From Lepisosteus oculatus (Eukaryota; Chordata; Actinopteri; Semionotiformes; Lepisosteidae): DNA of 64,000 nucleotides. This document shows positions 1-64,000 of the stretch, piece by piece. Numbering within the stretch: the first letter of the stretch is position 1; each line of letters opens with the position of its first letter. A program made the position numbers and the translations under genes. The DNA lies in the NCBI RefSeq assembly GCF_040954835.1, contig NC_090709.1, positions 44,648,490 through 44,712,489 on the forward strand, written 5' to 3'. The notes under the pieces were generated by a model. The model saw only the letters and a list, made by a program, of their open reading frames with translations. It was not told where the DNA came from and did not search any database.

Positions 1-739
1 AAATGTTAAATAACTTTTAAAAAAAGCATCTTGGTCTTTCAGTACTGTACAAGGTGAATTAAACTGTCCCTGGTAATGCAAAGTAATTAGAAGCATCCCA
101 GAAACTTTATCTCTAGAAACATTAGCTGTTTTATATCATGTAATTTAGTGTGATGTTGTCAGAATTCAAGGACATTATCACACACAGAAATTGGTTCAGT
201 TAAATCTAAAAAACACAGCTAAACATGGGTTTAAATGTAAAATAGAAGTCTTACCTATTGTCAAAAGATTTAATTCAAGAAGTGATGTAATAAATGATTG
301 CTTGTGCTTTATAAACAAATCTAATTAAAATAAAAGCTTATGTTTTGTATTTATCTTGTAGCATAGAACATGTTTATCTTTGTATTTCAAGCCCACAAAG
401 TGTCCAAATGACGCACTACATGATATAAGGAAGATTATCACATGCATATCGGTATTATCTTTCTTATGAAAATGCATTCCTTTCATTACCGTTTACTTTT
501 TAAAATGAACTCAAATTGTGTATAATGTAATAATTTAAGTAGAATAGATTCAGGTAGAAAATATAGAGTCATGATGTTTATGGCTAACATCATTTCACAT
601 GGGTGAATTTTAAGCTAAGAAATAAAAACATTTACAATGAAGATACCATTGCTTAATTTTAAATGCCTTTAAAAAATAAATACCTCCTGAGAATAATTTG
701 CCACTACCAGATCCGTGGTAAGGTACTGTTTGAATCCAA

Positions 740-1629
740 TCAGGAGAGGAGCATCCATCTATAGAGTCCAGCTTGGGCCGCTCTCTTCTGGAGAGCCTGC
801 TGATACTTTTTAACTACTCGGGGCCTGTAAGGATATAAAACACCGGTTTAAACATTTTATACCTATAAGACAAATTAGAATTTTAGTAAAAAATAGATCT
901 GAAAATTAAAAAGTCTTACTGCTGATAGAGTTCTTCAGATCTCACATCTTCCCCTTCCTTATCCGCTTCTGCTTCAGTTTCTAGAGCAGCCTCTGGCATC
1001 TCTTCCTCCTGGACAGTGGCCTCTTGCTCTGGGCCGCTGGAATGCAGGTAGATTCTTTTCAACATGCTTTTACATAATATGTTGTAACAATGATTTCAAA
1101 AAGAAACTACAGAAGCCTTACAGATTAATAATATCTCACCTTGCCAATGTGTCTTCAGGCTTCCCATGTACAAAAAGGCCCAAGGACTCTAGCAGTCTTA
1201 CAACCGCTATCCTGTTTGCCTCACCAGACACGATCTCTATTCTGTTGTAATCCACGATGACCCGTTCTTCAGGTGATTTATCATGTCCTTCCTCGCCTGT
1301 TGAGAGGCCATCCTGATCTCTTCTGCCGTGGCGTGCTTCATACACGCCCTCTTCAAGTGAGCAGGGAGCTGATCAAAAGTATTCAGGCACATCTTGCACA
1401 CCAGGGGAATCCTCGCGGGTTTCCTTTGAAAATAAATAATACCATCTGTGTATAGAAACAAGCTAAGACTGATTTCTTAAATTATCCTTAATTTTCTCTC
1501 TCATAGTTTGAGCATAATGATTTTATTGCATTTATATAAGAAATGCTCATTGCTCCAAAATAAATAATGGTTTCATAAAAAAGTGAACACTTACTTGGTC
1601 TCAGTCACAGACTTTCTTATAGGAGCCAT
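740..1629 (-). CDS. Spliced host gene, unknown protein with C2HC-like zinc motif; reading-frame conflict in exon 2
   Basis: I built this from splice signals on the minus strand. Exon 1 (1629-1595) starts ATG, encodes MAPIRKSVTET and ends at a GTAAGTG donor. Exon 2 (1423-1140) follows an AG acceptor and ends at GTGAGA. Exon 3 (1036-920) has donor GTAAGA. Exon 4 (824-740) ends in TGA. Exon 2 encodes a C-x2-C-x9-H-x4-C motif (CKMCLNTFDQLPAHLKRAC), which should bind zinc. Exon 3 is very acidic (EEEMPEAALETEAEADKEGED). Exon 4 is basic and ends QKRAAQAGLYRWMLLS. The exons total 521 nt, which is not a multiple of three. The frame entering exon 2 stops after ..GSSWITTE, while the frame leaving it (..VIVDYNRIEIVSGEANRIAVVRLLE) joins exon 3 well. 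So there is a frameshift, an unseen small intron, or this is a recent pseudogene. I do not recognise the family. Confidence 0.55.
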
Positions 1630-2259
1630 TGTGGAGTTCAGCAACTGCAGGTCCTAGAAGTGGGGAAGGAATTTTAAAAGAGAAATTGACTTACAATACA
1701 GAAAGAATGGCTGAGGGATCACTAAAATATATATATATACAAATTCCAAAGACTGAGTCCATATAGAAACAACTACCTTTCATATTCAGTATAAGATGGA
1801 GAGATGAATTGGCCCTGAAAATCCACTGCAATGAGAAACTGCTCCTGCCATTGTGTAAGAACAAACATACATTCTCATCTATATTAATTTGCAGTTACAC
1901 TATTGCAATTAATCTGTATCAATTCTGCATTCATATCTACTAGAAAGAGCTCTCAATTAATTAAATGCCCCATTGAACTGGCCCTGATTATACAATGCAA
2001 GGAGAAGTCTTCTAAGCCAATACTTGTAACCAGAAAGAGGCTGTATTTCAATTATACAATATATAAAACAATACCATTTAACACAAAGATATATTCCACA
2101 CCTCAGCATGCACATGATGAGATTCTTGATATTAGATTAGTAAAAACAATATCAATGCACTGAGAGCTGCTTAAGAATAAAGATGCATCTGCCTGACTGC
2201 ATATTAGTTTTAAAAGGTTATCAGCAAATGCATTTAAAAGTAAAAATGTCAAGTCTTAC

Positions 2260-2345
2260 CTCTTGATCGTAGTGGTGATTCAATATCCAGGACCTTAGTC
2301 AAGTCTCAGAGTTACTGTACCTCCTGTCTCGATTGCAGGTGAAAA
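2260..2345 (-). other. Candidate 5' untranslated exon of the minus-strand gene
   Basis: A strong donor, CAAGAG then GTAAGACTTG, ends this block on the minus strand at 2260. It lies upstream of the ATG exon, which itself sits about 15 nt after a CTGCAG acceptor-like site. The 5' end is a guess. No ORF of note runs through it. Positions 1-700 and 1650-2250 are AT-rich and I see no gene in them. Confidence 0.35.
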
Positions 2346-2661
2346 GTGAAAGGTATATTGCACCGAGCAAAGACTCCACCCCTCCCAGAAAACAGCACTT
2401 CCCTTTGGCAAAGCAGTGGGTGGATGAAGCCTTTGCTACCATTATCAAACACAGAAATCGTTATAATATAATTTTAAAAACATGGCTAAGCATGGCTTTA
2501 AAGTATATTCAACAGTGCAGGTGCATTCAAAGAAACAGAGTTTCCCAAGCCCTCGGAAAGAATGACCATTTCTAAAGATGTCTAGTTTCAAGCATTAACA
2601 TCTGAAGTACCTGTCTTAGCTGGGGCAGGAAGTTTGCCAAGCCACCTGAAAGAATTACCAT

Positions 2662-4105
2662 TAAGAGTGAGATTTTTTATCAGAACTGGAGGGAGCCAAA
2701 AGAAGGACATGATCTAAGGCTGCAAGAGAAGAGAATTAAGGTCCTGGGGGTGTATTTTGGAGAAGAGGTGGGAACAGTAAATTGGCAGAACAAATTGCCA
2801 ATCTTAAACAAAAAACTGATGCAATGGAAGGACCGAGACCTCACCATGACAGGGAAGGTGCTGGTCATCAAAGCCGAGCTCTTGCCTGTCTTGAATTTTC
2901 TGGCTTCTACCTTCCCAATCCCACACCGTGTTGCGGCGGTGCCAAGGAGATTGATGTTTCAATTTCTATGGGGTGGGAAGCAGGAAAGACTCAGAAGGGA
3001 AATAATGTACAGGCCGCTACCCTGAGGGGGGAAGTCTGTCCCAGATATTCTTACGAAGCTGCTGTGCATTTTCCTGGCCTCTGTGCTGAGAGGCATTGCA
3101 ACAGCACTTGCAGCGCGTACCTGGACTTATTTTTCCAGGCTCTGGGTAGATAGGGAGGTGTTCAGAATGTGGGGTGTCAGACCCAAGCTGGATGTCCCAC
3201 TCTCTGACACATGCCCTGCAATTTATGGGACAGTTAAAAGTTTTCTAAGATCTCACCCAATTGGCCATATTCCCCTCCGAGATGTCAGCATCCAAAAACT
3301 GGAAGATTTCGTTGCAACCCAGAACAATGGGCAGACCCCTGTGGGCATTTTAACATCAGCCCAAACAAGGAAGGTGTGGAAACACACATCCTCTAAGTTT
3401 CTGTGTAACATTCACAGAGATTTAGCCTGGAGTGTCGTCCACCAGTGCTTACCGGTACGAACTTTCTTGTACCGTAGGGGCCTCACCCCCAGCCCTCGCT
3501 GCGTTAGGGTGGGCTGCGGCGAGGAGGAGACTGTGACCCATCTCCTGTGGTCCTGCTTTTTTGCTAAGGCCTTCTGGGCACAGTTTGAAGATTGGTTGCA
3601 AGCTCTCTCGCCCCAATTTACCCTGACCGCTGCTTTTGTCATATATGGCATCTCTCCTGTCAAACTTCCTCCTGACGTGTTCGACAGGATCTGGGCCGTG
3701 GTGAACAGTGGGAAAGACGCCCTGTGGAGAGTGAGGAACATGGGGCTGTTCAAAGGCATCGAGGTCCCAGTCAAGGCAGCAGGTAGCCTGGCCCTGTTCA
3801 TCACCCGAGAGAACTATTACCTCAGAGATCTGTGGAGAGAAGGGAGGGAGGAAGCAGAAAATCTGTGGGAAATAGAGAGCATAGGTCAATATCTCAAGAA
3901 ACTGTGAAAAACATTATCATGTTTAAGTAAAGAATGTAATTTGCACCAGAAAAAAAGAAATTGTCGCTATGTAACTGGTACCGTGTCAAAATGTAATGAG
4001 ATGTGATCATATATACTGTTTTAAGTATGTATATTAATGTAAAGCTTTCTAATTTGTGATGTCCTGTATTTTTTGGTGAAAAGAAAATAAAGTTCTTAAA
4101 AAATC
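2662..4105 (+). mobile_element. 5'-truncated copy of the U1-associated Tx1-type LINE (ORF2 C-terminus and 3'UTR)
   Basis: From about 2662 the DNA follows the full-length LINE from its position ~10409 onward with few changes. It encodes the region after the RT active site, then the C-terminal domain with the C-x4-C-x7-H-x4-C knuckle (CVRVGCGEEETVTHLLWSC), ending ..GQYLKKL at 3907. One in-frame TGA near 3023 replaces the TCA of the intact copy; the frame resumes on both sides. The 3'UTR ends AATAAAGTTCTTAAAAAATC and abuts U1 nt 40 at 4106. Sudden 5' truncation with a precise 3' end is normal for LINE insertion by target-primed reverse transcription. I do not see a U1 5' half just upstream of 2662, so the left flank was lost or rearranged. 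Confidence 0.93.
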
Positions 4106-4230
4106 GGTTCACCCAGGGTGAGGCTCGGCCATTGCACTCCGGCTATGCTGACCCCTGCGAATTCCCCAAATGTGGGAATCTCGACTGCATAATTTCTGGT
4201 AGTGGGGGACTGCGTTCGCGCTCTCCCCTG
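4106..4230 (+). ncRNA. U1 snRNA, 3' part (nt 40-164)
   Basis: The 125 bases match vertebrate U1 from nt 40 to the end. Landmarks are the CCCAGGG-GAGGC of stem I, ATTGCACTCCGG of the U1-70K loop, a CTATGCTGACCCCTGCGA block, the Sm-site region ATAATTTCTGGTAG, and a terminal GGGGGACTGCGTTCGCG hairpin ending CTCTCCCCTG. The length equals human nt 40-164 exactly. The 5' part, including the splice-site-pairing ACTTACCTG, is absent because the LINE 3' end occupies that place. As a gene it is interrupted and should not make U1. Confidence 0.95.
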
Positions 4231-4238
4231 ATGTGCTT

Positions 4239-4252
4239 GGTCCAATATCAGA
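4239..4252 (+). promoter_or_regulatory. Possible snRNA 3' box
   Basis: GGTCCAATATCAGA lies 8 nt after the U1 end. It agrees with about 9 of 14 positions of the GTTTCAAAAACAGA-like 3' box used by snRNA genes and sits at the expected distance. The match is weak. The 600 bp between it and the 5S gene show nothing else I can name. Confidence 0.35.
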
Positions 4253-4848
4253 TACAGAAGAGTTACGACACCACGATCTGCGATAGGATCCCAGTTCGAA
4301 AGGAGTCGATGCCACTGCTGGTTCCCAGTTTCTTTTAGTTAGAGGTCCGGAGAAGCATTTCAAGCTGGTTACACTACTCCTTCCAGACATTCATTCCCTT
4401 TTCAAAGTCAGTCGTTTTGCTGTAGTCTGCATTATTTAGGCTGATTATCGAGGTTAGCCTTTATTTGGTCATGGGGGCCTCAGTACTGTATGCTAATTCT
4501 CAAGACAGTTTCACCCGTTTTCTGATTGCTAGGTTCTGTACCAGTGCAGACAAGTCAAACAGTGAATGGTTGTACCTCTATTGTATCCGTGCTCAATGAA
4601 TGAAATCAGTAATAAATGAATATATATATAGTTATACGAAAAACAAGTGGTTTATCGACTCATCTTTGCAGATTTAGAGGCAGCTTCGATATTCGTTTTA
4701 CAAACGGGTTTTTTTTTTATATGGGTCACACACATGCCATAGCAACAAAACATCTCTAGAGATGAGGCTATAGATCACCTTTCCATCCTCCAGGTTTTCC
4801 TCCCAAAGCCTACGGTACCAACGGCGACCCCCGCTGGCCGAGAGAGCA

Positions 4849-4969
4849 AAAGCTTGCAGCACCTGGTATTCCCAGGAAGTCTCCCATCCAAGTACTAACC
4901 AGGCCCAACCCTGCTTAGCTTCCGAGATCAAACAAGATCGGGCACATTCAGGGTGGTGTGGCCACAAGC
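4849..4969 (-). rRNA. 5S rRNA gene
   Basis: Read on the minus strand this is a complete 5S sequence of 121 nt. It starts GCTTGTGGCCACACCACCCT, carries the internal control region (AAGCTAAGCAGGG, then GGCCTGGTTAGTACTTGGAT) and ends GGTGCTGCAAGC, followed by TTTT for Pol III termination. A few bases differ from the common vertebrate 5S (TTGTTTGATC for TCGTCTGATC, ACTTCCTGG for ACCGCCTGG), so it could be a variant or a decaying copy. It points away from the two U1 halves that flank it. The stretch 4970-5410 upstream shows no further gene. Confidence 0.93.
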
Positions 4970-5414
4970 GAAAGCCATGGCGCCTAACTCGCTACTTGAA
5001 GCTGTGTGTGGCTGGGGCTCTGTGCCCCCCGAGCGGGACTGAAGGATCGTTCGTGTGCAACTCTTTGGGAAGGAGCCTCTTTCCAAATCGCATTGCGTAC
5101 CTGGATGTTGGCGAATGTGCTCCCTTGTGTTGGCTTGTCCCGCACTGGAGGAGAACAAACAAACTGCACGGAGGAGCACAAGCCAAGTCTTCACAAGACA
5201 AAAACCTCCAGTGCACAGCACTCTGAAAACATTTCTGGGCTGTCGTGGGTTTATTTCAGCACATAAAGCGCACCAGTCCAACGCGTTCGCGCTTTGCCCC
5301 CGGTCTCTTGCGCGAGTACTAAATCTCACGGCGCCAGCCAGCGGCAAGGAGACAAGTACAATATCGCGGGACGGGGGCCTCGTCATTGATTGTTACATAT
5401 GAGACGGGGATTAG

Positions 5415-5795
5415 GAGGAGACCCCGACTGATTGGTAAAGGGGAACACTAACACCAGAGAAACACCCCCGGAGTCTCTTTTTGAGAGACGCCCTGGGATT
5501 TCTTAATGGCCAAGGAGGGTCGGGACTTCGGTTTTATGCCTCCCCCGAAGGACGGCGCCTGTTTGTGCAGCAGAGTGTCGCCATCAGGATGCTGGGGCAT
5601 AAGAAAGCCACACAGACCGCAGGGTGAGCGCTCCCTACTGGTCCCAGTCACACCTCTTGCAGGAGCAGCAGCAACCTGAGCTTTTCCGGGGGGAATCTCC
5701 CATCCGGGTGCCGGCTAGGCTCACACCTGCTGGGCTGCCATGGGTGAGCCCAGTCGAGAGTCGCAGGGTGAGATCTAGTCACCGGGGAGAAACGA
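5415..5795 (-). mobile_element. 5S rRNA-derived SINE, diverged
   Basis: On the minus strand the head (about 5795-5690) resembles the second half of 5S rRNA (compare CTCCCATCCGGGTGCCGGCT with the 5S CTCCCATCCAAGTACTAACC). The body matches the SINE at 59895-60420: both carry CCGAAGGACGGCGCCTGTTT, a CACACAGACC block and a GAGA(A/G)ACGCCCTGGGAT block. The A/T-rich tail present in the other copy is not seen here. This is a separate retroposed copy, not part of the true 5S gene. The 5800-6436 stretch beside it is GC-rich and otherwise blank. Confidence 0.75.
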
Positions 5796-6436
5796 TACAA
5801 GCGAAGGATTACTCGACTCCCAGCACTTGAAAAGACCGACAAATGACTCGTTCCCACCGGAGCTGAATTTACCTGCATGTGTCGTGTCGTCTTCTTCCCC
5901 CGCCCCGCTGTGTTTGCTGTATTGTCTTTGAAGCCGACCCCCGAGACGAGACGGGCTGTTCCTGTGCCCCAATTAACACTTTACAGGTGCTATTCCCCGG
6001 CATTGTGGCCATTGTCGGTGGTCACACGTGATAAGATAAGGTGGAGGAGAGCGGGGCATGCCCAGCGCCAGACATTCAAGGAGGTGGCCGTGCGAGGTGA
6101 GGTGAGGTGCGACACGCCGGAGCCCCGACGCTGCTAATGCAGAGCACTTGTTGAACTGGCATTGAAAGGACATGTGCGCACGGAGCGAGCCTTCCCTGCG
6201 GCGGAGCGTGGAAACTTTCTCCCCGCGCTGCAGGAGTTGTGTGCGCTGCAGCGGTGCCGAGAGAACAGCACAGAAGGCAGCAAGCTCTGGAGAGCGGGTA
6301 AGAGACGGAGCCTTGTGGGCAGGCGAGCAGGCGAGCAGGCCCGTTTTTTGGAAATTGCTGAAAAGGCTCCGGTGTTTGTTCGGTGTGTGGCAGGCACACG
6401 ACGTGAGCTTGCGTAGCGATCTGCCGGTCTGGTGTT

Positions 6437-6476
6437 ATGCAAATGACACCGAATTGCGTCCCGGGACATGCTGCGA
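6437..6476 (+). promoter_or_regulatory. Distal element of a U1 promoter: octamer plus SPH-like site
   Basis: A perfect octamer ATGCAAAT (6437-6444) lies about 238 bp before the first U1 base. Some 15 bp further is CCCGGGACATGCTGCGAA, which resembles the SPH/Staf site. Vertebrate snRNA genes carry an octamer, often with SPH, near -220, so spacing and composition fit. I could not find a convincing proximal element near -55. Confidence 0.55.
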
Positions 6477-6677
6477 ATGCGCATTGGCGACTGCAGATGT
6501 GTAGGAAACGGCGCGCTCGTTTTCTCGTTTTGCCCACCCTTTTGAGTGTTAGTGTGGCGTGTGAGTGTGCGAAAGAGTGGGCCCAGCAGGAGGCAGTGGC
6601 GTGCGGGGCGAGGAGCTGGGCTAGGCTGCGCGCTTTGTGCTGTGGGTGCTGGCCGCTTGCAGGGCCTTATACAACTT

Positions 6678-6721
6678 ATACTTACCTGGCAGGGGTGATA
6701 CCTTGATCATCCTGTAGGTGG
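6678..6721 (+). ncRNA. U1 snRNA, 5' part (nt 1 to ~41), interrupted by a LINE
   Basis: ATACTTACCTGGCAGGGGTG is the U1 5' end, including the ACTTACCTG that pairs with 5' splice sites. It continues ATACCTTGATCAT.. to AGGTGG, where the LINE 5' end starts. There are 44 bases where human U1 has 41; the extra three lie in a diverged CATCCTGT segment. Together with 4106-4230 both sides of the same U1 target point are visible in this window, but they belong to two different gene copies. Confidence 0.92.
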
Positions 6722-6778
6722 AGTAGTTGGATTGTTTTCTTGTTTTGTGGAAGCAGTGTTTGTTTTGCAGTTTACGAA

Positions 6779-8206
6779 ATGGCAACTTTTGGATCCCGCA
6801 AGAATTCTGTGCGTTTTGAGCTTTTGGATGACCTCTTCATGGATCGTATGCAGTTTAGCAGAAAAGTGTTGCAGAAGGAACTTGGCTTTGAACCTCAGCA
6901 CTTTGATTTCATCTTCGCTCTCCCAGGTCAGAAAGCATTTGAGGTTGTATTTGCTACCTATCCTCTGTTTGAACAATGTGTGGATGTGTTTGAGGCAAGA
7001 GGAGGGAAAGTTCCTGCCCTTGAGAAGATCAACTTGCAGCCTCTGACACAGAGAGAGAGGAAAATGGTGCATGTTGTTATGTTCTCGGAACTGGCAAAGA
7101 CTGAGGACATTCACACCTGGCTTAACCAGTACTGCACCGTCCACCATGGAACTGAGGTTAGAGATGTTGACGGTATAAAAACAGGAGCAAGGAAATTCGA
7201 GGTTCGCTTGCTACCGGACAATGTAAATGGAGGCTTAAGGCACCTGCCCTCTACAATCCGGCAGGGCGCCTGCAATGGCTATGTGTTTTATGTGGGACAA
7301 CCAAAGGTGTGTTGGCGCTGTGGTGCTGTGGGACACCTGGCATCGTCCTGCACTGTGAAATGCTGCAAGACCTGTGGCAAACAGGGACATTTAGCCTCTG
7401 ACTGTTCAATGCTGCCAAAGTGCAATTTATGTGGCTCGGAAGGACACGTTTTTAAGAACTGCCCACACGCCTACGCCAATAAACTCAAAATGAGAAAGGA
7501 TGAGGCAGTGCTTGTTTCAGCCAAACTGGCCCGTAAATCCAAAGCAAACAACAACTCAAACAAAGAACCCTTGTTGGACAAAGACTCTCAGCCTCCAGCC
7601 AGGATCAGTCCTGCTGTGGCTCTGGGGCCGGTGGAAGAGAAATCCACTACGACCCCACAACTGCAGACTGCACCAGACAAGCACGAGGGTTTGAAAACCC
7701 CCGAGAACAGCGAGGACCCCTCCCCCACTCCTGCTCCTCAGAACGAGGGCCAGTGTGGGGCCCCCCGGTGGAGCGGGTCCAGCGAGGATACCCAGGATTC
7801 AGCGGAGCTGCTTTTCTCAGACTCTGCAAGTGCTAGAGATGTCCTCCTCTCCTCCATCCAGTCCATCACGGAGGATCTGCAGCAGCTGGTGGGTGAGGGG
7901 GAAGAGGAGACTGGTGCATCGGCTGCACCCCTTTCCCCTCAGTGCTCCCAGGAGCTGGACTTGAGGAAAAGAAAAAATGACTCTGTTTTCTCCCCGAGCG
8001 AGGAGGAAGGAGAGCATGGTGATGGGGACAGCTGGAACCTCTCCACCCGTCCCTCTACCCCCTTCCTTGAAATGGACTCTGTGAACGCTTTTACTGCTGC
8101 CACCCTGATGAAGGCTCATTCAGAGGATGGCTGGCAGGAAATTGGTAAGAAGAAAAAGAAAAAGAAAAAGGTAACAGGTGAGACCGAAGAGAAATGTGTT
8201 TTGTAA
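6779..8206 (+). CDS. LINE ORF1 protein, nucleic-acid binding, three CCHC knuckles
   Basis: I chose the ATG at 6779 (MATFGSRKNSVRF..); the frame is open further upstream only through a TTG. The product is 475 aa. The N-terminal ~175 residues are a conserved domain of unknown fold (MQFSRKVLQKELGFEPQHFD.., HTWLNQYC). Three zinc knuckles follow: CWRCGAVGHLASSC, CKTCGKQGHLASDC and CNLCGSEGHVFKNC, spaced about 20 residues apart. The remainder is low-complexity, rich in Pro, Ser and Glu, with a Lys-rich end (GKKKKKKKKVTGE). Proteins of this type bind element RNA and help form the particle that carries out retrotransposition. The gene ends 26 nt before the preferred ORF2 start and in a different frame. 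Confidence 0.93.
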   Translation: MATFGSRKNSVRFELLDDLFMDRMQFSRKVLQKELGFEPQHFDFIFALPGQKAFEVVFATYPLFEQCVDVFEARGGKVPALEKINLQPLTQRERKMVHVVMFSELAKTEDIHTWLNQYCTVHHGTEVRDVDGIKTGARKFEVRLLPDNVNGGLRHLPSTIRQGACNGYVFYVGQPKVCWRCGAVGHLASSCTVKCCKTCGKQGHLASDCSMLPKCNLCGSEGHVFKNCPHAYANKLKMRKDEAVLVSAKLARKSKANNNSNKEPLLDKDSQPPARISPAVALGPVEEKSTTTPQLQTAPDKHEGLKTPENSEDPSPTPAPQNEGQCGAPRWSGSSEDTQDSAELLFSDSASARDVLLSSIQSITEDLQQLVGEGEEETGASAAPLSPQCSQELDLRKRKNDSVFSPSEEEGEHGDGDSWNLSTRPSTPFLEMDSVNAFTAATLMKAHSEDGWQEIGKKKKKKKKVTGETEEKCVL

Positions 8207-8232
8207 AGACTGGTTCCACTTTCTTATGTAAT

Positions 8233-11200
8233 ATGGCTCTTAACATAATTTCTCTTAACACAAGAGGTATCAATGACAGAGTTAAATGCCAGTCTGTCTT
8301 TGATTACCTCCAGCAGAGAGAGGGAGATGTGTTGATGTTGCAGGAGTGTGCTTTAGCCTATCAAGAGAGGTATAAAAGTTTTGAAGATAGGTGGGATAAA
8401 GGGCCTTCTGTTTGGTCAGGGGACAATAACAACAGAGCCTCTGGCGTGGCCATTCTTTTCAAAGGATGGGCATTCAAATTGAAAAGTATTCAGAGGGTCA
8501 TAGATGGCAGGTTGCTGTGTGTGGATGTGGAATGGGGGACCGTTAACCTGCGGCTAATCAATGTGTATTGCCCTACTGACGTAGGAGGAAGGGTGGAGCT
8601 ACTCAAGGCACTCTCCCCCCTATTGTTATGCAGCACAGACGTGATAGTGGGAGGGGATTTTAATTGTATCTTAGAGCACACAGACAGGCAGTCTAGCTCG
8701 CCGATAAAATTGGATTCCAGCTCACTGGCCCTGCAAAACTTAGTTCAAGACTTTAAACTCTCAGACACATATAGATGTATATATCCCACAACAGCAGGAT
8801 ATACATGGTCAGGGAGGAATAGCAGCTCCAGAATTGACTATTGCTTTGTCTCAGAGAGAGTGAAAGTTGTTGGGGTCACTCTTCAGCCTGTCTTCTTCTC
8901 AGATCATCAGGCTTTAGGGTGTAGAGTGGAACTCCAGGGCGGGACTGTCTTTGGCCCAGGCCTCTGGAAACTCAACACAAAGCTGCTAGAGAACGAGGGG
9001 GTAGTATCCCGCTACAAGGAGAAACTATCACAGTGGCTGTCCTTGCAGTGTCTGTATGGGTCAGTAGGAGAGTGGTGGGAGGAGGTGAAGGTGAGGACAA
9101 AGGCCTTTTTCATGGCTGAGGGAAGGAAGGCTGCTGCCAGACGGAGAGGAGTGCTAGCCAGGAAACAGAGGCAGCTGCAGCGTCTCTACACGATGCTGCA
9201 CAGTGGCTTCGATGTGCTCGAGGATATCGCCCTTTTAAAAAAGGACATCCGGAGCATAGCGGAAGAAAGTAGTCGAGGAGTGCTGTTAAGAAGCAGAGTG
9301 CAGTTCTTGGAAGAAAATGAGAAGTGTACTCGCTTCTTTTTCAGGAAAGTGGTAGGCTCCAAGACTGTCATGGAAAGTGTAGTTGATGAGGAGGGACGAG
9401 AGAGAACAGAGCCGAGTGCTATCCTCTCCTGCACCGAGGCCTTCTACTCAAGACTGTACAGCTCTACAGAGGTAAAGGATGAAGATATTCATTTTTTTAC
9501 CTCAAAGCTAGAAAACATTTTGAGTGAAGAAGATAGGGAAGTACTTGAGAGGGATTTGACAGTAGAAGAGCTGAGACAGGCTATGGAGAGCTTACAGAAG
9601 GGGAAAACTCCGGGTGCTGACGGGCTCCCTAAAGAATTTTATTGCACCTTTTGGGATCTGCTTCAGGATCCGCTACTGCTCCTATTCGAGGAAAGCTACA
9701 AGACAGAATTGCTGCCTGACTCCTTAAGAGAAGGCACTATCTCTCTCTTGTTTAAGAAAGGAGCAAAAAATGACATAAAGAACTGGAGACCCCTCAGCCT
9801 GTTAGGCGTGGACACTAAGATCCTGTCCAAAGCCCTTTTCCTGCGCCTACAAAATGTAGTGGCCTCACTGGTAGGGAAAGAACAGACTTGTGGGATAGCA
9901 GGACGCCTGATGAGCGACAACCTGGCCTTGTTGAGGGATGTCTGTCTGTACTCTGAGGATCGCTCCCTCCCTCTGTGCATTTTAGGTGTAGACCTAGAAA
10001 AGGCCTTTGACCGCCTAAACCGGCAGTACTTAACATCGGTACTTGAGCACATGAAGTTTGGCCCCATCATGAGAAAGTGGATTAACCTGCTGTACACAGG
10101 TAGCAACAGCAGAGTCATGGTTAATGGCAATAGATCACGCACCTTTGAAGTCTGTTCAGGGGTGAGGCAGGGCTGCCCATTATCCCCCTTGTTATTCGTT
10201 TTGGCTATGGAGCCCTTAGCCTGTGCCTTGCGCCAGGATCAGGCCATTAATGGGATACCAGTGCCTGGAAGTGGGGGAGGAGAGGTAAAGACATCTCTAT
10301 ACATGGATGACGTCACCCTGCTCCTCTCTGACAATGCCTCAATTAGCAGAGCTCTGCAGTGCTGTGATCGGTTCTCTTTGGCTTCCTCCGCAAAAATTAA
10401 CACATCTAAGAGTGAGATTTTTTATCAGAACTGGAGGGAGCCAAAAGAAGGACATGATCTCAGGCTGCAAGAGAAGAGAATTAAGGTCCTGGGGGTGTAT
10501 TTTGGAGAAGAGATGGGAACAGTAAATTGGCAGAACAAATTGCCAATCTTAAACAAAAAACTGATGCAATGGAAGGACCGAGACCTCACCATGACAGGGA
10601 AGGTGCTGGTCATCAAAGCCGAGCTCTTGCCTGTCTTGAATTTTCTGGCTTCTACCTTCCCAATCCCACACCGTGTTGCGGCGGTGCTGAGGAGATTGAT
10701 GTTTCAATTTCTATGGGGTGGGAAGCAGGAAAGACTCAGAAGGGAAATAATGTACAGGCCGCTACCCTCAGGGGGGAAGTCTGTCCCAGATATTGCTACG
10801 AAGCTGCTGTGCATTTTCCTGGCCTCTGTGCTGAGAGGCTTTGCAACAGCACCTGCAGCGCGTACCTGGACTTATTTTTCCAGGCTCTGGGTAGGTAGGG
10901 AGGTGTTCAGAGTGTGGGGTGTCAGACCCAAGCTGGACGTCCCACTCTCTGACACATGCCCTGCAATTTATGGGACAGTTAAAAGTTTTCTAAGATCTCA
11001 CCCAATTGGCCATATTCCCCTCCGAGATGTCAGCGTCCAAAAACTGGAAGATTTCGTAGCACCCCAGAACAATAGGCAGACCCCTGTGGGCATTTTAACA
11101 TCAGCCCAAACAAGGAAGGTGTGGAAACACACATCCTCTAAATTTCTGTGCAACATTCACAGAGATTTAGCCTGGAGTGTCGTCCACCAGTGCTTACCGG

Positions 11201-11652
11201 TACGAACTTTCTTGTACCGTAGGGGCCTCACCCCCAGCCCTCGCTGCGTTAGGGTGGGCTGCGGCGAGGAGGAGACTGTGACCCATCTCCTGTGGTCCTG
11301 CTTTTTTGCTAAGGCCTTCTGGGCACAGTTTGAAGATTGGTTGCAGGCTCTCTCGCCCCAATTTACCCTGACCGCTGCTTTCATCATATACGGCATCTCT
11401 CCTGTCAAACTTCCCCCTGACGTGTTTGACAGGATCTGGGCCGTGGTGAACAGTGGGAAAGACGCCCTGTGGAGAGTGAGGAACATGGGGCTGTTCAAAG
11501 GCATCGAGATCCCAGTCAAGGCAGCAGGTAGCCTGGCCCTGTTCATCACCCGAGAGAACTATTACCTCAGAGATCTGTGGAGAGAAGGGAGGGAGGAAGC
11601 AGAAAATCTGTGGGAAATAGAGAGCATTGGACAGTATCTCAAGAAACTGTGA
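8233..11652 (+). CDS. LINE ORF2 protein: APE endonuclease, reverse transcriptase, C-terminal knuckle
   Basis: Start at MALNIISLNTRG (8233) is favoured over the ATG at 8194, because MALN is also the start region in the relic LINE at 61250. The protein is 1139 aa. Endonuclease motifs are in order: LMLQEC (metal-binding Glu), INVYCPT, VGGDFNC, SRIDYCFVS and FSDHQALG (catalytic His). RT motifs: NDIKNWRPLSLLGVDTKI, CILGVDLEKAFDRL (first Asp), GVRQGCPLSPLLF, and SLYMDDVTLL (second Asp pair; Met replaces the usual Ala of YADD). The C-terminal zinc knuckle is CVRVGCGEEETVTHLLWSC. The endonuclease nicks the target and the RT copies element RNA from that nick. Site choice in this clade is thought to reside largely in the endonuclease. 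Confidence 0.95.
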   Translation: MALNIISLNTRGINDRVKCQSVFDYLQQREGDVLMLQECALAYQERYKSFEDRWDKGPSVWSGDNNNRASGVAILFKGWAFKLKSIQRVIDGRLLCVDVEWGTVNLRLINVYCPTDVGGRVELLKALSPLLLCSTDVIVGGDFNCILEHTDRQSSSPIKLDSSSLALQNLVQDFKLSDTYRCIYPTTAGYTWSGRNSSSRIDYCFVSERVKVVGVTLQPVFFSDHQALGCRVELQGGTVFGPGLWKLNTKLLENEGVVSRYKEKLSQWLSLQCLYGSVGEWWEEVKVRTKAFFMAEGRKAAARRRGVLARKQRQLQRLYTMLHSGFDVLEDIALLKKDIRSIAEESSRGVLLRSRVQFLEENEKCTRFFFRKVVGSKTVMESVVDEEGRERTEPSAILSCTEAFYSRLYSSTEVKDEDIHFFTSKLENILSEEDREVLERDLTVEELRQAMESLQKGKTPGADGLPKEFYCTFWDLLQDPLLLLFEESYKTELLPDSLREGTISLLFKKGAKNDIKNWRPLSLLGVDTKILSKALFLRLQNVVASLVGKEQTCGIAGRLMSDNLALLRDVCLYSEDRSLPLCILGVDLEKAFDRLNRQYLTSVLEHMKFGPIMRKWINLLYTGSNSRVMVNGNRSRTFEVCSGVRQGCPLSPLLFVLAMEPLACALRQDQAINGIPVPGSGGGEVKTSLYMDDVTLLLSDNASISRALQCCDRFSLASSAKINTSKSEIFYQNWREPKEGHDLRLQEKRIKVLGVYFGEEMGTVNWQNKLPILNKKLMQWKDRDLTMTGKVLVIKAELLPVLNFLASTFPIPHRVAAVLRRLMFQFLWGGKQERLRREIMYRPLPSGGKSVPDIATKLLCIFLASVLRGFATAPAARTWTYFSRLWVGREVFRVWGVRPKLDVPLSDTCPAIYGTVKSFLRSHPIGHIPLRDVSVQKLEDFVAPQNNRQTPVGILTSAQTRKVWKHTSSKFLCNIHRDLAWSVVHQCLPVRTFLYRRGLTPSPRCVRVGCGEEETVTHLLWSCFFAKAFWAQFEDWLQALSPQFTLTAAFIIYGISPVKLPPDVFDRIWAVVNSGKDALWRVRNMGLFKGIEIPVKAAGSLALFITRENYYLRDLWREGREEAENLWEIESIGQYLKKL

Positions 11653-11924
11653 AAAACATTATCATGTTTAAATAAAGAATGTGATTTGCACCAGAAAAAA
11701 AGAAAATTGTTGCTATGTAACTGTTACCGTGTCAAAATGTAATGAGATGTGATCATATATACTGTTTTAAGTATGTATATTAATGTAAAGCTTTCTGATT
11801 TGTGATTTCCTGTATTTTTTTGTGAAAAGAAAATAAAGTTCTTAAAAATCGAAATCGAAATCGGTAGAGTAGTTGGATAGTTTTCTTGTTTTGTGGAAGC
11901 AGTGTTTGTTTTGCAGTTTACGAA

Positions 11925-13127
11925 ATGGCAACTTTTGGATCCCGCAAGAATCCTGTGCGTTTTGAGCTTTTGGATGACCTCTTCATGGATTGCATGCAGT
12001 TCAGCAGAAAAGTGTTGCAGAAGGAACTTGGCTTTGAACCTCGGCACTTGGATTTCATCTTTGCTCTCCCAGGTCAGAAAGCATTTGAGGTTGTTTTTGC
12101 TACCTATTCTCTGTTTGAACAATGTGTGGATGTGTTTGAGGCAAAAAGAGGGAAAGTTCCTGCCCTTGAGAAGATCAACTTGCAGTCTCTGACACACAGA
12201 GAGAGGAAAACGGTGCATGTTGTTATGTTCTCGGAACTGGCAAAGACGGAGGACATTCACACCTGGCTTAACCAGTACTGCACCGTCCACCATGGAACTG
12301 AGGTTAGAGATGTTGACGGTATAAAAACGGGAGCAAGGAAATTCGAGGTTCGCTTGCTACCGGACAATGTAAATGGAGGCTTAAGGCACCTGCCCTCTAC
12401 AATCCGGCTGGGCGCCTGCAATGGCTATGTTTTTTATGTGGGACAACCAAAGGTGTGTCGGCGCTGTGGTGCTGTGGGACACCTGGCATCGTCCTGCACT
12501 ATGAAATGCTGCAAGACCTGTGGCAAACACGGACATTTAGCCTCTGACTGTTCAATGCTGCCAAAGTGCAATTTATGTGGCTCGGAAGGACACGTTTTTA
12601 AGAACTGCCCTCACGCCTACGCCAATAAACTCAAAATGAGAAAGGATGAGGCAGTGCTTGCTTCAGCCAAACCAGCCCGAAAATCCAAAGCAAACAACAA
12701 GTCAAACAAAGAACCCTTGTTGGACAAAGACTCTCAGCCTCCAGCCAGGATCAGTCCTGCTGTGGCTCCGGGGCCGGTGGAAGAGAGATCCACTACACCC
12801 CCACAACCGCAGACTGCACCAGACAAGCACGAGGGTCTGAAAACCCCCGAGAACAGCGAGGACCCCTCCCCCACTCCTGCTCCTCAGAACAAGGGCCAGT
12901 GTGGGGCCCCCCGGTGGAGCGGGTCCAGCGAGGATACCCAGGATTCAGCGGAGCTGCTTTTCTCAGACTCTGCAAGTGCTACAGATGTCCTCCTCTCCTC
13001 CATCCAGTCCATCACGGAGGATCTGCAGCAGCTGGTGGGTGAGAGGGAAGAGGAGACTGGTGCATCGGCTGCACCCCTTTCCCCCTCAGTGCTCCCAGGA
13101 GCTGGACTTGAGGAAAAGGAAAAATGA
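11925..13127 (+). pseudogene. ORF1 of the second LINE copy, frameshifted near its end
   Basis: ATG at 11925 gives MATFGSRKNPVRF.. and the same three CCHC knuckles as the intact ORF1 (CRRCGAVGHLASSC, CKTCGKHGHLASDC, CNLCGSEGHVFKNC). One extra C in the run near 13080 (TTTCCCCCTC against TTTCCCCTC) shifts the frame. The protein then ends ..GAGLEEKEK at 13127 instead of running to the Lys-rich tail. The lost tail remains readable in another frame (12901-13317). The product lacks only about 80 residues, so knuckle function could survive. Confidence 0.88.
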
Positions 13128-13315
13128 CTCTGTTTTCTCCCCGAGCGAGGAGGAAGGAGAGCATGGTGATGGGGACAGCTGGAACCTCTCCACCCCTCCC
13201 TCTACCCCCTTCCTTGAAATGAACTCCATGAACGCTTTTACTGCTGCCACCCTGATGAAGGCTCATTCAGAGGATGGCTGGCAGGAAATTGGTAAGAAGA
13301 AAAAGAAAAAGAAGT

Positions 13316-14919
13316 AAATCAAGAGAGGTATAAAAGCTTTGAAGATAGGTGGGATAAAGGGCCTTCTGTTTGGTCAGGGGACAATAACAACAGAGCCTCT
13401 GGCGTGGCCATTCTTTCAAAGGATTGGCATTCAAATTGAAAAGTATTCAGAGGGTCATAGATGGCAGGTTGCTGTGTGTGGATGTGGAATGGGGGACCGT
13501 TAACCTGCGGCTAATCAATGTGTATTGTCCTACTGACGTGGGAGGAAGGGTGGAGCTACTCAAAGCACTCTCTCCCCTATTGTTATGTAGCACAGACGTG
13601 ATAGTGGGAGGGGATTTTAATTGTATCTTAGAGCACACAGACAGGCAGTCTAGCTCTCCGATAAAATTGGATTCCAGCTCACTGGCCCTGCAAAACTTAG
13701 TTCAAGACTTTAAACTCTCAGACACATATAGATGTATATATCCCACAATAGCAGGATATACATGGTCAGGGAGGAATAGCAGCTCCAGAATTGACTATTG
13801 CTTTGTCTCAGAGAGAGTGAAAGTTGTTGGGGTCACTCTTCAGCCTGTCTTCTTCTCAGATCATCAGGCTTTAGGGTGTAGAGTGGAACTCCAGGGCGGG
13901 ACTGTCTTTGGCCCAGGCCTCTGGAAACTCAACACAAAGCTGCTAGAGAATGAGGGGGTAGTATCCCGCTACAAGGAGAAACTATCACAGTGGCTGTCCT
14001 TGCAGTGTCTGTACGAGTCAGTAGGAGAGTGGTGGGAGGAGGTGAAGGTGAGGACAAAGGCCTTTTTCATGGATGAGGGAAGGAAGGCTGCTGCCAGACG
14101 GAGAAGAGTGCTAGCCAGGAAACAGAGGCAGCTGCAGCGTCTCTACACGAGACAGTGGCTTCGATGTGCTCGAGGATATCACCCTTTTAAAAAAGGATGT
14201 CCGGAGCATAGCGGAAGAAAGTAGTCGAGGAGTGCTGTTAAGAAGCAGAGTGCAGTTCTTGGAAGAAAATGAGAAGTGTACTTGCTTCTTTTTCAGGAAA
14301 GTGGTAGGCTCCAAGTCTGTCATGGAAAGTGTAGTTGATGAGGAGGGAAGAGAGAGAACAGAGCCGAGTGCTATCCTCTCCTGCATCGAGGCCTTCTTGT
14401 CACGGACGTCCAAGGGGACTAACCGTGGGGAGCAGGAGGGCGGAAAAAGACCCATATGCTTAGCGGCGATACGGGAAAAAGGCCCGGGCTCATTAGTGCA
14501 AAGAGTTCAGGAATGCCGTATAGAAACCTGTGCCCTCAGGGAGCGGACGTGGGGCGCCCTGGTGCTAGGCGGGTCTCAGGACATCCGAACGTCAGTGCTG
14601 AGCGAGGACAGAGTGCAAGACCCTGAAATATTTAGCCAAGGGAAAGAGAGGGACAGGAAGGACAGCAGACCAGAAACTAGGGACAGGACAGAGAAGGACC
14701 GCCCTCTGGCTGCAGAGGGCGTGACACTTCTACTCAAGACTGTACAGCTCTACAGAGGTAAAGGATGAAGAAATTCATTTTTTTACCTCAAAGCTAGAAA
14801 ACGTTTTGAGTGAAGAAGATAGGGAAGTACTTGAGGGGGATTTGACAGTAGAAGAGCTGAGAGGCTATGGAGAGCTTACAGAAGGGGAAAACGCCGGGTG
14901 CTGACAGGCTCCCTAAAGG
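13316..14919 (+). pseudogene. ORF2 of the second LINE copy: endonuclease remnant, interrupted
   Basis: The original ORF2 start is deleted. Homology begins at the equivalent of ..YQERYKSFEDRWDKGPSVWSG. Single-base losses near 13412 (CTTTCAAAGGATTGG against CTTTTCAAAGGATGG) and near 14150 break the frame. The best open piece is 13424-14224, with INVYCPT, VGGDFNC, SRIDYCFVS and FSDHQALG intact. A solo LTR splits the later part. The frame ends at the truncation around 14919. An ORF running past the break (14867-15067) is a junction artefact. Confidence 0.88.
14398..14726. mobile_element. Solo LTR inside the second LINE copy, with 5 bp target duplication
   Basis: A 329 bp insert begins TGTCACGGACG and ends GGGCGTGACA, so its ends are inverted TGTCACG/CGTGACA. 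It is flanked by CTTCT on both sides (14393-14397 and 14727-14731). The LINE sequence reads continuously across if one CTTCT and the insert are left out. TG..CA ends and a 5 bp duplication fit a solo LTR of Ty3/gypsy or ERV type. It is younger than the LINE copy it entered. A TIR transposon is less likely given length and ends. Confidence 0.85.
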
Positions 14920-15487
14920 GGTGTCTGCTTTTACTACTTGCACGAATGAAGGCAAAAAAAAAGCCAATCGATGTGAACGAACGGCGCTTTACAGAGGAGT
15001 ACTGCCTGACTGGATCGTTGATGAACGACAGAGGCCACTCCGACCTCTTCTCGGTTTTCTTCAATGACTTACTAAGGATCTTCTTCACATTCGCCCATGC
15101 AGGGGAAGCCAGTTACACCAAAGCAAACGCAGGAAAGTGCATTTCAAGCAGAGACCAGGAGGGACTTGTTTACACCGACAGTGGGCGGAGAATGGAACAA
15201 TGCGCCCAGCCCTGTTGCTGGAGCCGATTCTTGATGAGCTCTTGGGCTCACTAAGAGGCCCCCGCTGGATGCTAATCTTTCTGTTGTTCTTGCAGGTCCT
15301 GCGCTGCTTTTGAGCCGACAGAGCTCGTCCTGGTTTGCCGGCACAGCCCAATTGCAAATGATCGGCTACGCGTACAGAAGGAACGTGCGTTTGGTACAAG
15401 AGTGCACAAAGGCACCGGAAATACATTGGGAACAAATGACCGGTTGCTCAAGACCTCTGTGAAGTACAGGAGCGTGCAACACGAGGC
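14920..15487. other. Unassigned DNA between the LINE truncation and the tRNA genes
   Basis: Unrelated to the LINE. The plus strand has an open frame (14898-15254) containing KAKKKPIDVNERRFTEEYCL, which I do not recognise and cannot support as a gene. No RNA gene or repeat is evident. Confidence 0.3.
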
Positions 15488-15560
15488 TGTTTCCGCCCGG
15501 TCTCGAACCGGGGACCTCTCGCGTGTTAGGCGAACGTGATAGCCGCTACACTACGGAAAC
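15488..15560 (-). tRNA. tRNA-Val (AAC)
   Basis: The minus strand gives GTTTCCGTAGTGTAGCGGCT.., anticodon loop CTAACAC (AAC), B box GGTTCGAGACC, acceptor GGCGGAAAC and discriminator A, 73 nt in all. It closely matches vertebrate tRNA-Val(AAC). The anticodon stem has one U-G closing pair. No TTTT run is visible just downstream on the minus strand, so termination is unclear. It lies 110 bp from tRNA-Phe on the same strand. Confidence 0.93.
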
Positions 15561-15669
15561 CTGCAGTGACTGCTGCTGGTGTCTCGCTTGCGTTTCGGGC
15601 TGAGAAAGGGACGCGTCACTTTAGGCAGGGGGCGCTGGAGAGAGGAACAAAGGGCGCGATGAAACAAAA

Positions 15670-15742
15670 TGCCGAAACCTGGGATCGAACCAGGGACCTT
15701 TAGATCTTCAGTCTAACGCTCTCCCAACTGAGCTATTTCGGC
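15670..15742 (-). tRNA. tRNA-Phe (GAA)
   Basis: The minus strand reads GCCGAAATAGCTCAGTTGGG.., anticodon loop CTGAAGA (GAA), B box GGTTCGATCCC, acceptor GGTTTCGGC and discriminator A, 73 nt. It is near identical to vertebrate tRNA-Phe, with paired changes in the T stem. TTTT follows directly on the minus strand (15666-15669), giving a Pol III terminator. It looks functional. 15743-16111 beyond it shows nothing I can name. Confidence 0.95.
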
Positions 15743-16376
15743 GGTGCACAAAAACCTCAGCCACCTGCTCCAGCCTTCCTGTATTGTGGCATGAGCGCAC
15801 CAAGAGTAGCGGGAGAGTGTTGCAGGAACGTCACTCAGAAGGAAAGCCACCCAGCTGCGCCCTCTGAGCTCTGTCTAGCGCATCTTCCTCGCATGGACTC
15901 CTGCCTGCGACGGGCAGGAAACAATTAGCAAGAACAGAACGACACCCCATGGGTGTCTTATGACCGCACCTTAGGTTGTAACACGTGCAGGTGTGAGGGG
16001 TTGCCGGGCTACTTTGGAGCAGAGCTTGGGCGGAGGGGGGGCGGGAAAGCAGACAAAGAGGTGACACCTCAAGGTCTGCACGATCACAGCTCTCCGCCGC
16101 CCCAGGCTTCCGCTCGATAAGCTACTGGACACACCCGCCCCTCCTCACACAGACCGTGGAAAAGCCCCCGAGTGGGAGGGCTCTCTCTTCCTCCCAGGAG
16201 CTCTTGGACACGACGCCCAGACAGGGCGCGGGGAGCCGCCGCCTGCAAACACGGCTCCAGGCAGGACTCCACTCCGCAGGAGCCGCAGAGCAGAGGAGAT
16301 GAGGGCAGCTTAGCTCCTGTGCAGAGACCTGAGCTGTTGTTGCTGTGGATGCTGTCTTTTCTGTTCTCGGGGTAGG

Positions 16377-16590
16377 ACATCAGGAAGCACATTGAAGCGC
16401 TGCGACATGCACTGTACAGATCCCGCCACTACTGGGCCCGATTTCCCCGTTTCGTTTGTTGCCACGCACACTGTTTGGGGATTCGCCTAGCGCTGTGATC
16501 GAACAGACCCACTCACCTCTTAGTGTGGCGGGATCTGCATAGTGGATGTCGCAGCGCATCCTGCTTTCTCTTCAATGCATGTCCTGATGT
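16377..16590. repeat. Inverted repeat with ~50-70 bp arms
   Basis: Left arm about 16377-16428 (ACATCAGGAAGCACATTGAAGCGCTGCGACATGCACTG.. to CCCGCCACT). The right arm, about 16520-16590, is its reverse complement (AGTGTGGCGGGATCTG .. ATGTCGCAGCGC .. CATGTCCTGATGT) with a ~12 bp gap. The loop is about 90 bp. The same structure is in copy II (41727-41966). Confidence 0.75.
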
Positions 16591-16591
16591 A

Positions 16592-16643
16592 CCCTGGTCT
16601 CCCGCGTGACAGGTGGGGATACTTGCCAGTATACTAACGAGGA
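16592..16643 (-). pseudogene. tRNA-Asp (GTC) 5' fragment
   Basis: The minus strand reads TCCTCGTTAGTATACTGGCA.., with anticodon arm CACCTGTCACGCGGG (GTC), then GAGACCAGGG. It breaks off at the T arm and runs into the inverted repeat. About 50 of 72 nt remain, so it cannot make a tRNA. Confidence 0.8.
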
Positions 16644-17456
16644 AGACATCGCTCTCTTCTTAGTGTGCAAAACACTTACTTGCAGCATTGTGGGTGCTGT
16701 GGTTTAAATGCTATTGGTTTGTGAACAGAATACCCCTATTCCAGTGCATTGTGCCACATTAAATAAACACACGAGAAAAAGAGATTCAGAACGCAAAGCT
16801 GTGTCAGTGTTCTGTGTAAAAAATCGGTTTGAACATCATGGGAGCTGTTTTTAATAAGCTGCTGAGTAAAGAATATTTTAATCTTCCTGCTGTCAGTAGT
16901 ATTGTGCATATAGTTGACTCTTACCTGAATGAAAACAGGACGTAAAGGAAGGGTTTCAGAATTCAGACAAAGCTTTATTCCCGTGCTTACAGTCCGAGTA
17001 ATTGGAGACTGCGCTATTCTGTTGCCTATGGTCATATACGGGTTTTTCGCATGAAGCCGTATTGAACAGCATTTCTCGCGTTGTGAACTTGTGTATACAG
17101 CGGTCCCCCGGGTTCCACTTAGTGCGTAATTACGCATCGATGAAAAACCGGAGGTTTAAAAAAAGATAATTAGCTCACTGATACTTTGATGTAGAGGCTG
17201 TGGAAATATCCACGTCGTGGTCTTTAAAATGCATTTGGTTTAAAGGCGTTCTGTGCTTCCGTTGCGAAGATATGGACAAAAGAATATTCGTGCTTGGTCC
17301 AAAAACTGTAATATAAACGAAAAAGTAAAGGCTGAGAAAGCATTCACAATGTATTTTATGCACAAAGCAAGTATTCTCGCGAATCTAAGAGGTTTCGTGT
17401 AAACGCTACAGGCGTGGCAAAATCGTTTTCGAACTTCAAGCTAACTTTACCCCGGT

Positions 17457-18339
17457 GTTTTACGCTTCTCCTTTCTACACTGAACTGGTCATTTGGACAC
17501 CGTAAGACAAGAGAGACACATTTCTATGTAATCAGGAAACCAGGAATCCTAACCGTTAGCCCGTTAGTGCCACAGAAAAAAAAACGTTTCAGCAAGATAA
17601 AATTGCAGGGTAAACACATTTTTTTCTTTTTCGTAGCGCTTGTGTTTTGTTTGATTTAGCGAATTTTATACACTTTATTTCTGACACATGACTTAAAAGG
17701 CTGGTAGAGTATATTTAATACAAAAGCGCTGAACAACAATTTTCATCTACCGTATTGTCATGTTTTTTTAAAAAAGCGAGTTAAATGCATGTATAGTAAA
17801 TGTTTTTTTTTCATATAATAGTGTTTATGGTCTGATAAACGTAATTCATTATTTAACGGACATTCGGTATAATTAAAAAAATACTCATTCACGAATGTAA
17901 ACATTTTTTACAATAACGTGTTCTATTATACATGCAGCAATATCACCAGACAGTTTAATGGTCTGTCGTCCTTTTACAGTTCTGGGTTTTATTCTGTCTT
18001 CAGATGCACCAGATGTATTTTTAAAATACGTAAATAACAATTCTGGTGCAGCAAAGCATTCTGATTAATTCAGATTCACTCTTCACGTGTGTTATAGATA
18101 TCATATAATGTTTTTGTATCCACGCAAAATCTCGCATGAAGTTGATAAACTTTGCTTGTAACATATTTAACAAGGCACAGTGCCAAACTATTAAAATACA
18201 TCAGAAAAGAACCCGAACTCATCTAATTGATGTATTTGAAACGAACGGGTGGGAGACTTTAATATGGCGTTCTGGAAATTCACTTTTAGGAGTTTTCGGA
18301 AGTCTGGACCCAGATATACAGTGAGGGAGGAGTGCTTGA
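17457..18339. other. AT-rich DNA, no gene seen
   Basis: Long A and T runs and no ORF or RNA gene I can support. Confidence 0.4.
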
Positions 18340-18640
18340 CTTCCTGCTTTCAGCTCGTGCATTGTTTCTACGTGTGAAAACCAACAGAGAGAGCTTTATC
18401 GGTTCACAGAAACGTCCCAGCAGTTTTCTAGGTTAAGATGGAAGAATAAATGTAATAAATGGAGATGTTATTGCTGCTGGGGAGTATGAAGGCGGTTTAG
18501 CGAGGCGGTGGCGTGTGGAGGGAAGAGACGCGCATTCCGCACGGGCAGCGCAGAGCAATGAGTCACACCTGCTGCGCGCTGAGTCCTGTCCTATATAACC
18601 GCTGAGCCCGGACACAGCCTCTCCAGCCAGTGCTGGAGTT
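18340..18640 (+). promoter_or_regulatory. TATA-bearing block, twin of 59155-59460
   Basis: The two blocks share CTTCCTGCTTTCAGC near the start, GAGTATGAAGGCGGTTT, GCATTCCGCACGGG, and at the end GTCCTGTCCTATATAACCGC (18581-18600), which has a good TATA box. After CCAGTGCTGGAG here and CCAGTGTTCGAG there, the sequences part. It may be a promoter unit of a multi-copy gene or the leader of a LINE, because the twin sits directly before a Tx1-type LINE relic. I see no transcript body behind this copy. Confidence 0.5.
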
Positions 18641-19639
18641 TTTTTTTTAAATAATACTTCAGAAAGTGCAGGAACTGACTCTTTTGCTCAGTTGAGGCTA
18701 TAGGAATCTGTGTTTCTCTCAGGCTGTCAGGAATAGCGCTTATTATATTTTTTTCTCAGGCTAAACAGTATCATTGGGCTGAATTTCAGTTAAACGCCTA
18801 GTTTAGAAAGATCAAGAATGAGTTAGGGAAGACAGAGGTGGAGACTAATGGAAGTTATGAAAGCCATTAATGGGTTGTCTTTGCTTGAGCTTGATTTAGA
18901 CCTTAGTAGTGCAAAGTCTAGGGGTTAATTGCAACAAACTGAAAGTGAAGTACTAACAGGCGTTCAACCCGTGTTTAGTACGCAGCTGTGGTCTGAAGTT
19001 GTGCTCCACCTTAAGTCCAATTGCAATGAACGTTGCTATTGTGCTTAGTCCAGCACCGTACTAAACCTGTTCTCAATTGCAACGAACACAGAGTAATAGT
19101 TGTTGCCCTCTAGAAGTGACTAAACTAGTGAATTATTTTAAACCACCTCTTAATATGGCTTGAGCAACTTAGTACCATACTTGGTGTAACGATGAATTGC
19201 ATTAGAAGGCTCCAGAATATAGTGGAAATAATATCGTTACCACGTACTGAATTTATGCATCCGTCGCTTGAAAACATTGTAATATTTAATTAAAATTGCT
19301 TAACACTCATACCACATTTATTCATAATGAAGCTGATTAATATGTGTATTTACAAAAGTGACATTTCCTAATTATGTTGAATGTTAATCATTACTAGTAG
19401 CTGTGAAGTTTAAGGTGCTAGGGAGTGAAGAGAACAGAACTTAAACTATTATTTATATAAATGTAGCGTGAGGCTTTAATGTGTTCTATAAAATCGAGGA
19501 GTCAACTGGATAGATTTGTTAAATATTTTAGTGATGGGTCTCCGTATTTGTGGTTATCAGAGGAAAGCAGGGATGAGGAGGAAATAGGTGGCACCCAAGC
19601 ATGTTAAAGGAAAAAACTCAGCATCTTAAAAGTGATTTA
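18641..19639. other. Non-coding, scattered short repeats
   Basis: No ORF of substance. Phrases like TTGCAATGAAC, CAATTGCAACGAAC and CAGCTGTGGT recur here and in 20-21 kb, which suggests old non-autonomous elements. Ends could not be fixed. Confidence 0.35.
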
Positions 19640-19870
19640 TGATGGTTTACAGTCCCTTTTCTGTCCTGTGGCTGTGATCCAATGACTGTGTTGAAACAGC
19701 CAGGGTTGTGCTAGCTCTTGATGGACTGGTATGCAAACCAAATGACAGACAAGCAAAGCAATGTTTTACAATTCTGAAAGCTCGTTCAATGTGGCTTCTT
19801 GTGTTTTTATGACTCCTGTTATACTGCTGGTCTTGTAATGTTGTTGGATTGTGCACAGGTGTCAGAAGAT
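19640..19870 (-). pseudogene. PIF/Harbinger transposase fragment
   Basis: The minus strand encodes QQYNRSHKNTRSHIERAFRI followed by VKHCFACLSF. This is the C-terminal end of Harbinger-type DDE transposases, where the Glu of IERAFG is the third catalytic residue. Only about 60 residues remain. The first two catalytic Asp regions and the Myb-like partner gene are not seen nearby, so it is dead. Confidence 0.7.
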
Positions 19871-20049
19871 ACCGTTATAAAGGATAAGCATGAGTTAGCA
19901 AAACAACACGCCAGCAAGCACTTCCCCACTTTGAAAGGAAGATGCTGGAACTGATTCTGAGAAGGTCAGACGAACAATAATTGTTGTATTTATTTGCTCA
20001 GGTAGTTTTATAAGTAAAGTTCTGTTAAAAATAAATTAATGTCAAATTA

Positions 20050-20380
20050 ATACAGTAGTGTCCTGTCTCAAGCCCACAGCTGCAGTTCTCATTTGTTTTG
20101 TGACTTATTGCAATTGAGTATCCCTCATTTGGTGAATTGTAGCCTCAATGCAATTCTTACATTTTAAAACTATATTTAAACTAAATTTCCTGACTAATTT
20201 TAAACAAGAGACAAAGTAATTAGCGTGGTCTATGAATTAACCTACTTATCAGATGCAATGTTCTGATGCACAGTCCCTTGCAATTCGGGCTAAATAGTAC
20301 AAGAACAATGCTGAGCCCTGTGAACTGGATTAAGCACAAGATGAGCTGAGCTCCAACTTGGTTCCAAATGTTTATTAAGC
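20050..20380. repeat. ~330 bp repeat, first copy
   Basis: Runs from CAGTAGTGTCCTGTC to TTGGTTCCAAATGTTT and shares many blocks with 20725-21075 (GCTCTCATTTGTTT-like, GGTGAATTGTAGCCT, CAATTCTT, TTCGGGCTAA, GGATTAAGCACAAG, GAGCTGAGCTCCA). The two are direct repeats about 680 bp apart. Confidence 0.7.
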
Positions 20381-20724
20381 ACAAGTTGAGCTGAACTGAA
20401 AGGAAGACATTGGAACTGACTAGAAAATAACTTAATTTGAAATGTACGCTCCTACTGATACAGGAGAGGGAGAAAATCAAAGTTCTGAAAAGTAAGCACA
20501 AAGCACACCCTGCTAAAGAAATGTATTGCCTTAAAAAAAAATGCCTAGGTCAGAGGAACAATTGTTTTTTTTTTTTTTGCACAAGTTTAATTTCCAGTTC
20601 TGTTAAAAATTAAACTTAACTTTACTGGTTATTAGTCGGTGTGTTTTGTAATGATTTAGCTATAACGATGTGTCCACTTATTCATCTGGAGTGTTAAACA
20701 AAATTAATGCTGCAATAATACAGT

Positions 20725-21075
20725 AGTGTTTAATTTCAAATGCACAGCTGTGGTTCTCATTTGTTTCATGACTAATTACAATTGGGTATCTCATTTAATA
20801 ATGACGTAGCCTCATCAGGTGAATTGTAGCCTAAATGCAATTCTTCAATTAAAAACTAACTGATTTGTCAGGAAATTTAGTTTGAATATAAAGAAGAAAC
20901 AGAAAAGTAATTGTATATTAATGTGGCCTATGTATTATTCTACTAATCAGAAGTGTTCTGATGTACAGTCCTCTCCAGTTCGGGCTAATTAGTTCAACAA
21001 GGCCAAGCCCTTGGAACCGGATTAAGCACAAGTTGAGCTGAGCTCCATCTTTGTTCCACATGTTTTTGCTGCAAT
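20725..21075. repeat. ~350 bp repeat, second copy
   Basis: Direct repeat of 20050-20380. A shorter related stretch is at 55350-55500 (GAGCACAAGTTCAGCTG, TTTGTTACGCATGTTTTTTT, GATCTCCAGA), so the family is dispersed. No coding potential is evident. Confidence 0.65.
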
Positions 21076-21277
21076 TGAACTCGGAGCGGGAGATGATCTC
21101 CAGAATGTACCGTACTAACTTAGCACGCGGCTGTGTTTTAACTTGGGATGTCCATTGCAATTGACCCTGTGGGTTTATATACATGGGTTTCTCTGCATAC
21201 ACTACCATAAGGGAGGAATGGTGAGTTGGAGGGAGGGCAACAGTTTGGTTTATCGAGAATACACCAAACTGAGTAGA

Positions 21278-21310
21278 ACTACAGATCCAACCATTCAAAA
21301 TGTGCAGTAA
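21278..21310 (+). repeat. Isolated terminus-like motif of the 23-28 kb element
   Basis: TACAGATCCAACCATTCAAA then ATGTGCAGT matches the two outer ends of the big palindrome (TACAGATGCAGCCATTCAAA at 23090 and its inverse at 28782). It may be one end of a separate, decayed copy. The region 21310-22470 beyond it is otherwise blank. Confidence 0.5.
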
Positions 21311-22479
21311 ATAGCAGTGCTTGTTCTGCAAAGAACTGTAGGATATCGCATGATGTATCAAAGTAGGGTGAAATATCTTGTAAAACCGCCAGGCGGAGCT
21401 ATGAAAGCTTAATGTCTCATGTGCAGCATTTGCGCTGTTGCTAGAAAATGTATTTCTAAATATCACAAGATGTTCAAAGTTAAGTGATTTATTAATAACA
21501 ACTAATCATTTCAAACTGCTTGTATTCTAAAATTGTATTTTGTTTGCGGGTGATTTGTCACTGTTTTCACAAACTTCAATTTATTAAACGTCTTAGATAT
21601 GGTGTTCCAGACCTCTGTTTACTTTCTGAAACTCCATCGATATTTCCTGTTTTCACACAGATAAGAATAAACTGCACGTGCAAATCTTTTCACAAGTGTA
21701 AAGATGTTCTGTGCTCAATAGCTCTTTAACACAGTACGCATTATGTCATATCTTTAAACATCAGTTGAAGCATTCTGAAGTCTGACAATCGTAAAAAGTT
21801 ACCAAATAATATTGGTGAAACTGTTACCTGTCCTGGATAAAGCAATTAGAAAATAGTTGGATTTACACTTGTAAGAAAATTTCTGATTTTAATGGGACAT
21901 GTTGAGTCTTTTCTTTTCAGCTTGAAATTAACTCTTGCCTACTATGTATATTCCATTGCAGCCATTTTAATGCAACGCAGCTCCATACTTCTCACAAAGT
22001 CTAGGCTAGGTGTTACACCCCACTGTGTTTATGTAGATTAGACAGTTCTACTTGGGGAGGGGAAGGAACTTTCAGTTTTCTGGTGTCATTGTTGGCCTTT
22101 AACATAAGGCAATCAGCAATCAAATGTCCTGTTTTTTCTTAAGTTGAACAAAGATGTGCCACATGCATACAGTGTCATGTTGTATATTTTTAATGCTACT
22201 ACAGTACAGCTTGTGGGAAATACATTTGTCCTGTATCAAAGTTTAACTTACCCTACATTACAAACTGAGTGAATTCAACAGAATCGACGGCTAAAAGCAA
22301 CATGTCAAAATGTTCCCAAAATAACAAAAAGTGAACGAGTTTAGGATTCGATAATAGAGTAATCATAACAATAACTCCCGAGTTGTTTAATGCAATCCAA
22401 ACGAAAGAAGGACACTTAAATAAACATGAAAAGACTATTTTTTCATTGACGAAAAGTAATGTCGCACTCTCTCTTGTTT

Positions 22480-22620
22480 AATCTGATTGTTTTATTGCTG
22501 CACAGACTAAAACCAGAGAGAAATAGCACCTCTTTCTTTGAAGCATTTTGTTTATCCTATCATGTATCGGTTTCCAATCATACAAAGTAAGTTCTGAGAA
22601 TCTCCAATTCACCATACCTA
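22480..22620. repeat. Direct repeat partner of 23390-23505
   Basis: Both hold TTTCCAATCAT.CAAAGTA, then TGAGAATC and a CACCATNC end. They are moderately diverged. The segment between them (22690-23085) is GC-richer with an open minus-strand frame I do not recognise. Confidence 0.55.
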
Positions 22621-23984
22621 TGTTTCCCTGGAGAATGCAAAGCCCTTTTGCCTCTGGACCAGTCAAAATTTATGGATGTGGTTCACCCCCAGTCCCAAAA
22701 TTGCGAAACGGAAGAGCAGCGTAGCGGTCGGCTCTGGCTGTCCCCTCTGTGCCGACACACTGCACATTCAATCCCTCCTTCTCTTGACTGATGGGCAAAA
22801 GGTGGACATCTGGGAGAACTGTACGTGGCATCTGTGAGTTCTGCTGTGTAGATGGTGCTTCCTGAGGGGAGAGAGACAGTGGGGACGGCACCAGCCAATT
22901 CATTAGTGGTGGTGAGCAGAGAGGACAGGATGGAGGGTCCTGAGGGGGTGTGCTCTGCTGGGGGTGGAGGGTTGTATGGAGATACGCATTGCATCAGGTA
23001 CAGCAACCTGTGTGGCAGGGAGGGGCACTTTTCAGGAGATGAAGGTCTGTTTGGAGACGGCTGACACCCTAGTGTTTGACTGCTGGAACATACAGATGCA
23101 GCCATTCAAAATGCGCGGGCGATACCGCATTATTTTCTGGTACGCTGTACGCAGTCTACCGCGAGTTACCGGTAAATACTGCTAGTTACCGTAAATTCAC
23201 CTATAATACAGCAAGCAAAATAATAGTATCCAGAATTTCGGCAAGGTGGAGCTAATAAAGCTCAACCTCTCATGTTTGAGCTGTGGCCATCAAAGTCTTT
23301 AACGAAGATATTACTAATAGTAGTAATAATGAATGACCTTGGACAAGCTGTAAGTGTAAACTCAAAGTATTGCCCTGGTCCACATTCTTTTTTTTATTGA
23401 CCGTCTTTGTAAAAGTAACACCACAGCATTTCGCAATCACGCATTTGTTTCCAATCATGCAAAGTACAGTAATTTTTGAGAATCGATCCACCATGCTTTT
23501 CACATGCTCATAAAAGAGATTGATTTAGGAACATAAACATATTACCGTATGCAAACTGTACTGTATACAGTATGTATATGTATATTTAATGTCTTAAATA
23601 TGTGCCCGTTTAAGTATTGAATATTTATATGGAATTTTACCACTGAAGGGAAATCTTAGTGCCTGAGCATAAAAAGAATAGGAGCATACTGCAACGCGTG
23701 TGAAGGCCATAAACGATATTAATTTTGGAACTTAAACATACAGTATATGGCTGGTCTCGGTACTTTAAAGAAAACATACACACCAGTATTCCATTTCTCC
23801 CTAAACATTTTAACACACTTAAACTAACGTGATACCGGAGTCAACAAGCATACTTTTAGAATTTGATTAAAAGGGAATATAATATGGAATCGCGTATCTC
23901 AAGAAATTAATAACGATATGATTATAGTCGTGTACTGCGACAGGGCTGTGTAGGGCTGTTTCGCCTCTCTCTTCATGCGACTTC

Positions 23985-24055
23985 CCTTGTAGCCCACTGG
24001 TCTACGTGCCCGATTACCAACTCACAGGTTGTGTGTTCAAATCCAGCTGGTGCTG
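23985..24055 (+). pseudogene. tRNA-like sequence in the left arm
   Basis: TTGTAGCCCACTGGTCTACG .. GTTGTGTGTTCAAATCCAGC resembles an A box and B box (GTTCAAATCC) at tRNA spacing. It is too diverged to assign. An inverted counterpart lies in the right arm. Confidence 0.5.
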
Positions 24056-25289
24056 GACTTTTCTTTTAACAAACATTTCTTCGAAAAAATAGAATAGCAA
24101 TATTATGGACAATCAATTGACTTTTATATTTCAAAATATCACAACATGATCGATTCTAAGTCATTTTTGATAACAATGAATAGTCACCTTCTTCCCTTCT
24201 GACAACGGTCCCTGCTTCTGCTTCCTGCTTCTATTGTGTGTGTGTGTGTAATAGAGTACATTTTTATAGAGAAATGGAGGCTGGACAGTATGCGTTACAA
24301 TATACACATTTATATTGATTTAAATCGTGTTTTGATTTAAATCGCAAACGCATGTTTAATTATATGTGTTTTTTTAAATCATAATCAGGCTAATGCAACA
24401 TAAATTGATACAGTATCTTTGTCTTCTAAGTATCTTAATAAACTTTCAGCATAGCTTTCTACCCGTTTAGATTTATTTTTCTTGGGATTTTGGGATCAAA
24501 CGTGGAAGGATTAGATTGTAATAGTTTTTATTTTTCAAATACGTTTTAGAAAAGTGTAATCTATACCTGCCCAGACTGTACGCCTTCCTAAACCCCGCTC
24601 TGACCACTTTCACTCCTGTCCTGCTCTTCCCCGCGCACCCCAGCCGGGCACTCTTCGGCCTCTGCCCGGGACAAATGTATATTTTGATCTTTACACCCGG
24701 CGTGGCACCGAGGGAGCGTCTGCATTTATAACTTAGTTTTTAAAATTAGTCAAGCAATATGAAGCATCTCCTTTTACTTTTAAGTCCCTTAAATACATTG
24801 AGCACAGCTTTCTCACTACTTAAGATTACTTTTTGATACCATCCTTACACAAAGCAGGAACTTTCCGATGACATACAGTACAAGTGGAAAGATTACAGAT
24901 TTTAATCGTCTTTAATTTTGTTACGTTATACGTTTTAGGAATGTTTTATCTAAACAAACACCACAAAACTATTCTCGATTGTATTTCTGAATGTTATGTT
25001 ACACCTACAGTAGTTCACTGCTTTAAATACATCGAATTAAGAAAGTTAGGTGTAGCACTTTAGATCTTTTTTTCTGAACCAGGGAAAATCTGATCATGTT
25101 TCTCTATAACAATAATAAAAAACTTTATTTTACATATCACCTTTAAAAGTGGCATCTCAAAGCAATACAGTAGATGGAAAAACAGTTAAAGGTTAAACAT
25201 TAGAGGCTTGCCACACCCGGACTGTTAAACCAACGCATTAGCACGTCAAAGCCCATTGAGGACCCGGGCGCAATAGTTGTTTTGTCCCT

Positions 25290-25510
25290 TGATTTACTGA
25301 TCTGCATTAATTATGGAAATTGAGTTCCTGCTCTTTGCAGACGACCTGGTCCCACTGTCGCCCACAGAACAGAGGCTGCGCCAGAACCTGGCACTGCTGG
25401 AGCAGCACTGTCAGACCTGGGTGCCGACAATCAATCTGGACAAGACCAGAGTTATGGTTTTCCAGAAAAAAAGCCAGACCTCAGGGAAACAGGTAGAAAT
25501 TCACACTTAA
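25290..25510 (+). pseudogene. LINE reverse transcriptase fragment
   Basis: Encodes MEIEFLLFADDLVPLSPTEQ, then RLRQNLALLEQHCQTWVPTI and NLDKTRVMVFQKKS. This is the RT palm with the FADD catalytic pair and the following K-T-x-V-M-x-F segment. It differs from the Tx1-type LINEs in this window (YMDD). The rest of the element is missing. It sits in the loop region between the palindrome arms. Confidence 0.8.
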
Positions 25511-27514
25511 CAACACATTAACACCTAACAATGGGAGCAGGGACGAATTAGGCCAGTACCCACTATTGTTAAATATACAGAAAAGAATATAAAAGTATTG
25601 AATATTAGTATTGGCTTTAGTATTAGCCATACAGAACATTAAAGTGCCCCTTTTCCATTCAGCGGGTGCCTAAGCCGCGGTGTCCTATCTTCTGACAGTC
25701 GCCGTTGTGAATGTCTGTAGAGTGTATCTTATTTTTAGTACTATATTTTTGTATTATATTCCCTATTAATCAAACTCTAAGAGTATGTATCGGCTTGTCC
25801 CCTCCTCCCGCCCCTCTCTGTGTACAGTAGATCCTCCTGTCCAGCCAGCACATTTCCACATTCACAACAGCGACATATAAAACGTTTGCACATATAGTTA
25901 AATTATTAGTTGTTTTTCAGGAAGTTAAAAAAAACACTTGAATTACTTATCCAGTCTCTCGAAATAAAGTTATTTTTCAAGCAATGCAACAAACGTCGGG
26001 CAATGTGTTTTTTTTAATCCAACATTGACAGCCACATCTTAAATCTTGTCAGTCAGCTCTTTTTTCTCTATTTGAATTGTGGCTTACACATCGCACGACT
26101 TTAAAAGCTAGAAAGACAGGTTTCGATTCACATTAGCTGGTGAGCCTTGTTAACAAAAAAACTAATAATAATGTAACATGCCACTGTTTGTTCATGAACA
26201 AAGTTATACTGAGATTTCCTTAGATACGCGATTAAAAAACAAATAAAAAAAATTTTGAATCCCCGGCGGAACACATTCCATAAGAATCAGCGCTTTTACA
26301 GTATATATCGCCTTTAGAGGTTGCTTCTCAAAACACTTTACAGGATAAAAACAACAAGAACAGCAACAACAACAATATTGTATTTCATTGCACTTTGAAA
26401 ACCAAGTAATAACCTAACTATATGTGCAAACGTTTCATATGTTGCTGTTGTGAATGCCTGTGGAGTGTATCTTATTTGCCTTGCGTCCTGGTTATCTCGC
26501 TCGCCCTCCCCCCCTCTCTCCCTCAATTCAATTCAAGGTGTTTTATTAGCATGACAGATGGGTACAATCAGTGTTGGGTATTTACTTTGCTTTGAGATTC
26601 CACTTTTAAAGGTGATATATAAAATTTTGACTAAAATAAATTGATAGAACTGGACAGGCGAGACGTTTATCCAGAGAGCGAGTGATCAGAAAAAGGAACA
26701 GCTGTTACACCCAGGTTTTACGCTCTCTCTCTGTTGAATGAATGAAAGCATTTTATTAAAAACGCGTTTGCGTTTGTCTGGGTATTTACTTTGTAATCTG
26801 TGGTTTACATCTACTGTATTGTTTTGAGATGCCACTTTTAAAGGTGATATGTAAAATAAAGTTTTTTATTATTGTTATAGAGAAACATGATCAGATTTTC
26901 CCTGGTTCAGAAAAAAGACGATTAAAATCTGTAATCTTTGCACTTGTATGTCATCGGAAAATACAATCAGTTTCTGCTTTGTGTAAGGATGGTGTCAAAA
27001 AGTAATCTAAGTGGTGAGAAAGCTGTGCTCCTCAAAGCGCTTTACAGGATAAAAACAATAACAACAATAGTGGCTGGGCAAACAATTTTTTTTATAGAAA
27101 TACAAAATGAGATACTGTATAATGATGTGCATGAATAAAGTTATACTGCAATTTTCCTTAGATACGCGATTTAAAAAAAATAAGAATTTTTTTAATCCCG
27201 GGCGGAACACATTCCATAAGAATCAGCGCTTTTATACAGTATATCGCCTTTAAACACATATATTTAAACACGCGTTTACGATTTAAATCAAAACGCGATT
27301 CAAATCAATATAAATGTTTATTTTGTAACGCATAGGTGACTATTCATTGTTATTAAAAAGACTTAAATTCGATCATGTTGTGATATTTAGAAATATAAAT
27401 TTGTTTGGTGCGAGTGAGGTTTTATTTAATCTTTGACCAAGGGAAACGTTTCATTTTTTCAAAGAAATGTTTGTTAAAAAATAAAGTCATAGTTCCATGG
27501 GATTTGATCACAGA

Positions 27515-27575
27515 CCGTGTGACGTGGAAGTCAGGCACCTAACCCACAGCGCCACCGGCACAGTCACATGCTGAG
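27515..27575 (-). pseudogene. tRNA-like sequence in the right arm
   Basis: The minus strand reads GCCGGTGGCGCTGTGGGTTA, then GGTGCCTGACTTCCACGTCA and GTGATCAAATCCCATGG. A and B box positions fit a tRNA, perhaps Trp- or Gly-like. It is the inverted counterpart of 23985-24055 and is clearly decayed. Confidence 0.5.
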
Positions 27576-28782
27576 GGCTAAAAAAGCACTACAGAAACAT
27601 TATCGACAGACAATGTACAGATTTGATAAAGCTATAAAATAATGTAATTAGACACAGAAGAATTTTACAGCACAGTACAATAATAAATGCTGACCATGAC
27701 TTTAGAAGCATAAATTACCTTTCACTCAATTTAAACACAAGCTGTCTTTAGCCCTCTAAGCTGGTTCATACAGAAATGTAGAGATCCAGGCTCAGAACAC
27801 ACAGCTTCATTAGCGAATACATATGCAGGACAAGTGGAGAAGACGTTTTACAGTGGATGGATTTTTAGAAACATCCCATCAGTGACATCACTGAAGTCAA
27901 CTCCTAGGTAACTCTCGTGTGGATAGTTTCACAAGAATCAGACAAAGGTTTAAGCATCGCTTGTTCTAGATAAAACTGCAAAAAAAAACAACAACCCATA
28001 ATGTACTTCTTTGCGGCTCTGTTTGCCCAAATCAGATATTCACAACGTGAAATTAGAAAATAATATTACGTAACCAAAATCCGCAATATGAAAACAGAAC
28101 CTGTGTAATTGTTGACAGATGATGTACTTGTAACATTTTTACAAGACGAACTACAACATTTAAAAAATGACTTGTATGTACTTGATATCTCTAATCAATC
28201 CACTGCACTGCATTAAAACAAAACGAAAACTAAAACGCCCTGGGCATACCGTTTCGTGCTTCTTATCAGTTGCTCAAAAGTAATTTGACCGTATGAAATG
28301 CATAATATAAACCTAGAAACATATACGTGAGCAGTATTTACGTAGTATCAGTGTCAAGACATTCCTCTCAAATACTGTAAATCAAGTTAAAAATATCTCA
28401 AGACCGATACTGGTCATAATGAAACCATGTTTCGTGTATGTTTTCTTTAAAGTACCGAGACCAGCCATATACTGTATGTTTATGTTCCAAAATTAATATC
28501 GTTTATGGCCTTCACACGCGTTGCAGTATGCTCCTATTCTTTTTATGCTCAGCTACTAAGATTTCCCTTCAGTGGTAAAATTCAATATCTACAATGAGCA
28601 GAGTAAAGACGTTTACTGTAAATCTTTCTACGACAGACCAACGGACCACGAGTGCCCCTGTCGGTCAACCAATCATGTACCGCGGTACCCCACGTCATCT
28701 TGCGTCACGATGCGCGACGCCGTAGCCAATTACTTCCGGTACGTGTCTGTACCGCGCACTTTGAATGGTTGCATCTGTAGGT

Positions 28783-30440
28783 GATTGTATTGCTAGTATT
28801 AATTGTCAAACGTTGCTTTGATGATTCTTCAGTCTCCATTTGAAGATATCTCTAGGCCGAGTCAGTCTTGGAGAAATGCTCATCTCCTGCTAACGTTACA
28901 AAATTGCCTTCTATACAAGGTAAAGGGTAATGAACACTGAGAGGTACAGGGTTTATAGTAACTTTAAAATCTTTACAAATGTGCACATCACCAACCTTTC
29001 CTCAGTTCAGAACTGGGACTGTTGGATTTCATTCCATTCAGATTTAGACAAGATTCCCATTTCCTCTAAATGTTGTAATTGTGGCTCCACCTTAAGACAA
29101 ATAACATATGGTACAGGGTGTCACGATCCATCTCATTAACTGCAGTTTTTGTGTTAATTTCCTTCAAGGTTACATTGACTTACTTAATTCCAAGTTTTGC
29201 ATTAGGAAACAACTGTGAAATTCTCTTTTTGGTGGGTTTGTTACTGGAAGAGCCTAGATTTAGTGCCCTGATGGAGCTCCCATCGAGGGGACTTTTTTTC
29301 AACCACTCATGACCTGACAATACAGACACCTCTTTTCCAGCAAATAAAGGTCTGCTTACGTGTTTTTACATTGGAGGCTACATTTCCTTTAATTTCCCAA
29401 GAGTCGGCACAGTCTCACCAGTGAAAGTTGTGTCTAGCTCCATTTCTAGTTTTACTCCAGACACTTCTGGTATTATCCAAATCATTCTCCTATCATCCTC
29501 CCTAATGCTATACAGTTGCAATCATCCCAGATCATCCCCAATTGAGTTTGTATCAGTATGTGATGCACCTTGTTCAATTTCAGAGTATGTGCTTTAGTGG
29601 TTTTGCTTTTTTCCAACACTGTTGCCTGTTTTTCTGGGATTTCATTTTCGCTGCTCTACACATTCTTAATGTAGCCACGTTTGTGGCAGTTTCCACAGTC
29701 TTTTTCTCTAAACCAACATGTGTCCCCAGTCAGTGGGGTCATGTGAGGATTTGCCACCATGAAAACAAGGCTGCCCTTTCCAGTATTTTTTAACAAAAAT
29801 CTTTTGTGTAACACATGCAACTATTTTCTGATGCAATTCGTTTGCATCTTTGGTAGCCATTTCCATCAAAATCACAATGTTTAAAGCGTGCCGCAGTGTT
29901 AAATTGTGCTCAGTGAGCAGCTGAGTCTGTGTGTTTTCACTGAGCAACCCACTCACCAGTCTGTCCATCAAAGCATTTGACAGCCCGGAGCCAAACTGAC
30001 ACTGTTCTGATGATCTATGTAGCGCTGCGAAGTATTCTGATATGCTTTCAGTCTTTCACTGGTTTCATTTATGAAATGGAAATCTCTCCACTATGATCAA
30101 TGGCTTTCAGCTCAAATGATTCCACAGGGCAACCACATTTTCTTTAAATGTCTTTTCAGAAGGTTTTGCCGGTGTCATATCGAATTAGGGGATACTATTG
30201 TGTATGCAGATAACATGGCTAAGGTGAATTTTTCTGCTTACCCATAAAATATTTCAGGCAAAGAAAAAAATACAGCAAACTATCTTTTTATATTTATTTT
30301 AGTTCCTCTCCAGGAGTTCGTTTCTTTAATGCACATTAAGACTGAATTCATAGGAATATGTAATTGCCGATTAACACCTCATTTCTCATAATTGTAATAC
30401 TTAAGTAACTGGTTTAAAGTATAATAAAAACAATGATACA
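28783..30440 (-). mobile_element. Ty3/gypsy fossil A (gag to RT piece), broken
   Basis: Minus-strand remnants include a gag segment ending in a degenerate knuckle (about 29970-29720), then protease/RT-like DNA toward 28783. The content overlaps fossil B (33684-34860) over most of its length, with the same orientation. Several breaks are present and no LTRs could be fixed. Its lower-coordinate side stops at the right end of the palindrome. Old, judged by divergence. Confidence 0.7.
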
Positions 30441-30839
30441 ATTGAACTATTCTTGCCTTGCCTTTCCTCTTCGTACTTGTCATATTGATGGTAATGCTGC
30501 ATAATTACAAGTGACCAGATCCCAAAGAGCAGCTCAGATGTGTGAGTTCATTTTGTGAAATTTTCTGCATTTTTTAAATTTGTATTTACACTACTTGTAT
30601 TTTTTTCACCACTGACTAGGTATACATGAATTTGTGTGAAAATGATGTAATTATGTAATTACACTACATAATTCATGATTATTTGAGTTTTTACAACTTT
30701 ACTTATATGCAGATACTACAGAATGTCTTTGCTATCTCATATTTAAATTTTAAGATTTTTTTTTGTATTGGAATGACTTCATTTTCATCACTTCTCCAAG
30801 CTCATGCTAAAGGTCTTGTCATCTTGTCCTGTGTTATAG
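30441..30839. other. AT-rich upstream flank of the zinc-finger exon
   Basis: Contains the likely intron end before the exon: a T-rich tract at 30755-30765 and TGTGTTATAG at 30830-30839. No other feature is seen. Confidence 0.45.
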
Positions 30840-32347
30840 GCTCAGAGGCCAGTGCTCTCCCTGATGCTGGGGAAAGTGCTCCTCTTGAAGAGCAGCACAG
30901 TAAGGAGGAGTGGGGCTCCAGTCTGATGCAGGATACAGGTCTCACTACTGCAGAAGGGACAGAGACACCTAATGAGCAGCACACAGAGAGCAGACAGAGT
31001 GTTGAGGATCTGGACTCTGTGCCTGTGATTAAAACAGAGCCTGAGAGTGAGACAGCTGGGTTCTTAGTATTTGATGATTTTACAGGGAAAGTTAATATTC
31101 TGGACAATAATACTATTACAATAAATTTCAATGCTCTAGAATCTCTGTCTATACAGAGGCTCAAAGAGGAGGAGCTGAATGACCTGGATGGGTTTAATCT
31201 CACAGAGCAGAACGTTGAGCCCCAGTTGATTGACCCTGCAGAGCAGCAGACTGATATACCTGGTGAAGAGAACAGTACTGAGTCACAGCACACAATGGAG
31301 AGTCATTATAGGGAGGAACAACAACAACTCCAACAGGGCTTGATGATAATAAGGCCTTGTTCCGTTAAGGTGGAGAGACTGTCATTGCAGAAGTGGTTTA
31401 AACAATCGGATAATCCCTTAGTATCAAAGGACTTTGTAGAGAAGTGTAATCTGAACACTAAGAATATTGCAAAGCATATAAAAGAACTAGAGTTGGTCTC
31501 TGTACAAGGGTGCAGGGAAGAGGGAGAGAAGGAATTTAATGTTTTCAGTCTAAGGGAGCAGGAAAGTGGGTCCCAGCTGATTCAACCTGCAGAGCAGCAG
31601 ACTGATATATCTGGCGAAGAGAACAGCACTGAGTTACAGCACACAGAGGGGGATCAGGACCGAGAGGAAAGAGAGGAACAACAGGGAGGCCCACAGGACT
31701 TGATAAGAATGATCCCTTCTTCTGCAAACATGCAGAGATTGTCAGTGCAGCAGACTAAAGCCCAGAAACTTAGGAAGACTCATCCCAAATCTTGTTCAGA
31801 TAAAGTGGTGAAAATGTCTGTTCAGCACAAACGACAACAATGTTTTCGGCAACCAAGTAAATTAAAAAGTCACCAGCGCACTCATACTGGTGAGAAACCA
31901 TTAACCTGCAGTCAGTGTGGGAAAAGATTTAATCGGGCAAGTCATTTAAAAACCCACTTACGAATTCACACAGGAGAGAAACCATTCACCTGCCGCCATT
32001 GTGGGAAGAGTTTTAATAGGGCAAGCAGTTTACAAAAACACCAACTCATTCACACAGGTGAGAAACCATTTAACTGCAGTCAGTGTGGGAAAAAGTTTAC
32101 TCAGAAAAACCATTTAAAAACCCACCAGCTTAGTCATACAGGAGAGAAACCATTCAGCTGCAGTCGGTGTGGGAAAACGTTTACTCAGAAAAACCATTTA
32201 AAAACCCACCAGCTTAGTCATACAGGAGAGAAACCATTCAGCTGCAGTCAGTGTGGGAAAAGTTTTAGTCTGCAACGCAGTTTAAAAACACACCAGCTTA
32301 TTCACAGAGGAGAGAAACACATGATAAGATGGTACACAGAAGTTTAG
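30840..32347 (+). CDS. C2H2 zinc-finger protein, terminal coding exon
   Basis: The frame is open from 30683, but the first ~50 codons ([20 protein letters not shown]..) look like translated intron. A good acceptor, TGTGTTATAG, puts the exon start at 30840 (..[18 protein letters not shown]). Earlier exons were not found. The exon codes about 500 aa. An acidic N-terminal part holds VIKTEPESE and two copies of a ~30-residue block ([40 protein letters not shown]) 115 residues apart. One degenerate finger ([16 protein letters not shown]) and five full C2H2 fingers with TGEKP linkers follow (about 31907-32320). The protein is probably a nuclear DNA-binding factor. No KRAB domain is visible. It lies between two gypsy fossils. 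Confidence 0.88.
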
Positions 32348-32427
32348 AGTTGTACAATGATTTATGAATTTGAAACTTCAAATACTTGTTTTTTTTCTAA
32401 TCTATTGCACCATGGCTAGATTCATGA

Positions 32428-32433
32428 AATAAA
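32428..32433 (+). other. Polyadenylation signal AATAAA
   Basis: AATAAA lies 81 bp after the zinc-finger stop codon, a fitting distance for a short 3'UTR. Confidence 0.55.
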
Positions 32434-32439
32434 TGAATA

Positions 32440-33683
32440 TCTGAGGTGTTTAACCTCATAGCAGAAGTCACAGATTGGGTGTCTTTACGGGTTTTACATT
32501 TACAACACCCTCAAGTTAAACTTACATCATCATAAACAACACATTTAAAAAAATACAAGTGATACACTTGTGCATGTAAGCTCCAACATTCTCTATATCC
32601 AGCCATTAAATTTATTTTCACGGTAGTGAAACTATGTTTTTATATAACATTGTTTACCTTTTTGCTTAGAAACATTATCAATATGAGTTTCGCTCTTCAA
32701 ACCTGAGTACTTTCACAACAGAAATGTGGATTTCACCTCTGCTTCAAGCATAATAAGTTCAAACTCAGGTGTATATGTATTCAGGGTATGTTTTTACTGT
32801 TGAATTTCTTAGCCTGTTATTTTCCTCCTGTTGTGTAGTGTTACGTTTGGCAGGGGCAGATGAATGGTAGCTCTTCCAGTTCAGACAGTTTACGTTCTCT
32901 GGAGTGACTGAGCTCCACAGCTGCACTTTGTCTTGTCTGTTCAGCTCTGATTGAGGTTTTCTTTTTAGATTCTTAATGTTGCTTTAGCTTCACAGAAAGC
33001 TCTTCATCTTCATCTTCATCAAGTTCAGGTTGAAAATCCCTATAACTAGACATCAATACATTGCAGTTTTTGAGGTTCACTGTATGTTCTTAATGGACTC
33101 TCATATTTAAACATGTGAGTTTCCCGTTTCATTTCTTTGTCAAAGTTCAGTTTGATTGTGTTGCAGAATGAGAACTCATCAGCTACATATGTGTCATCTA
33201 ACCTTGTAATGCAATTAAACACACCTGCTTATGCATGATGTATCAGCAGTGTATTCTTCTGAAACTTCACGTCCATTCACCTTTTAATTAATAAGTGCAT
33301 GGCTGAGGTCATTCACCCATTTGGTCAACTCTCAAATGAAGGAATTCTGTATCATATATATCATGAGTACACTGTCCCAGAAAAAAATATTCAAATGCCA
33401 GAACACATTTTTATATCAGTGGTTCTTATCTGCTATACTGCAGTTTTATTGCAGCCTGTACCCCCTTTGGTTCTCAAAATCTAAAAATAAAAGAGTTTTT
33501 TAATCAAAGTAGTGTTTACTAAAACAGATTTCAAACCAATGAGTTTAATAAAACAACATAGTTGTGAAACATTTTGTAGTTGTGGTGCTCTCAACACTAC
33601 TTTCACTTCTTCCTGTGCCTCTTGAAGGCCATCATTGTTAATCACGTGAGATTTCTCTTTAAGGAAATTCACACTTGACATAT
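32440..33683. other. Non-coding stretch with decayed repeat DNA
   Basis: No intact gene. Minus-strand translation near 33010-32850 gives an acidic run and Arg/Gln-rich pieces that may be retroelement debris. I cannot place them. Confidence 0.3.
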
Positions 33684-34860
33684 TTAGATATTAGTCTTGT
33701 CTCTGAGCCTGGTAAGTGTTCTATCTATTTTTTTTAAATGTTCTCCATCCTTCACAATAATGTCGTCCAGATAACGCTGTGTACCTGGAGTTCCCTGCAG
33801 GGCTTGTTCCATCACCCTCTGCCATAGAGCTTGAGCCCCAGAAACTAGGTGATTGTATTGAAACAGGCCTTTGCTAGTATTAATTGTCAAACATTGCTTT
33901 GATGATTCTTCAATTTCCATTTGAAGATATCCCTGGGCCGAGTCAGTCTTGGAGAAATGCTCACCTCCTGCTAACGTTACAAAATTGCCTTCTACACAAG
34001 GTAAAGGGTAATGAACACTGAGGAGTACAGGGTTTATAGTAACTTTAAAATCTCTACAAATGTGCACATCACCAGCCTTTCCTCAGTTCAGAACTGGGAC
34101 TGTTGGATTTTCTCATTCCATTCAGATTTAGACAAGATTCCCATTTCCTCTAAATGTTGTAATTGTGACTCCACCTTAAGACAAATAACATATGGTACAG
34201 GGTGTCGCGATCCATCTCATTAACTGTAGCTTTTGTGTTAATTCCCTTCAAGATTGCAATGCCTTCCTTATTTCCATGTTTTGCATCAGGCAATAACTGT
34301 GAAATTCTCTTTTTAGTGGGTTTGTTACTGGAAGAGCCTAGATTTAGTGCCCTGATGGAGCTCCCATTGAGGGGACTTTTTTTCAACCGCTCATGACCTG
34401 ACGATACAGACACCTCTTTTCCAGCAAATAAAGGTCTGGCTTACGTGTTTTTCAATTGGAGGCTACATTTCCTTTAATTTCCCAAGAGTCGGCACAGTCT
34501 CATCAGTGTAAGTTTCAAAAGGGCTGACCTTGTGTCTAGCTCCATTTCTAGTTTTACTCCAGACACTGCTGGTATAATCCAAATTATTCTCCTATCATCC
34601 TCCCTAATGCTATACAGTTGCAATCATCCCAGATCATCCTCAATTTAGTTTGCATCAGTTTCAGATGCGTCTTCTTCAATTTCAGAGTCTTTATGTGCTT
34701 CAGTGGTTTTGCTTTTGTCCACACTGTTGCCTGTTTTTTCTGGGATTGCATTTTGGTTCCTCTCCAGGAGTTAGTTTCTGTAATGCACATTAAAACTAAA
34801 TTCATAGGAAGACTTAATTGGCGATTAACACTCAATTTCTTATAATTGTAATACTTAAGT
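33684..34860 (-). mobile_element. Ty3/gypsy fossil B (RT piece), broken
   Basis: The minus strand encodes RT-type sequence with KTDSAQGYLQMEIEESS and QRYLDDIIV (YLDD active site) near 33750-33950. The rest runs in parallel with fossil A. No LTRs are visible and it has several breaks. Same orientation as A, so the two bracket the zinc-finger exon as direct repeats. Confidence 0.8.
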
Positions 34861-34963
34861 AAACCTGAAATTCAGAATTGCGCGTTTACTACTTGCTAAC
34901 AGTGCTTGTGTGAGTCTTTTGTTTTTGTTTGGGAGATGCAAATAATTGTAATACTTATGTAAA

Positions 34964-35025
34964 CCTGACTGAGGTCAAACCCGTGACCTTCTGTTTACAA
35001 GACATAGATTTGCCACTACGCCGAC
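34964..35025 (-). pseudogene. tRNA pseudogene, Thr(TGT)-like
   Basis: The minus strand has TCTTGTAAACAGAAGGTCAC, then GGGTTTGACCTCAG. The anticodon loop would carry TGT and the B box is degenerate. The acceptor stem does not pair. Confidence 0.5.
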
Positions 35026-35133
35026 ATGTTCAAGTGCTTTCACTTTTTTTCCTCTCATGAGCATCGTGCTGGTATTTTTTTTTTCATCTCAGAGCGGTGT
35101 GTCCAAGGGGCTGTATAAGGAGAAGGCTCTTCT

Positions 35134-35207
35134 GGTGCCTTGGCTTAGTTGGTTACAGCACCCATCTACTAAACAGAAGGTTCTGGGTTTGAATCCCACT
35201 GGTGCCT
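35134..35207 (+). pseudogene. tRNA-Thr pseudogene
   Basis: GGTGCCTTGGCTTAGTTGGT .. CTACTAAACAGAAGG .. GGTTTGAATCCCACTGGTGC follows tRNA-Thr(AGT) along all 74 nt. The anticodon triplet reads ACT instead of AGT, and the D and anticodon arms have changes. The flank after it (TTCTTCCTGTCT) matches that after the tRNA-Thr genes at 50 and 53 kb. Confidence 0.8.
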
Positions 35208-35308
35208 TTCTTCCTGTCTGGTTGTGTTGAATGTGACATTTTGGACAATCACAAAAATTCATACACATTGAGGAAGATGAAATTCAATTCTGGTTGTCAC
35301 GTGCATGA

Positions 35309-35382
35309 GTCTCTAAGGCGTAATCAGTTAGTATGTTTGAGTGTTAACCGAAAGGTAGGTGGATCAAACCTACCAAGAGAGG
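35309..35382 (+). pseudogene. tRNA-Asn pseudogene
   Basis: GTCTCTAAGGCGTAATCAGT .. GTGTTAACCGAAAGG .. GGTGGATCAAACCTACC is a decayed tRNA-Asn(GTT) over its full length. It follows the tRNA-Thr pseudogene in the same order as the Thr and Asn-like pair in the 50 and 53 kb units, so this is an old copy of that cluster. Confidence 0.8.
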
Positions 35383-36258
35383 CACTTCTGGGATTTTGAT
35401 ATAAACATTGTCCTTAACCCTCTTTATATTCAGATTTGTTGAAGAACTTGACAAGCATTACTAAGTTACTATTATAAGGTTAGCACTGTACAGATGTATT
35501 TTGGTATTTTGGCATGTTTACCTTAATTTTAACCCTTAAGTTTCAAGAAACTATGAAAAAAAGCGACATTAATAGCAGAGGATTTTGATTTTTGACATTT
35601 GCACCTCAAATATTCACTCGTCCACGCACGAAGAAAACACAGGAATGTATTGAGTCTCATGATGAACATCTTCTGTGAAATATAATGAGTAAACATCATA
35701 AGACAACAGAAAGAGAGAGTGGAAAGTGGGAATGTTGCATAAGGGTGTGATTTGTGTAGTTAATAAAACAGTCAAAAGAATATGAGAATGGTTCTTTATT
35801 AAGATACACAACATTTATGGCGACGAGAAACGAGTGCTTGACGAACTCAAAGCAAGCAGAACACTGCAGATTCTAGTTCTCTTGCTGGTGGAACCACACT
35901 TTTGAATTTTCGGACTGTTGGTTTAGCTGCGCCATGGAAGATAAGGCAGCCACGCCAAGAACCCTTGGTCATGCCCAGCTTTCTCCACTGCTTCCACTGA
36001 ACCTTGAGCTCCGGATTTGAATACGGAATACAAGATGTGGATGGAGGCGTACAGATTTTTTTAAATAGCCAGTGGATCTATAGGAGCTCCAGATGCCGTG
36101 AATCATGCTACCTTACTGCACTGTAATCCTGTGCAGTGGATTTTCGCCAACCTCTGTGGAGAAAAAGGTACATATGAACAGACTGTAGCTGCCTTAGACG
36201 CTTACTTTACACTGCAGAGAAATGTGGTTTTGGAATAGCATAAATTTAGACAAGGATC

Positions 36259-38043
36259 TGTAAGGAATCCCCCACGAATAGGTATGCAGATCGTATGCAG
36301 ACGCAGGACCAGGTAGATATCAAAACAGGCGTACAATCCAAAACGTCAGGCGAGATCGTGGTCGAAAGGTAGTTCAAAATCCAGGAGATCAGAAGAGAAT
36401 GTACATAGCCAAAATGTAATGGTAGTGGCTCTCTGAAGGCACCAGTTCTGTAGGGTTTGGGCATTTACTGTGACAATTATTAATTGTAGCAGTAAATCAC
36501 AAAATTGATTCTTTTGATGGCTTTAGAATCCAACCATGCGACATAACTCAAACAACGCACACACACAGGTACTAATACACGAGGATACATTTATTAATAC
36601 ATAGAATATGCATGTAAAACTAACAGATCTTACCGAGAGGGTTATCAGAATACAAAAGGTATATATTCAGTCAGTTACAAAGAGTTACATATATCAAGAG
36701 GACATACGTTCAGTATATCATTCATTAAGACTGTTTCATAAATGAACTTGGTTATAACTTCTACATTAGATACTCAAAACAAGTATATAACTCTTAGGAA
36801 TTAAATTGATATCAACTGGTTGGGATAACAATTGAATTCTCAAGCAGTAATGCATTGAAGTTGAATACTCATCCAATCTCTGGGGATTCAGAGCTCCTGT
36901 GGGCACAAAGAAACAGTTGCAGGCTGTTGCTGTCCAATCCGCGCTCTCTGGCTCGGTGCCAGGCTGTGCTGTGCGGCTTGCGACGGTGCACTGCAGATGC
37001 TCACTGACTGGCTAGTTAGTGTTGGCTTTAACTAGCAAAGTTTGTGCACAGGAGAAAAGATGACTGTGGGTCCCAGCAAGTCAGGAAGAGGACCGGTTCG
37101 TTCCTGATGAAGAGCTAGTTCTGAATAGTGATTCAGCTGTCCACAGTTCCGACCTGTTCACGAGGCCTGCTGCTGATGCTAACCTTGGGTGGATCCTCTG
37201 GTTACTCTCTTGCAACCTCCGCTCTAGACTCTTAGAACAAAGGAAAGTTCTGGCACTCGGACACACTGGCCGTTCCGTGGTTGTCCGGGCTGAGTCTCAG
37301 GATGGTCAGGAGGCGCGCTGTGAGAATGTCCTGCCCTTGGGAGCCTTCTGCTCCTGGGCCGTCCTGCCCTGGATTTCTCTTTTGAATTCCCTTTAGAAAA
37401 GTCCACAGAATTCTCACAGAATCCCCCTCTGAATCTCCCAGGCTCTCTGTGTTGCCTGTTTTTACCTGGAGGAACTTCAGCTCATTCATTGGCTGAAAGT
37501 TCCATGGGCATCAGAGTCCCACGTGGGTTACTCGGCCCTACCAGTCCCTGATTGGTTGATCAAGGTGAGATATGAGTAACTTACTCCTGACACTTAGTAA
37601 TGCAGTCCAGATGTCCATCTGGCACTCCCTAGACAGATACGCGCCAATAGATGACCATTGATCATGATAGGCAGGCTTAGCTAAGTGCATCCCCCTTTGG
37701 GAGCTGTCCTTTATCAAAGGAACCTTAAATCAGCCTGCATGAATAGTTTCTCTGTGGCTGCACCACAGAGATGAACAGAGAAATGGGGCCTTATTTGGGA
37801 AAGCTCAGAAACACTTAATTCTGCCTTATTAATAAGCCTCGCCGCTACAAGAATATTACAATCCAAATCAGTAGGCAAGGTTCAAGGTCAAGGGCCAAAA
37901 GGATAGTTCAGAAACCAGGAGAAGTATAGTAAGCGAGGTACAAAGAAAGGCGAGGTAGAGCTCTCTAAGAGAAGACTCAATTGTTATTTTCAAACTGCTG
38001 CTGGCACTGGTTAGTTTATCTGGGCTGGCTGGCGGTTGTGACA
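36259..38043. mobile_element. Solo LTR-type insertion in the gypsy gag, itself split by another element
   Basis: The insert begins TGTAAGGAATCC and ends GGCGGTTGTGACA, flanked by GGATC (36254-36258) and AGATC (38044-38048), a near-perfect 5 bp target duplication. Without the inner element it is about 380 bp. TG..CA ends and size fit a solo LTR. It is younger than the gypsy element and older than the inner insertion. Confidence 0.75.
36449..37849 (-). mobile_element. 1.4 kb LTR-like repeat (same family as 48019-49378), minus orientation
   Basis: Read on the minus strand it runs TGTAGCGGCGAGG.. to ..CCAAACCCTACA and matches the 48019-49378 repeat along its length. A short stretch beyond its end (GAACTGGTGCC) is also shared with the element at 45-49 kb, so a little of the interior may be present. 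Innermost layer of the nest. No gene is seen in it. Confidence 0.75.
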
Positions 38044-41000
38044 AGATCTCAGTCTCAGGACGAGTCTGTTGATGCTTTTGTAAATGCACCAAGAGAACTG
38101 GCCAAATCATGTGACTTTGAAGGATTGGAAGCTGACATGTTAAGAGATCGACTTTAGAAAGAGCTCTTACAGTTGCTAGAATTTATGAAGCAGCTCAAGC
38201 AGAATCAAAAAAATGCTTTCTAACCACAGTGACAAAGCTAGAGAGAGTCATGTTTACTTCAAAAGAAACATTGAACGGGTTGCTCTCTCAAACTTTAGAA
38301 ACAAAAGCTGAGCAGCAGGACGCAGTCAAGTTACAGACATAGAAGAATAGGGGATGGCTGACATTACATAACTGACATTAGAGGTGCGGACTACCAACGC
38401 ACAAAGCAGATGAATGCGAAGCAGAAGTAACAAAATGTCTACACTGTAAGAAAACAGGTCATTATGCACCAGAGTGTTTAGAAAGAAAATCAGTTTCCAA
38501 AAAGAAAAGAAAGTTAATACAAATAAGGAAGGGACAAAGCTTAAAAAAACGGATAAACCAGTGAGCGCAGTTCAAGAACCTTCTTCAGACTCAGATTAAT
38601 TTGTTTATTCCATTGACCCTGAAGGTAAAGAAACTGTTCAAATAAATGGCCAAGAGATAAAAATGGTGATAGATACAGGAAGTGGAAGAAACCTCATTGG
38701 AGTAGAACGTTTCAAGAAAGTGTTTGCACACAGAACTAAACTTAAGCAGACTAATAAGAAATGCTATGCCTATGCACAAATTAGTCCACTTCAGTGTGTT
38801 GGCTACTTTGAGGCACAGCTGAAATGGTAGGAAAATGTTATAAAGGACAAAGCCTATGGAACTGAAGGACATGTAGAACAGTTGTTGGGAAGAAAAGCAT
38901 GTTTTGATCTGAAGATTCTGAATGTAAGAGACACTGTCAATGTGGTTGACCAGTCCTCAGAGAGGTTTCAGCAGTTAGCACAGGAATATGAGTCACTCTT
39001 TAAAGGTTTAGGACAGATCAAGGTTACAGTAGATGAGAAAGTTTTGCCAGTAGCTCAAAGTCTGAGACGAGTACCCTGTCCAGTGATAGAAGCTGTTAAT
39101 CAGGAGTTAGATAAAATCCTGGATGATGGAATTATTGAAGAAGTGAATCAAGGTGCAGATGGATCTAAAATATTCTGATAATACCTAAAAAGACACCAAT
39201 GATGTGAGACTGTGTGTGGATCTGTGAGAAGTGAATAAAGCAGTAATCAGAGAGAGACATCTAGTACCAACGGTTGACAGCATATTGCAAGCAGTGCAAG
39301 GAGCCAAAGTTTTTGCAAAGTTAGATGTTCGAAAAGGATTCTGGCAAGTTGAGTTGGCCCTGGCATCAAGACACCTTGCTACCTTCACCACACACAGGGG
39401 TTGTTACCATTTCAGAGTAGTTCCTTATGGCTTGTCTAGTGCCCCAGAGGCCTATCAGAAGGCTATGGACTCGATGTTGTGTGAAATGCCAGGTGTTGTA
39501 TGGTATATGGATGATGTTGTAGTACATGCGGAAAATGAAGAACAACTTGAACAGAGGCTCAGGCAAGTATTCCAAAGATTCCAAGACAGAGGCTTAACTT
39601 TAAATAAAGATAAGTGCATCTTTGGCCTAAAAGAGATCAAGATACTGGGACATTTGGTCACTGCAGAAGAAATAAAACCAGACCCGAAAAAGGTGAGAGC
39701 TGTTTGCAGTGCACCGAGACCTGAGAATGTTGCGCTTCTGCACTTGTTCTTAGGCACTTGTGGATTTTTGATTAAATTAATTCCTAGTTATGCAGATATA
39801 TCAGAACCCTTAGAAAACTAACGAGGAAAGGACAGAAGTGGGAATGGACATCGGAAACTGAGAAAGCCATTGCCGAGTTGAAAAGAGCACTTGTAACTGA
39901 ACCATGTCTGGCATACTTCAAACTAGATGCGTCAACAGTAGTGATCAGTGACGCGAATCCTGTAGGACTTGGAGCAGTATTGCTACAAAGACAAGAAGAT
40001 GGACAGAACAAACCAGTGGCATATGCAAGTCGCTCACTTACCCCAACAGAAAGGCATTACTCACAAATAGAGCGTGAAGCCTTGGGTTGTGTTTGGGCAG
40101 TGGAACATTTTAGGACATATTTATGGGGAGGCAAGTTCATATTTCATATGGATCATAAACCCCTCATTTATATGTTCAATCCCAAAAAGGCAACATTGTT
40201 ACCACCCAGGATACAAAGACTTGGATTGAGATTATGGCCTTATGATTACAAAATTGAACACATAGTAGGGAAAACCAATGTCGCAGACTCATTGTCACGT
40301 CTTCCTTTACCAGACACAGAAGACACTGGTTATGAAGACACCTATGTTGATAGAGTGCTTTCAATCAGCACTTATGAACTGCATGCACTGACACTTGAGG
40401 AACTTAAACAAGCAACAAACGAAGATGACACATTGAAATTGTTGATGTCCATAGTGGAAAAAGGACAATGGCCTAACCCAATTCCAGACGAACTGCAGCC
40501 ATACCACAGGTGTAAGTTGGAGTTATCTACATATGATGGACTGCTTTTAAGAGGACAGAGGATTGTGTTACCGAAAACAAAAATCGGACAAGCACTGAAA
40601 ATAGCACATGAGACACATCACGGTGTAGTTTGTACAAAACAGTACCTGAGAAGCAACTTTTACTGGCCCAACATGGACAGTGATGTTGAAAGACTAATCA
40701 GGAATTGTTCCACTTGTGTGTTGAATCCGCCACAGCAGGAGGATCAACCTCTCCAACCACTTGAATTACCACCAAGGCCTTTGACAAAATTGGGCATTGC
40801 CCTGGTAGGTCCCATTCAGAATTAATACATATTGACTGTCATAGACTATTATACTTCTTAACCTGAGGCGGTTGTTGTATCAGACATATCTTCAGCCACA
40901 GTTATTAGAGAGCTGATGAACATCTTTGCACAATTTGTTTATCCACTAGAGGTAGTAATAGATAATGACAGGCAATTCATAGGACAGTTGTTTGAATCAT

Positions 41001-41793
41001 TTCTGACTAATTGTGGAATTAAACACATCCGTGCATCACCTTACTATCCGAGATGTAATGGCAAAATTGAAAGATTTCACAGATACCTGAAAAAGGCCTT
41101 AAGAGCAGCTGTGACAGAAGGAAAAAAGAGAGAGAGGAACTCCCTAAGATTCTGCTGACACACAGGGCATCTGGAGAAACCCCAGCTAATCTTATCTTTG
41201 GGCGTGATATCTGGACTAAACTACCAAACTTGGAAAAGAAAGAAGAAGAGCCAAGGGACATTCAAAAGACAAAAGATATCCATAGACATCATGAGGAGTA
41301 CGCATACAAAATGAAGGGATGTAGTATAGTGTATAGACATCGCGAGACAACAGAACGAGAGAGTAGAAGGCGGGAACATATGGTGTGAGAGCGTGATTTG
41401 TGTAGTTAATAAAATAGTGTAAATCATATAAGAAAGGCTCTTTATTAAGATACACAACATGCTCGATAAGCTACTGGACACACCCGCCCCTCCCCACACA
41501 GACCGTGGAAAAGCCCCCGAGTGGGAGGGCTCTCTCTTCCTCCCAGGAGCTCTTGGACACGATGCACAGACAGAGCGCGGGGAGCCGCCGCCTGCAAACA
41601 TGGCTCCAGGCAGGACTCCACTTTGCAGGAGCCGCAGAGCAGAGGAGATGGGGGCAGGTTAGCTCCTGTGCAGAGACTTGAGCTGTTGTTGCTGCGGACG
41701 CTGTCATTTCTTTTTACGGGGTAGGACATCAGGAAGCACATTGAAGCGCTGCGACATGCACTGTACAGATCCCGCCACTACTGGGCCCTATTT

Positions 41794-41819
41794 CCCCGGA
41801 TCGAAACCGGGCGGAAACA
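41794..41819 (+). pseudogene. tRNA-Val 3' fragment
   Basis: CCCCGGATCGAAACCGGGCG then GAAACA is the T arm, acceptor and discriminator of tRNA-Val. The 5' two-thirds is absent. Confidence 0.7.
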
Positions 41820-41967
41820 GGCCCGTTTCGTTTGTTGCCACGCACACTGTTTGGGGATTTGCCTAGCGCTGTGATCGAACAGACCCACTCACCTCTTAGT
41901 GTGGCGGGATCTGCACAGTGAATGTCGCAGCGCTTCCTGCTTTCACTTCAATGCATGTCCTGATGTA

Positions 41968-42019
41968 CCCTGGTCTCCCGCGTAGCAGGTGGGGATACTT
42001 GCCACTATACTAACGAGGA
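41968..42019 (-). pseudogene. tRNA-Asp 5' fragment, copy II
   Basis: The minus strand gives TCCTCGTTAGTATAGTGGCA .. CACCTGCTACGCGGGAGACC. It is truncated at the same T-arm point as 16592-16643. Here the anticodon region is altered (GCTAC in place of GTCAC). Confidence 0.75.
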
Positions 42020-43108
42020 AGACATCGCTCTCTGCTTAGCGTGCAAAACACTTACTTGCAGCATTGTGGGTGCTGTGGTTTAAATGTTATTGATTTGTGA
42101 ACAGAATACCCCTATCCCAGTGCATTGTGCCACATTAAATAAACGCACGAGAAAAAGAGATTCAGAACGCAAAGCTGTGTCAGTGTTCTGTGTAAAAAAT
42201 CGGTTTGAACATCATGGGAGCTGTTTTTAATTAGCTGCTGAGTAAAGAATATTTTAGTCTTCCTGCTGTCAGTAGTATTGTGCATATAGTTGACTCTTAC
42301 CTGAATGAAAACAGGACGTAAAGGAAGGGTTTCAGAATTCAGACAAAGCTTTATTTGCGTGCTTACAGTCTGAGTAATTGGAGACTGCGCTATTCTGTTG
42401 CCTATGGTCATATACGGGTTTTTCGCATGAAGCCGTATTGAACAGTATTTCTCGCGTTGTGAACTTGTGTATGCAGCGGTCCCCCGGGTTCCAGTTAGTG
42501 CGTAATTACGCATCGATGAAAAACCGGAGGTTTAAAAAAAGATAATTAGCTCACTGATACTTTGATGTAGAGGCTGTGGAAATATCCACATGTCGTGGTC
42601 TTTAAAATGTATTTGGTTTGAAGGCGTTCTGTGCTTCCGTTGCAAAGATATGGACAAAAGAATATTCGTGCTTGGTCCAAAAAACGTCATATAAATGAAA
42701 AAGTAAAGGCTGAGAAAGCATTCACAATGTGTTTTATACACAAGTATTCTCGCGATTCTTAGAGGTTTCGTGTAAACGCTACAGGCGTGCCAAAATCGTT
42801 TTCGAACTTCAAGCTAACTTTACCCCGGTCTGGTACCGTAGGTCACGTATCTTAAAATCCCAGTCATGTTTTTTTCCTATCTTCTTCTATCATAACGTAC
42901 CATTTCAGACTGTCACAAAGGGCTTGATTTCGTTAAATGCATGTATTCATTCCCTTTCTGGGAAACTTGTATTTCAAGAAATTCACACAGCTTGCGAGAA
43001 ATGAAATTCAATTCTTGATTATCAGTGCAGAAGAAATATTACCAGCTGGCAAAAAAAGTTTTTTTTTTAACTGGAAAGTTGTGATGCAAGACACGGACCC
43101 ACCATTCC

Positions 43109-43168
43109 GTCTGTGTGGCGTGTTCGGTTGTTAACTGAAAGGTTGGTGATTGAGTCCACCCAGGGACG
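43109..43168 (+). pseudogene. tRNA-Asn (GTT) pseudogene lacking most of the D arm
   Basis: GTCTGTGTGGCG is followed directly by TGTTCGGTTGTTAACTGAAA and GGTTGGTGATTGAGTCCACC, CAGGGACG. The anticodon arm (GTT), T arm and acceptor are good; about 13 nt of the D arm are missing. The DNA before it resembles that before the Asn-like sequences at 50 and 53 kb. 43200-43540 has no feature I can name. Confidence 0.85.
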
Positions 43169-43839
43169 GGTTTCTTTTGCGATGTAAACATTGTCTTCGC
43201 AAAGGTCGATTGGATTTCTCAGCGAAACCTTTACCATTTTAATATTTGCAGGAAATGCGAGTGCTTAACACGTGTCAGAATCACCGGGAAATGTCCAGTT
43301 ACTGTATGCCCAACGTCGCAACTCCCAGAAAACCATATTCACCCAAGAAAAAGTCGAGTCGTCATTTATACCCCCGTTGCATCCTCTGCTGAAATATTTT
43401 AAAAATACAATGCAGATTTATTAAGGAAATTGCAAGCATTGTTACATTAGCACGTCCATTTGGACTTCGATATTTTGACACATTTACTTTAATTTTAAAC
43501 ATAAATACTGTACAATCTATTGTAATTTTGTTGTACTATTAAAATATGTTAGCTGAGGATGCAAAGGGGTGAAAGGGAAAGGTCAGAGGGTGTAGTAACA
43601 CCAAGGTTAGGATTGGTGGAGGTGATAAGGGTGTTGATGGTTTTTCTCTGTAGAGGATTTTGAGTTTTTTTATCCTTCTCTGAAGTGAGAAACTGGAAGA
43701 CTTGGGAGTTGAAGGATCTGATGAGGTTAGTTATGAAAGGAAGTTGATGTGGAGCTGTTAGCCTTAAAAACTCCTTAATGTCTTCGATGTTGTCATCAGC
43801 GATAAACTGCACTCAGCAAAGATAAAAATAAAATTATCT

Positions 43840-43990
43840 TTGCTTACTGCCCTGTCTATCTCACACCTGAAGAAGGCTCCACAGCCGAAACATTGTGATT
43901 CTTTTCTTCTCTTTTCAGCTGGAATAGTCCTTTACTTGTTCCTTTGCAGCCTACGCATGCTGACGCAGCTACCCACCCGATATCTAACAT
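43840..43990 (+). mobile_element. Penelope-type terminal fragment with a hammerhead-like core
   Basis: The stretch with CCTGAAGAAGGCTCCACAGC at 43866 and CCTACGCATGCTGACGCAGC at 43949 is a repeat end I associate with fish Penelope-like elements. It holds CTGAAGA, a GGCT-CCAC-AGCC hairpin and GAAAC (43867-43891), the conserved core of a hammerhead ribozyme. A perfect 11 bp palindrome (AGCAAAGATAA / TTATCTTTGCT) lies just before it at about 43818-43848. Confidence 0.55.
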
Positions 43991-44269
43991 TCTATAATCA
44001 CAACTATGAATGTCCACTTTGGGTATTTTTTCCATGCTTATTTATTATTATTATTATTATTTATTCTGTCATTGAAGCATGTTTTATGTCATACTGAAGT
44101 GTCATAATCACTGAAAAAATATTTTTTTCATTTAGAAAGTAAGAAAATGATAAATCACTAGGAATTGCATTTAGCCTGTTCTGATCTAGATTTTCTATAT
44201 AGTTTAACATGCCATGTTCACAATGTCACAACTCATAAATGAAACAGTGAAGTGTTGTAATTACAAATG

Positions 44270-44780
44270 TACGTAACAAACAAATGAGATGTTTTGGTAA
44301 GGAGGAAGGAGGGACATGCAATGTTCACAGGGTCAAATTTATAAAACGCTACAGTAAAATTTCTTGTATTTCGGGATTATAAGAGCCTGTTACATTGTGT
44401 CTCACACCTCAGTGTCAGAATTTTGAGACATTTTTATAACCAGGGGTAGGTTCATAGCAATAAGCAGAAAGTGCGATCATCCTTTGCTCATCCTCGGTTA
44501 ACCATATATTCTCATATGTCATGTTCTGAATGTCCCATTTAAAACTGCTATATTAAAATTAAGACTTTTTATGATCAGAAGGCAAGGTTGTGGTAAATAT
44601 GCATAAAGTGAAAGTGAACTTGTGAGTTTTGAAAATTGGTTTTCGATTTTCTGAAATGTGTTTCACACAAAAATGCAATTTGGATAGTCACTACTTATAT
44701 ATTCCCCTTAACTGAGGATATGTACAGTAATCCATCCCGATTAGTACTTTTAAAAATTACTGTAGAGAGAGACATCAGAA
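44270..44780. repeat. Dispersed repeat related to 57200-57660
   Basis: Shares CTGTTACATTGTGTCTCACA, ATAACCAGG.GGTAGGTTC, CCCATTTAAAACTGCTATAT, TTTTTATGATCAGAAGGCAA and TGAAATGTGTTTCA with the later region in the same order. About one and a half of the ~185 bp units are here. No coding potential. Confidence 0.75.
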
Positions 44781-44864
44781 AGGGAATGAAAACTTGCATT
44801 AAACAAAATCAAGCTGCATGTAATCATCCATAGTGATACATTTTGTAAGACAAGACAGGAAGAA

Positions 44865-44938
44865 AGACACTGGTGGGATTTGAACGCAGAATCTCCTGTT
44901 TAATAGGAATACACTTTAACCAAATCAGCCAAGATGCT
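44865..44938 (-). pseudogene. tRNA-Thr pseudogene
   Basis: On the minus strand CATCTTGGCTGATTTGGTTA .. CCTATTAAACAGGAGATTCT .. GTTCAAATCCCACCAGTGTC follows tRNA-Thr(AGT). The anticodon triplet is changed and the acceptor ends mismatch. Confidence 0.7.
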
Positions 44939-45381
44939 GTCAGAGTATTAACATCAGGTCTGCGTCAGTGATTACAGCTGACTATCGCTGGAGGACAGTT
45001 CACTGTGAACAAGTCAGCCTGCATAAAGAGGGGGAAGAGACTGACCTCTGTGATGCACTATAGAGTTACACTAACCTTCTATCCAACTGTTCTATGCTGC
45101 ATTCTACCCTAGTGGTAAATATTGGTTTCCGTGCGTGTAATATTCCTTTTTTTGTCAAATATTTTCAAGCACAAATTTTGCTGTTGAAAATAAGCGTTGT
45201 GGTTTTCAATGTTGTGATCCTTTCCCCCCAGTGTCACCCAAATTGATACATTGTGCTTTGGCAATTCTTCAGTTTAGAGGAGCTCAGTTGAATTAGTTTG
45301 CGTATATAAAGTATTTCTTTTCCCTTTAATCCTTTAAAACATATTACATTTTCAAAACATTGTATCTTTCTTCCTACTAAT

Positions 45382-48300
45382 TGTAGCGGCAATGCTTGTT
45401 AATAAGACAGAATTAAGTGTTGCTGTGCTTTCCCAAATGCAACCAACTCAAACAACGCACACACAGGTACTAATACATGAGGATACATTCATTAATATAT
45501 ATAATATGCATGTAAACCAAACAGATCTTATCGTAAGGGTTATCAGAATACAAAAGATATATATTCATTCAGTTACAAAGAGTTACACATATCAAGAGGA
45601 CATACGTTCGGTATATCATTCATTTAGACCGTTTCGTAATTTAACTTGGTTACAACTTCTGCATTAGATACTCAAAACAAGTACATAACTCTTAGGAATT
45701 AAATTGATATCAACTGGTTGGGATAACAATAGAATTCTGGAGCAGTAATGCAGTGAAGTTGAATACTCATCCGATCTCTGGGGATTCAGATCTCCTGCGG
45801 GCACAAGCAAATGCAGGCTTGTTGCTGTCCAATCCGCACTCTCTGGCTCCGTGCCAGGCTGTGCTGTGCGGCTTGTGACGGTGCGCTGCTGATGCTCTCT
45901 GAATACTGGCTAGTTAGTTTTGGCTGAAACTAGCGAAGTTTGTGCACAGGAGAAAAGATGACTGTGAGTCCCAGCAGGTCAGGAAGACGACCAGTTCGTT
46001 CCTGATGAAGCGCTAGTTCTGAATAGTGATTCAGCTGTCCACAGTTCTGACCTTCTCACGAGGCCTGCTGCTGGTGCTAACCTCGGGTGTATCCTCTGGT
46101 TACTCTCTGGCAACCTCCGCTCTCGACTCTTAGAACAAAGGAAAGTTCTGGCACTTGGACACACTGGCCGTTCCGTGGTGGTCCAGGCTGAGTCTCAGGA
46201 TGGTCAGGAGGCACACTGCGAGAATGGTTGGATTCTGAGACCATTAAAAGAATCAATTCTGTGATTAACTGCCACAATTAATAATTGTCCCAGTAAATGC
46301 CCAAACCCCTACAGAACTGGTGCCTCGTGAGAGCACACTACAACAGTGTGTGATCTCCTGTCCCAGCCTGAGGAGCAGACACCAAACCTGTCTCTCAATA
46401 ATAATAATACAGTGTGTGATCTCCTGTCCCAGCCTGAGGAGCAGACAGCGAGCCTGTTTCTCAATAATAATAGAACAGTGTGTGATCTCAAGTCCCAGCC
46501 TGAGGAACAAACAGTGAGCCTGTCTCTCAATAATAATAATAAAGTGTGTGATCTCCTGTCCCAGCCTGAGGAACAGACACCGAGCCTGTCTCTCAATTAT
46601 AATAATACAGTGCGTGATCTCCTATCCCAGCCTGAAGAACAGACAGTGACCCTGTCTCTCAATAATAATAATACAGTGTGTGATCTCCTGTCCCAGCCTG
46701 AGGAGCAGACAGCGAGCCTGTTTCTCAATAATAATAGAACAGTGTGTGATCTCCAGTCCCAGCCTGAGGAACAAACAGTGAGCCTGTCTCTCAATAATAA
46801 TAATAAAGTGTGTGATCTCGTGTCCCAGCCTGAGGAACAGACAGCGAGCCTGTCTCTCAATAATAATAATACAGTGTGTGACCTCCTGTCCCAGCTTGGG
46901 GAACAGGGAGCCAGACTCTCAATAATAATTACAGTGAGGAACAGTGAGTTTATCTGTCAATAATAATAATACAATGTGATCTCCTGTCCCAGCCTGAGGA
47001 ACAGTGAGCTTGTCTCTCAATAATAATAATCCAGTGTGTGATCTCCTGTCCCAGCCTGAGGAACAGACAGTGAACCTGTCTCTCAATAATAATAATCCAG
47101 TGTGTGATCTCCTGTCCCAGCCTGAGGAACAGACAGTGAACCTGTCTCTCAATAATAATAATACAGTGTGTGATCTCCTGTCCCAGCCTGGGGAACAGAC
47201 AGTAAACCTATCTCTCAATAATAATAATCCAGTGTGGAATGTCCCAGTCTAGGGAACAAACAGTGAGCATGTCTCTCAATAATAATAGAACAGTGTGTGA
47301 TCTCCAGTCCCAGCCTGAGGAAAAGTGAGCTTGTCTCTCAATAATAAAAATACAGTGTGTGATCTCGTGTCCCAGTCTGAGGAACAGACAGTGAGCCTGT
47401 ATCTCAGTAGTAATAATAATACAGTGTGTTACCTCCTGTCCCAGCCTGAGGAAGAGACAGTGAGCCTGCCTCTCAATATTAATAATACAGTGTGTGATCT
47501 CCTGTCCCAGCCTGGGGAACAGAGAGTAAACCTATCTCTCAATAATAATAATCCAGTGTGTGAGCTCCTTTCTTAGCCTGAGGAACAGACAGTGATCCTG
47601 TCTCTCAATAATAATAATAATCCAGTGTAGGATGTCCTGTCCCAGTCTGAGGAACAAAAAGTGTGCTTGTCTCTCAATAATAATAGATCAGTGTGTGATC
47701 TCCTGACCCAGCCTGGGGAGCACTGAGGCTGTATCTCAATAATAATAATACAGTGTGTCATCTCCTGTTCAGTGAGCTTGTCTCTCAAAAATAATAATAC
47801 AATGTGATCTCCTGCCCCAGCCTGAAGAACAGACGGTGAACCTGTCTCTCAATAATAATAATACAGGGTGTGACCTCCTTTCCCAGCCTTAGGAAGAGAC
47901 AGTGAGCCTGTCTCTCAATAATAATGATACAGTGTGGGATCTCCTGCCCCAGCCTGGGGAACAGACAGTGATCCTGTCTCTCAATAATAATACTCCAGTG
48001 TGGAATGTCCTATCCCAGTGTAGCGGCAATGCTTGTTAATAAGACAGAATTAAGTGTTTCAGTGCTTTCCCAAATGAGGCCTCATCTCTCTGTTCATCTC
48101 TGTAGTGCAGCCACAGAGAAACTATTCATGCAGGCTGATTTAAAGATGTTTTCTTTTGATAAGGGACAGCTCCCAAAGGGGGGTGCACTTAGCTAAGCCT
48201 GGCTATCATGATCAATGGGCATCCATTGGCGCCTATCTGTCTAGGGAGTGCCAGATGGACATCTGGATTGCATTAGTAAGTGTCAGGAGTAAGTGACTCA

Positions 48301-49378
48301 TATCTCACCTTGATCAACCAATCAGGGACTGGTAGGGCTGAATAACCCACGTGGGACTCTGATGCCCATGGAACTTTCAGCCAATCAACGAGCTGAAGTT
48401 CCTCCAGGTAAAAACAGGCAACACAGAGAGCCTTTAGTGTAGAATTCTGTGGACTTTTCTAAAGGGAATTCAAAGGAGAATTCCAGGGCAGGACGGCCCA
48501 GGAGCAGAAGGCTCCCAAGGGCAGGACATTCTTGCAGCGCGCCTCCTGACCATCCTGAGACTCAGCCCGGACAACCACGGAACGGCCAGTGTGTCCGAGT
48601 GCCAGAACTTTCCTTTGTTCTAAGAGTCTAGAGCGGAGGTTGCCAGAGAGTAACCAGAGGATCCACCTGAGGTTAGCACCAGCAGCAGGCCTCGTGAACA
48701 GGTCGGAACTGTGGACAGCTGAATCACTATTCAGAACTAGCTCTTCATCAGGAACGAACCGGTCCTCTTCCTGACTTGCTGGGACTCACAGTCATCTTTT
48801 CTCCTGTGTGCAAACTTTGCTAGTTAAAGCCAACACTAACTAGCCGGTCAGTGAGCATCAGCAGCGCACCGTCGCAAGCCGCACAGCACAGCCTGGCACC
48901 GAGCCAGAGAGTGCGGATTAGACAGCAACAGCCTGCAACTGTTTCTTTGTGCCCGCAGGAGATCTGAATCCCCAGAGATTGGATGAGTATTCAACTTCAA
49001 TGCATTACTGCTCGAGAATTCAATTGTTATCCCAACCAGAGTTATGTACTTGTTTTGAGTATCTAATGTAGAAGTTATAACCAAGTTCAATTACGAAACG
49101 GTCTAAATGAATGATATACTGAACGTATGTCCTCTTGATATGTGTAACTCTTTGTAACTGACTGAATATATACCTTTTGTATTCTGATAACCCTCTCGAT
49201 AAGATCTGTTTATATGCATATTCTATGTATTAATAAATGTATCCTCGTGTATTAGTACCTGAGTGTGTGCGTTGTTTGAGTTATATTGCATGGTTGGATT
49301 CTTAAGCCATCAAAAGAATCAATTTTGTGATTTACTGCTACAATTAATAATTGTCCAAGTAAATGCCCAAACCCTACA
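45382..49378 (+). mobile_element. Non-autonomous LTR-like element with a minisatellite interior
   Basis: Terminal direct repeats at 45382-46313 and 48019-49378 share TGTAGCGGCAATGCTTGTTA at the start and CAGTAAATGCCCAAACC..CTACA-type ends (TGTAG/CTACA). The left copy is shorter and part of it lies in the opposite orientation. The interior (46314-48018) begins GAACTGGTGCC and is then almost entirely a ~66 bp tandem repeat. No gag or pol trace is present. I see no clear purine tract or target duplication, so LTR status is inferred from the terminal repeats. A related single repeat sits in the gypsy nest at 36449-37849. Confidence 0.65.
46340..48016 (+). repeat. Minisatellite, ~66 bp unit, about 25 units
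   Basis: The unit reads roughly GTGTGTGATCTCCTGTCCCA, GCCTGAGGAACAGACAGTGA, GCCTGTCTCTCAATAATAAT, AATACA. Units vary by point changes and by the number of AAT triplets. Because 66 is 22 codons, frames stay open over several units on both strands. On the plus strand one encodes repeats of VCDLLSQPEEQTVSLSLNNN (46346-46963). I take the ORFs to be a by-product of unit length. Confidence 0.93.
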
Positions 49379-50192
49379 GAAGCATGCAAGAAAATGTGAT
49401 CATTACCTATGGAATTTCCCACCAGCGTGGAGTTTGAATTCACAACCATGAGACTCAGTGTTCAAGAGTCACAGAAGAGGTCAGCCTGGTCTTCAGTTTG
49501 CCAACGATAAGCTCTGGCAGTGCTCCTCTGTAAAGCAGATTGTTCGGATCGGTTATGTGGGACGGCACTTCGATACTAAGATCGTTTGCAGCACACGCAT
49601 GGTTTCCCCCTTCACGCAAAAAACATAGACGAAGGAAACTCTCTTGTCTTGGGCTGCTGACTCCCGGATTTAAAGCGCTCTGGGTGCCAGCTATGTCTCT
49701 AACAAGCACACTATAAAGACAGGAATTACACTTTGCTCACGTCACGCATGGAATGGCGAGGCTACTTGTTCCAATATTATCTAGTCTCACCTCATATGGT
49801 GCCGATTCCTGGTTTTCATTTAAGAAAGAGCACTGCAAACACCGTAAACAGTGCAAAACGTGTGATGAAAGAAGTCTTTTCCCCCCTTTGTCTAAAGCAG
49901 AACACAGCGGAGTCATGCCGAGGGTTGCGAGATCAAGATTTCAGTGGAGCACTGTCGTCTACGTCTTTAGCTACATGAGTTGGACATCCTCTTGTACACG
50001 GAAAGCAGATTGAGATCCTCTGACATGAAAAGTGCCAGATAAAAGCCATTTCTCATCCTTTCTCTTAGTGGTGGAGCTATCGCATGTAAATGAGGCAACT
50101 TGCAAGGCGAGCAGGCTTGGTGCACACTGAACGCAGATGTCTCAGAGCAGTTGAGACGTGTCCAAGTGGCTGTCAAAGGACAGCACTTTGCC

Positions 50193-50266
50193 GGCGCCGT
50201 GGCTTAGTTGGCTAAAGCGCCTGTCTAGTAAACAGGAGATCCTGGGTCTGATTCCCAGCGGTGCCT
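50193..50266 (+). tRNA. tRNA-Thr (AGT)
   Basis: GGCGCCGTGGCTTAGTTGGC, anticodon loop CTAGTAA (AGT), acceptor end GCGGTGCC plus T, 74 nt. The acceptor, D and anticodon arms agree with vertebrate tRNA-Thr(AGT). The B box reads GGTCTGATTCC instead of GGTTCGAATCC, so promoter strength and the T loop may be impaired. The partner in unit II is closer to consensus. Confidence 0.85.
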
Positions 50267-50511
50267 TTCTTCCTGTCTTACTGTACAGAATTTATCCTTA
50301 TTGGCAAATCCCATGCCTTTTAATTCAGGTGAATGCAAGTGTTCGTTTCCTTTCTGGAACAACATGTTTTGAAAGAAATCTATACAGCTTGCGAAAGATG
50401 AAACACAAATCTTGCTTATCAATGAAGAAGAGGTACTCCCAGCAGGCCAGCTAATACCAGCAAAGTTTTTTTTTCACCCTAACCCAGAGAATGGAGAAAA
50501 GCGAGGCGCCT

Positions 50512-50585
50512 GTGGCTCTGCAGTGTAATCAGTTCGCGAGTTTGGCGGTTAGCTGAAAGAGTGGTAAATGGAGCTCGCCCCAGCC
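50512..50585 (+). pseudogene. tRNA-Asn-like sequence, unit I
   Basis: GTGGCTCTGCAGTGTAATCA .. TTTGGCGGTTAGCTGAAAGA .. GAGCTCGCCCCAG retains the tRNA-Asn outline, but the acceptor stem and T loop have drifted. It is repeated in unit II. Confidence 0.5.
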
Positions 50586-51246
50586 CGTCCTTATTCTTTT
50601 AAAGAGGATAAAAAATTAACTTCGCCGCCATTACTACCAGCTTTAAAAGACTGCCATGGGCACGGAAAAAAACACACTACAGATGACTTTTCTGGAACCG
50701 AAGCAGAGATTCCTTTACGAACCAACTGATAAAGCTCAGCCAGTGAATACTGTTAACAGAATGTGAAAGCACGATCAACTTTGTAACTGCAACCACAGGA
50801 AAAACAGCAAGAAGCAGGCTCCATTCCCCATTTAAATCTGTCGTGCGAGGCATGCTTTTGAACTTGGACAAAGTACTTCCAAAGGAGCGCTATGCGCAAA
50901 GATTTAACAAGCTCAACCCCCGCCGATGATTTGGTGTGAAGAAGCAGAACATTCAAGTTTCACAGACAGAAGCAGCACGCCAGCACAGCCAACATTAAAA
51001 CGGAGGGCACACTACGATTTGCATTGACACAAAAGTGATCTGGGCAGACGTCGTTCCCTGCATAACGCAAAAAGTGGCAAAGCGCTTTTGGGTTGAGAGG
51101 ACGCAAGAAGGTTTTTGTTTTGTGCCTTGATGTCAAGCTGAGAAAGTATCTTTAAACACTTTGCTTAGTTTCTCGAGAGACTGCCAAAAAGCAGTTCCCT
51201 CCCTTTTGTCTGAAGCCAGCTGAAAGGGGGTCTTGACAGAAGCACC

Positions 51247-51328
51247 CGGCAGCGGTGGGATTCGAACCCACGCCCCTGAAGAGACTGGAGCCTTAATCCA
51301 GCGCCTTAGACCGCTCGGCTACGCTACC
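51247..51328 (-). tRNA. tRNA-Leu (AAG), unit I
   Basis: The minus strand reads GGTAGCGTAGCCGAGCGGTC .. CTGGATTAAGGCTCCAG (loop TTAAGGC, anticodon AAG), a long variable arm (TCTCTTCAGGGG) and B box GGTTCGAATCC, ending CCGCTGCC with discriminator G. It is 82 nt, as usual for this Leu type. One D-arm base (TAGCC for TGGCC) and the discriminator (A expected for leucine) differ from consensus. A leucine tRNA without A73 may charge poorly. Confidence 0.85.
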
Positions 51329-53006
51329 CGCTGTGTGTTGTTTCTTTGTCTCATTACTTGCCCGGAGGAAGCCGGGTGGGTTTTGCTCTTGTCGCCCGAC
51401 TTAGTGGCGTTATGACCGTGGAACCGACTGCACCTGTTTTTTCTGAGATGCTTCCCCTCTCATGGCGAGATCTCGACTTCTTTAACACCTCTGGATAAAG
51501 ATCTTCTGTGGAGCAGGTTTCAGACCTCTGCGTACAGCACCCTTGATGTCATTTTATTTTTACAGCAGCCGCATCCGGAAAGTTGTGTCTTTTACGTTTT
51601 ATTTGAACAACAAAACTACATACAATACAAACAAGAGCACATATAACGTATCAAGAAAATCGTCACGGGCACATGCTATAATACAATTACACTTTATGAA
51701 AAACGATTACACAAGGTAAATAAAGATAAGGTCCGCACAGCTTGTTCTTACATTTCGAAAGAGTCCGTAAATACCCCTTGACGTCTATTTTGAACTGTTC
51801 AAACGTAAGACTCTTCCCAGACCATTTCACTTTATACCACATTCCTAAACGAGGATGCTTCTCCTGTTTTAGAACTATTTTGGGCGGTATGGCTTATACA
51901 GCACACCCACAGTAGTCTAATGGTGGACTGCAGATCTGTGCTATAGTTCAGTCGAATTCAAAGGATTCAGCAATCGTACTGGATTTGACTGGGATTCTGA
52001 AATGTCTCTTGCAAAAGTATTCGGGTTTGCTTGAACCTTTGATACAAAAAGTGATCTGATCTGAAACTACCCAGCTTACAATCTCTGAGGTAGTTGTCAC
52101 TCAACTCGGACGTGATGTGGCACACATGTGCCGTGTGCCTTTACTTTTGTAAAAAACTGGTATCGGGAAAAGTTTCTTAATATTTCTTTTGATTAGCATG
52201 CAAGAAAATGTGATCATTACCTATGGAATTTCCCGCCAGCGTGGAGCTTGAATTCACAACCCTGAGACTCAGTGTTCAAGAGTCACAGAAGAGGTCAGCC
52301 TGGTCTTCAGTTTGCCAACGATAAGCTCCGGCAGTGCTCCTCTGTAAAGCAGATTGTTCGGATCGGTTATGTGGGACGGCACTTCGATACTAAGATCGTT
52401 TGCAGCACACGCATGGTTTCCCCCTTCACGCAAAAAACATAGACGAAGGAAACTCTATTGTCTTGGGCTGCTGACTCCCGGATTTAAAGCGCTCTGGGTG
52501 CCAGCTATGTCTCTAACAAGCACACTATAAAGACAGGAATTACACTTTGCTCACGTCACGCATGGAATGGCGAGGCTACTTGTTCCAATATTATCTAGTC
52601 TCACCTCATATGGTGCCGATTCCTGGTTTTCATTTAAGAAAGAGCACTGCAAACACCGTAAACAGTGCAAAACGTGTGATGAAAGAAGTCTTTTCCCCCC
52701 TTTGTCTAAAGCAGAACACAGCGGAGTCATGCCGAGGGTTGTGAGATCAAGATTTCAGTGGAGCACTGTCGTCTACGTCTTTAGCTACATGAGTTGGACA
52801 TCCTCTTGTACACGGAAAGCAGATTGAGATCCTCTGACATGAAAAGTGCCAGATAAAAGCCATTTCTCATCCTTTCTCTTAGTGGTGGAGCTATCGCATG
52901 TAAATGAGGAAACTTGCAAGGCGAGCAGGCTCGGTGCACACCGAATGCAGATGTCTCAGAGCAGTTGAGACGTGTCCATGTGGCTGTCAAAGGACATCAC
53001 TTTGCC

Positions 53007-53080
53007 GGCGCCGTGGCTTAGTTGGCTAAAGCACCTGTCTAGTAAACAGGAGGTCCTGGGTCCGATTCCCAGCGGTGCCT
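53007..53080 (+). tRNA. tRNA-Thr (AGT), unit II
   Basis: GGCGCCGTGGCTTAGTTGGC, loop CTAGTAA, B box GGTCCGATTCC, acceptor GCGGTGCC plus T, 74 nt. Compared with unit I it has one change in the D-stem side (GCACC for GCGCC) but a better B box. Probably functional. Confidence 0.9.
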
Positions 53081-53323
53081 TTCTTCCTGTCTTACTGTAC
53101 AGAATTTATCCTTACGGGCAAATCCCATGCCTTTTAATTCAGGTGAATGCAAGTGTTCGTTTCCTTTCTGGAACAACTTGTTTTGAAAGAAATCTATACA
53201 GCTTGAGAAAGATGAAACACAAATCTTGCTTATCAGTGAAGAAGAGGTGCTCCCAGCAGGCCAGCTAATACCAGCAAGTTTTTTTTCACCCTGACCCAGA
53301 GAATGGAGAAAAGCGAGGCGCCT

Positions 53324-53397
53324 GTGGCTCTGCAGTGTAATCAGTTCGGGAGTTCGGCGGTTAGCTGAAAGAGTGGTAAATGGAGCTCGCCCCAGCC
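53324..53397 (+). pseudogene. tRNA-Asn-like sequence, unit II
   Basis: Duplicate of 50512-50585 with two or three base changes. It has the same decayed acceptor and T loop. Confidence 0.5.
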
Positions 53398-54091
53398 CGT
53401 CCTTATTCTTTTAAAGAGGATAAAAAATTAACTTCGCCGCCACTACTACCAGCTTTAAAAGACTGCCATGGGCACGGAAAAAAACACACCACAGATGACT
53501 TTTCTGAACCGAAGCAGAGATTCCTTTACGAACCAACTGATAAAGCTCAGCCAGTGAATACTGTTAACAGAATGTGAAAGCACGATCAACTTTGTAACTG
53601 CAACCACAGGAAAAACAGCAAGAAGCAGGCTCCATTCCCCATTTAAATCTGTCGTGCGAGGCATGCTTTTTGGCACGCATGAAGTAAATCCCACGATCGC
53701 TTTTGAACTTGGACAAAGTACTTCCAAAGGAGCGCTATGCGCAAAGATTTAACAAGCTCAACCCCCACCGATGATTTGGTGTGAAGAAGCAGAACATTCA
53801 AGTTTCACAGACAGAAGCAGCACGCCAGCACAGCCAACATTAAAACGGAGGGCACACTACGATTTGCATTGACACAAAAGTGATCTGGGCAGATGTCGTT
53901 CCCTGCATAACGCAAAAAGTGGCAAAGCGCTTTTGGGTTGAGAGGACGCAAGAAGGTTTTTGTTTTGTGCCTTGATGTCAAGCTGAGAAAGTATCTTTAA
54001 ACACTTTGCTTAATTTCTCGAGAGACTGCCAAAAAGCAGTTCCCTCCCTTTCGTCTGAAGCCAGCTGAAAGGGGGTCTTGACAGAAGCACC

Positions 54092-54173
54092 TGGCAGCAG
54101 TGGGATTCGAACCCACGCCCCCGAAGAGACTGGAGCCTTAATCCAGCGCCTTAGACCGCTCGGCCACGCTACC
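54092..54173 (-). tRNA. tRNA-Leu (AAG), unit II
   Basis: The minus strand gives GGTAGCGTGGCCGAGCGGTC, anticodon AAG, long variable arm, B box GGTTCGAATCC and discriminator A, 82 nt. It keeps the consensus D arm and A73 that unit I has lost. One acceptor pair becomes G-U (CTGCTGCC). This is the healthier of the two copies. Confidence 0.93.
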
Positions 54174-54772
54174 CGCTGTGTGTTGTTTCTTTGTCTCATT
54201 ACTTGCCCGGAGGAAGCCGGGTGGGTTTTGCTCTTGTCGCCCGACTTAGTGGCGTTATGACCGTGGAACCGACTGCACCTGCTTTTTCTGAGATGCTTCC
54301 CCTCTCATGGCGAGATCTCGACTTCTTTAACACCTCTGGATAAAGATCTTCTGTGGAGCAGGTTTCAGACCTCTGCGTACAGCACCCTTGATGTCATTTT
54401 ATTTTTACAGCAGCCGCATCCGGAAAGTTGTGTCTTTTACGTTTTATTTGAACAACAAAACTACATACAATACAAACAAGAGCACATATAACGTATCAAG
54501 AAAATCGTCAGGGGCACATGCTATAATACAATTACACTTTATGAAAAACGATTACACAAAGGTATTCGGGTTTGCTTGAACCTTTAAAAAAAAGTGTCTG
54601 AACTACCCAGCTTACAATCTCTGAGGTAGTTGTCACTAAACTCGGACGTGATGTGCCACACATGTACCGTGTGCCTTTACTTTTGTAAAAAACTGGTATC
54701 GGGAAAATTAAAGTCGAAACCCAAAACAGTAACATATTTAAGAGTAAATGCCTCCTAATAGCTAGCAAGCGC

Positions 54773-54843
54773 TCCTAGTTAGTAAAGTTGTTTGTGTTCC
54801 TGCCTCTCATGCGGGAAACCGGGGTTTGATTACCGACGGGGAG
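54773..54843 (+). pseudogene. tRNA-Glu-like pseudogene
   Basis: TCCTAGTTAGTAAAGTTGTT .. CCTGCCTCTCATGCGGG .. GGGGTTTGATTACCGACGGG has Glu-like arms and a loop CTCTCAT (anticodon CTC). The acceptor 5' side and D arm are degraded. Confidence 0.5.
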
Positions 54844-54859
54844 ACAGCTAGTTTTTTTA

Positions 54860-55349
54860 TGATCAGATTCCAGTCTTTAATGCTGTGTGTGAGAGTTTAT
54901 GTAACTTTCCTTTTCTCACATTTTCTGACGACTATTCCGAAGGAGCGCCCTGTCAACTCCTAATACTTTTCAAAAATCTGCCTGCATGTTTGATTAGTTT
55001 TGTTTTACTTAGAAAAAGTTCAATATCGATCATAACTAAAGAAAATTATGATCAGAAACAAAAACAAAATGTTGAAGATGCAACTCGATCTTGAATCAGA
55101 GATGGGTGACATGGGCTTCTGTTCTGATATTGTTGTACGAGAAACAGGAGGAATCTCTTCTCTCCTATGGAGCATGAGCTGAATCAGGAATGAGACATGT
55201 CATATATCAACGCATGACCTACATCGTAAAACTAAAACTAAAATAAAAACTAACATTAAGTTATCAGAGACATCCATTTATATACAAACAAGAGACAGAC
55301 AAAGCAATAATTCTACATTAACTTGTCCTGCACTGATCAGACTAATTGA
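54860..55349. other. No feature seen
   Basis: AT-rich, no ORF or RNA gene I can support. 55350-55500 resembles the 20-21 kb repeat. Confidence 0.35.
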
Positions 55350-56084
55350 AATGGTCTGATTCAGAGCCTGTGCAGCTTGTGCTAATACAACAACGCCAGT
55401 ATTGAACCCTCAGCACCATACTGACTACTGAGCACAAGTTCAGCTGCTCTCCAGCTTTGTTACGCATGTTTTTTTATTGCAAATGGAGCTGATCTCCAGA
55501 CAGTACAGTGTTAGTCAGCAGCCTCTACTAGTAATACATCGCCCCTGTCCAAAATCTCTAGGTAAAAAAAAACACATTTTATACATTTGTCTGTTTAAAG
55601 ATATAATCTCTAAAAAAGACAAAGGGTTTGTGTGTCAATTGTTTCGAATTAATTTTTAACGCAAAGAAAAGTAGTTTTCTTCCAAGAAATCACACATTTG
55701 TCGCAACCTCCATACTATACTTCTCTCTTGTAGTATTAAAGCATTTTGATTTAAACTGAACAATATATTAAATGTTTCATCTATACACTTACGATTAACA
55801 TAGGCAGCCTTGAACGGATTGCGGAAATCAAATATACAGATGGATTCAGAGTGTGCTTTCCAACTTTTGTGTAACATTTTCCTTTGATAGGGCGGAGTTG
55901 TTTTTAAAATCTGGATTAAATAAAAAGGAGTGACGTCAGTGTAAAACAGCTTTCCTTCATGGGGAAGAACAGTTGTGTTCCATATTTCTAATTATTTTGG
56001 TTTCAAGATAGCAATTAAGTATGAAACATAAAAGCCAGCTGGATAAATCTGTTACACGTCATTTACAATGGTCTTTCAACTAAT

Positions 56085-56160
56085 AGCCCGTGCAGGGATC
56101 AAACCCCAACTGTTGTTGTGAGTTGCATAAGGCTCTGCAACATGCAGATGAGAAACTAAC
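56085..56160 (-). pseudogene. tRNA-like remnant
   Basis: The minus strand has TGGGGTTTGATCCCTGCACG at the expected T arm and acceptor position and a loose anticodon arm before it. Type not assignable. Confidence 0.35.
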
Positions 56161-56295
56161 CTCCGCTTCTTCATTATATACACAGTGAGCTATATTTGCG
56201 AGCCTACTGCCCCCTGCGGGCTCTGTATCTGATTGCGGTACAAGACCGGCCGTGGAGGTAAAGTGAGACGGGTGTGTACATTAAAAGGCTCATAG

Positions 56296-56352
56296 CGTCC
56301 CTGGGAAGGCTCAAACCACCACCCTTTTTGTTAACAACCGAGCCACAAAGAC
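56296..56352 (-). pseudogene. tRNA-Asn pseudogene lacking the D arm
   Basis: The minus strand reads GTCTTTGTGGCTCGGTTGTT, AACAAAAAGGGTGGTGGTTT, GAGCCTTCCCAGGGACG. The D arm is missing, much as in 43109-43168; the anticodon (GTT) and acceptor ends remain. Confidence 0.8.
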
Positions 56353-56835
56353 TCATGTACAGCTTAACACTCCTCGGTCTCAGTGAAAGTGATACACTGG
56401 AGTGAAAGTGAAAGTGATAAATTTCTGGAGAATCATTTGTCAGTTTCCCTACGGGACTAATAAAGTATTATCTATCTCTCTTAAAGGAAAATCGCCAACA
56501 GTGGCCGATATCTATTGGAGTTTTTTTCATTCTATACTGCAATTTCTGAAGGGTACAGGCTTGGGGAATTGGACCTTATGGTGAAGGCTGCGGGCTCAGC
56601 AGCAGCAGAACCTGATCAGTATCGGTTGACTCCAATATACTTTGACAACTTAACTTCTGGATTTAGAGACATTTACCTTAGTGTCGGTATACTAAGATGT
56701 TTTGGTATCGAGGAAGGAGGGACAAAGCAAATTGGCAGAATGTGTGCTATTTTGTTGACTACAAGTCCCCACATGCCAGAGGGTCAATATTAAAAAAAAA
56801 CGTAACAGTATAATCTCTTGTTCTTCACAATTTAA

Positions 56836-57405
56836 TAGTGTCTGTTACATTGTGTCTCACACCTCAGTCTCAGAATTGTGAGACGAGTTTGTAATCAGGA
56901 GGGAGGGCAATAGCAATTCAGCAGAAATTGCATTCACCTTTTCCCAATGCATTCTCACATGCCATTTTCTCACATGCCATGCTCAGAGGGTCATATTTTT
57001 AAAATGGTATCATAAAATGTCCTGAAGTTCAGGATTTTGACAGTCTGTTATATTGTGTCTCACACCTTGATGTCAGAAATATGAGATGATTTTAAAATCA
57101 GGAGGGAGGGCCCTAGAAATATAGCAAACATTGCATTTACCATTTGACAATGTATTCTCTCGTGCCATGTTCAGAGGGTCGTATTTAAAAAAACGGTACA
57201 GTACAATGTCCTGAAGTTCAGGATTTTGATAGTCTTTTCCATTGTCTCTCACACATCTGTGTCAGAATTTTTAGACATTTTCATAACCAGGAGGTAGGTT
57301 CGATCACCCTCTGCTCATCCTCAGTTAACCATATAGTCTCATATGCCATGTTCTAAATGTCCCATTTAAAACTGCTATATTAAAATTTCTTGTAAAATGC
57401 AAGAG
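56836..57405. repeat. ~185 bp tandem repeat, three units
   Basis: Each unit starts with a variant of TCTGTTACATTGTGTCTCAC, passes a CCAGGAGG(G)AGG-like and a CATGCCATG(T/C)TC block and ends GTTCAGGATTTTGA-like. Starts are near 56836, 57046 and 57232. Units are diverged. The flank after the third unit is shared with 44560-44780. Confidence 0.7.
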
Positions 57406-57659
57406 TTTGAGACTTTTTATGATCAGAAGGCAAGGTCGTGGAAAATATGCAGGAAGTGCCAGTGAATTTACGTTTTGCCTTTGTCTTATTTACTCGTGGT
57501 ATAACATGCCAGTTTGTTTTATTGTGAGTTGTGTTTCTGAAATGTGTTTCATACAAAAATGCAATTTTGACAGTCTCTACTTACATATTCCCCTTTACTG
57601 AGGAAATGTACAATAATACATCCGGATAAGTATTTTTAAAAATGACTGTAGAGAGCCAT

Positions 57660-59154
57660 CTACAGGCGAAAGACGACATAACATCACAGCAGTAGCATTT
57701 AAGATGGAACGAAAAACACAAAGCAGCAGCTGGTGAATAAGAAGCCAACTTCAGCCTTGTTAATGCAATAGCATTAGGTGAGGTGGAAAAATATTTCTTG
57801 CTCTGAATCTTAACATTTTTATAGGAGGTGTTCTAGGACCTCTTGCCTCAGAAAAAGAACTGCCAGTACATCAATTATTTCTACTCAATCAATAGCAGCA
57901 GTGTTATCAGTACTGAGCCCTAAATGTAGGTCCTATCATCATATAAAAAGTCGAAAGTATCGACTGCATTCAACTGATAAAATGTATCTTCTATGAGAGT
58001 TATATCTTTATCCAAAATACATCGGAAACAAATTTGCACGTTTTTTGGGGGGGATCCTGAAGACTGAGACTCAAAACTTTTTTTTCCTTCTTTCCAGGAG
58101 GAAGGATTATTCAGATGCAAACATTGTCCCAAAATCGATGTACTCTTCAATGATATTCAAATCCTCAAATTCTTCATCTGAATGTCGATATTGAAATATG
58201 ATATCGTACAAATTGTGGTTTTCTTTTTAAAGCAAATTTTATGCTTTAAATTAAATAAATTGTATTTATTATGAATGTGCCGGAATTTTTTCAGTACTTT
58301 AGAGGGCTCTGCCATTTTAGATGTTATGCTGTTCCTGTCTGATTTATCAAATGTGTCATTTAAATCTCCCGTCATTTCTATATCAGCCTGAAGACCTTGA
58401 AGTAAAGATTGCAATTCATCCAAAAATGCAATTCATCCAAAAAAAGTTTCCCACTGGTGATACATACAAGGAAATGAATGTACATTTTCCCCCCAAATCA
58501 ACAAATTTAAAATCAAATACCTCCCTCATCTGCAGGTGGAGAGAATAATGTCAGAATAAATACAGGTTTAAAAGTCAGGAGCATTGATAGTCCTATTTTA
58601 AAATGACACTAAAATGCTCACAATATATTAAAAAGCTCTGTAAAATAATAAAAAGAAATAATACACAGTTATAAAGCTCAGGAATTATCAATGGGAACTT
58701 ACAATGGGTTGATATGATTTAAAAAATAAAATATTTGAAAAAATCCACTTACAATATGCTAAAAATGGCAAGAATACTTAAAACAGGTTTTAAAATTAAA
58801 AAAAAATAAAACAAGTTAAAAATAAATACTAAATGGGTTTGAAATTCAGGAATGTGATTGGCCAGATGCTTACAATGAGTGTTGCTGGTGTTTCGTGTGA
58901 TTTACTGAAATGAAAAAATATTCAATTTAAAAACGGCAAGAGCTCGTATGAAAAAAAAGTTCTTAAGTATCTTTGTTGTAAGAGCTGCACCAGAACTAGT
59001 GTATTCATATACATCAGAAAAGTAGCTGAACGTGACTGGTTTATATTCAGTTATATGCATTGGGGACGAAAAGGAGACTTACATGGATTTTATTAGGTTT
59101 TAGGAATCAGAACATTTATTTTTACACATTTATGCCTACGAGCAGAAATAACTT
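57660..59154. other. AT-rich non-coding DNA
   Basis: No ORF of substance and no RNA gene seen. Several runs rich in A and T at 58560-58960. Confidence 0.4.
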
Positions 59155-59460
59155 CCTGCTTTCAGCACTTTTATTGTTTCTGCTTGTAACCTCGAACAGA
59201 GAAACCTAGTACTGACTCACAGAAACGCCCCAGAGTTTCTGTGTTTCTGGGATTTAAGAGGGATGTACTGTATGAAGACAGTAAAGGGAGTTTTTTTTTC
59301 CCGCTGTAGAGTATGAAGGCGGTTTGATGAGTCTGGAGGGAGGAGACGAGCATTCCGCACGGGGAGCGCAGAACAACGAGTTTCACCTGCAGCTCGCCGA
59401 GTCCTGTCCTATATAACCGCTGAGCCTGGGACACACTGAGTCTCTAACCAGTGTTCGAGA
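59155..59460 (+). promoter_or_regulatory. TATA-bearing block, twin of 18340-18640
   Basis: Ends GTCCTGTCCTATATAACCGC then TGAGCCTGGGACACAC, with the TATA box at about 59411. Here the block is followed by the 5' end of a Tx1-type LINE relic, so it may be that element's target or leader. Confidence 0.5.
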
Positions 59461-59894
59461 TGTAAAGGGTTAAACCCAGAAGTCGAGAGTGGAGTTTTTG
59501 TATAAGTGTAAGATTAAGGGAATAGGGTTTTGGTGGGTTTGGTGCACAGCAGAGGTTTCGGTTTAGGTTTAGTTTGCTTTTGACACATTTGTAACGGCCA
59601 TGGCGGCCTGTAGGGTCGGCATGCACTGTTACTTTTGCTCACTTTTGGTGTATAAGGGTGGTGAGGGTTCGGCTCACTCAGGTGATATTTCACGGTTGGA
59701 CTTTTCAAGGAAGGTGTTACAGAAAGGATTAAGGCATTAGATGTCAAATTCTTAATCACTTTGCTGAAGGGAATTGGTTTTGACATTAGTTTCAATCGGC
59801 GAAGTTACTGGAACAATTTTGGATAAAAATAGAGTAGAAAAAAAGATGTGGGCCTGATTAGAATGTTTGAATGGCAGAAGCTGATGGATCTTTC

Positions 59895-60420
59895 TAATGT
59901 GGTGTGAGCCTGGTCAGTACCTGGAGGGGAAACCTCCTGGGAAAAACCAAGGTTGCTGCTGGAAGAGGTGTTAGTGGGGCCAGCAGGGGGCACTCACCCT
60001 GTGGTCTGTGTGGGTCCTAATGCCCCAGTATAGTGACGGGGACACTGGACTGTAAACAGGCGCCGTCCTTCGGATGAGATGTAAAACCGAGGTCCTGACT
60101 CTCTGTGGTCATTAAACATCCCAGGGCGTTTCTCGAAAAGAGTAGGGGTGTAACCCCGGTGTCCTGGCCAAATTTCCAATTGGCCCTCACCAATCATGGC
60201 CTCCTAATAATCCCCCCCTATGAATTGGTTACATTACTCTGCTTTCCTCTCCACTGAGAGCAGATGTGTGGTGAGCGTTCTGGCGCACTATGGCTGCCGT
60301 CGCATCATCCAGGTGGATGCTGCACATTGGTGGTGTTGGAGGGGAGTCCCCATTACCTGTAAAGTGCTTTGAGTGGAGTGTCCAGAAAAGCGCTGTATAA
60401 GTGTAAGCAATTATTATTAA
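59895..60420 (+). mobile_element. 5S-derived SINE inserted in the LINE relic
   Basis: The head GAGCCTGGTCAGTACCTGGA..CCTCCTGGGAAAAACC resembles the end of 5S rRNA (GGCCTGGTTAGTACTTGGAT). The body has CAGGCGCCGTCCTTCGGATG and GGTGTAACCCCGGTGTCCTG. The tail has AAGTGCTTTGAGTGGAGTGT, AAAAGCGCTGTATAAGTGTA and an ATT-rich end, familiar from a common fish interspersed repeat. Mobilisation by a CR1/L2-type LINE is inferred from the tail. Confidence 0.8.
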
Positions 60421-60424
60421 TTAA

Positions 60425-60890
60425 TAGGACTGTGATTGTTCGCATGTTTAATGAGATGGTGATGAAGGAAGATGTTTTGACATGGTTGTCTAAGTATTGT
60501 TTAGTGAAAGGTGAGCTTCAGAAAGTCTTGGATGATGATGGCATCTGGAACTGTGCATGGAGAGTACCTGTTTCATTGCATGAAGACAAAAAATGGTTAT
60601 GGTGGATTTAAACACATTCCTTCTTTGATTGGATTAGGTGAAAATAGAGGCCTTGTGTTCTACCAAGGGCAGCCAAAACCGTGCAGGAGATGTGGGGAGC
60701 TGGGTCACTTTGTGGATGCCTGTACAAATGTGGTGTGTGGTAAGTGCAAGGAAATTGGACATGCATATACTGAATGTACAAGCGTGAGGAAATGTAATCT
60801 CTGTGAGTGTGAAGGTCATGTGTTTAAAGACTGTCCAAATTCCTTTGCAAATAGAACAAAACTGGGAAGACCAATGCTCTTCCAATAGCC
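60425..60890 (+). pseudogene. ORF1 remnant with three CCHC knuckles
   Basis: Knuckles CRRCGELGHFVDAC, CGKCKEIGHAYTEC and CNLCECEGHVFKDC align one to one with those of the U1 LINE ORF1, and SFANRTKL parallels AYANKLKM. A frameshift near 60540 splits the preceding region (LTWLSKYCLVKGELQKVLDD against the frame with GYGGFKHIPSLIGLGENRGL). Confidence 0.85.
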
Positions 60891-61249
60891 TGCCACCTGT
60901 GGAGACTGAAAGTGCTCAAATGAAATGTACAGAACAGAGGGTGCAGTCTAAAAGAGACATTAGATTTAGAAAATGATTTAACTCTGAGCAGAAGAGTGAG
61001 GGAAGATCATTTTCCGAGTCCTCAGGTAGGTTCTCCCATGGGTTTAGATGTCTCCAATATATGTGATCTTACTTACCAAGCTTTAGAACCAGAGACTCAA
61101 GGAAGGCAGGTGGAGATATATCCTATGGATTGTGGGGGTGGTGGAGGAGGAGACAATTAAAACAAAAGGGGGGGGAGGCCTGTATAGTAGGTGTCACCTA
61201 CTGAATGATTGTAGCCAGAGCTTTAAGTCTCCCCTGGTCCTACTTAAGT

Positions 61250-61564
61250 ATGGCTCTTAATATTGTGTCCATAAATGTGAGAAGCATTCGCTCCAAGTTA
61301 AGGGCAAGGAATATACTATCATTTGTGAGGAAGGTAAATGCTGATATTGTGTTGTTACAGGAGTGTGGGTTACCCTTTAAAAACTGCCATAAGGATATGG
61401 AAGAACTGGGGACATTGGGCCCATCAATCTGGAGTGGGTCCAAAGAAAATAAATCTGATGGTATAGCTGTTCTAATTAAAAATAAGATGGTAGAGGTACG
61501 TCAGCACCTTGTAGTGAAACCAGGGAAAGCACTGGTGGTGTATCTGGGTTTCATGAATGTCTAA
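61250..61564 (+). pseudogene. ORF2 endonuclease N-terminal remnant
   Basis: MALNIVSINVRSIRSKLRAR.. then ADIVLLQECGLPF and GPSIWSGSKENKSDGIAVLI align with the intact ORF2 start (..DVLMLQECALAY, GPSVWSGDNNNRASGVAILF). It ends at a stop after VVYLGFMNV. The Asp and His motifs of the endonuclease are not readable in this frame. Confidence 0.85.
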
Positions 61565-62160
61565 TTTAAACTCTTAAATATATATTGTCTGAGTTGCTCA
61601 CATGACAGATATGTCCTAATTCAGGAACTGAGTATATTGATTGGGATGGGATTTGAATTCTCTTTTAGAAAGAGAAGGCAGAATGAGGGGCGAGAGACGG
61701 GTCTAATTTGATAAATCATCAATATTATTGCAAACATTATGTAAAGATTTTAAACTGAAAGATGGCTTCAAACTTCATAGTCAGGGGAGGGCAGGTTTCA
61801 CATGGGACTAGTCTAATGGGACCCAAGCCTCACGCATTTTGTTTTGATACGTGATTTTACTTGCACGACCGCAGGCCTAACCCCTGTTTTTTTTTCTCTG
61901 ACCATTGTCTGCTGTCATGTACAATTTCTGTTCCAACAGCTGTTACTGTGGGGAAGGGTGTGTGGAAGCTCGATATTTTGCTTCTGGAAGGTGAGGAAGT
62001 GACGCACAGGTTCAGGGAAAGATATAAGGAATGGCAGTCTTTGTATGACCTGTTTGACACAAGAGCACAGTGGCTGACCCGCTCTGACCCCCAGCTTCTC
62101 TCCCTGTCTGTGTGTCTCATGGAGTTAGAAAGACTACAAGCTGTGCAAACTTCCAAATCT

Positions 62161-62709
62161 GTAACATCATTTCAAGGGTGTATGATAGATCATTCACAAG
62201 ATCAAATGGCTGTTTATTATTGTAAGAACTGTAGTTCACTACTGTTCTTTTGACTCTTTTGCTTGCATTATACAGCCGTTAAGTGCATTTTGAACCTAAG
62301 AGATATCCAACTGATTCAACCTGTCTGATGAATGTTAAATGGGTTGTGACTTTTGGCAAAGTTTTTTGCAACATTATTTGTTTCAAGAATACCATTCATC
62401 TCCATAACAATTTTCCTGTACCCTGAACATATGTTTTAAATTGCTTGATCCCATTTGGTGCAACCTTTCCGTTGTACTCGTAATGTGTTGTTTGCATTAG
62501 GAGTGTGTTAAATAAGCAGAAAAGCAGCCCGTTTCTTCTACTGCTTCTGATCTTATACAGTGGTCAGAATCTCTCATCCAAAAGCTGATGAGAGGGAGGG
62601 GGGGAAATTAGTGCAGATGCACAATCCATAAAAAAACATTAAAGAGCATAAGGGTTTTCATCACATGGACTTGTTTGACTGTTTAGGATTAATGTTTTGG
62701 TGGCAGATC
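62161..62709. other. No feature seen
   Basis: AT-rich gap between the LINE relic and the Penelope-type element. Confidence 0.35.
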
Positions 62710-64000
62710 AATTAAAGGACTACAACCAAAAAACACTGTTTCTCTCACTGAACGCATTCTCCTTCAAAAACTTTTTTACCAACAGGTGAGTGGAGTTGCC
62801 ATGGGCACCAGAATGGGACCCAGCTATGCCAATATCTTTGTTGGCTGGGTAGAAGAACGCTTCTTCACTTCCTACACTGGCTATGTCCCTGACCTCTACA
62901 AGCGATATATTGATGACTGCGTCAGTGCCGCCACATACTCCAACGATCAGCTTAAGTGCTTCTTGCACCATTTCACCAACTTCCACCTGTCCCTCAAATA
63001 TATAGTTAACATACCTTCCACTACTCTTGAGTTTCTGGACATCAACTACCACAGACTCTCCACTTCTGTTTATTGCAAACCTACGGATTCACACAGCTAT
63101 CTCTTGTATAGCTCATTTCACCCCAAACATACTAAAAATCTCTCCCTTTTTCACAGTTCCTTCGGCTACAACAAATATGCAGCGACGACATCGAATTCCA
63201 GAACCAAACCCTCAAAATGTAATCCTTTTTCATCAACAGAGGATACCCCAGCAGTGTTATTGACAGGACCCTTGCCGAGCCAAAAACACCCCTCGGACCA
63301 TCAACCCAATCAGGAACTCCCACCATAACAACCGCATTCCTTTGGTGCTTCCCTAACACACTTCCTATCCCCAGGACTGTTAACGACAACTTTTCCATCC
63401 TACAGGATGATCCCTCTGTTGGGGCCCTCTTTTCTGACCGCCCCATCATCTCATATTGCCAATCACCTAATCTGCACAACCTTCTTGTTCACAGCTCCCT
63501 TGACCACCCTCAGCAACCATCCACACCAGGTACTTTCCCTTGCAACAGAGCTCACTGTATCGCCTGCAAGTACACATCCAACACCACACTCATTCGAGGC
63601 CCCTCAGGACAATTCTGGATCACCCAGATGGCATCTTGTACCTCCAGCAACCTTATTTACTGTATCTCTTGCAGTAAATGCCCAGTTTCTCTCTATATTG
63701 GAGAAACAGGAAGGAGACTTGGAGACCGCTTCAGAGAACATGTCAGGGCTGTGAAGATTAAAGATCTCTCCAAAAACCATTGTTTCTCATTTCACCTCTG
63801 ATGGCCATGACCACTCTAATCTCTCCGTCTTTGTTCTCAAAGATGGTTTTCTGAACACATACATTAGAAGGAATACCAAAACCAAACGTATCCTGCAGCT
63901 AGGATCACACCTTCCCCCTTCTCTAAACGACAGACTACTATTCTACTAAATTTTCTCCATTCATTGGAAGTTTCATTTCACACCTCTCAACACCTATTCT
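62710..64000 (+). mobile_element. Penelope-like element, RT and GIY-YIG parts, broken, runs off the window
   Basis: RT motifs: GVAMGTRMGPSYANIFVG, LYKRYIDDC and TTLEFLDI (about 62786-63050). Near 63540-63790 a GIY-YIG endonuclease appears, with NLIYCISCSKC, LYIGETGRRLGDRFREH and a preceding Cys-rich CIACKY. RT followed by GIY-YIG is diagnostic of Penelope-like retroelements. The N-terminal part is not present upstream and the 3' end lies beyond the window. It has a few breaks. Confidence 0.9.

Follow-up and report, generated by a model that had tools for sequence, protein, structure and literature searches.

A LINE with an insertion preference for U1 snRNA genes in Lepisosteus oculatus and its possible use of the U1 head

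Retroelements of multicopy RNA genes

Several APE-type LINEs with fixed targets have been described, among them Keno, which uses U2 snRNA genes, Mutsu, which uses 5S rRNA genes, and Dewa, found in the tRNA-Leu spacer (PMC3706591, PMC4640811). The target-specific LINEs of the Tx1 clade (Tx1L, Keno, Mutsu and Dewa) share with the element studied here an APE endonuclease, a reverse transcriptase and the use of one set position within a multicopy RNA gene; the target differs, being U1 snRNA nt 39/40 in the present case. Its preferred target, U1, separates the element from both Keno and Mutsu, and the one 5S gene in the region analysed is free of LINE sequence.

R2 elements have a single ORF and a restriction-like endonuclease. 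They are thought to be co-transcribed with their target gene, the 28S rRNA gene (PMC2718515), and such co-transcription is also proposed below for the U1 LINE. For the melanogaster-type R1 of Drosophila, the same source describes a transcript with a target-gene tag that ends a few bp upstream of the insertion site, precise short target deletions at full-length copies, and duplications, at times duplication plus tag, at truncated copies (PMC2718515). The U1 LINE resembles R1 in the tag, in the deletion at full-length copies and in the duplications at truncated ones. Only this integration pattern is alike. R1 belongs to another clade and targets 28S with a 9-nt deletion; the U1 LINE, with U1 as its preferred target, would have U1 nt 1-32 for a tag and shows a deletion of 7 nt.

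Utopia elements target the U2 snRNA gene, occasionally insert in tandem and are less specific in some families (PMC4640811). These features are similar to those of the U1 LINE, but Utopia has a restriction-like endonuclease and uses U2, not U1 (PMC4640811). Dada-U1 DNA transposons occupy zebrafish U1 genes with a DDE transposase and a GCGAAT/GCGAAC duplication (PMC3706591); the U1 genes are in common, but here the proteins are of the APE/RT type and the junctions, at nt 32 and 39/40, mark another U1 position. The only transposons of snRNA genes named in a 2015 account are Keno and Utopia (U2), Dada-U1 and Dada-U6 (PMC4640811). No LINE described as U1-targeting was found in the open-licence literature searched, and U1 would be a new LINE target. 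Additionally, retroposons with U1- or U2-derived 5' heads, SINEU and Tx1-Mar, are present in crocodilians. Their heads are alike, but they are SINEs, and they use a Mariner transposon as target instead of U1.

LINE copies and U1 sequences in the window

The window, that is, the whole stretch of 64,000 nucleotides analysed here (contig NC_090709.1, positions 44,648,490 to 44,712,489), contains the features listed in Table 1. In agreement with an earlier note on this DNA, copy B is a full-length LINE in which both ORFs are open. Pfam domains were identified in each ORF. At the 3' side the copy finishes with a short repeat of the AAATCG type and not with poly(A). The start codon of ORF1 is the first ATG past U1 +1, giving a leader of 101 nt. 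In ORF2 the endonuclease (PF03372) and reverse transcriptase (PF00078) both lie above the Pfam cut-off, and the alignment to human LINE-1 ORF2p covers residues 3-856 (E 1.1e-90). With these 2 domains in ORF2 the element is an APE-type, L1-like LINE. It probably belongs to the Tx1 clade; site-specific insertion in repeated sequence, a trait of many Tx1 members, is seen at U1 39/40, together with copies outside U1.

Table 1. Features of the window (positions of the 64,000-nucleotide stretch)
Feature	Position	Strand	Evidence or description
Copy A, 5'-truncated LINE stopping at the U1 target site	2649..4105	+	3' end AAAAAATC/GGTTCACCC
U1 snRNA gene 3' part, nt 40 to end, directly 3' of copy A	4106..4230	+	Rfam RF00003
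5S rRNA gene in the U1 repeat-unit spacer, without LINE	4851..4969	-	Rfam RF00001, 104.8 bits
Upstream (promoter-side) flank of the next U1 gene, common to other U1 loci	5000..6677	+	Sequence matches
U1 snRNA head, nt 1-32	6678..6709	+	Agrees with nt 1-32 of intact host U1 genes, apart from a T where these have A
Copy B, full-length LINE	6710..11862	+	Genome copies with the same ends
ORF1, 475 aa	6779..8206	+	Two RNA-binding domains of the ZCCHC3 type plus a CCHC zinc knuckle (Pfam)
ORF2, 1140 aa	8230..11652	+	APE endonuclease, reverse transcriptase, zf-RVT (Pfam)
Copy C, second LINE copy, head-to-tail 3' of copy B	11863..14918	+	LINE matches 11863-14397 and 14727-14918

U1 +1 lies at 6678. 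According to the earlier note, U1 nt 1-41 (6678-6721) ran straight into the LINE; the direct join holds, and the head is shorter. Intact host genes read ..GATCAAGAAGGA/GGTTCACCC across the junction position, so the head of copy B comprises nt 1-32 and not nt 1-41, and TCCTGTAGGTGG, starting at 6710, is non-U1 by comparison with the host genes. The longer head was rejected because past GATCA the host U1 continues with AGAAGGA, not TCCTGTA. At 29 further C14 loci, the sequence that precedes the LINE matches the flank at 5000-6677 (main matches about 91-98% identical over 468 to 1500 nt), and a unit on C1 carries the same flank with 90% identity over 984 nt.

The placement of the LINE exactly inside a U1 gene is borne out on the 5' side of copy B by the U1 head; on the 3' side it is copy C, not U1, that begins at 11863. 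Copy C is damaged, with an internal deletion, broken frames and an interruption at about 14398-14726, and a U1 3' half downstream of it, looked for in the window with Rfam, was not found. Copy A is 97.2% identical to positions 3671-5130 of the copy B query (query start = 6722). Since the first 40 bases of the adjoining RF00003 match (4066-4230; 93.9 bits, E 9.7e-23) are LINE, U1 sequence is confined to the part given in Table 1. The window has a single LINE-to-U1 3' junction, ..AAATC/GGTTCACCCAGGG, which lies between copy A and U1 nt 40 (4105/4106).

U1 genes as the preferred target

A pattern search of the 1.2 Gb host genome returned 342 exact LINE-to-U1 3' junctions and 271 exact U1-head-to-LINE 5' junctions, with 0 for the reversed-pattern control in both cases; array copies multiply along with their units, so these are counts of junctions and not of insertions. 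Most 3' junctions had earlier been stated to read ..AAATC-GGTTC(A/T)CCCAGGG. This claim cannot rest on the window with its single junction, and its basis is found in the genome, where 33 of the 39 3' flanks fetched enter U1 at one place (16 contigs). A single array on C1 accounts for 11 of these 33, and the 3' junctions of L050 and L053 are 1-2 nt off the common place. A U1 query led to 30 loci; 18 of them have a LINE end at U1 nt 40, with a junction one G shorter in 2 of these (L107 and L110), and the other 12 are intact U1 genes. The tail repeat ends in G, so that the assignment to 39/40 is ambiguous by 1 nt.

In the U1 arrays, empty units are intermixed with units about 5.1 kb longer, and the spacing is 2.69 kb versus 7.83-7.88 kb in the C445 array and 3.33 kb versus 8.48 kb in the C1 array. 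Two types of U1 unit can be distinguished by their downstream flanks. Moreover, the pattern of target-primed insertion, namely a fixed 3' end, varied 5' truncation and target duplications, is present, including at a copy in 7SL sequence. Three shortened copies (L078, L135 and L138) start at differing element positions, each with a duplication of the U1 target (8 bp, about 14 bp and 4 bp, respectively). Sequence comparison thus supports preferential insertion of the LINE in U1 snRNA genes at one position, U1 39/40 (AAGAAGGA/GGTTCACCC). The proposal of the earlier note that the family targets U1 genes is supported by the coexistence of empty and occupied units within single arrays and by the differing 5' truncations with U1 duplications.

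The same distribution could be ascribed to one old insertion in one U1 unit, spread by array amplification and segmental duplication without true target preference. The U1-5S units do lie in arrays with long common flanks, and the same tail is found in the 11 3' ends of the C1 array. This explanation is highly improbable, as the three unlike 5' ends each have their own U1 duplication, the two unit types have unlike downstream flanks, empty units adjoin occupied ones, and element and flank distances are uncorrelated among 30 C14 loci (r 0.08; 442 of 2000 permutations as high). Pure segmental duplication was rejected on the 5' ends with their duplications and on the uncorrelated distances. The recent activity attributed to the family is supported by L010 and L011, which have the same element sequence over 1450 nt and U1 upstream flanks 4.65% apart, and gene conversion could be an alternative source of identical elements in unlike flanks.

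U1 specificity is not strict, and single copies outside U1 are clearly common. Non-U1 sequence follows the element in 6 of the 39 fetched 3' flanks. Only 24 of the first 100 exact 3' tails listed have the exact U1 junction within 50 bp, or 9 of 84 once the C1 array is set aside; the listing is confined to C1-C36 and misses copies at U1 whose tails differ. Copies in random flanks, named in the earlier note as evidence against a U1-specific family, therefore exist for part of the family, and the preference for one U1 position is judged not to be overturned by them. A 3' flank beginning GCGTCTCCACTG.. (L008/L077, L047 and L048) was considered as a second specific target and dropped, since a dispersed repeat makes up its first 52 bp (430 candidates at first look, of which 40 were scored).

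The copies in 7SL and other DNA and the 9 of 84 tails also agree with a loose preference for small-RNA-like sequence, in which U1 would dominate through its large, self-multiplying arrays. Against this, one U1 base is used in 342 exact junctions on many contigs and the single 5S gene of the window has no insertion, which makes a loose preference very unlikely.

The U1 head and a proposed route of integration

An exact U1 head was found at the element 5' end in 95 of the first 100 matches listed, and the join between U1 nt 32 and the element is constant in every 5'-complete copy examined, in arrays and elsewhere. A head that runs to nt 32 is also found on five copies located outside the arrays (L139-L142 and L091), where the upstream DNA is unrelated and a U1 promoter is absent. 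These heads differ in length (7-30 nt); the longest starts at nt 3 and none extends upstream of U1 +1, as expected for an RNA that starts at the U1 start site. The cleanest case, and the sole clean one among the five, is the copy on C4, which lies within 7SL RNA sequence between two copies of CGGGAGGCTGAG, a 12-bp target duplication, and whose head starts at nt 3. In L142 the head starts at about nt 17, L142 and L091 still have U1 on the 3' side, and in L141, which lacks a clear duplication, only 7 nt of the head are certain. In full-length copies, U1 nt 33-39 (7 nt) are missing. A junction seen once, in L136, consists of U1 1-43 followed by a second U1 head, nt 7-32.

U1 sequence 5' of LINE copies would also be expected if reverse transcriptase switched from LINE RNA to U1 snRNA, and U6-L1 chimeras in mammals are a precedent for template switching. 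This origin is extremely improbable given the fixed join at U1 nt 32, the 271 exact junctions, and array copies that are embedded in a U1 gene with its upstream flank. In another explanation, the targeting of U1 is real, but the head is an inherited part of the 5' UTR and transcription depends on an internal promoter, not on that of U1. The identical join in all 5'-complete copies examined, including those off the arrays, agrees with an inherited head. An internal promoter is nevertheless considered unlikely, because the off-array heads vary in length without ever passing U1 +1, and the five off-array copies have no U1 promoter.

It is probable that the LINE targets U1 by target-primed reverse transcription at 39/40 and that a co-transcript from the U1 promoter, with a head that anneals, is involved. 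The LINE would have no promoter of its own and would be transcribed from U1 +1 of the occupied gene, giving a U1(1-32)-LINE fusion mRNA in which ORF1 begins at the first AUG. The ORF2 protein would nick the bottom strand at 39/40 and extend its copy of the RNA through the U1 head. With an upstream cut in the top strand, the head could anneal to the U1 head of the target, with a clean 5' junction and the loss of 7 nt; a downstream cut would lead to a target duplication, at times followed by a second U1 head as in L136. Occupied units would afterwards be multiplied by recombination within the U1-5S arrays.

It is somewhat probable that the element has given up its own promoter, uses the RNA polymerase II snRNA promoter of the occupied U1 gene, and employs the 32-nt head as a homology arm to the next U1 gene. 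U1(1-32) would then serve as both fusion head and homology arm, making target gene, promoter and joining tag one sequence. Promoters of snRNA genes usually yield short RNAs, so a 5-kb product of the U1 promoter would be unusual. By analogy, the head may anneal to the target in the manner proposed for Drosophila melanogaster-type R1 (PMC2718515).

Because the U1 head on copies outside U1 would record the transcript start, co-transcription and tag-directed 5' joining can be tested from sequence. Such a scheme, with its precedent in Drosophila R1 (PMC2718515), thereby becomes testable in a vertebrate LINE of the APE type. The field of site-specific gene insertion could also take an interest in an endonuclease whose site is defined and lies in a conserved vertebrate gene. 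Additionally, arrays with many interrupted U1 genes raise the question of how the host maintains its U1 supply.

LINE copies and U1 segments in the window

Three copies of one LINE are found in the window, and the positions of their parts are collected in the table. In the full-length copy B, neither ORF contains an internal stop, and the first ATG downstream of U1 +1 is the ORF1 start, 101 nt away. Its ORF2 can be aligned with human L1 ORF2p (E 1.1e-90). Copy B ends in AAAAATCGAAATCGAAATC, and copy C, which is internally deleted as well as interrupted, adjoins it head-to-tail; no match to U1 was found between the end of copy C and window position 18000. The insert interrupting copy C resembles a solo LTR flanked by a 5-bp duplication. 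A 5S gene lies in the spacer between the two U1 halves, and the window therefore cuts across a U1-5S repeat unit. The same order of parts is seen in the unit of an array on contig C1.

Features of the window
Feature	Position	Strand	Remarks
Copy A, 5'-truncated LINE	2649-4105	+
U1 nt 40 to end, directly 3' of copy A	4106-4230	+
5S gene in the spacer	4851-4969	-
U1 head, nt 1-32	6678-6709	+	U1 +1 at 6678; ATACTTACCTGGCAGGGGTGATACCTTGATCA
Copy B, LINE directly after the U1 head	6710-11862	+
ORF1 of copy B, 475 aa	6779-8206	+	two ZCCHC3-type RNA-binding domains and a CCHC knuckle
ORF2 of copy B, 1140 aa	8230-11652	+	APE endonuclease, RT and zf-RVT domains
Insert of ~330 bp in copy C	14398-14726		begins TGTCACGGAC, finishes GGGCGTGACA; CTTCT at both edges
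Minisatellite-like array	46277-48060		66-bp period
Putative two-copy tRNA-bearing unit	49381-54173		95-99% identical blocks, the longest 300 bp, and four of the tRNA genes recurring at about 2.81-2.85 kb

Occupation of one U1 position in the host genome

The host assembly comprises 1,200,105,466 bases in 813 contigs, with the window at C14:44648490-44712489. When the genome was queried with the final 123 nt of copy B, the first look yielded 785 candidates, and 40 of them were scored. Copy B itself (with copy C next) is one of the 40, and for each of the remaining 39 the 3' flank was fetched. U1 stands directly 3' of the LINE in 33 of these 39, and the flank is non-U1 in six (L047, L048, L051, L052, L075 and L077). 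The junction falls at one place, with exceptions of 1-2 nt at L050 and L053, which read ATCGA/TTCACCC. Since 11 of the 33 U1-flanked loci belong to one C1 array, there are fewer events than copies. With the 3' part of U1 as query (1125 candidates, 40 scored, 30 loci cut out), 12 of the 30 loci contain an intact U1, reading GATCAAGAAGGA/GGTTCACCC, and in 18 the LINE end sits at the slash (short of one G at L107 and L110). Unit spacing on C445 is 2.69 kb when empty versus 7.83-7.88 kb when occupied. On C1, spacings of 3.33 kb and about 8.48 kb are found, along with intermediate ones, and the 3.33-kb units are probably empty because of their spacing and their absence from the LINE/U1 3'-junction matches.

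Genome-wide, exact patterns matched 271 U1-head/LINE junctions, 342 LINE/U1 3' junctions, 271 LINE 5' ends alone and 394 tails of one form, with 0 matches for every reversed control; the two groups of 271 are different sets. Among the first 100 matches listed, the 5' junctions are spread along the 60-Mb C14 from 3.4 Mb onward. Along with the 5S, tRNA and zinc-finger sequences that the window contains, this scatter is in our impression reminiscent of the zebrafish chromosome 4 long arm.

A 5'-end query (629 candidates, 40 scored) led to 30 cut-out loci, all on C14, and all 30 carry U1 nt 1-32, with a few base changes, behind U1 upstream DNA. Distances among their upstream flanks (455 nt) show no correlation with distances among their elements (1450 nt): r is 0.08, a value reached or exceeded in 442 of 2000 permutations. 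L010 and L011 have identical elements with upstream flanks 4.65% apart. Gene conversion could contribute to this mismatch. A further fetch took in a single unit on C1 (L078) together with 14 predicted 5' ends; the junction GATCA/GCCTGT was present in 10 of the 14, and the U1 head was absent from the fetched stretch in 4 (L083, L084, L086 and L092). In U1, three shortened copies start at different element positions, each with a U1 duplication: GGTTCACC plus extra bases at L078, about GGTTCACCCAGGGC at L135, and GGTT at L138, which is the 5' end of the copy that L086 missed. L137, also fetched to find a 5' end, lies entirely within the element.

LINE copies outside U1 are common. An exact U1 junction lies within 50 bp of 24 of the first 100 exact tails listed, which is not a fair rate because the list is confined to contigs C1 to C36 and overlooks copies sited in U1 whose tails differ; with the C1 array set aside, the count is 9 of 84. 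On C14, the matches listed include 24 exact U1 junctions, yet of the 34 exact tails on that contig just one has such a junction. At C16:20318923-20334323, four LINE 3' ends on one strand are spaced 5126-5127 bp apart, possibly a head-to-tail array without U1 between copies, resembling window copies B and C. At C18:5.25-5.27 Mb, five matches (L125 and neighbours) are spaced about 5017 bp; the ORF in L125 is presumably an Ig light-chain-like V domain, and one U1-family LINE copy lies at the edge of this repeat, beside a 52-bp dispersed repeat.

The U1 head away from U1 genes

The exact U1 head precedes 95 of the first 100 element 5' ends listed. Of the listed ends, 19 lie outside C14; the C1 array accounts for 12 of these, C1:6.49-6.57 Mb for 3, and other places for 4. 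All of the last 4 and one of the 3 were read, and in all five the DNA beyond the head differs from the U1 upstream flank. The head covers nt 3 to 32 at L140 and L091, about nt 12 to nt 32 with one mismatch at L139, about nt 17 to nt 32 at L142, and nt 26 (or slightly earlier, with mismatches) to nt 32 at L141.

L140/L144 (C4:7.18 Mb) is the clean off-target case. It has 7SL matches on both sides (Metazoa_SRP, E 8e-09 and 7e-13), which are partial pieces under the Rfam gathering score. The element is flanked by two CGGGAGGCTGAG copies of 12 bp, or 14 with a shared AC counted in, and begins with U1 nt 3 (or 5). The other four are less clean: the L141 copy runs into non-U1 DNA at its 3' side and lacks a clear duplication, the L091 copy is followed by U1 (seen at L053), and the L139 stretch stops short of the 3' flank. 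The L142 copy (L142 and L146, C13:33.80-33.81 Mb) has a ~16-nt head without the U1 upstream flank; on its 3' side come U1 from nt 40 to roughly nt 100, a run of C, AAAAAAAA and finally unrelated DNA. This copy may be a retrotransposed read-through transcript. At L136 on C1, U1 1-43 is followed by a second U1 head (nt 7-32) and then the element.

Known elements and a possible insertion mechanism

Keno and Utopia (U2), Dada-U1 and Dada-U6 are stated to be the only snRNA-gene transposons that had been reported (PMC4640811); Dada-U1 is a DNA transposon and occupies a different position in U1 (PMC3706591). No U1-targeting LINE came up in searches of an open-licence PMC library.

The junctions, the duplications and the U1 head without a promoter are observed directly, and in junction and duplication pattern the U1 LINE is like melanogaster-type R1 (PMC2718515). 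There, the transcript carries a stretch of the target gene that stops, on the upstream side, a few bp short of the site; an upstream top-strand cut with tag annealing gives a precise target deletion, a downstream cut gives a target duplication, at times with the tag after it, and 5'-truncated copies have duplications (PMC2718515). In the U1 LINE, U1 nt 1-32 take the role of the R1 tag and nt 33-39 that of the R1 deletion. That the L136 type and the clean off-target case were each seen once, and that copies leak outside U1, counts against such a mechanism. The best explanation, which we consider quite probable, is a LINE that preferentially targets U1 and would be transcribed from the promoter of the occupied gene as a U1(1-32)-LINE RNA; its RNA would start at U1 +1, the bottom strand of the target would be nicked at U1 39/40, and the U1 head would anneal to the target.
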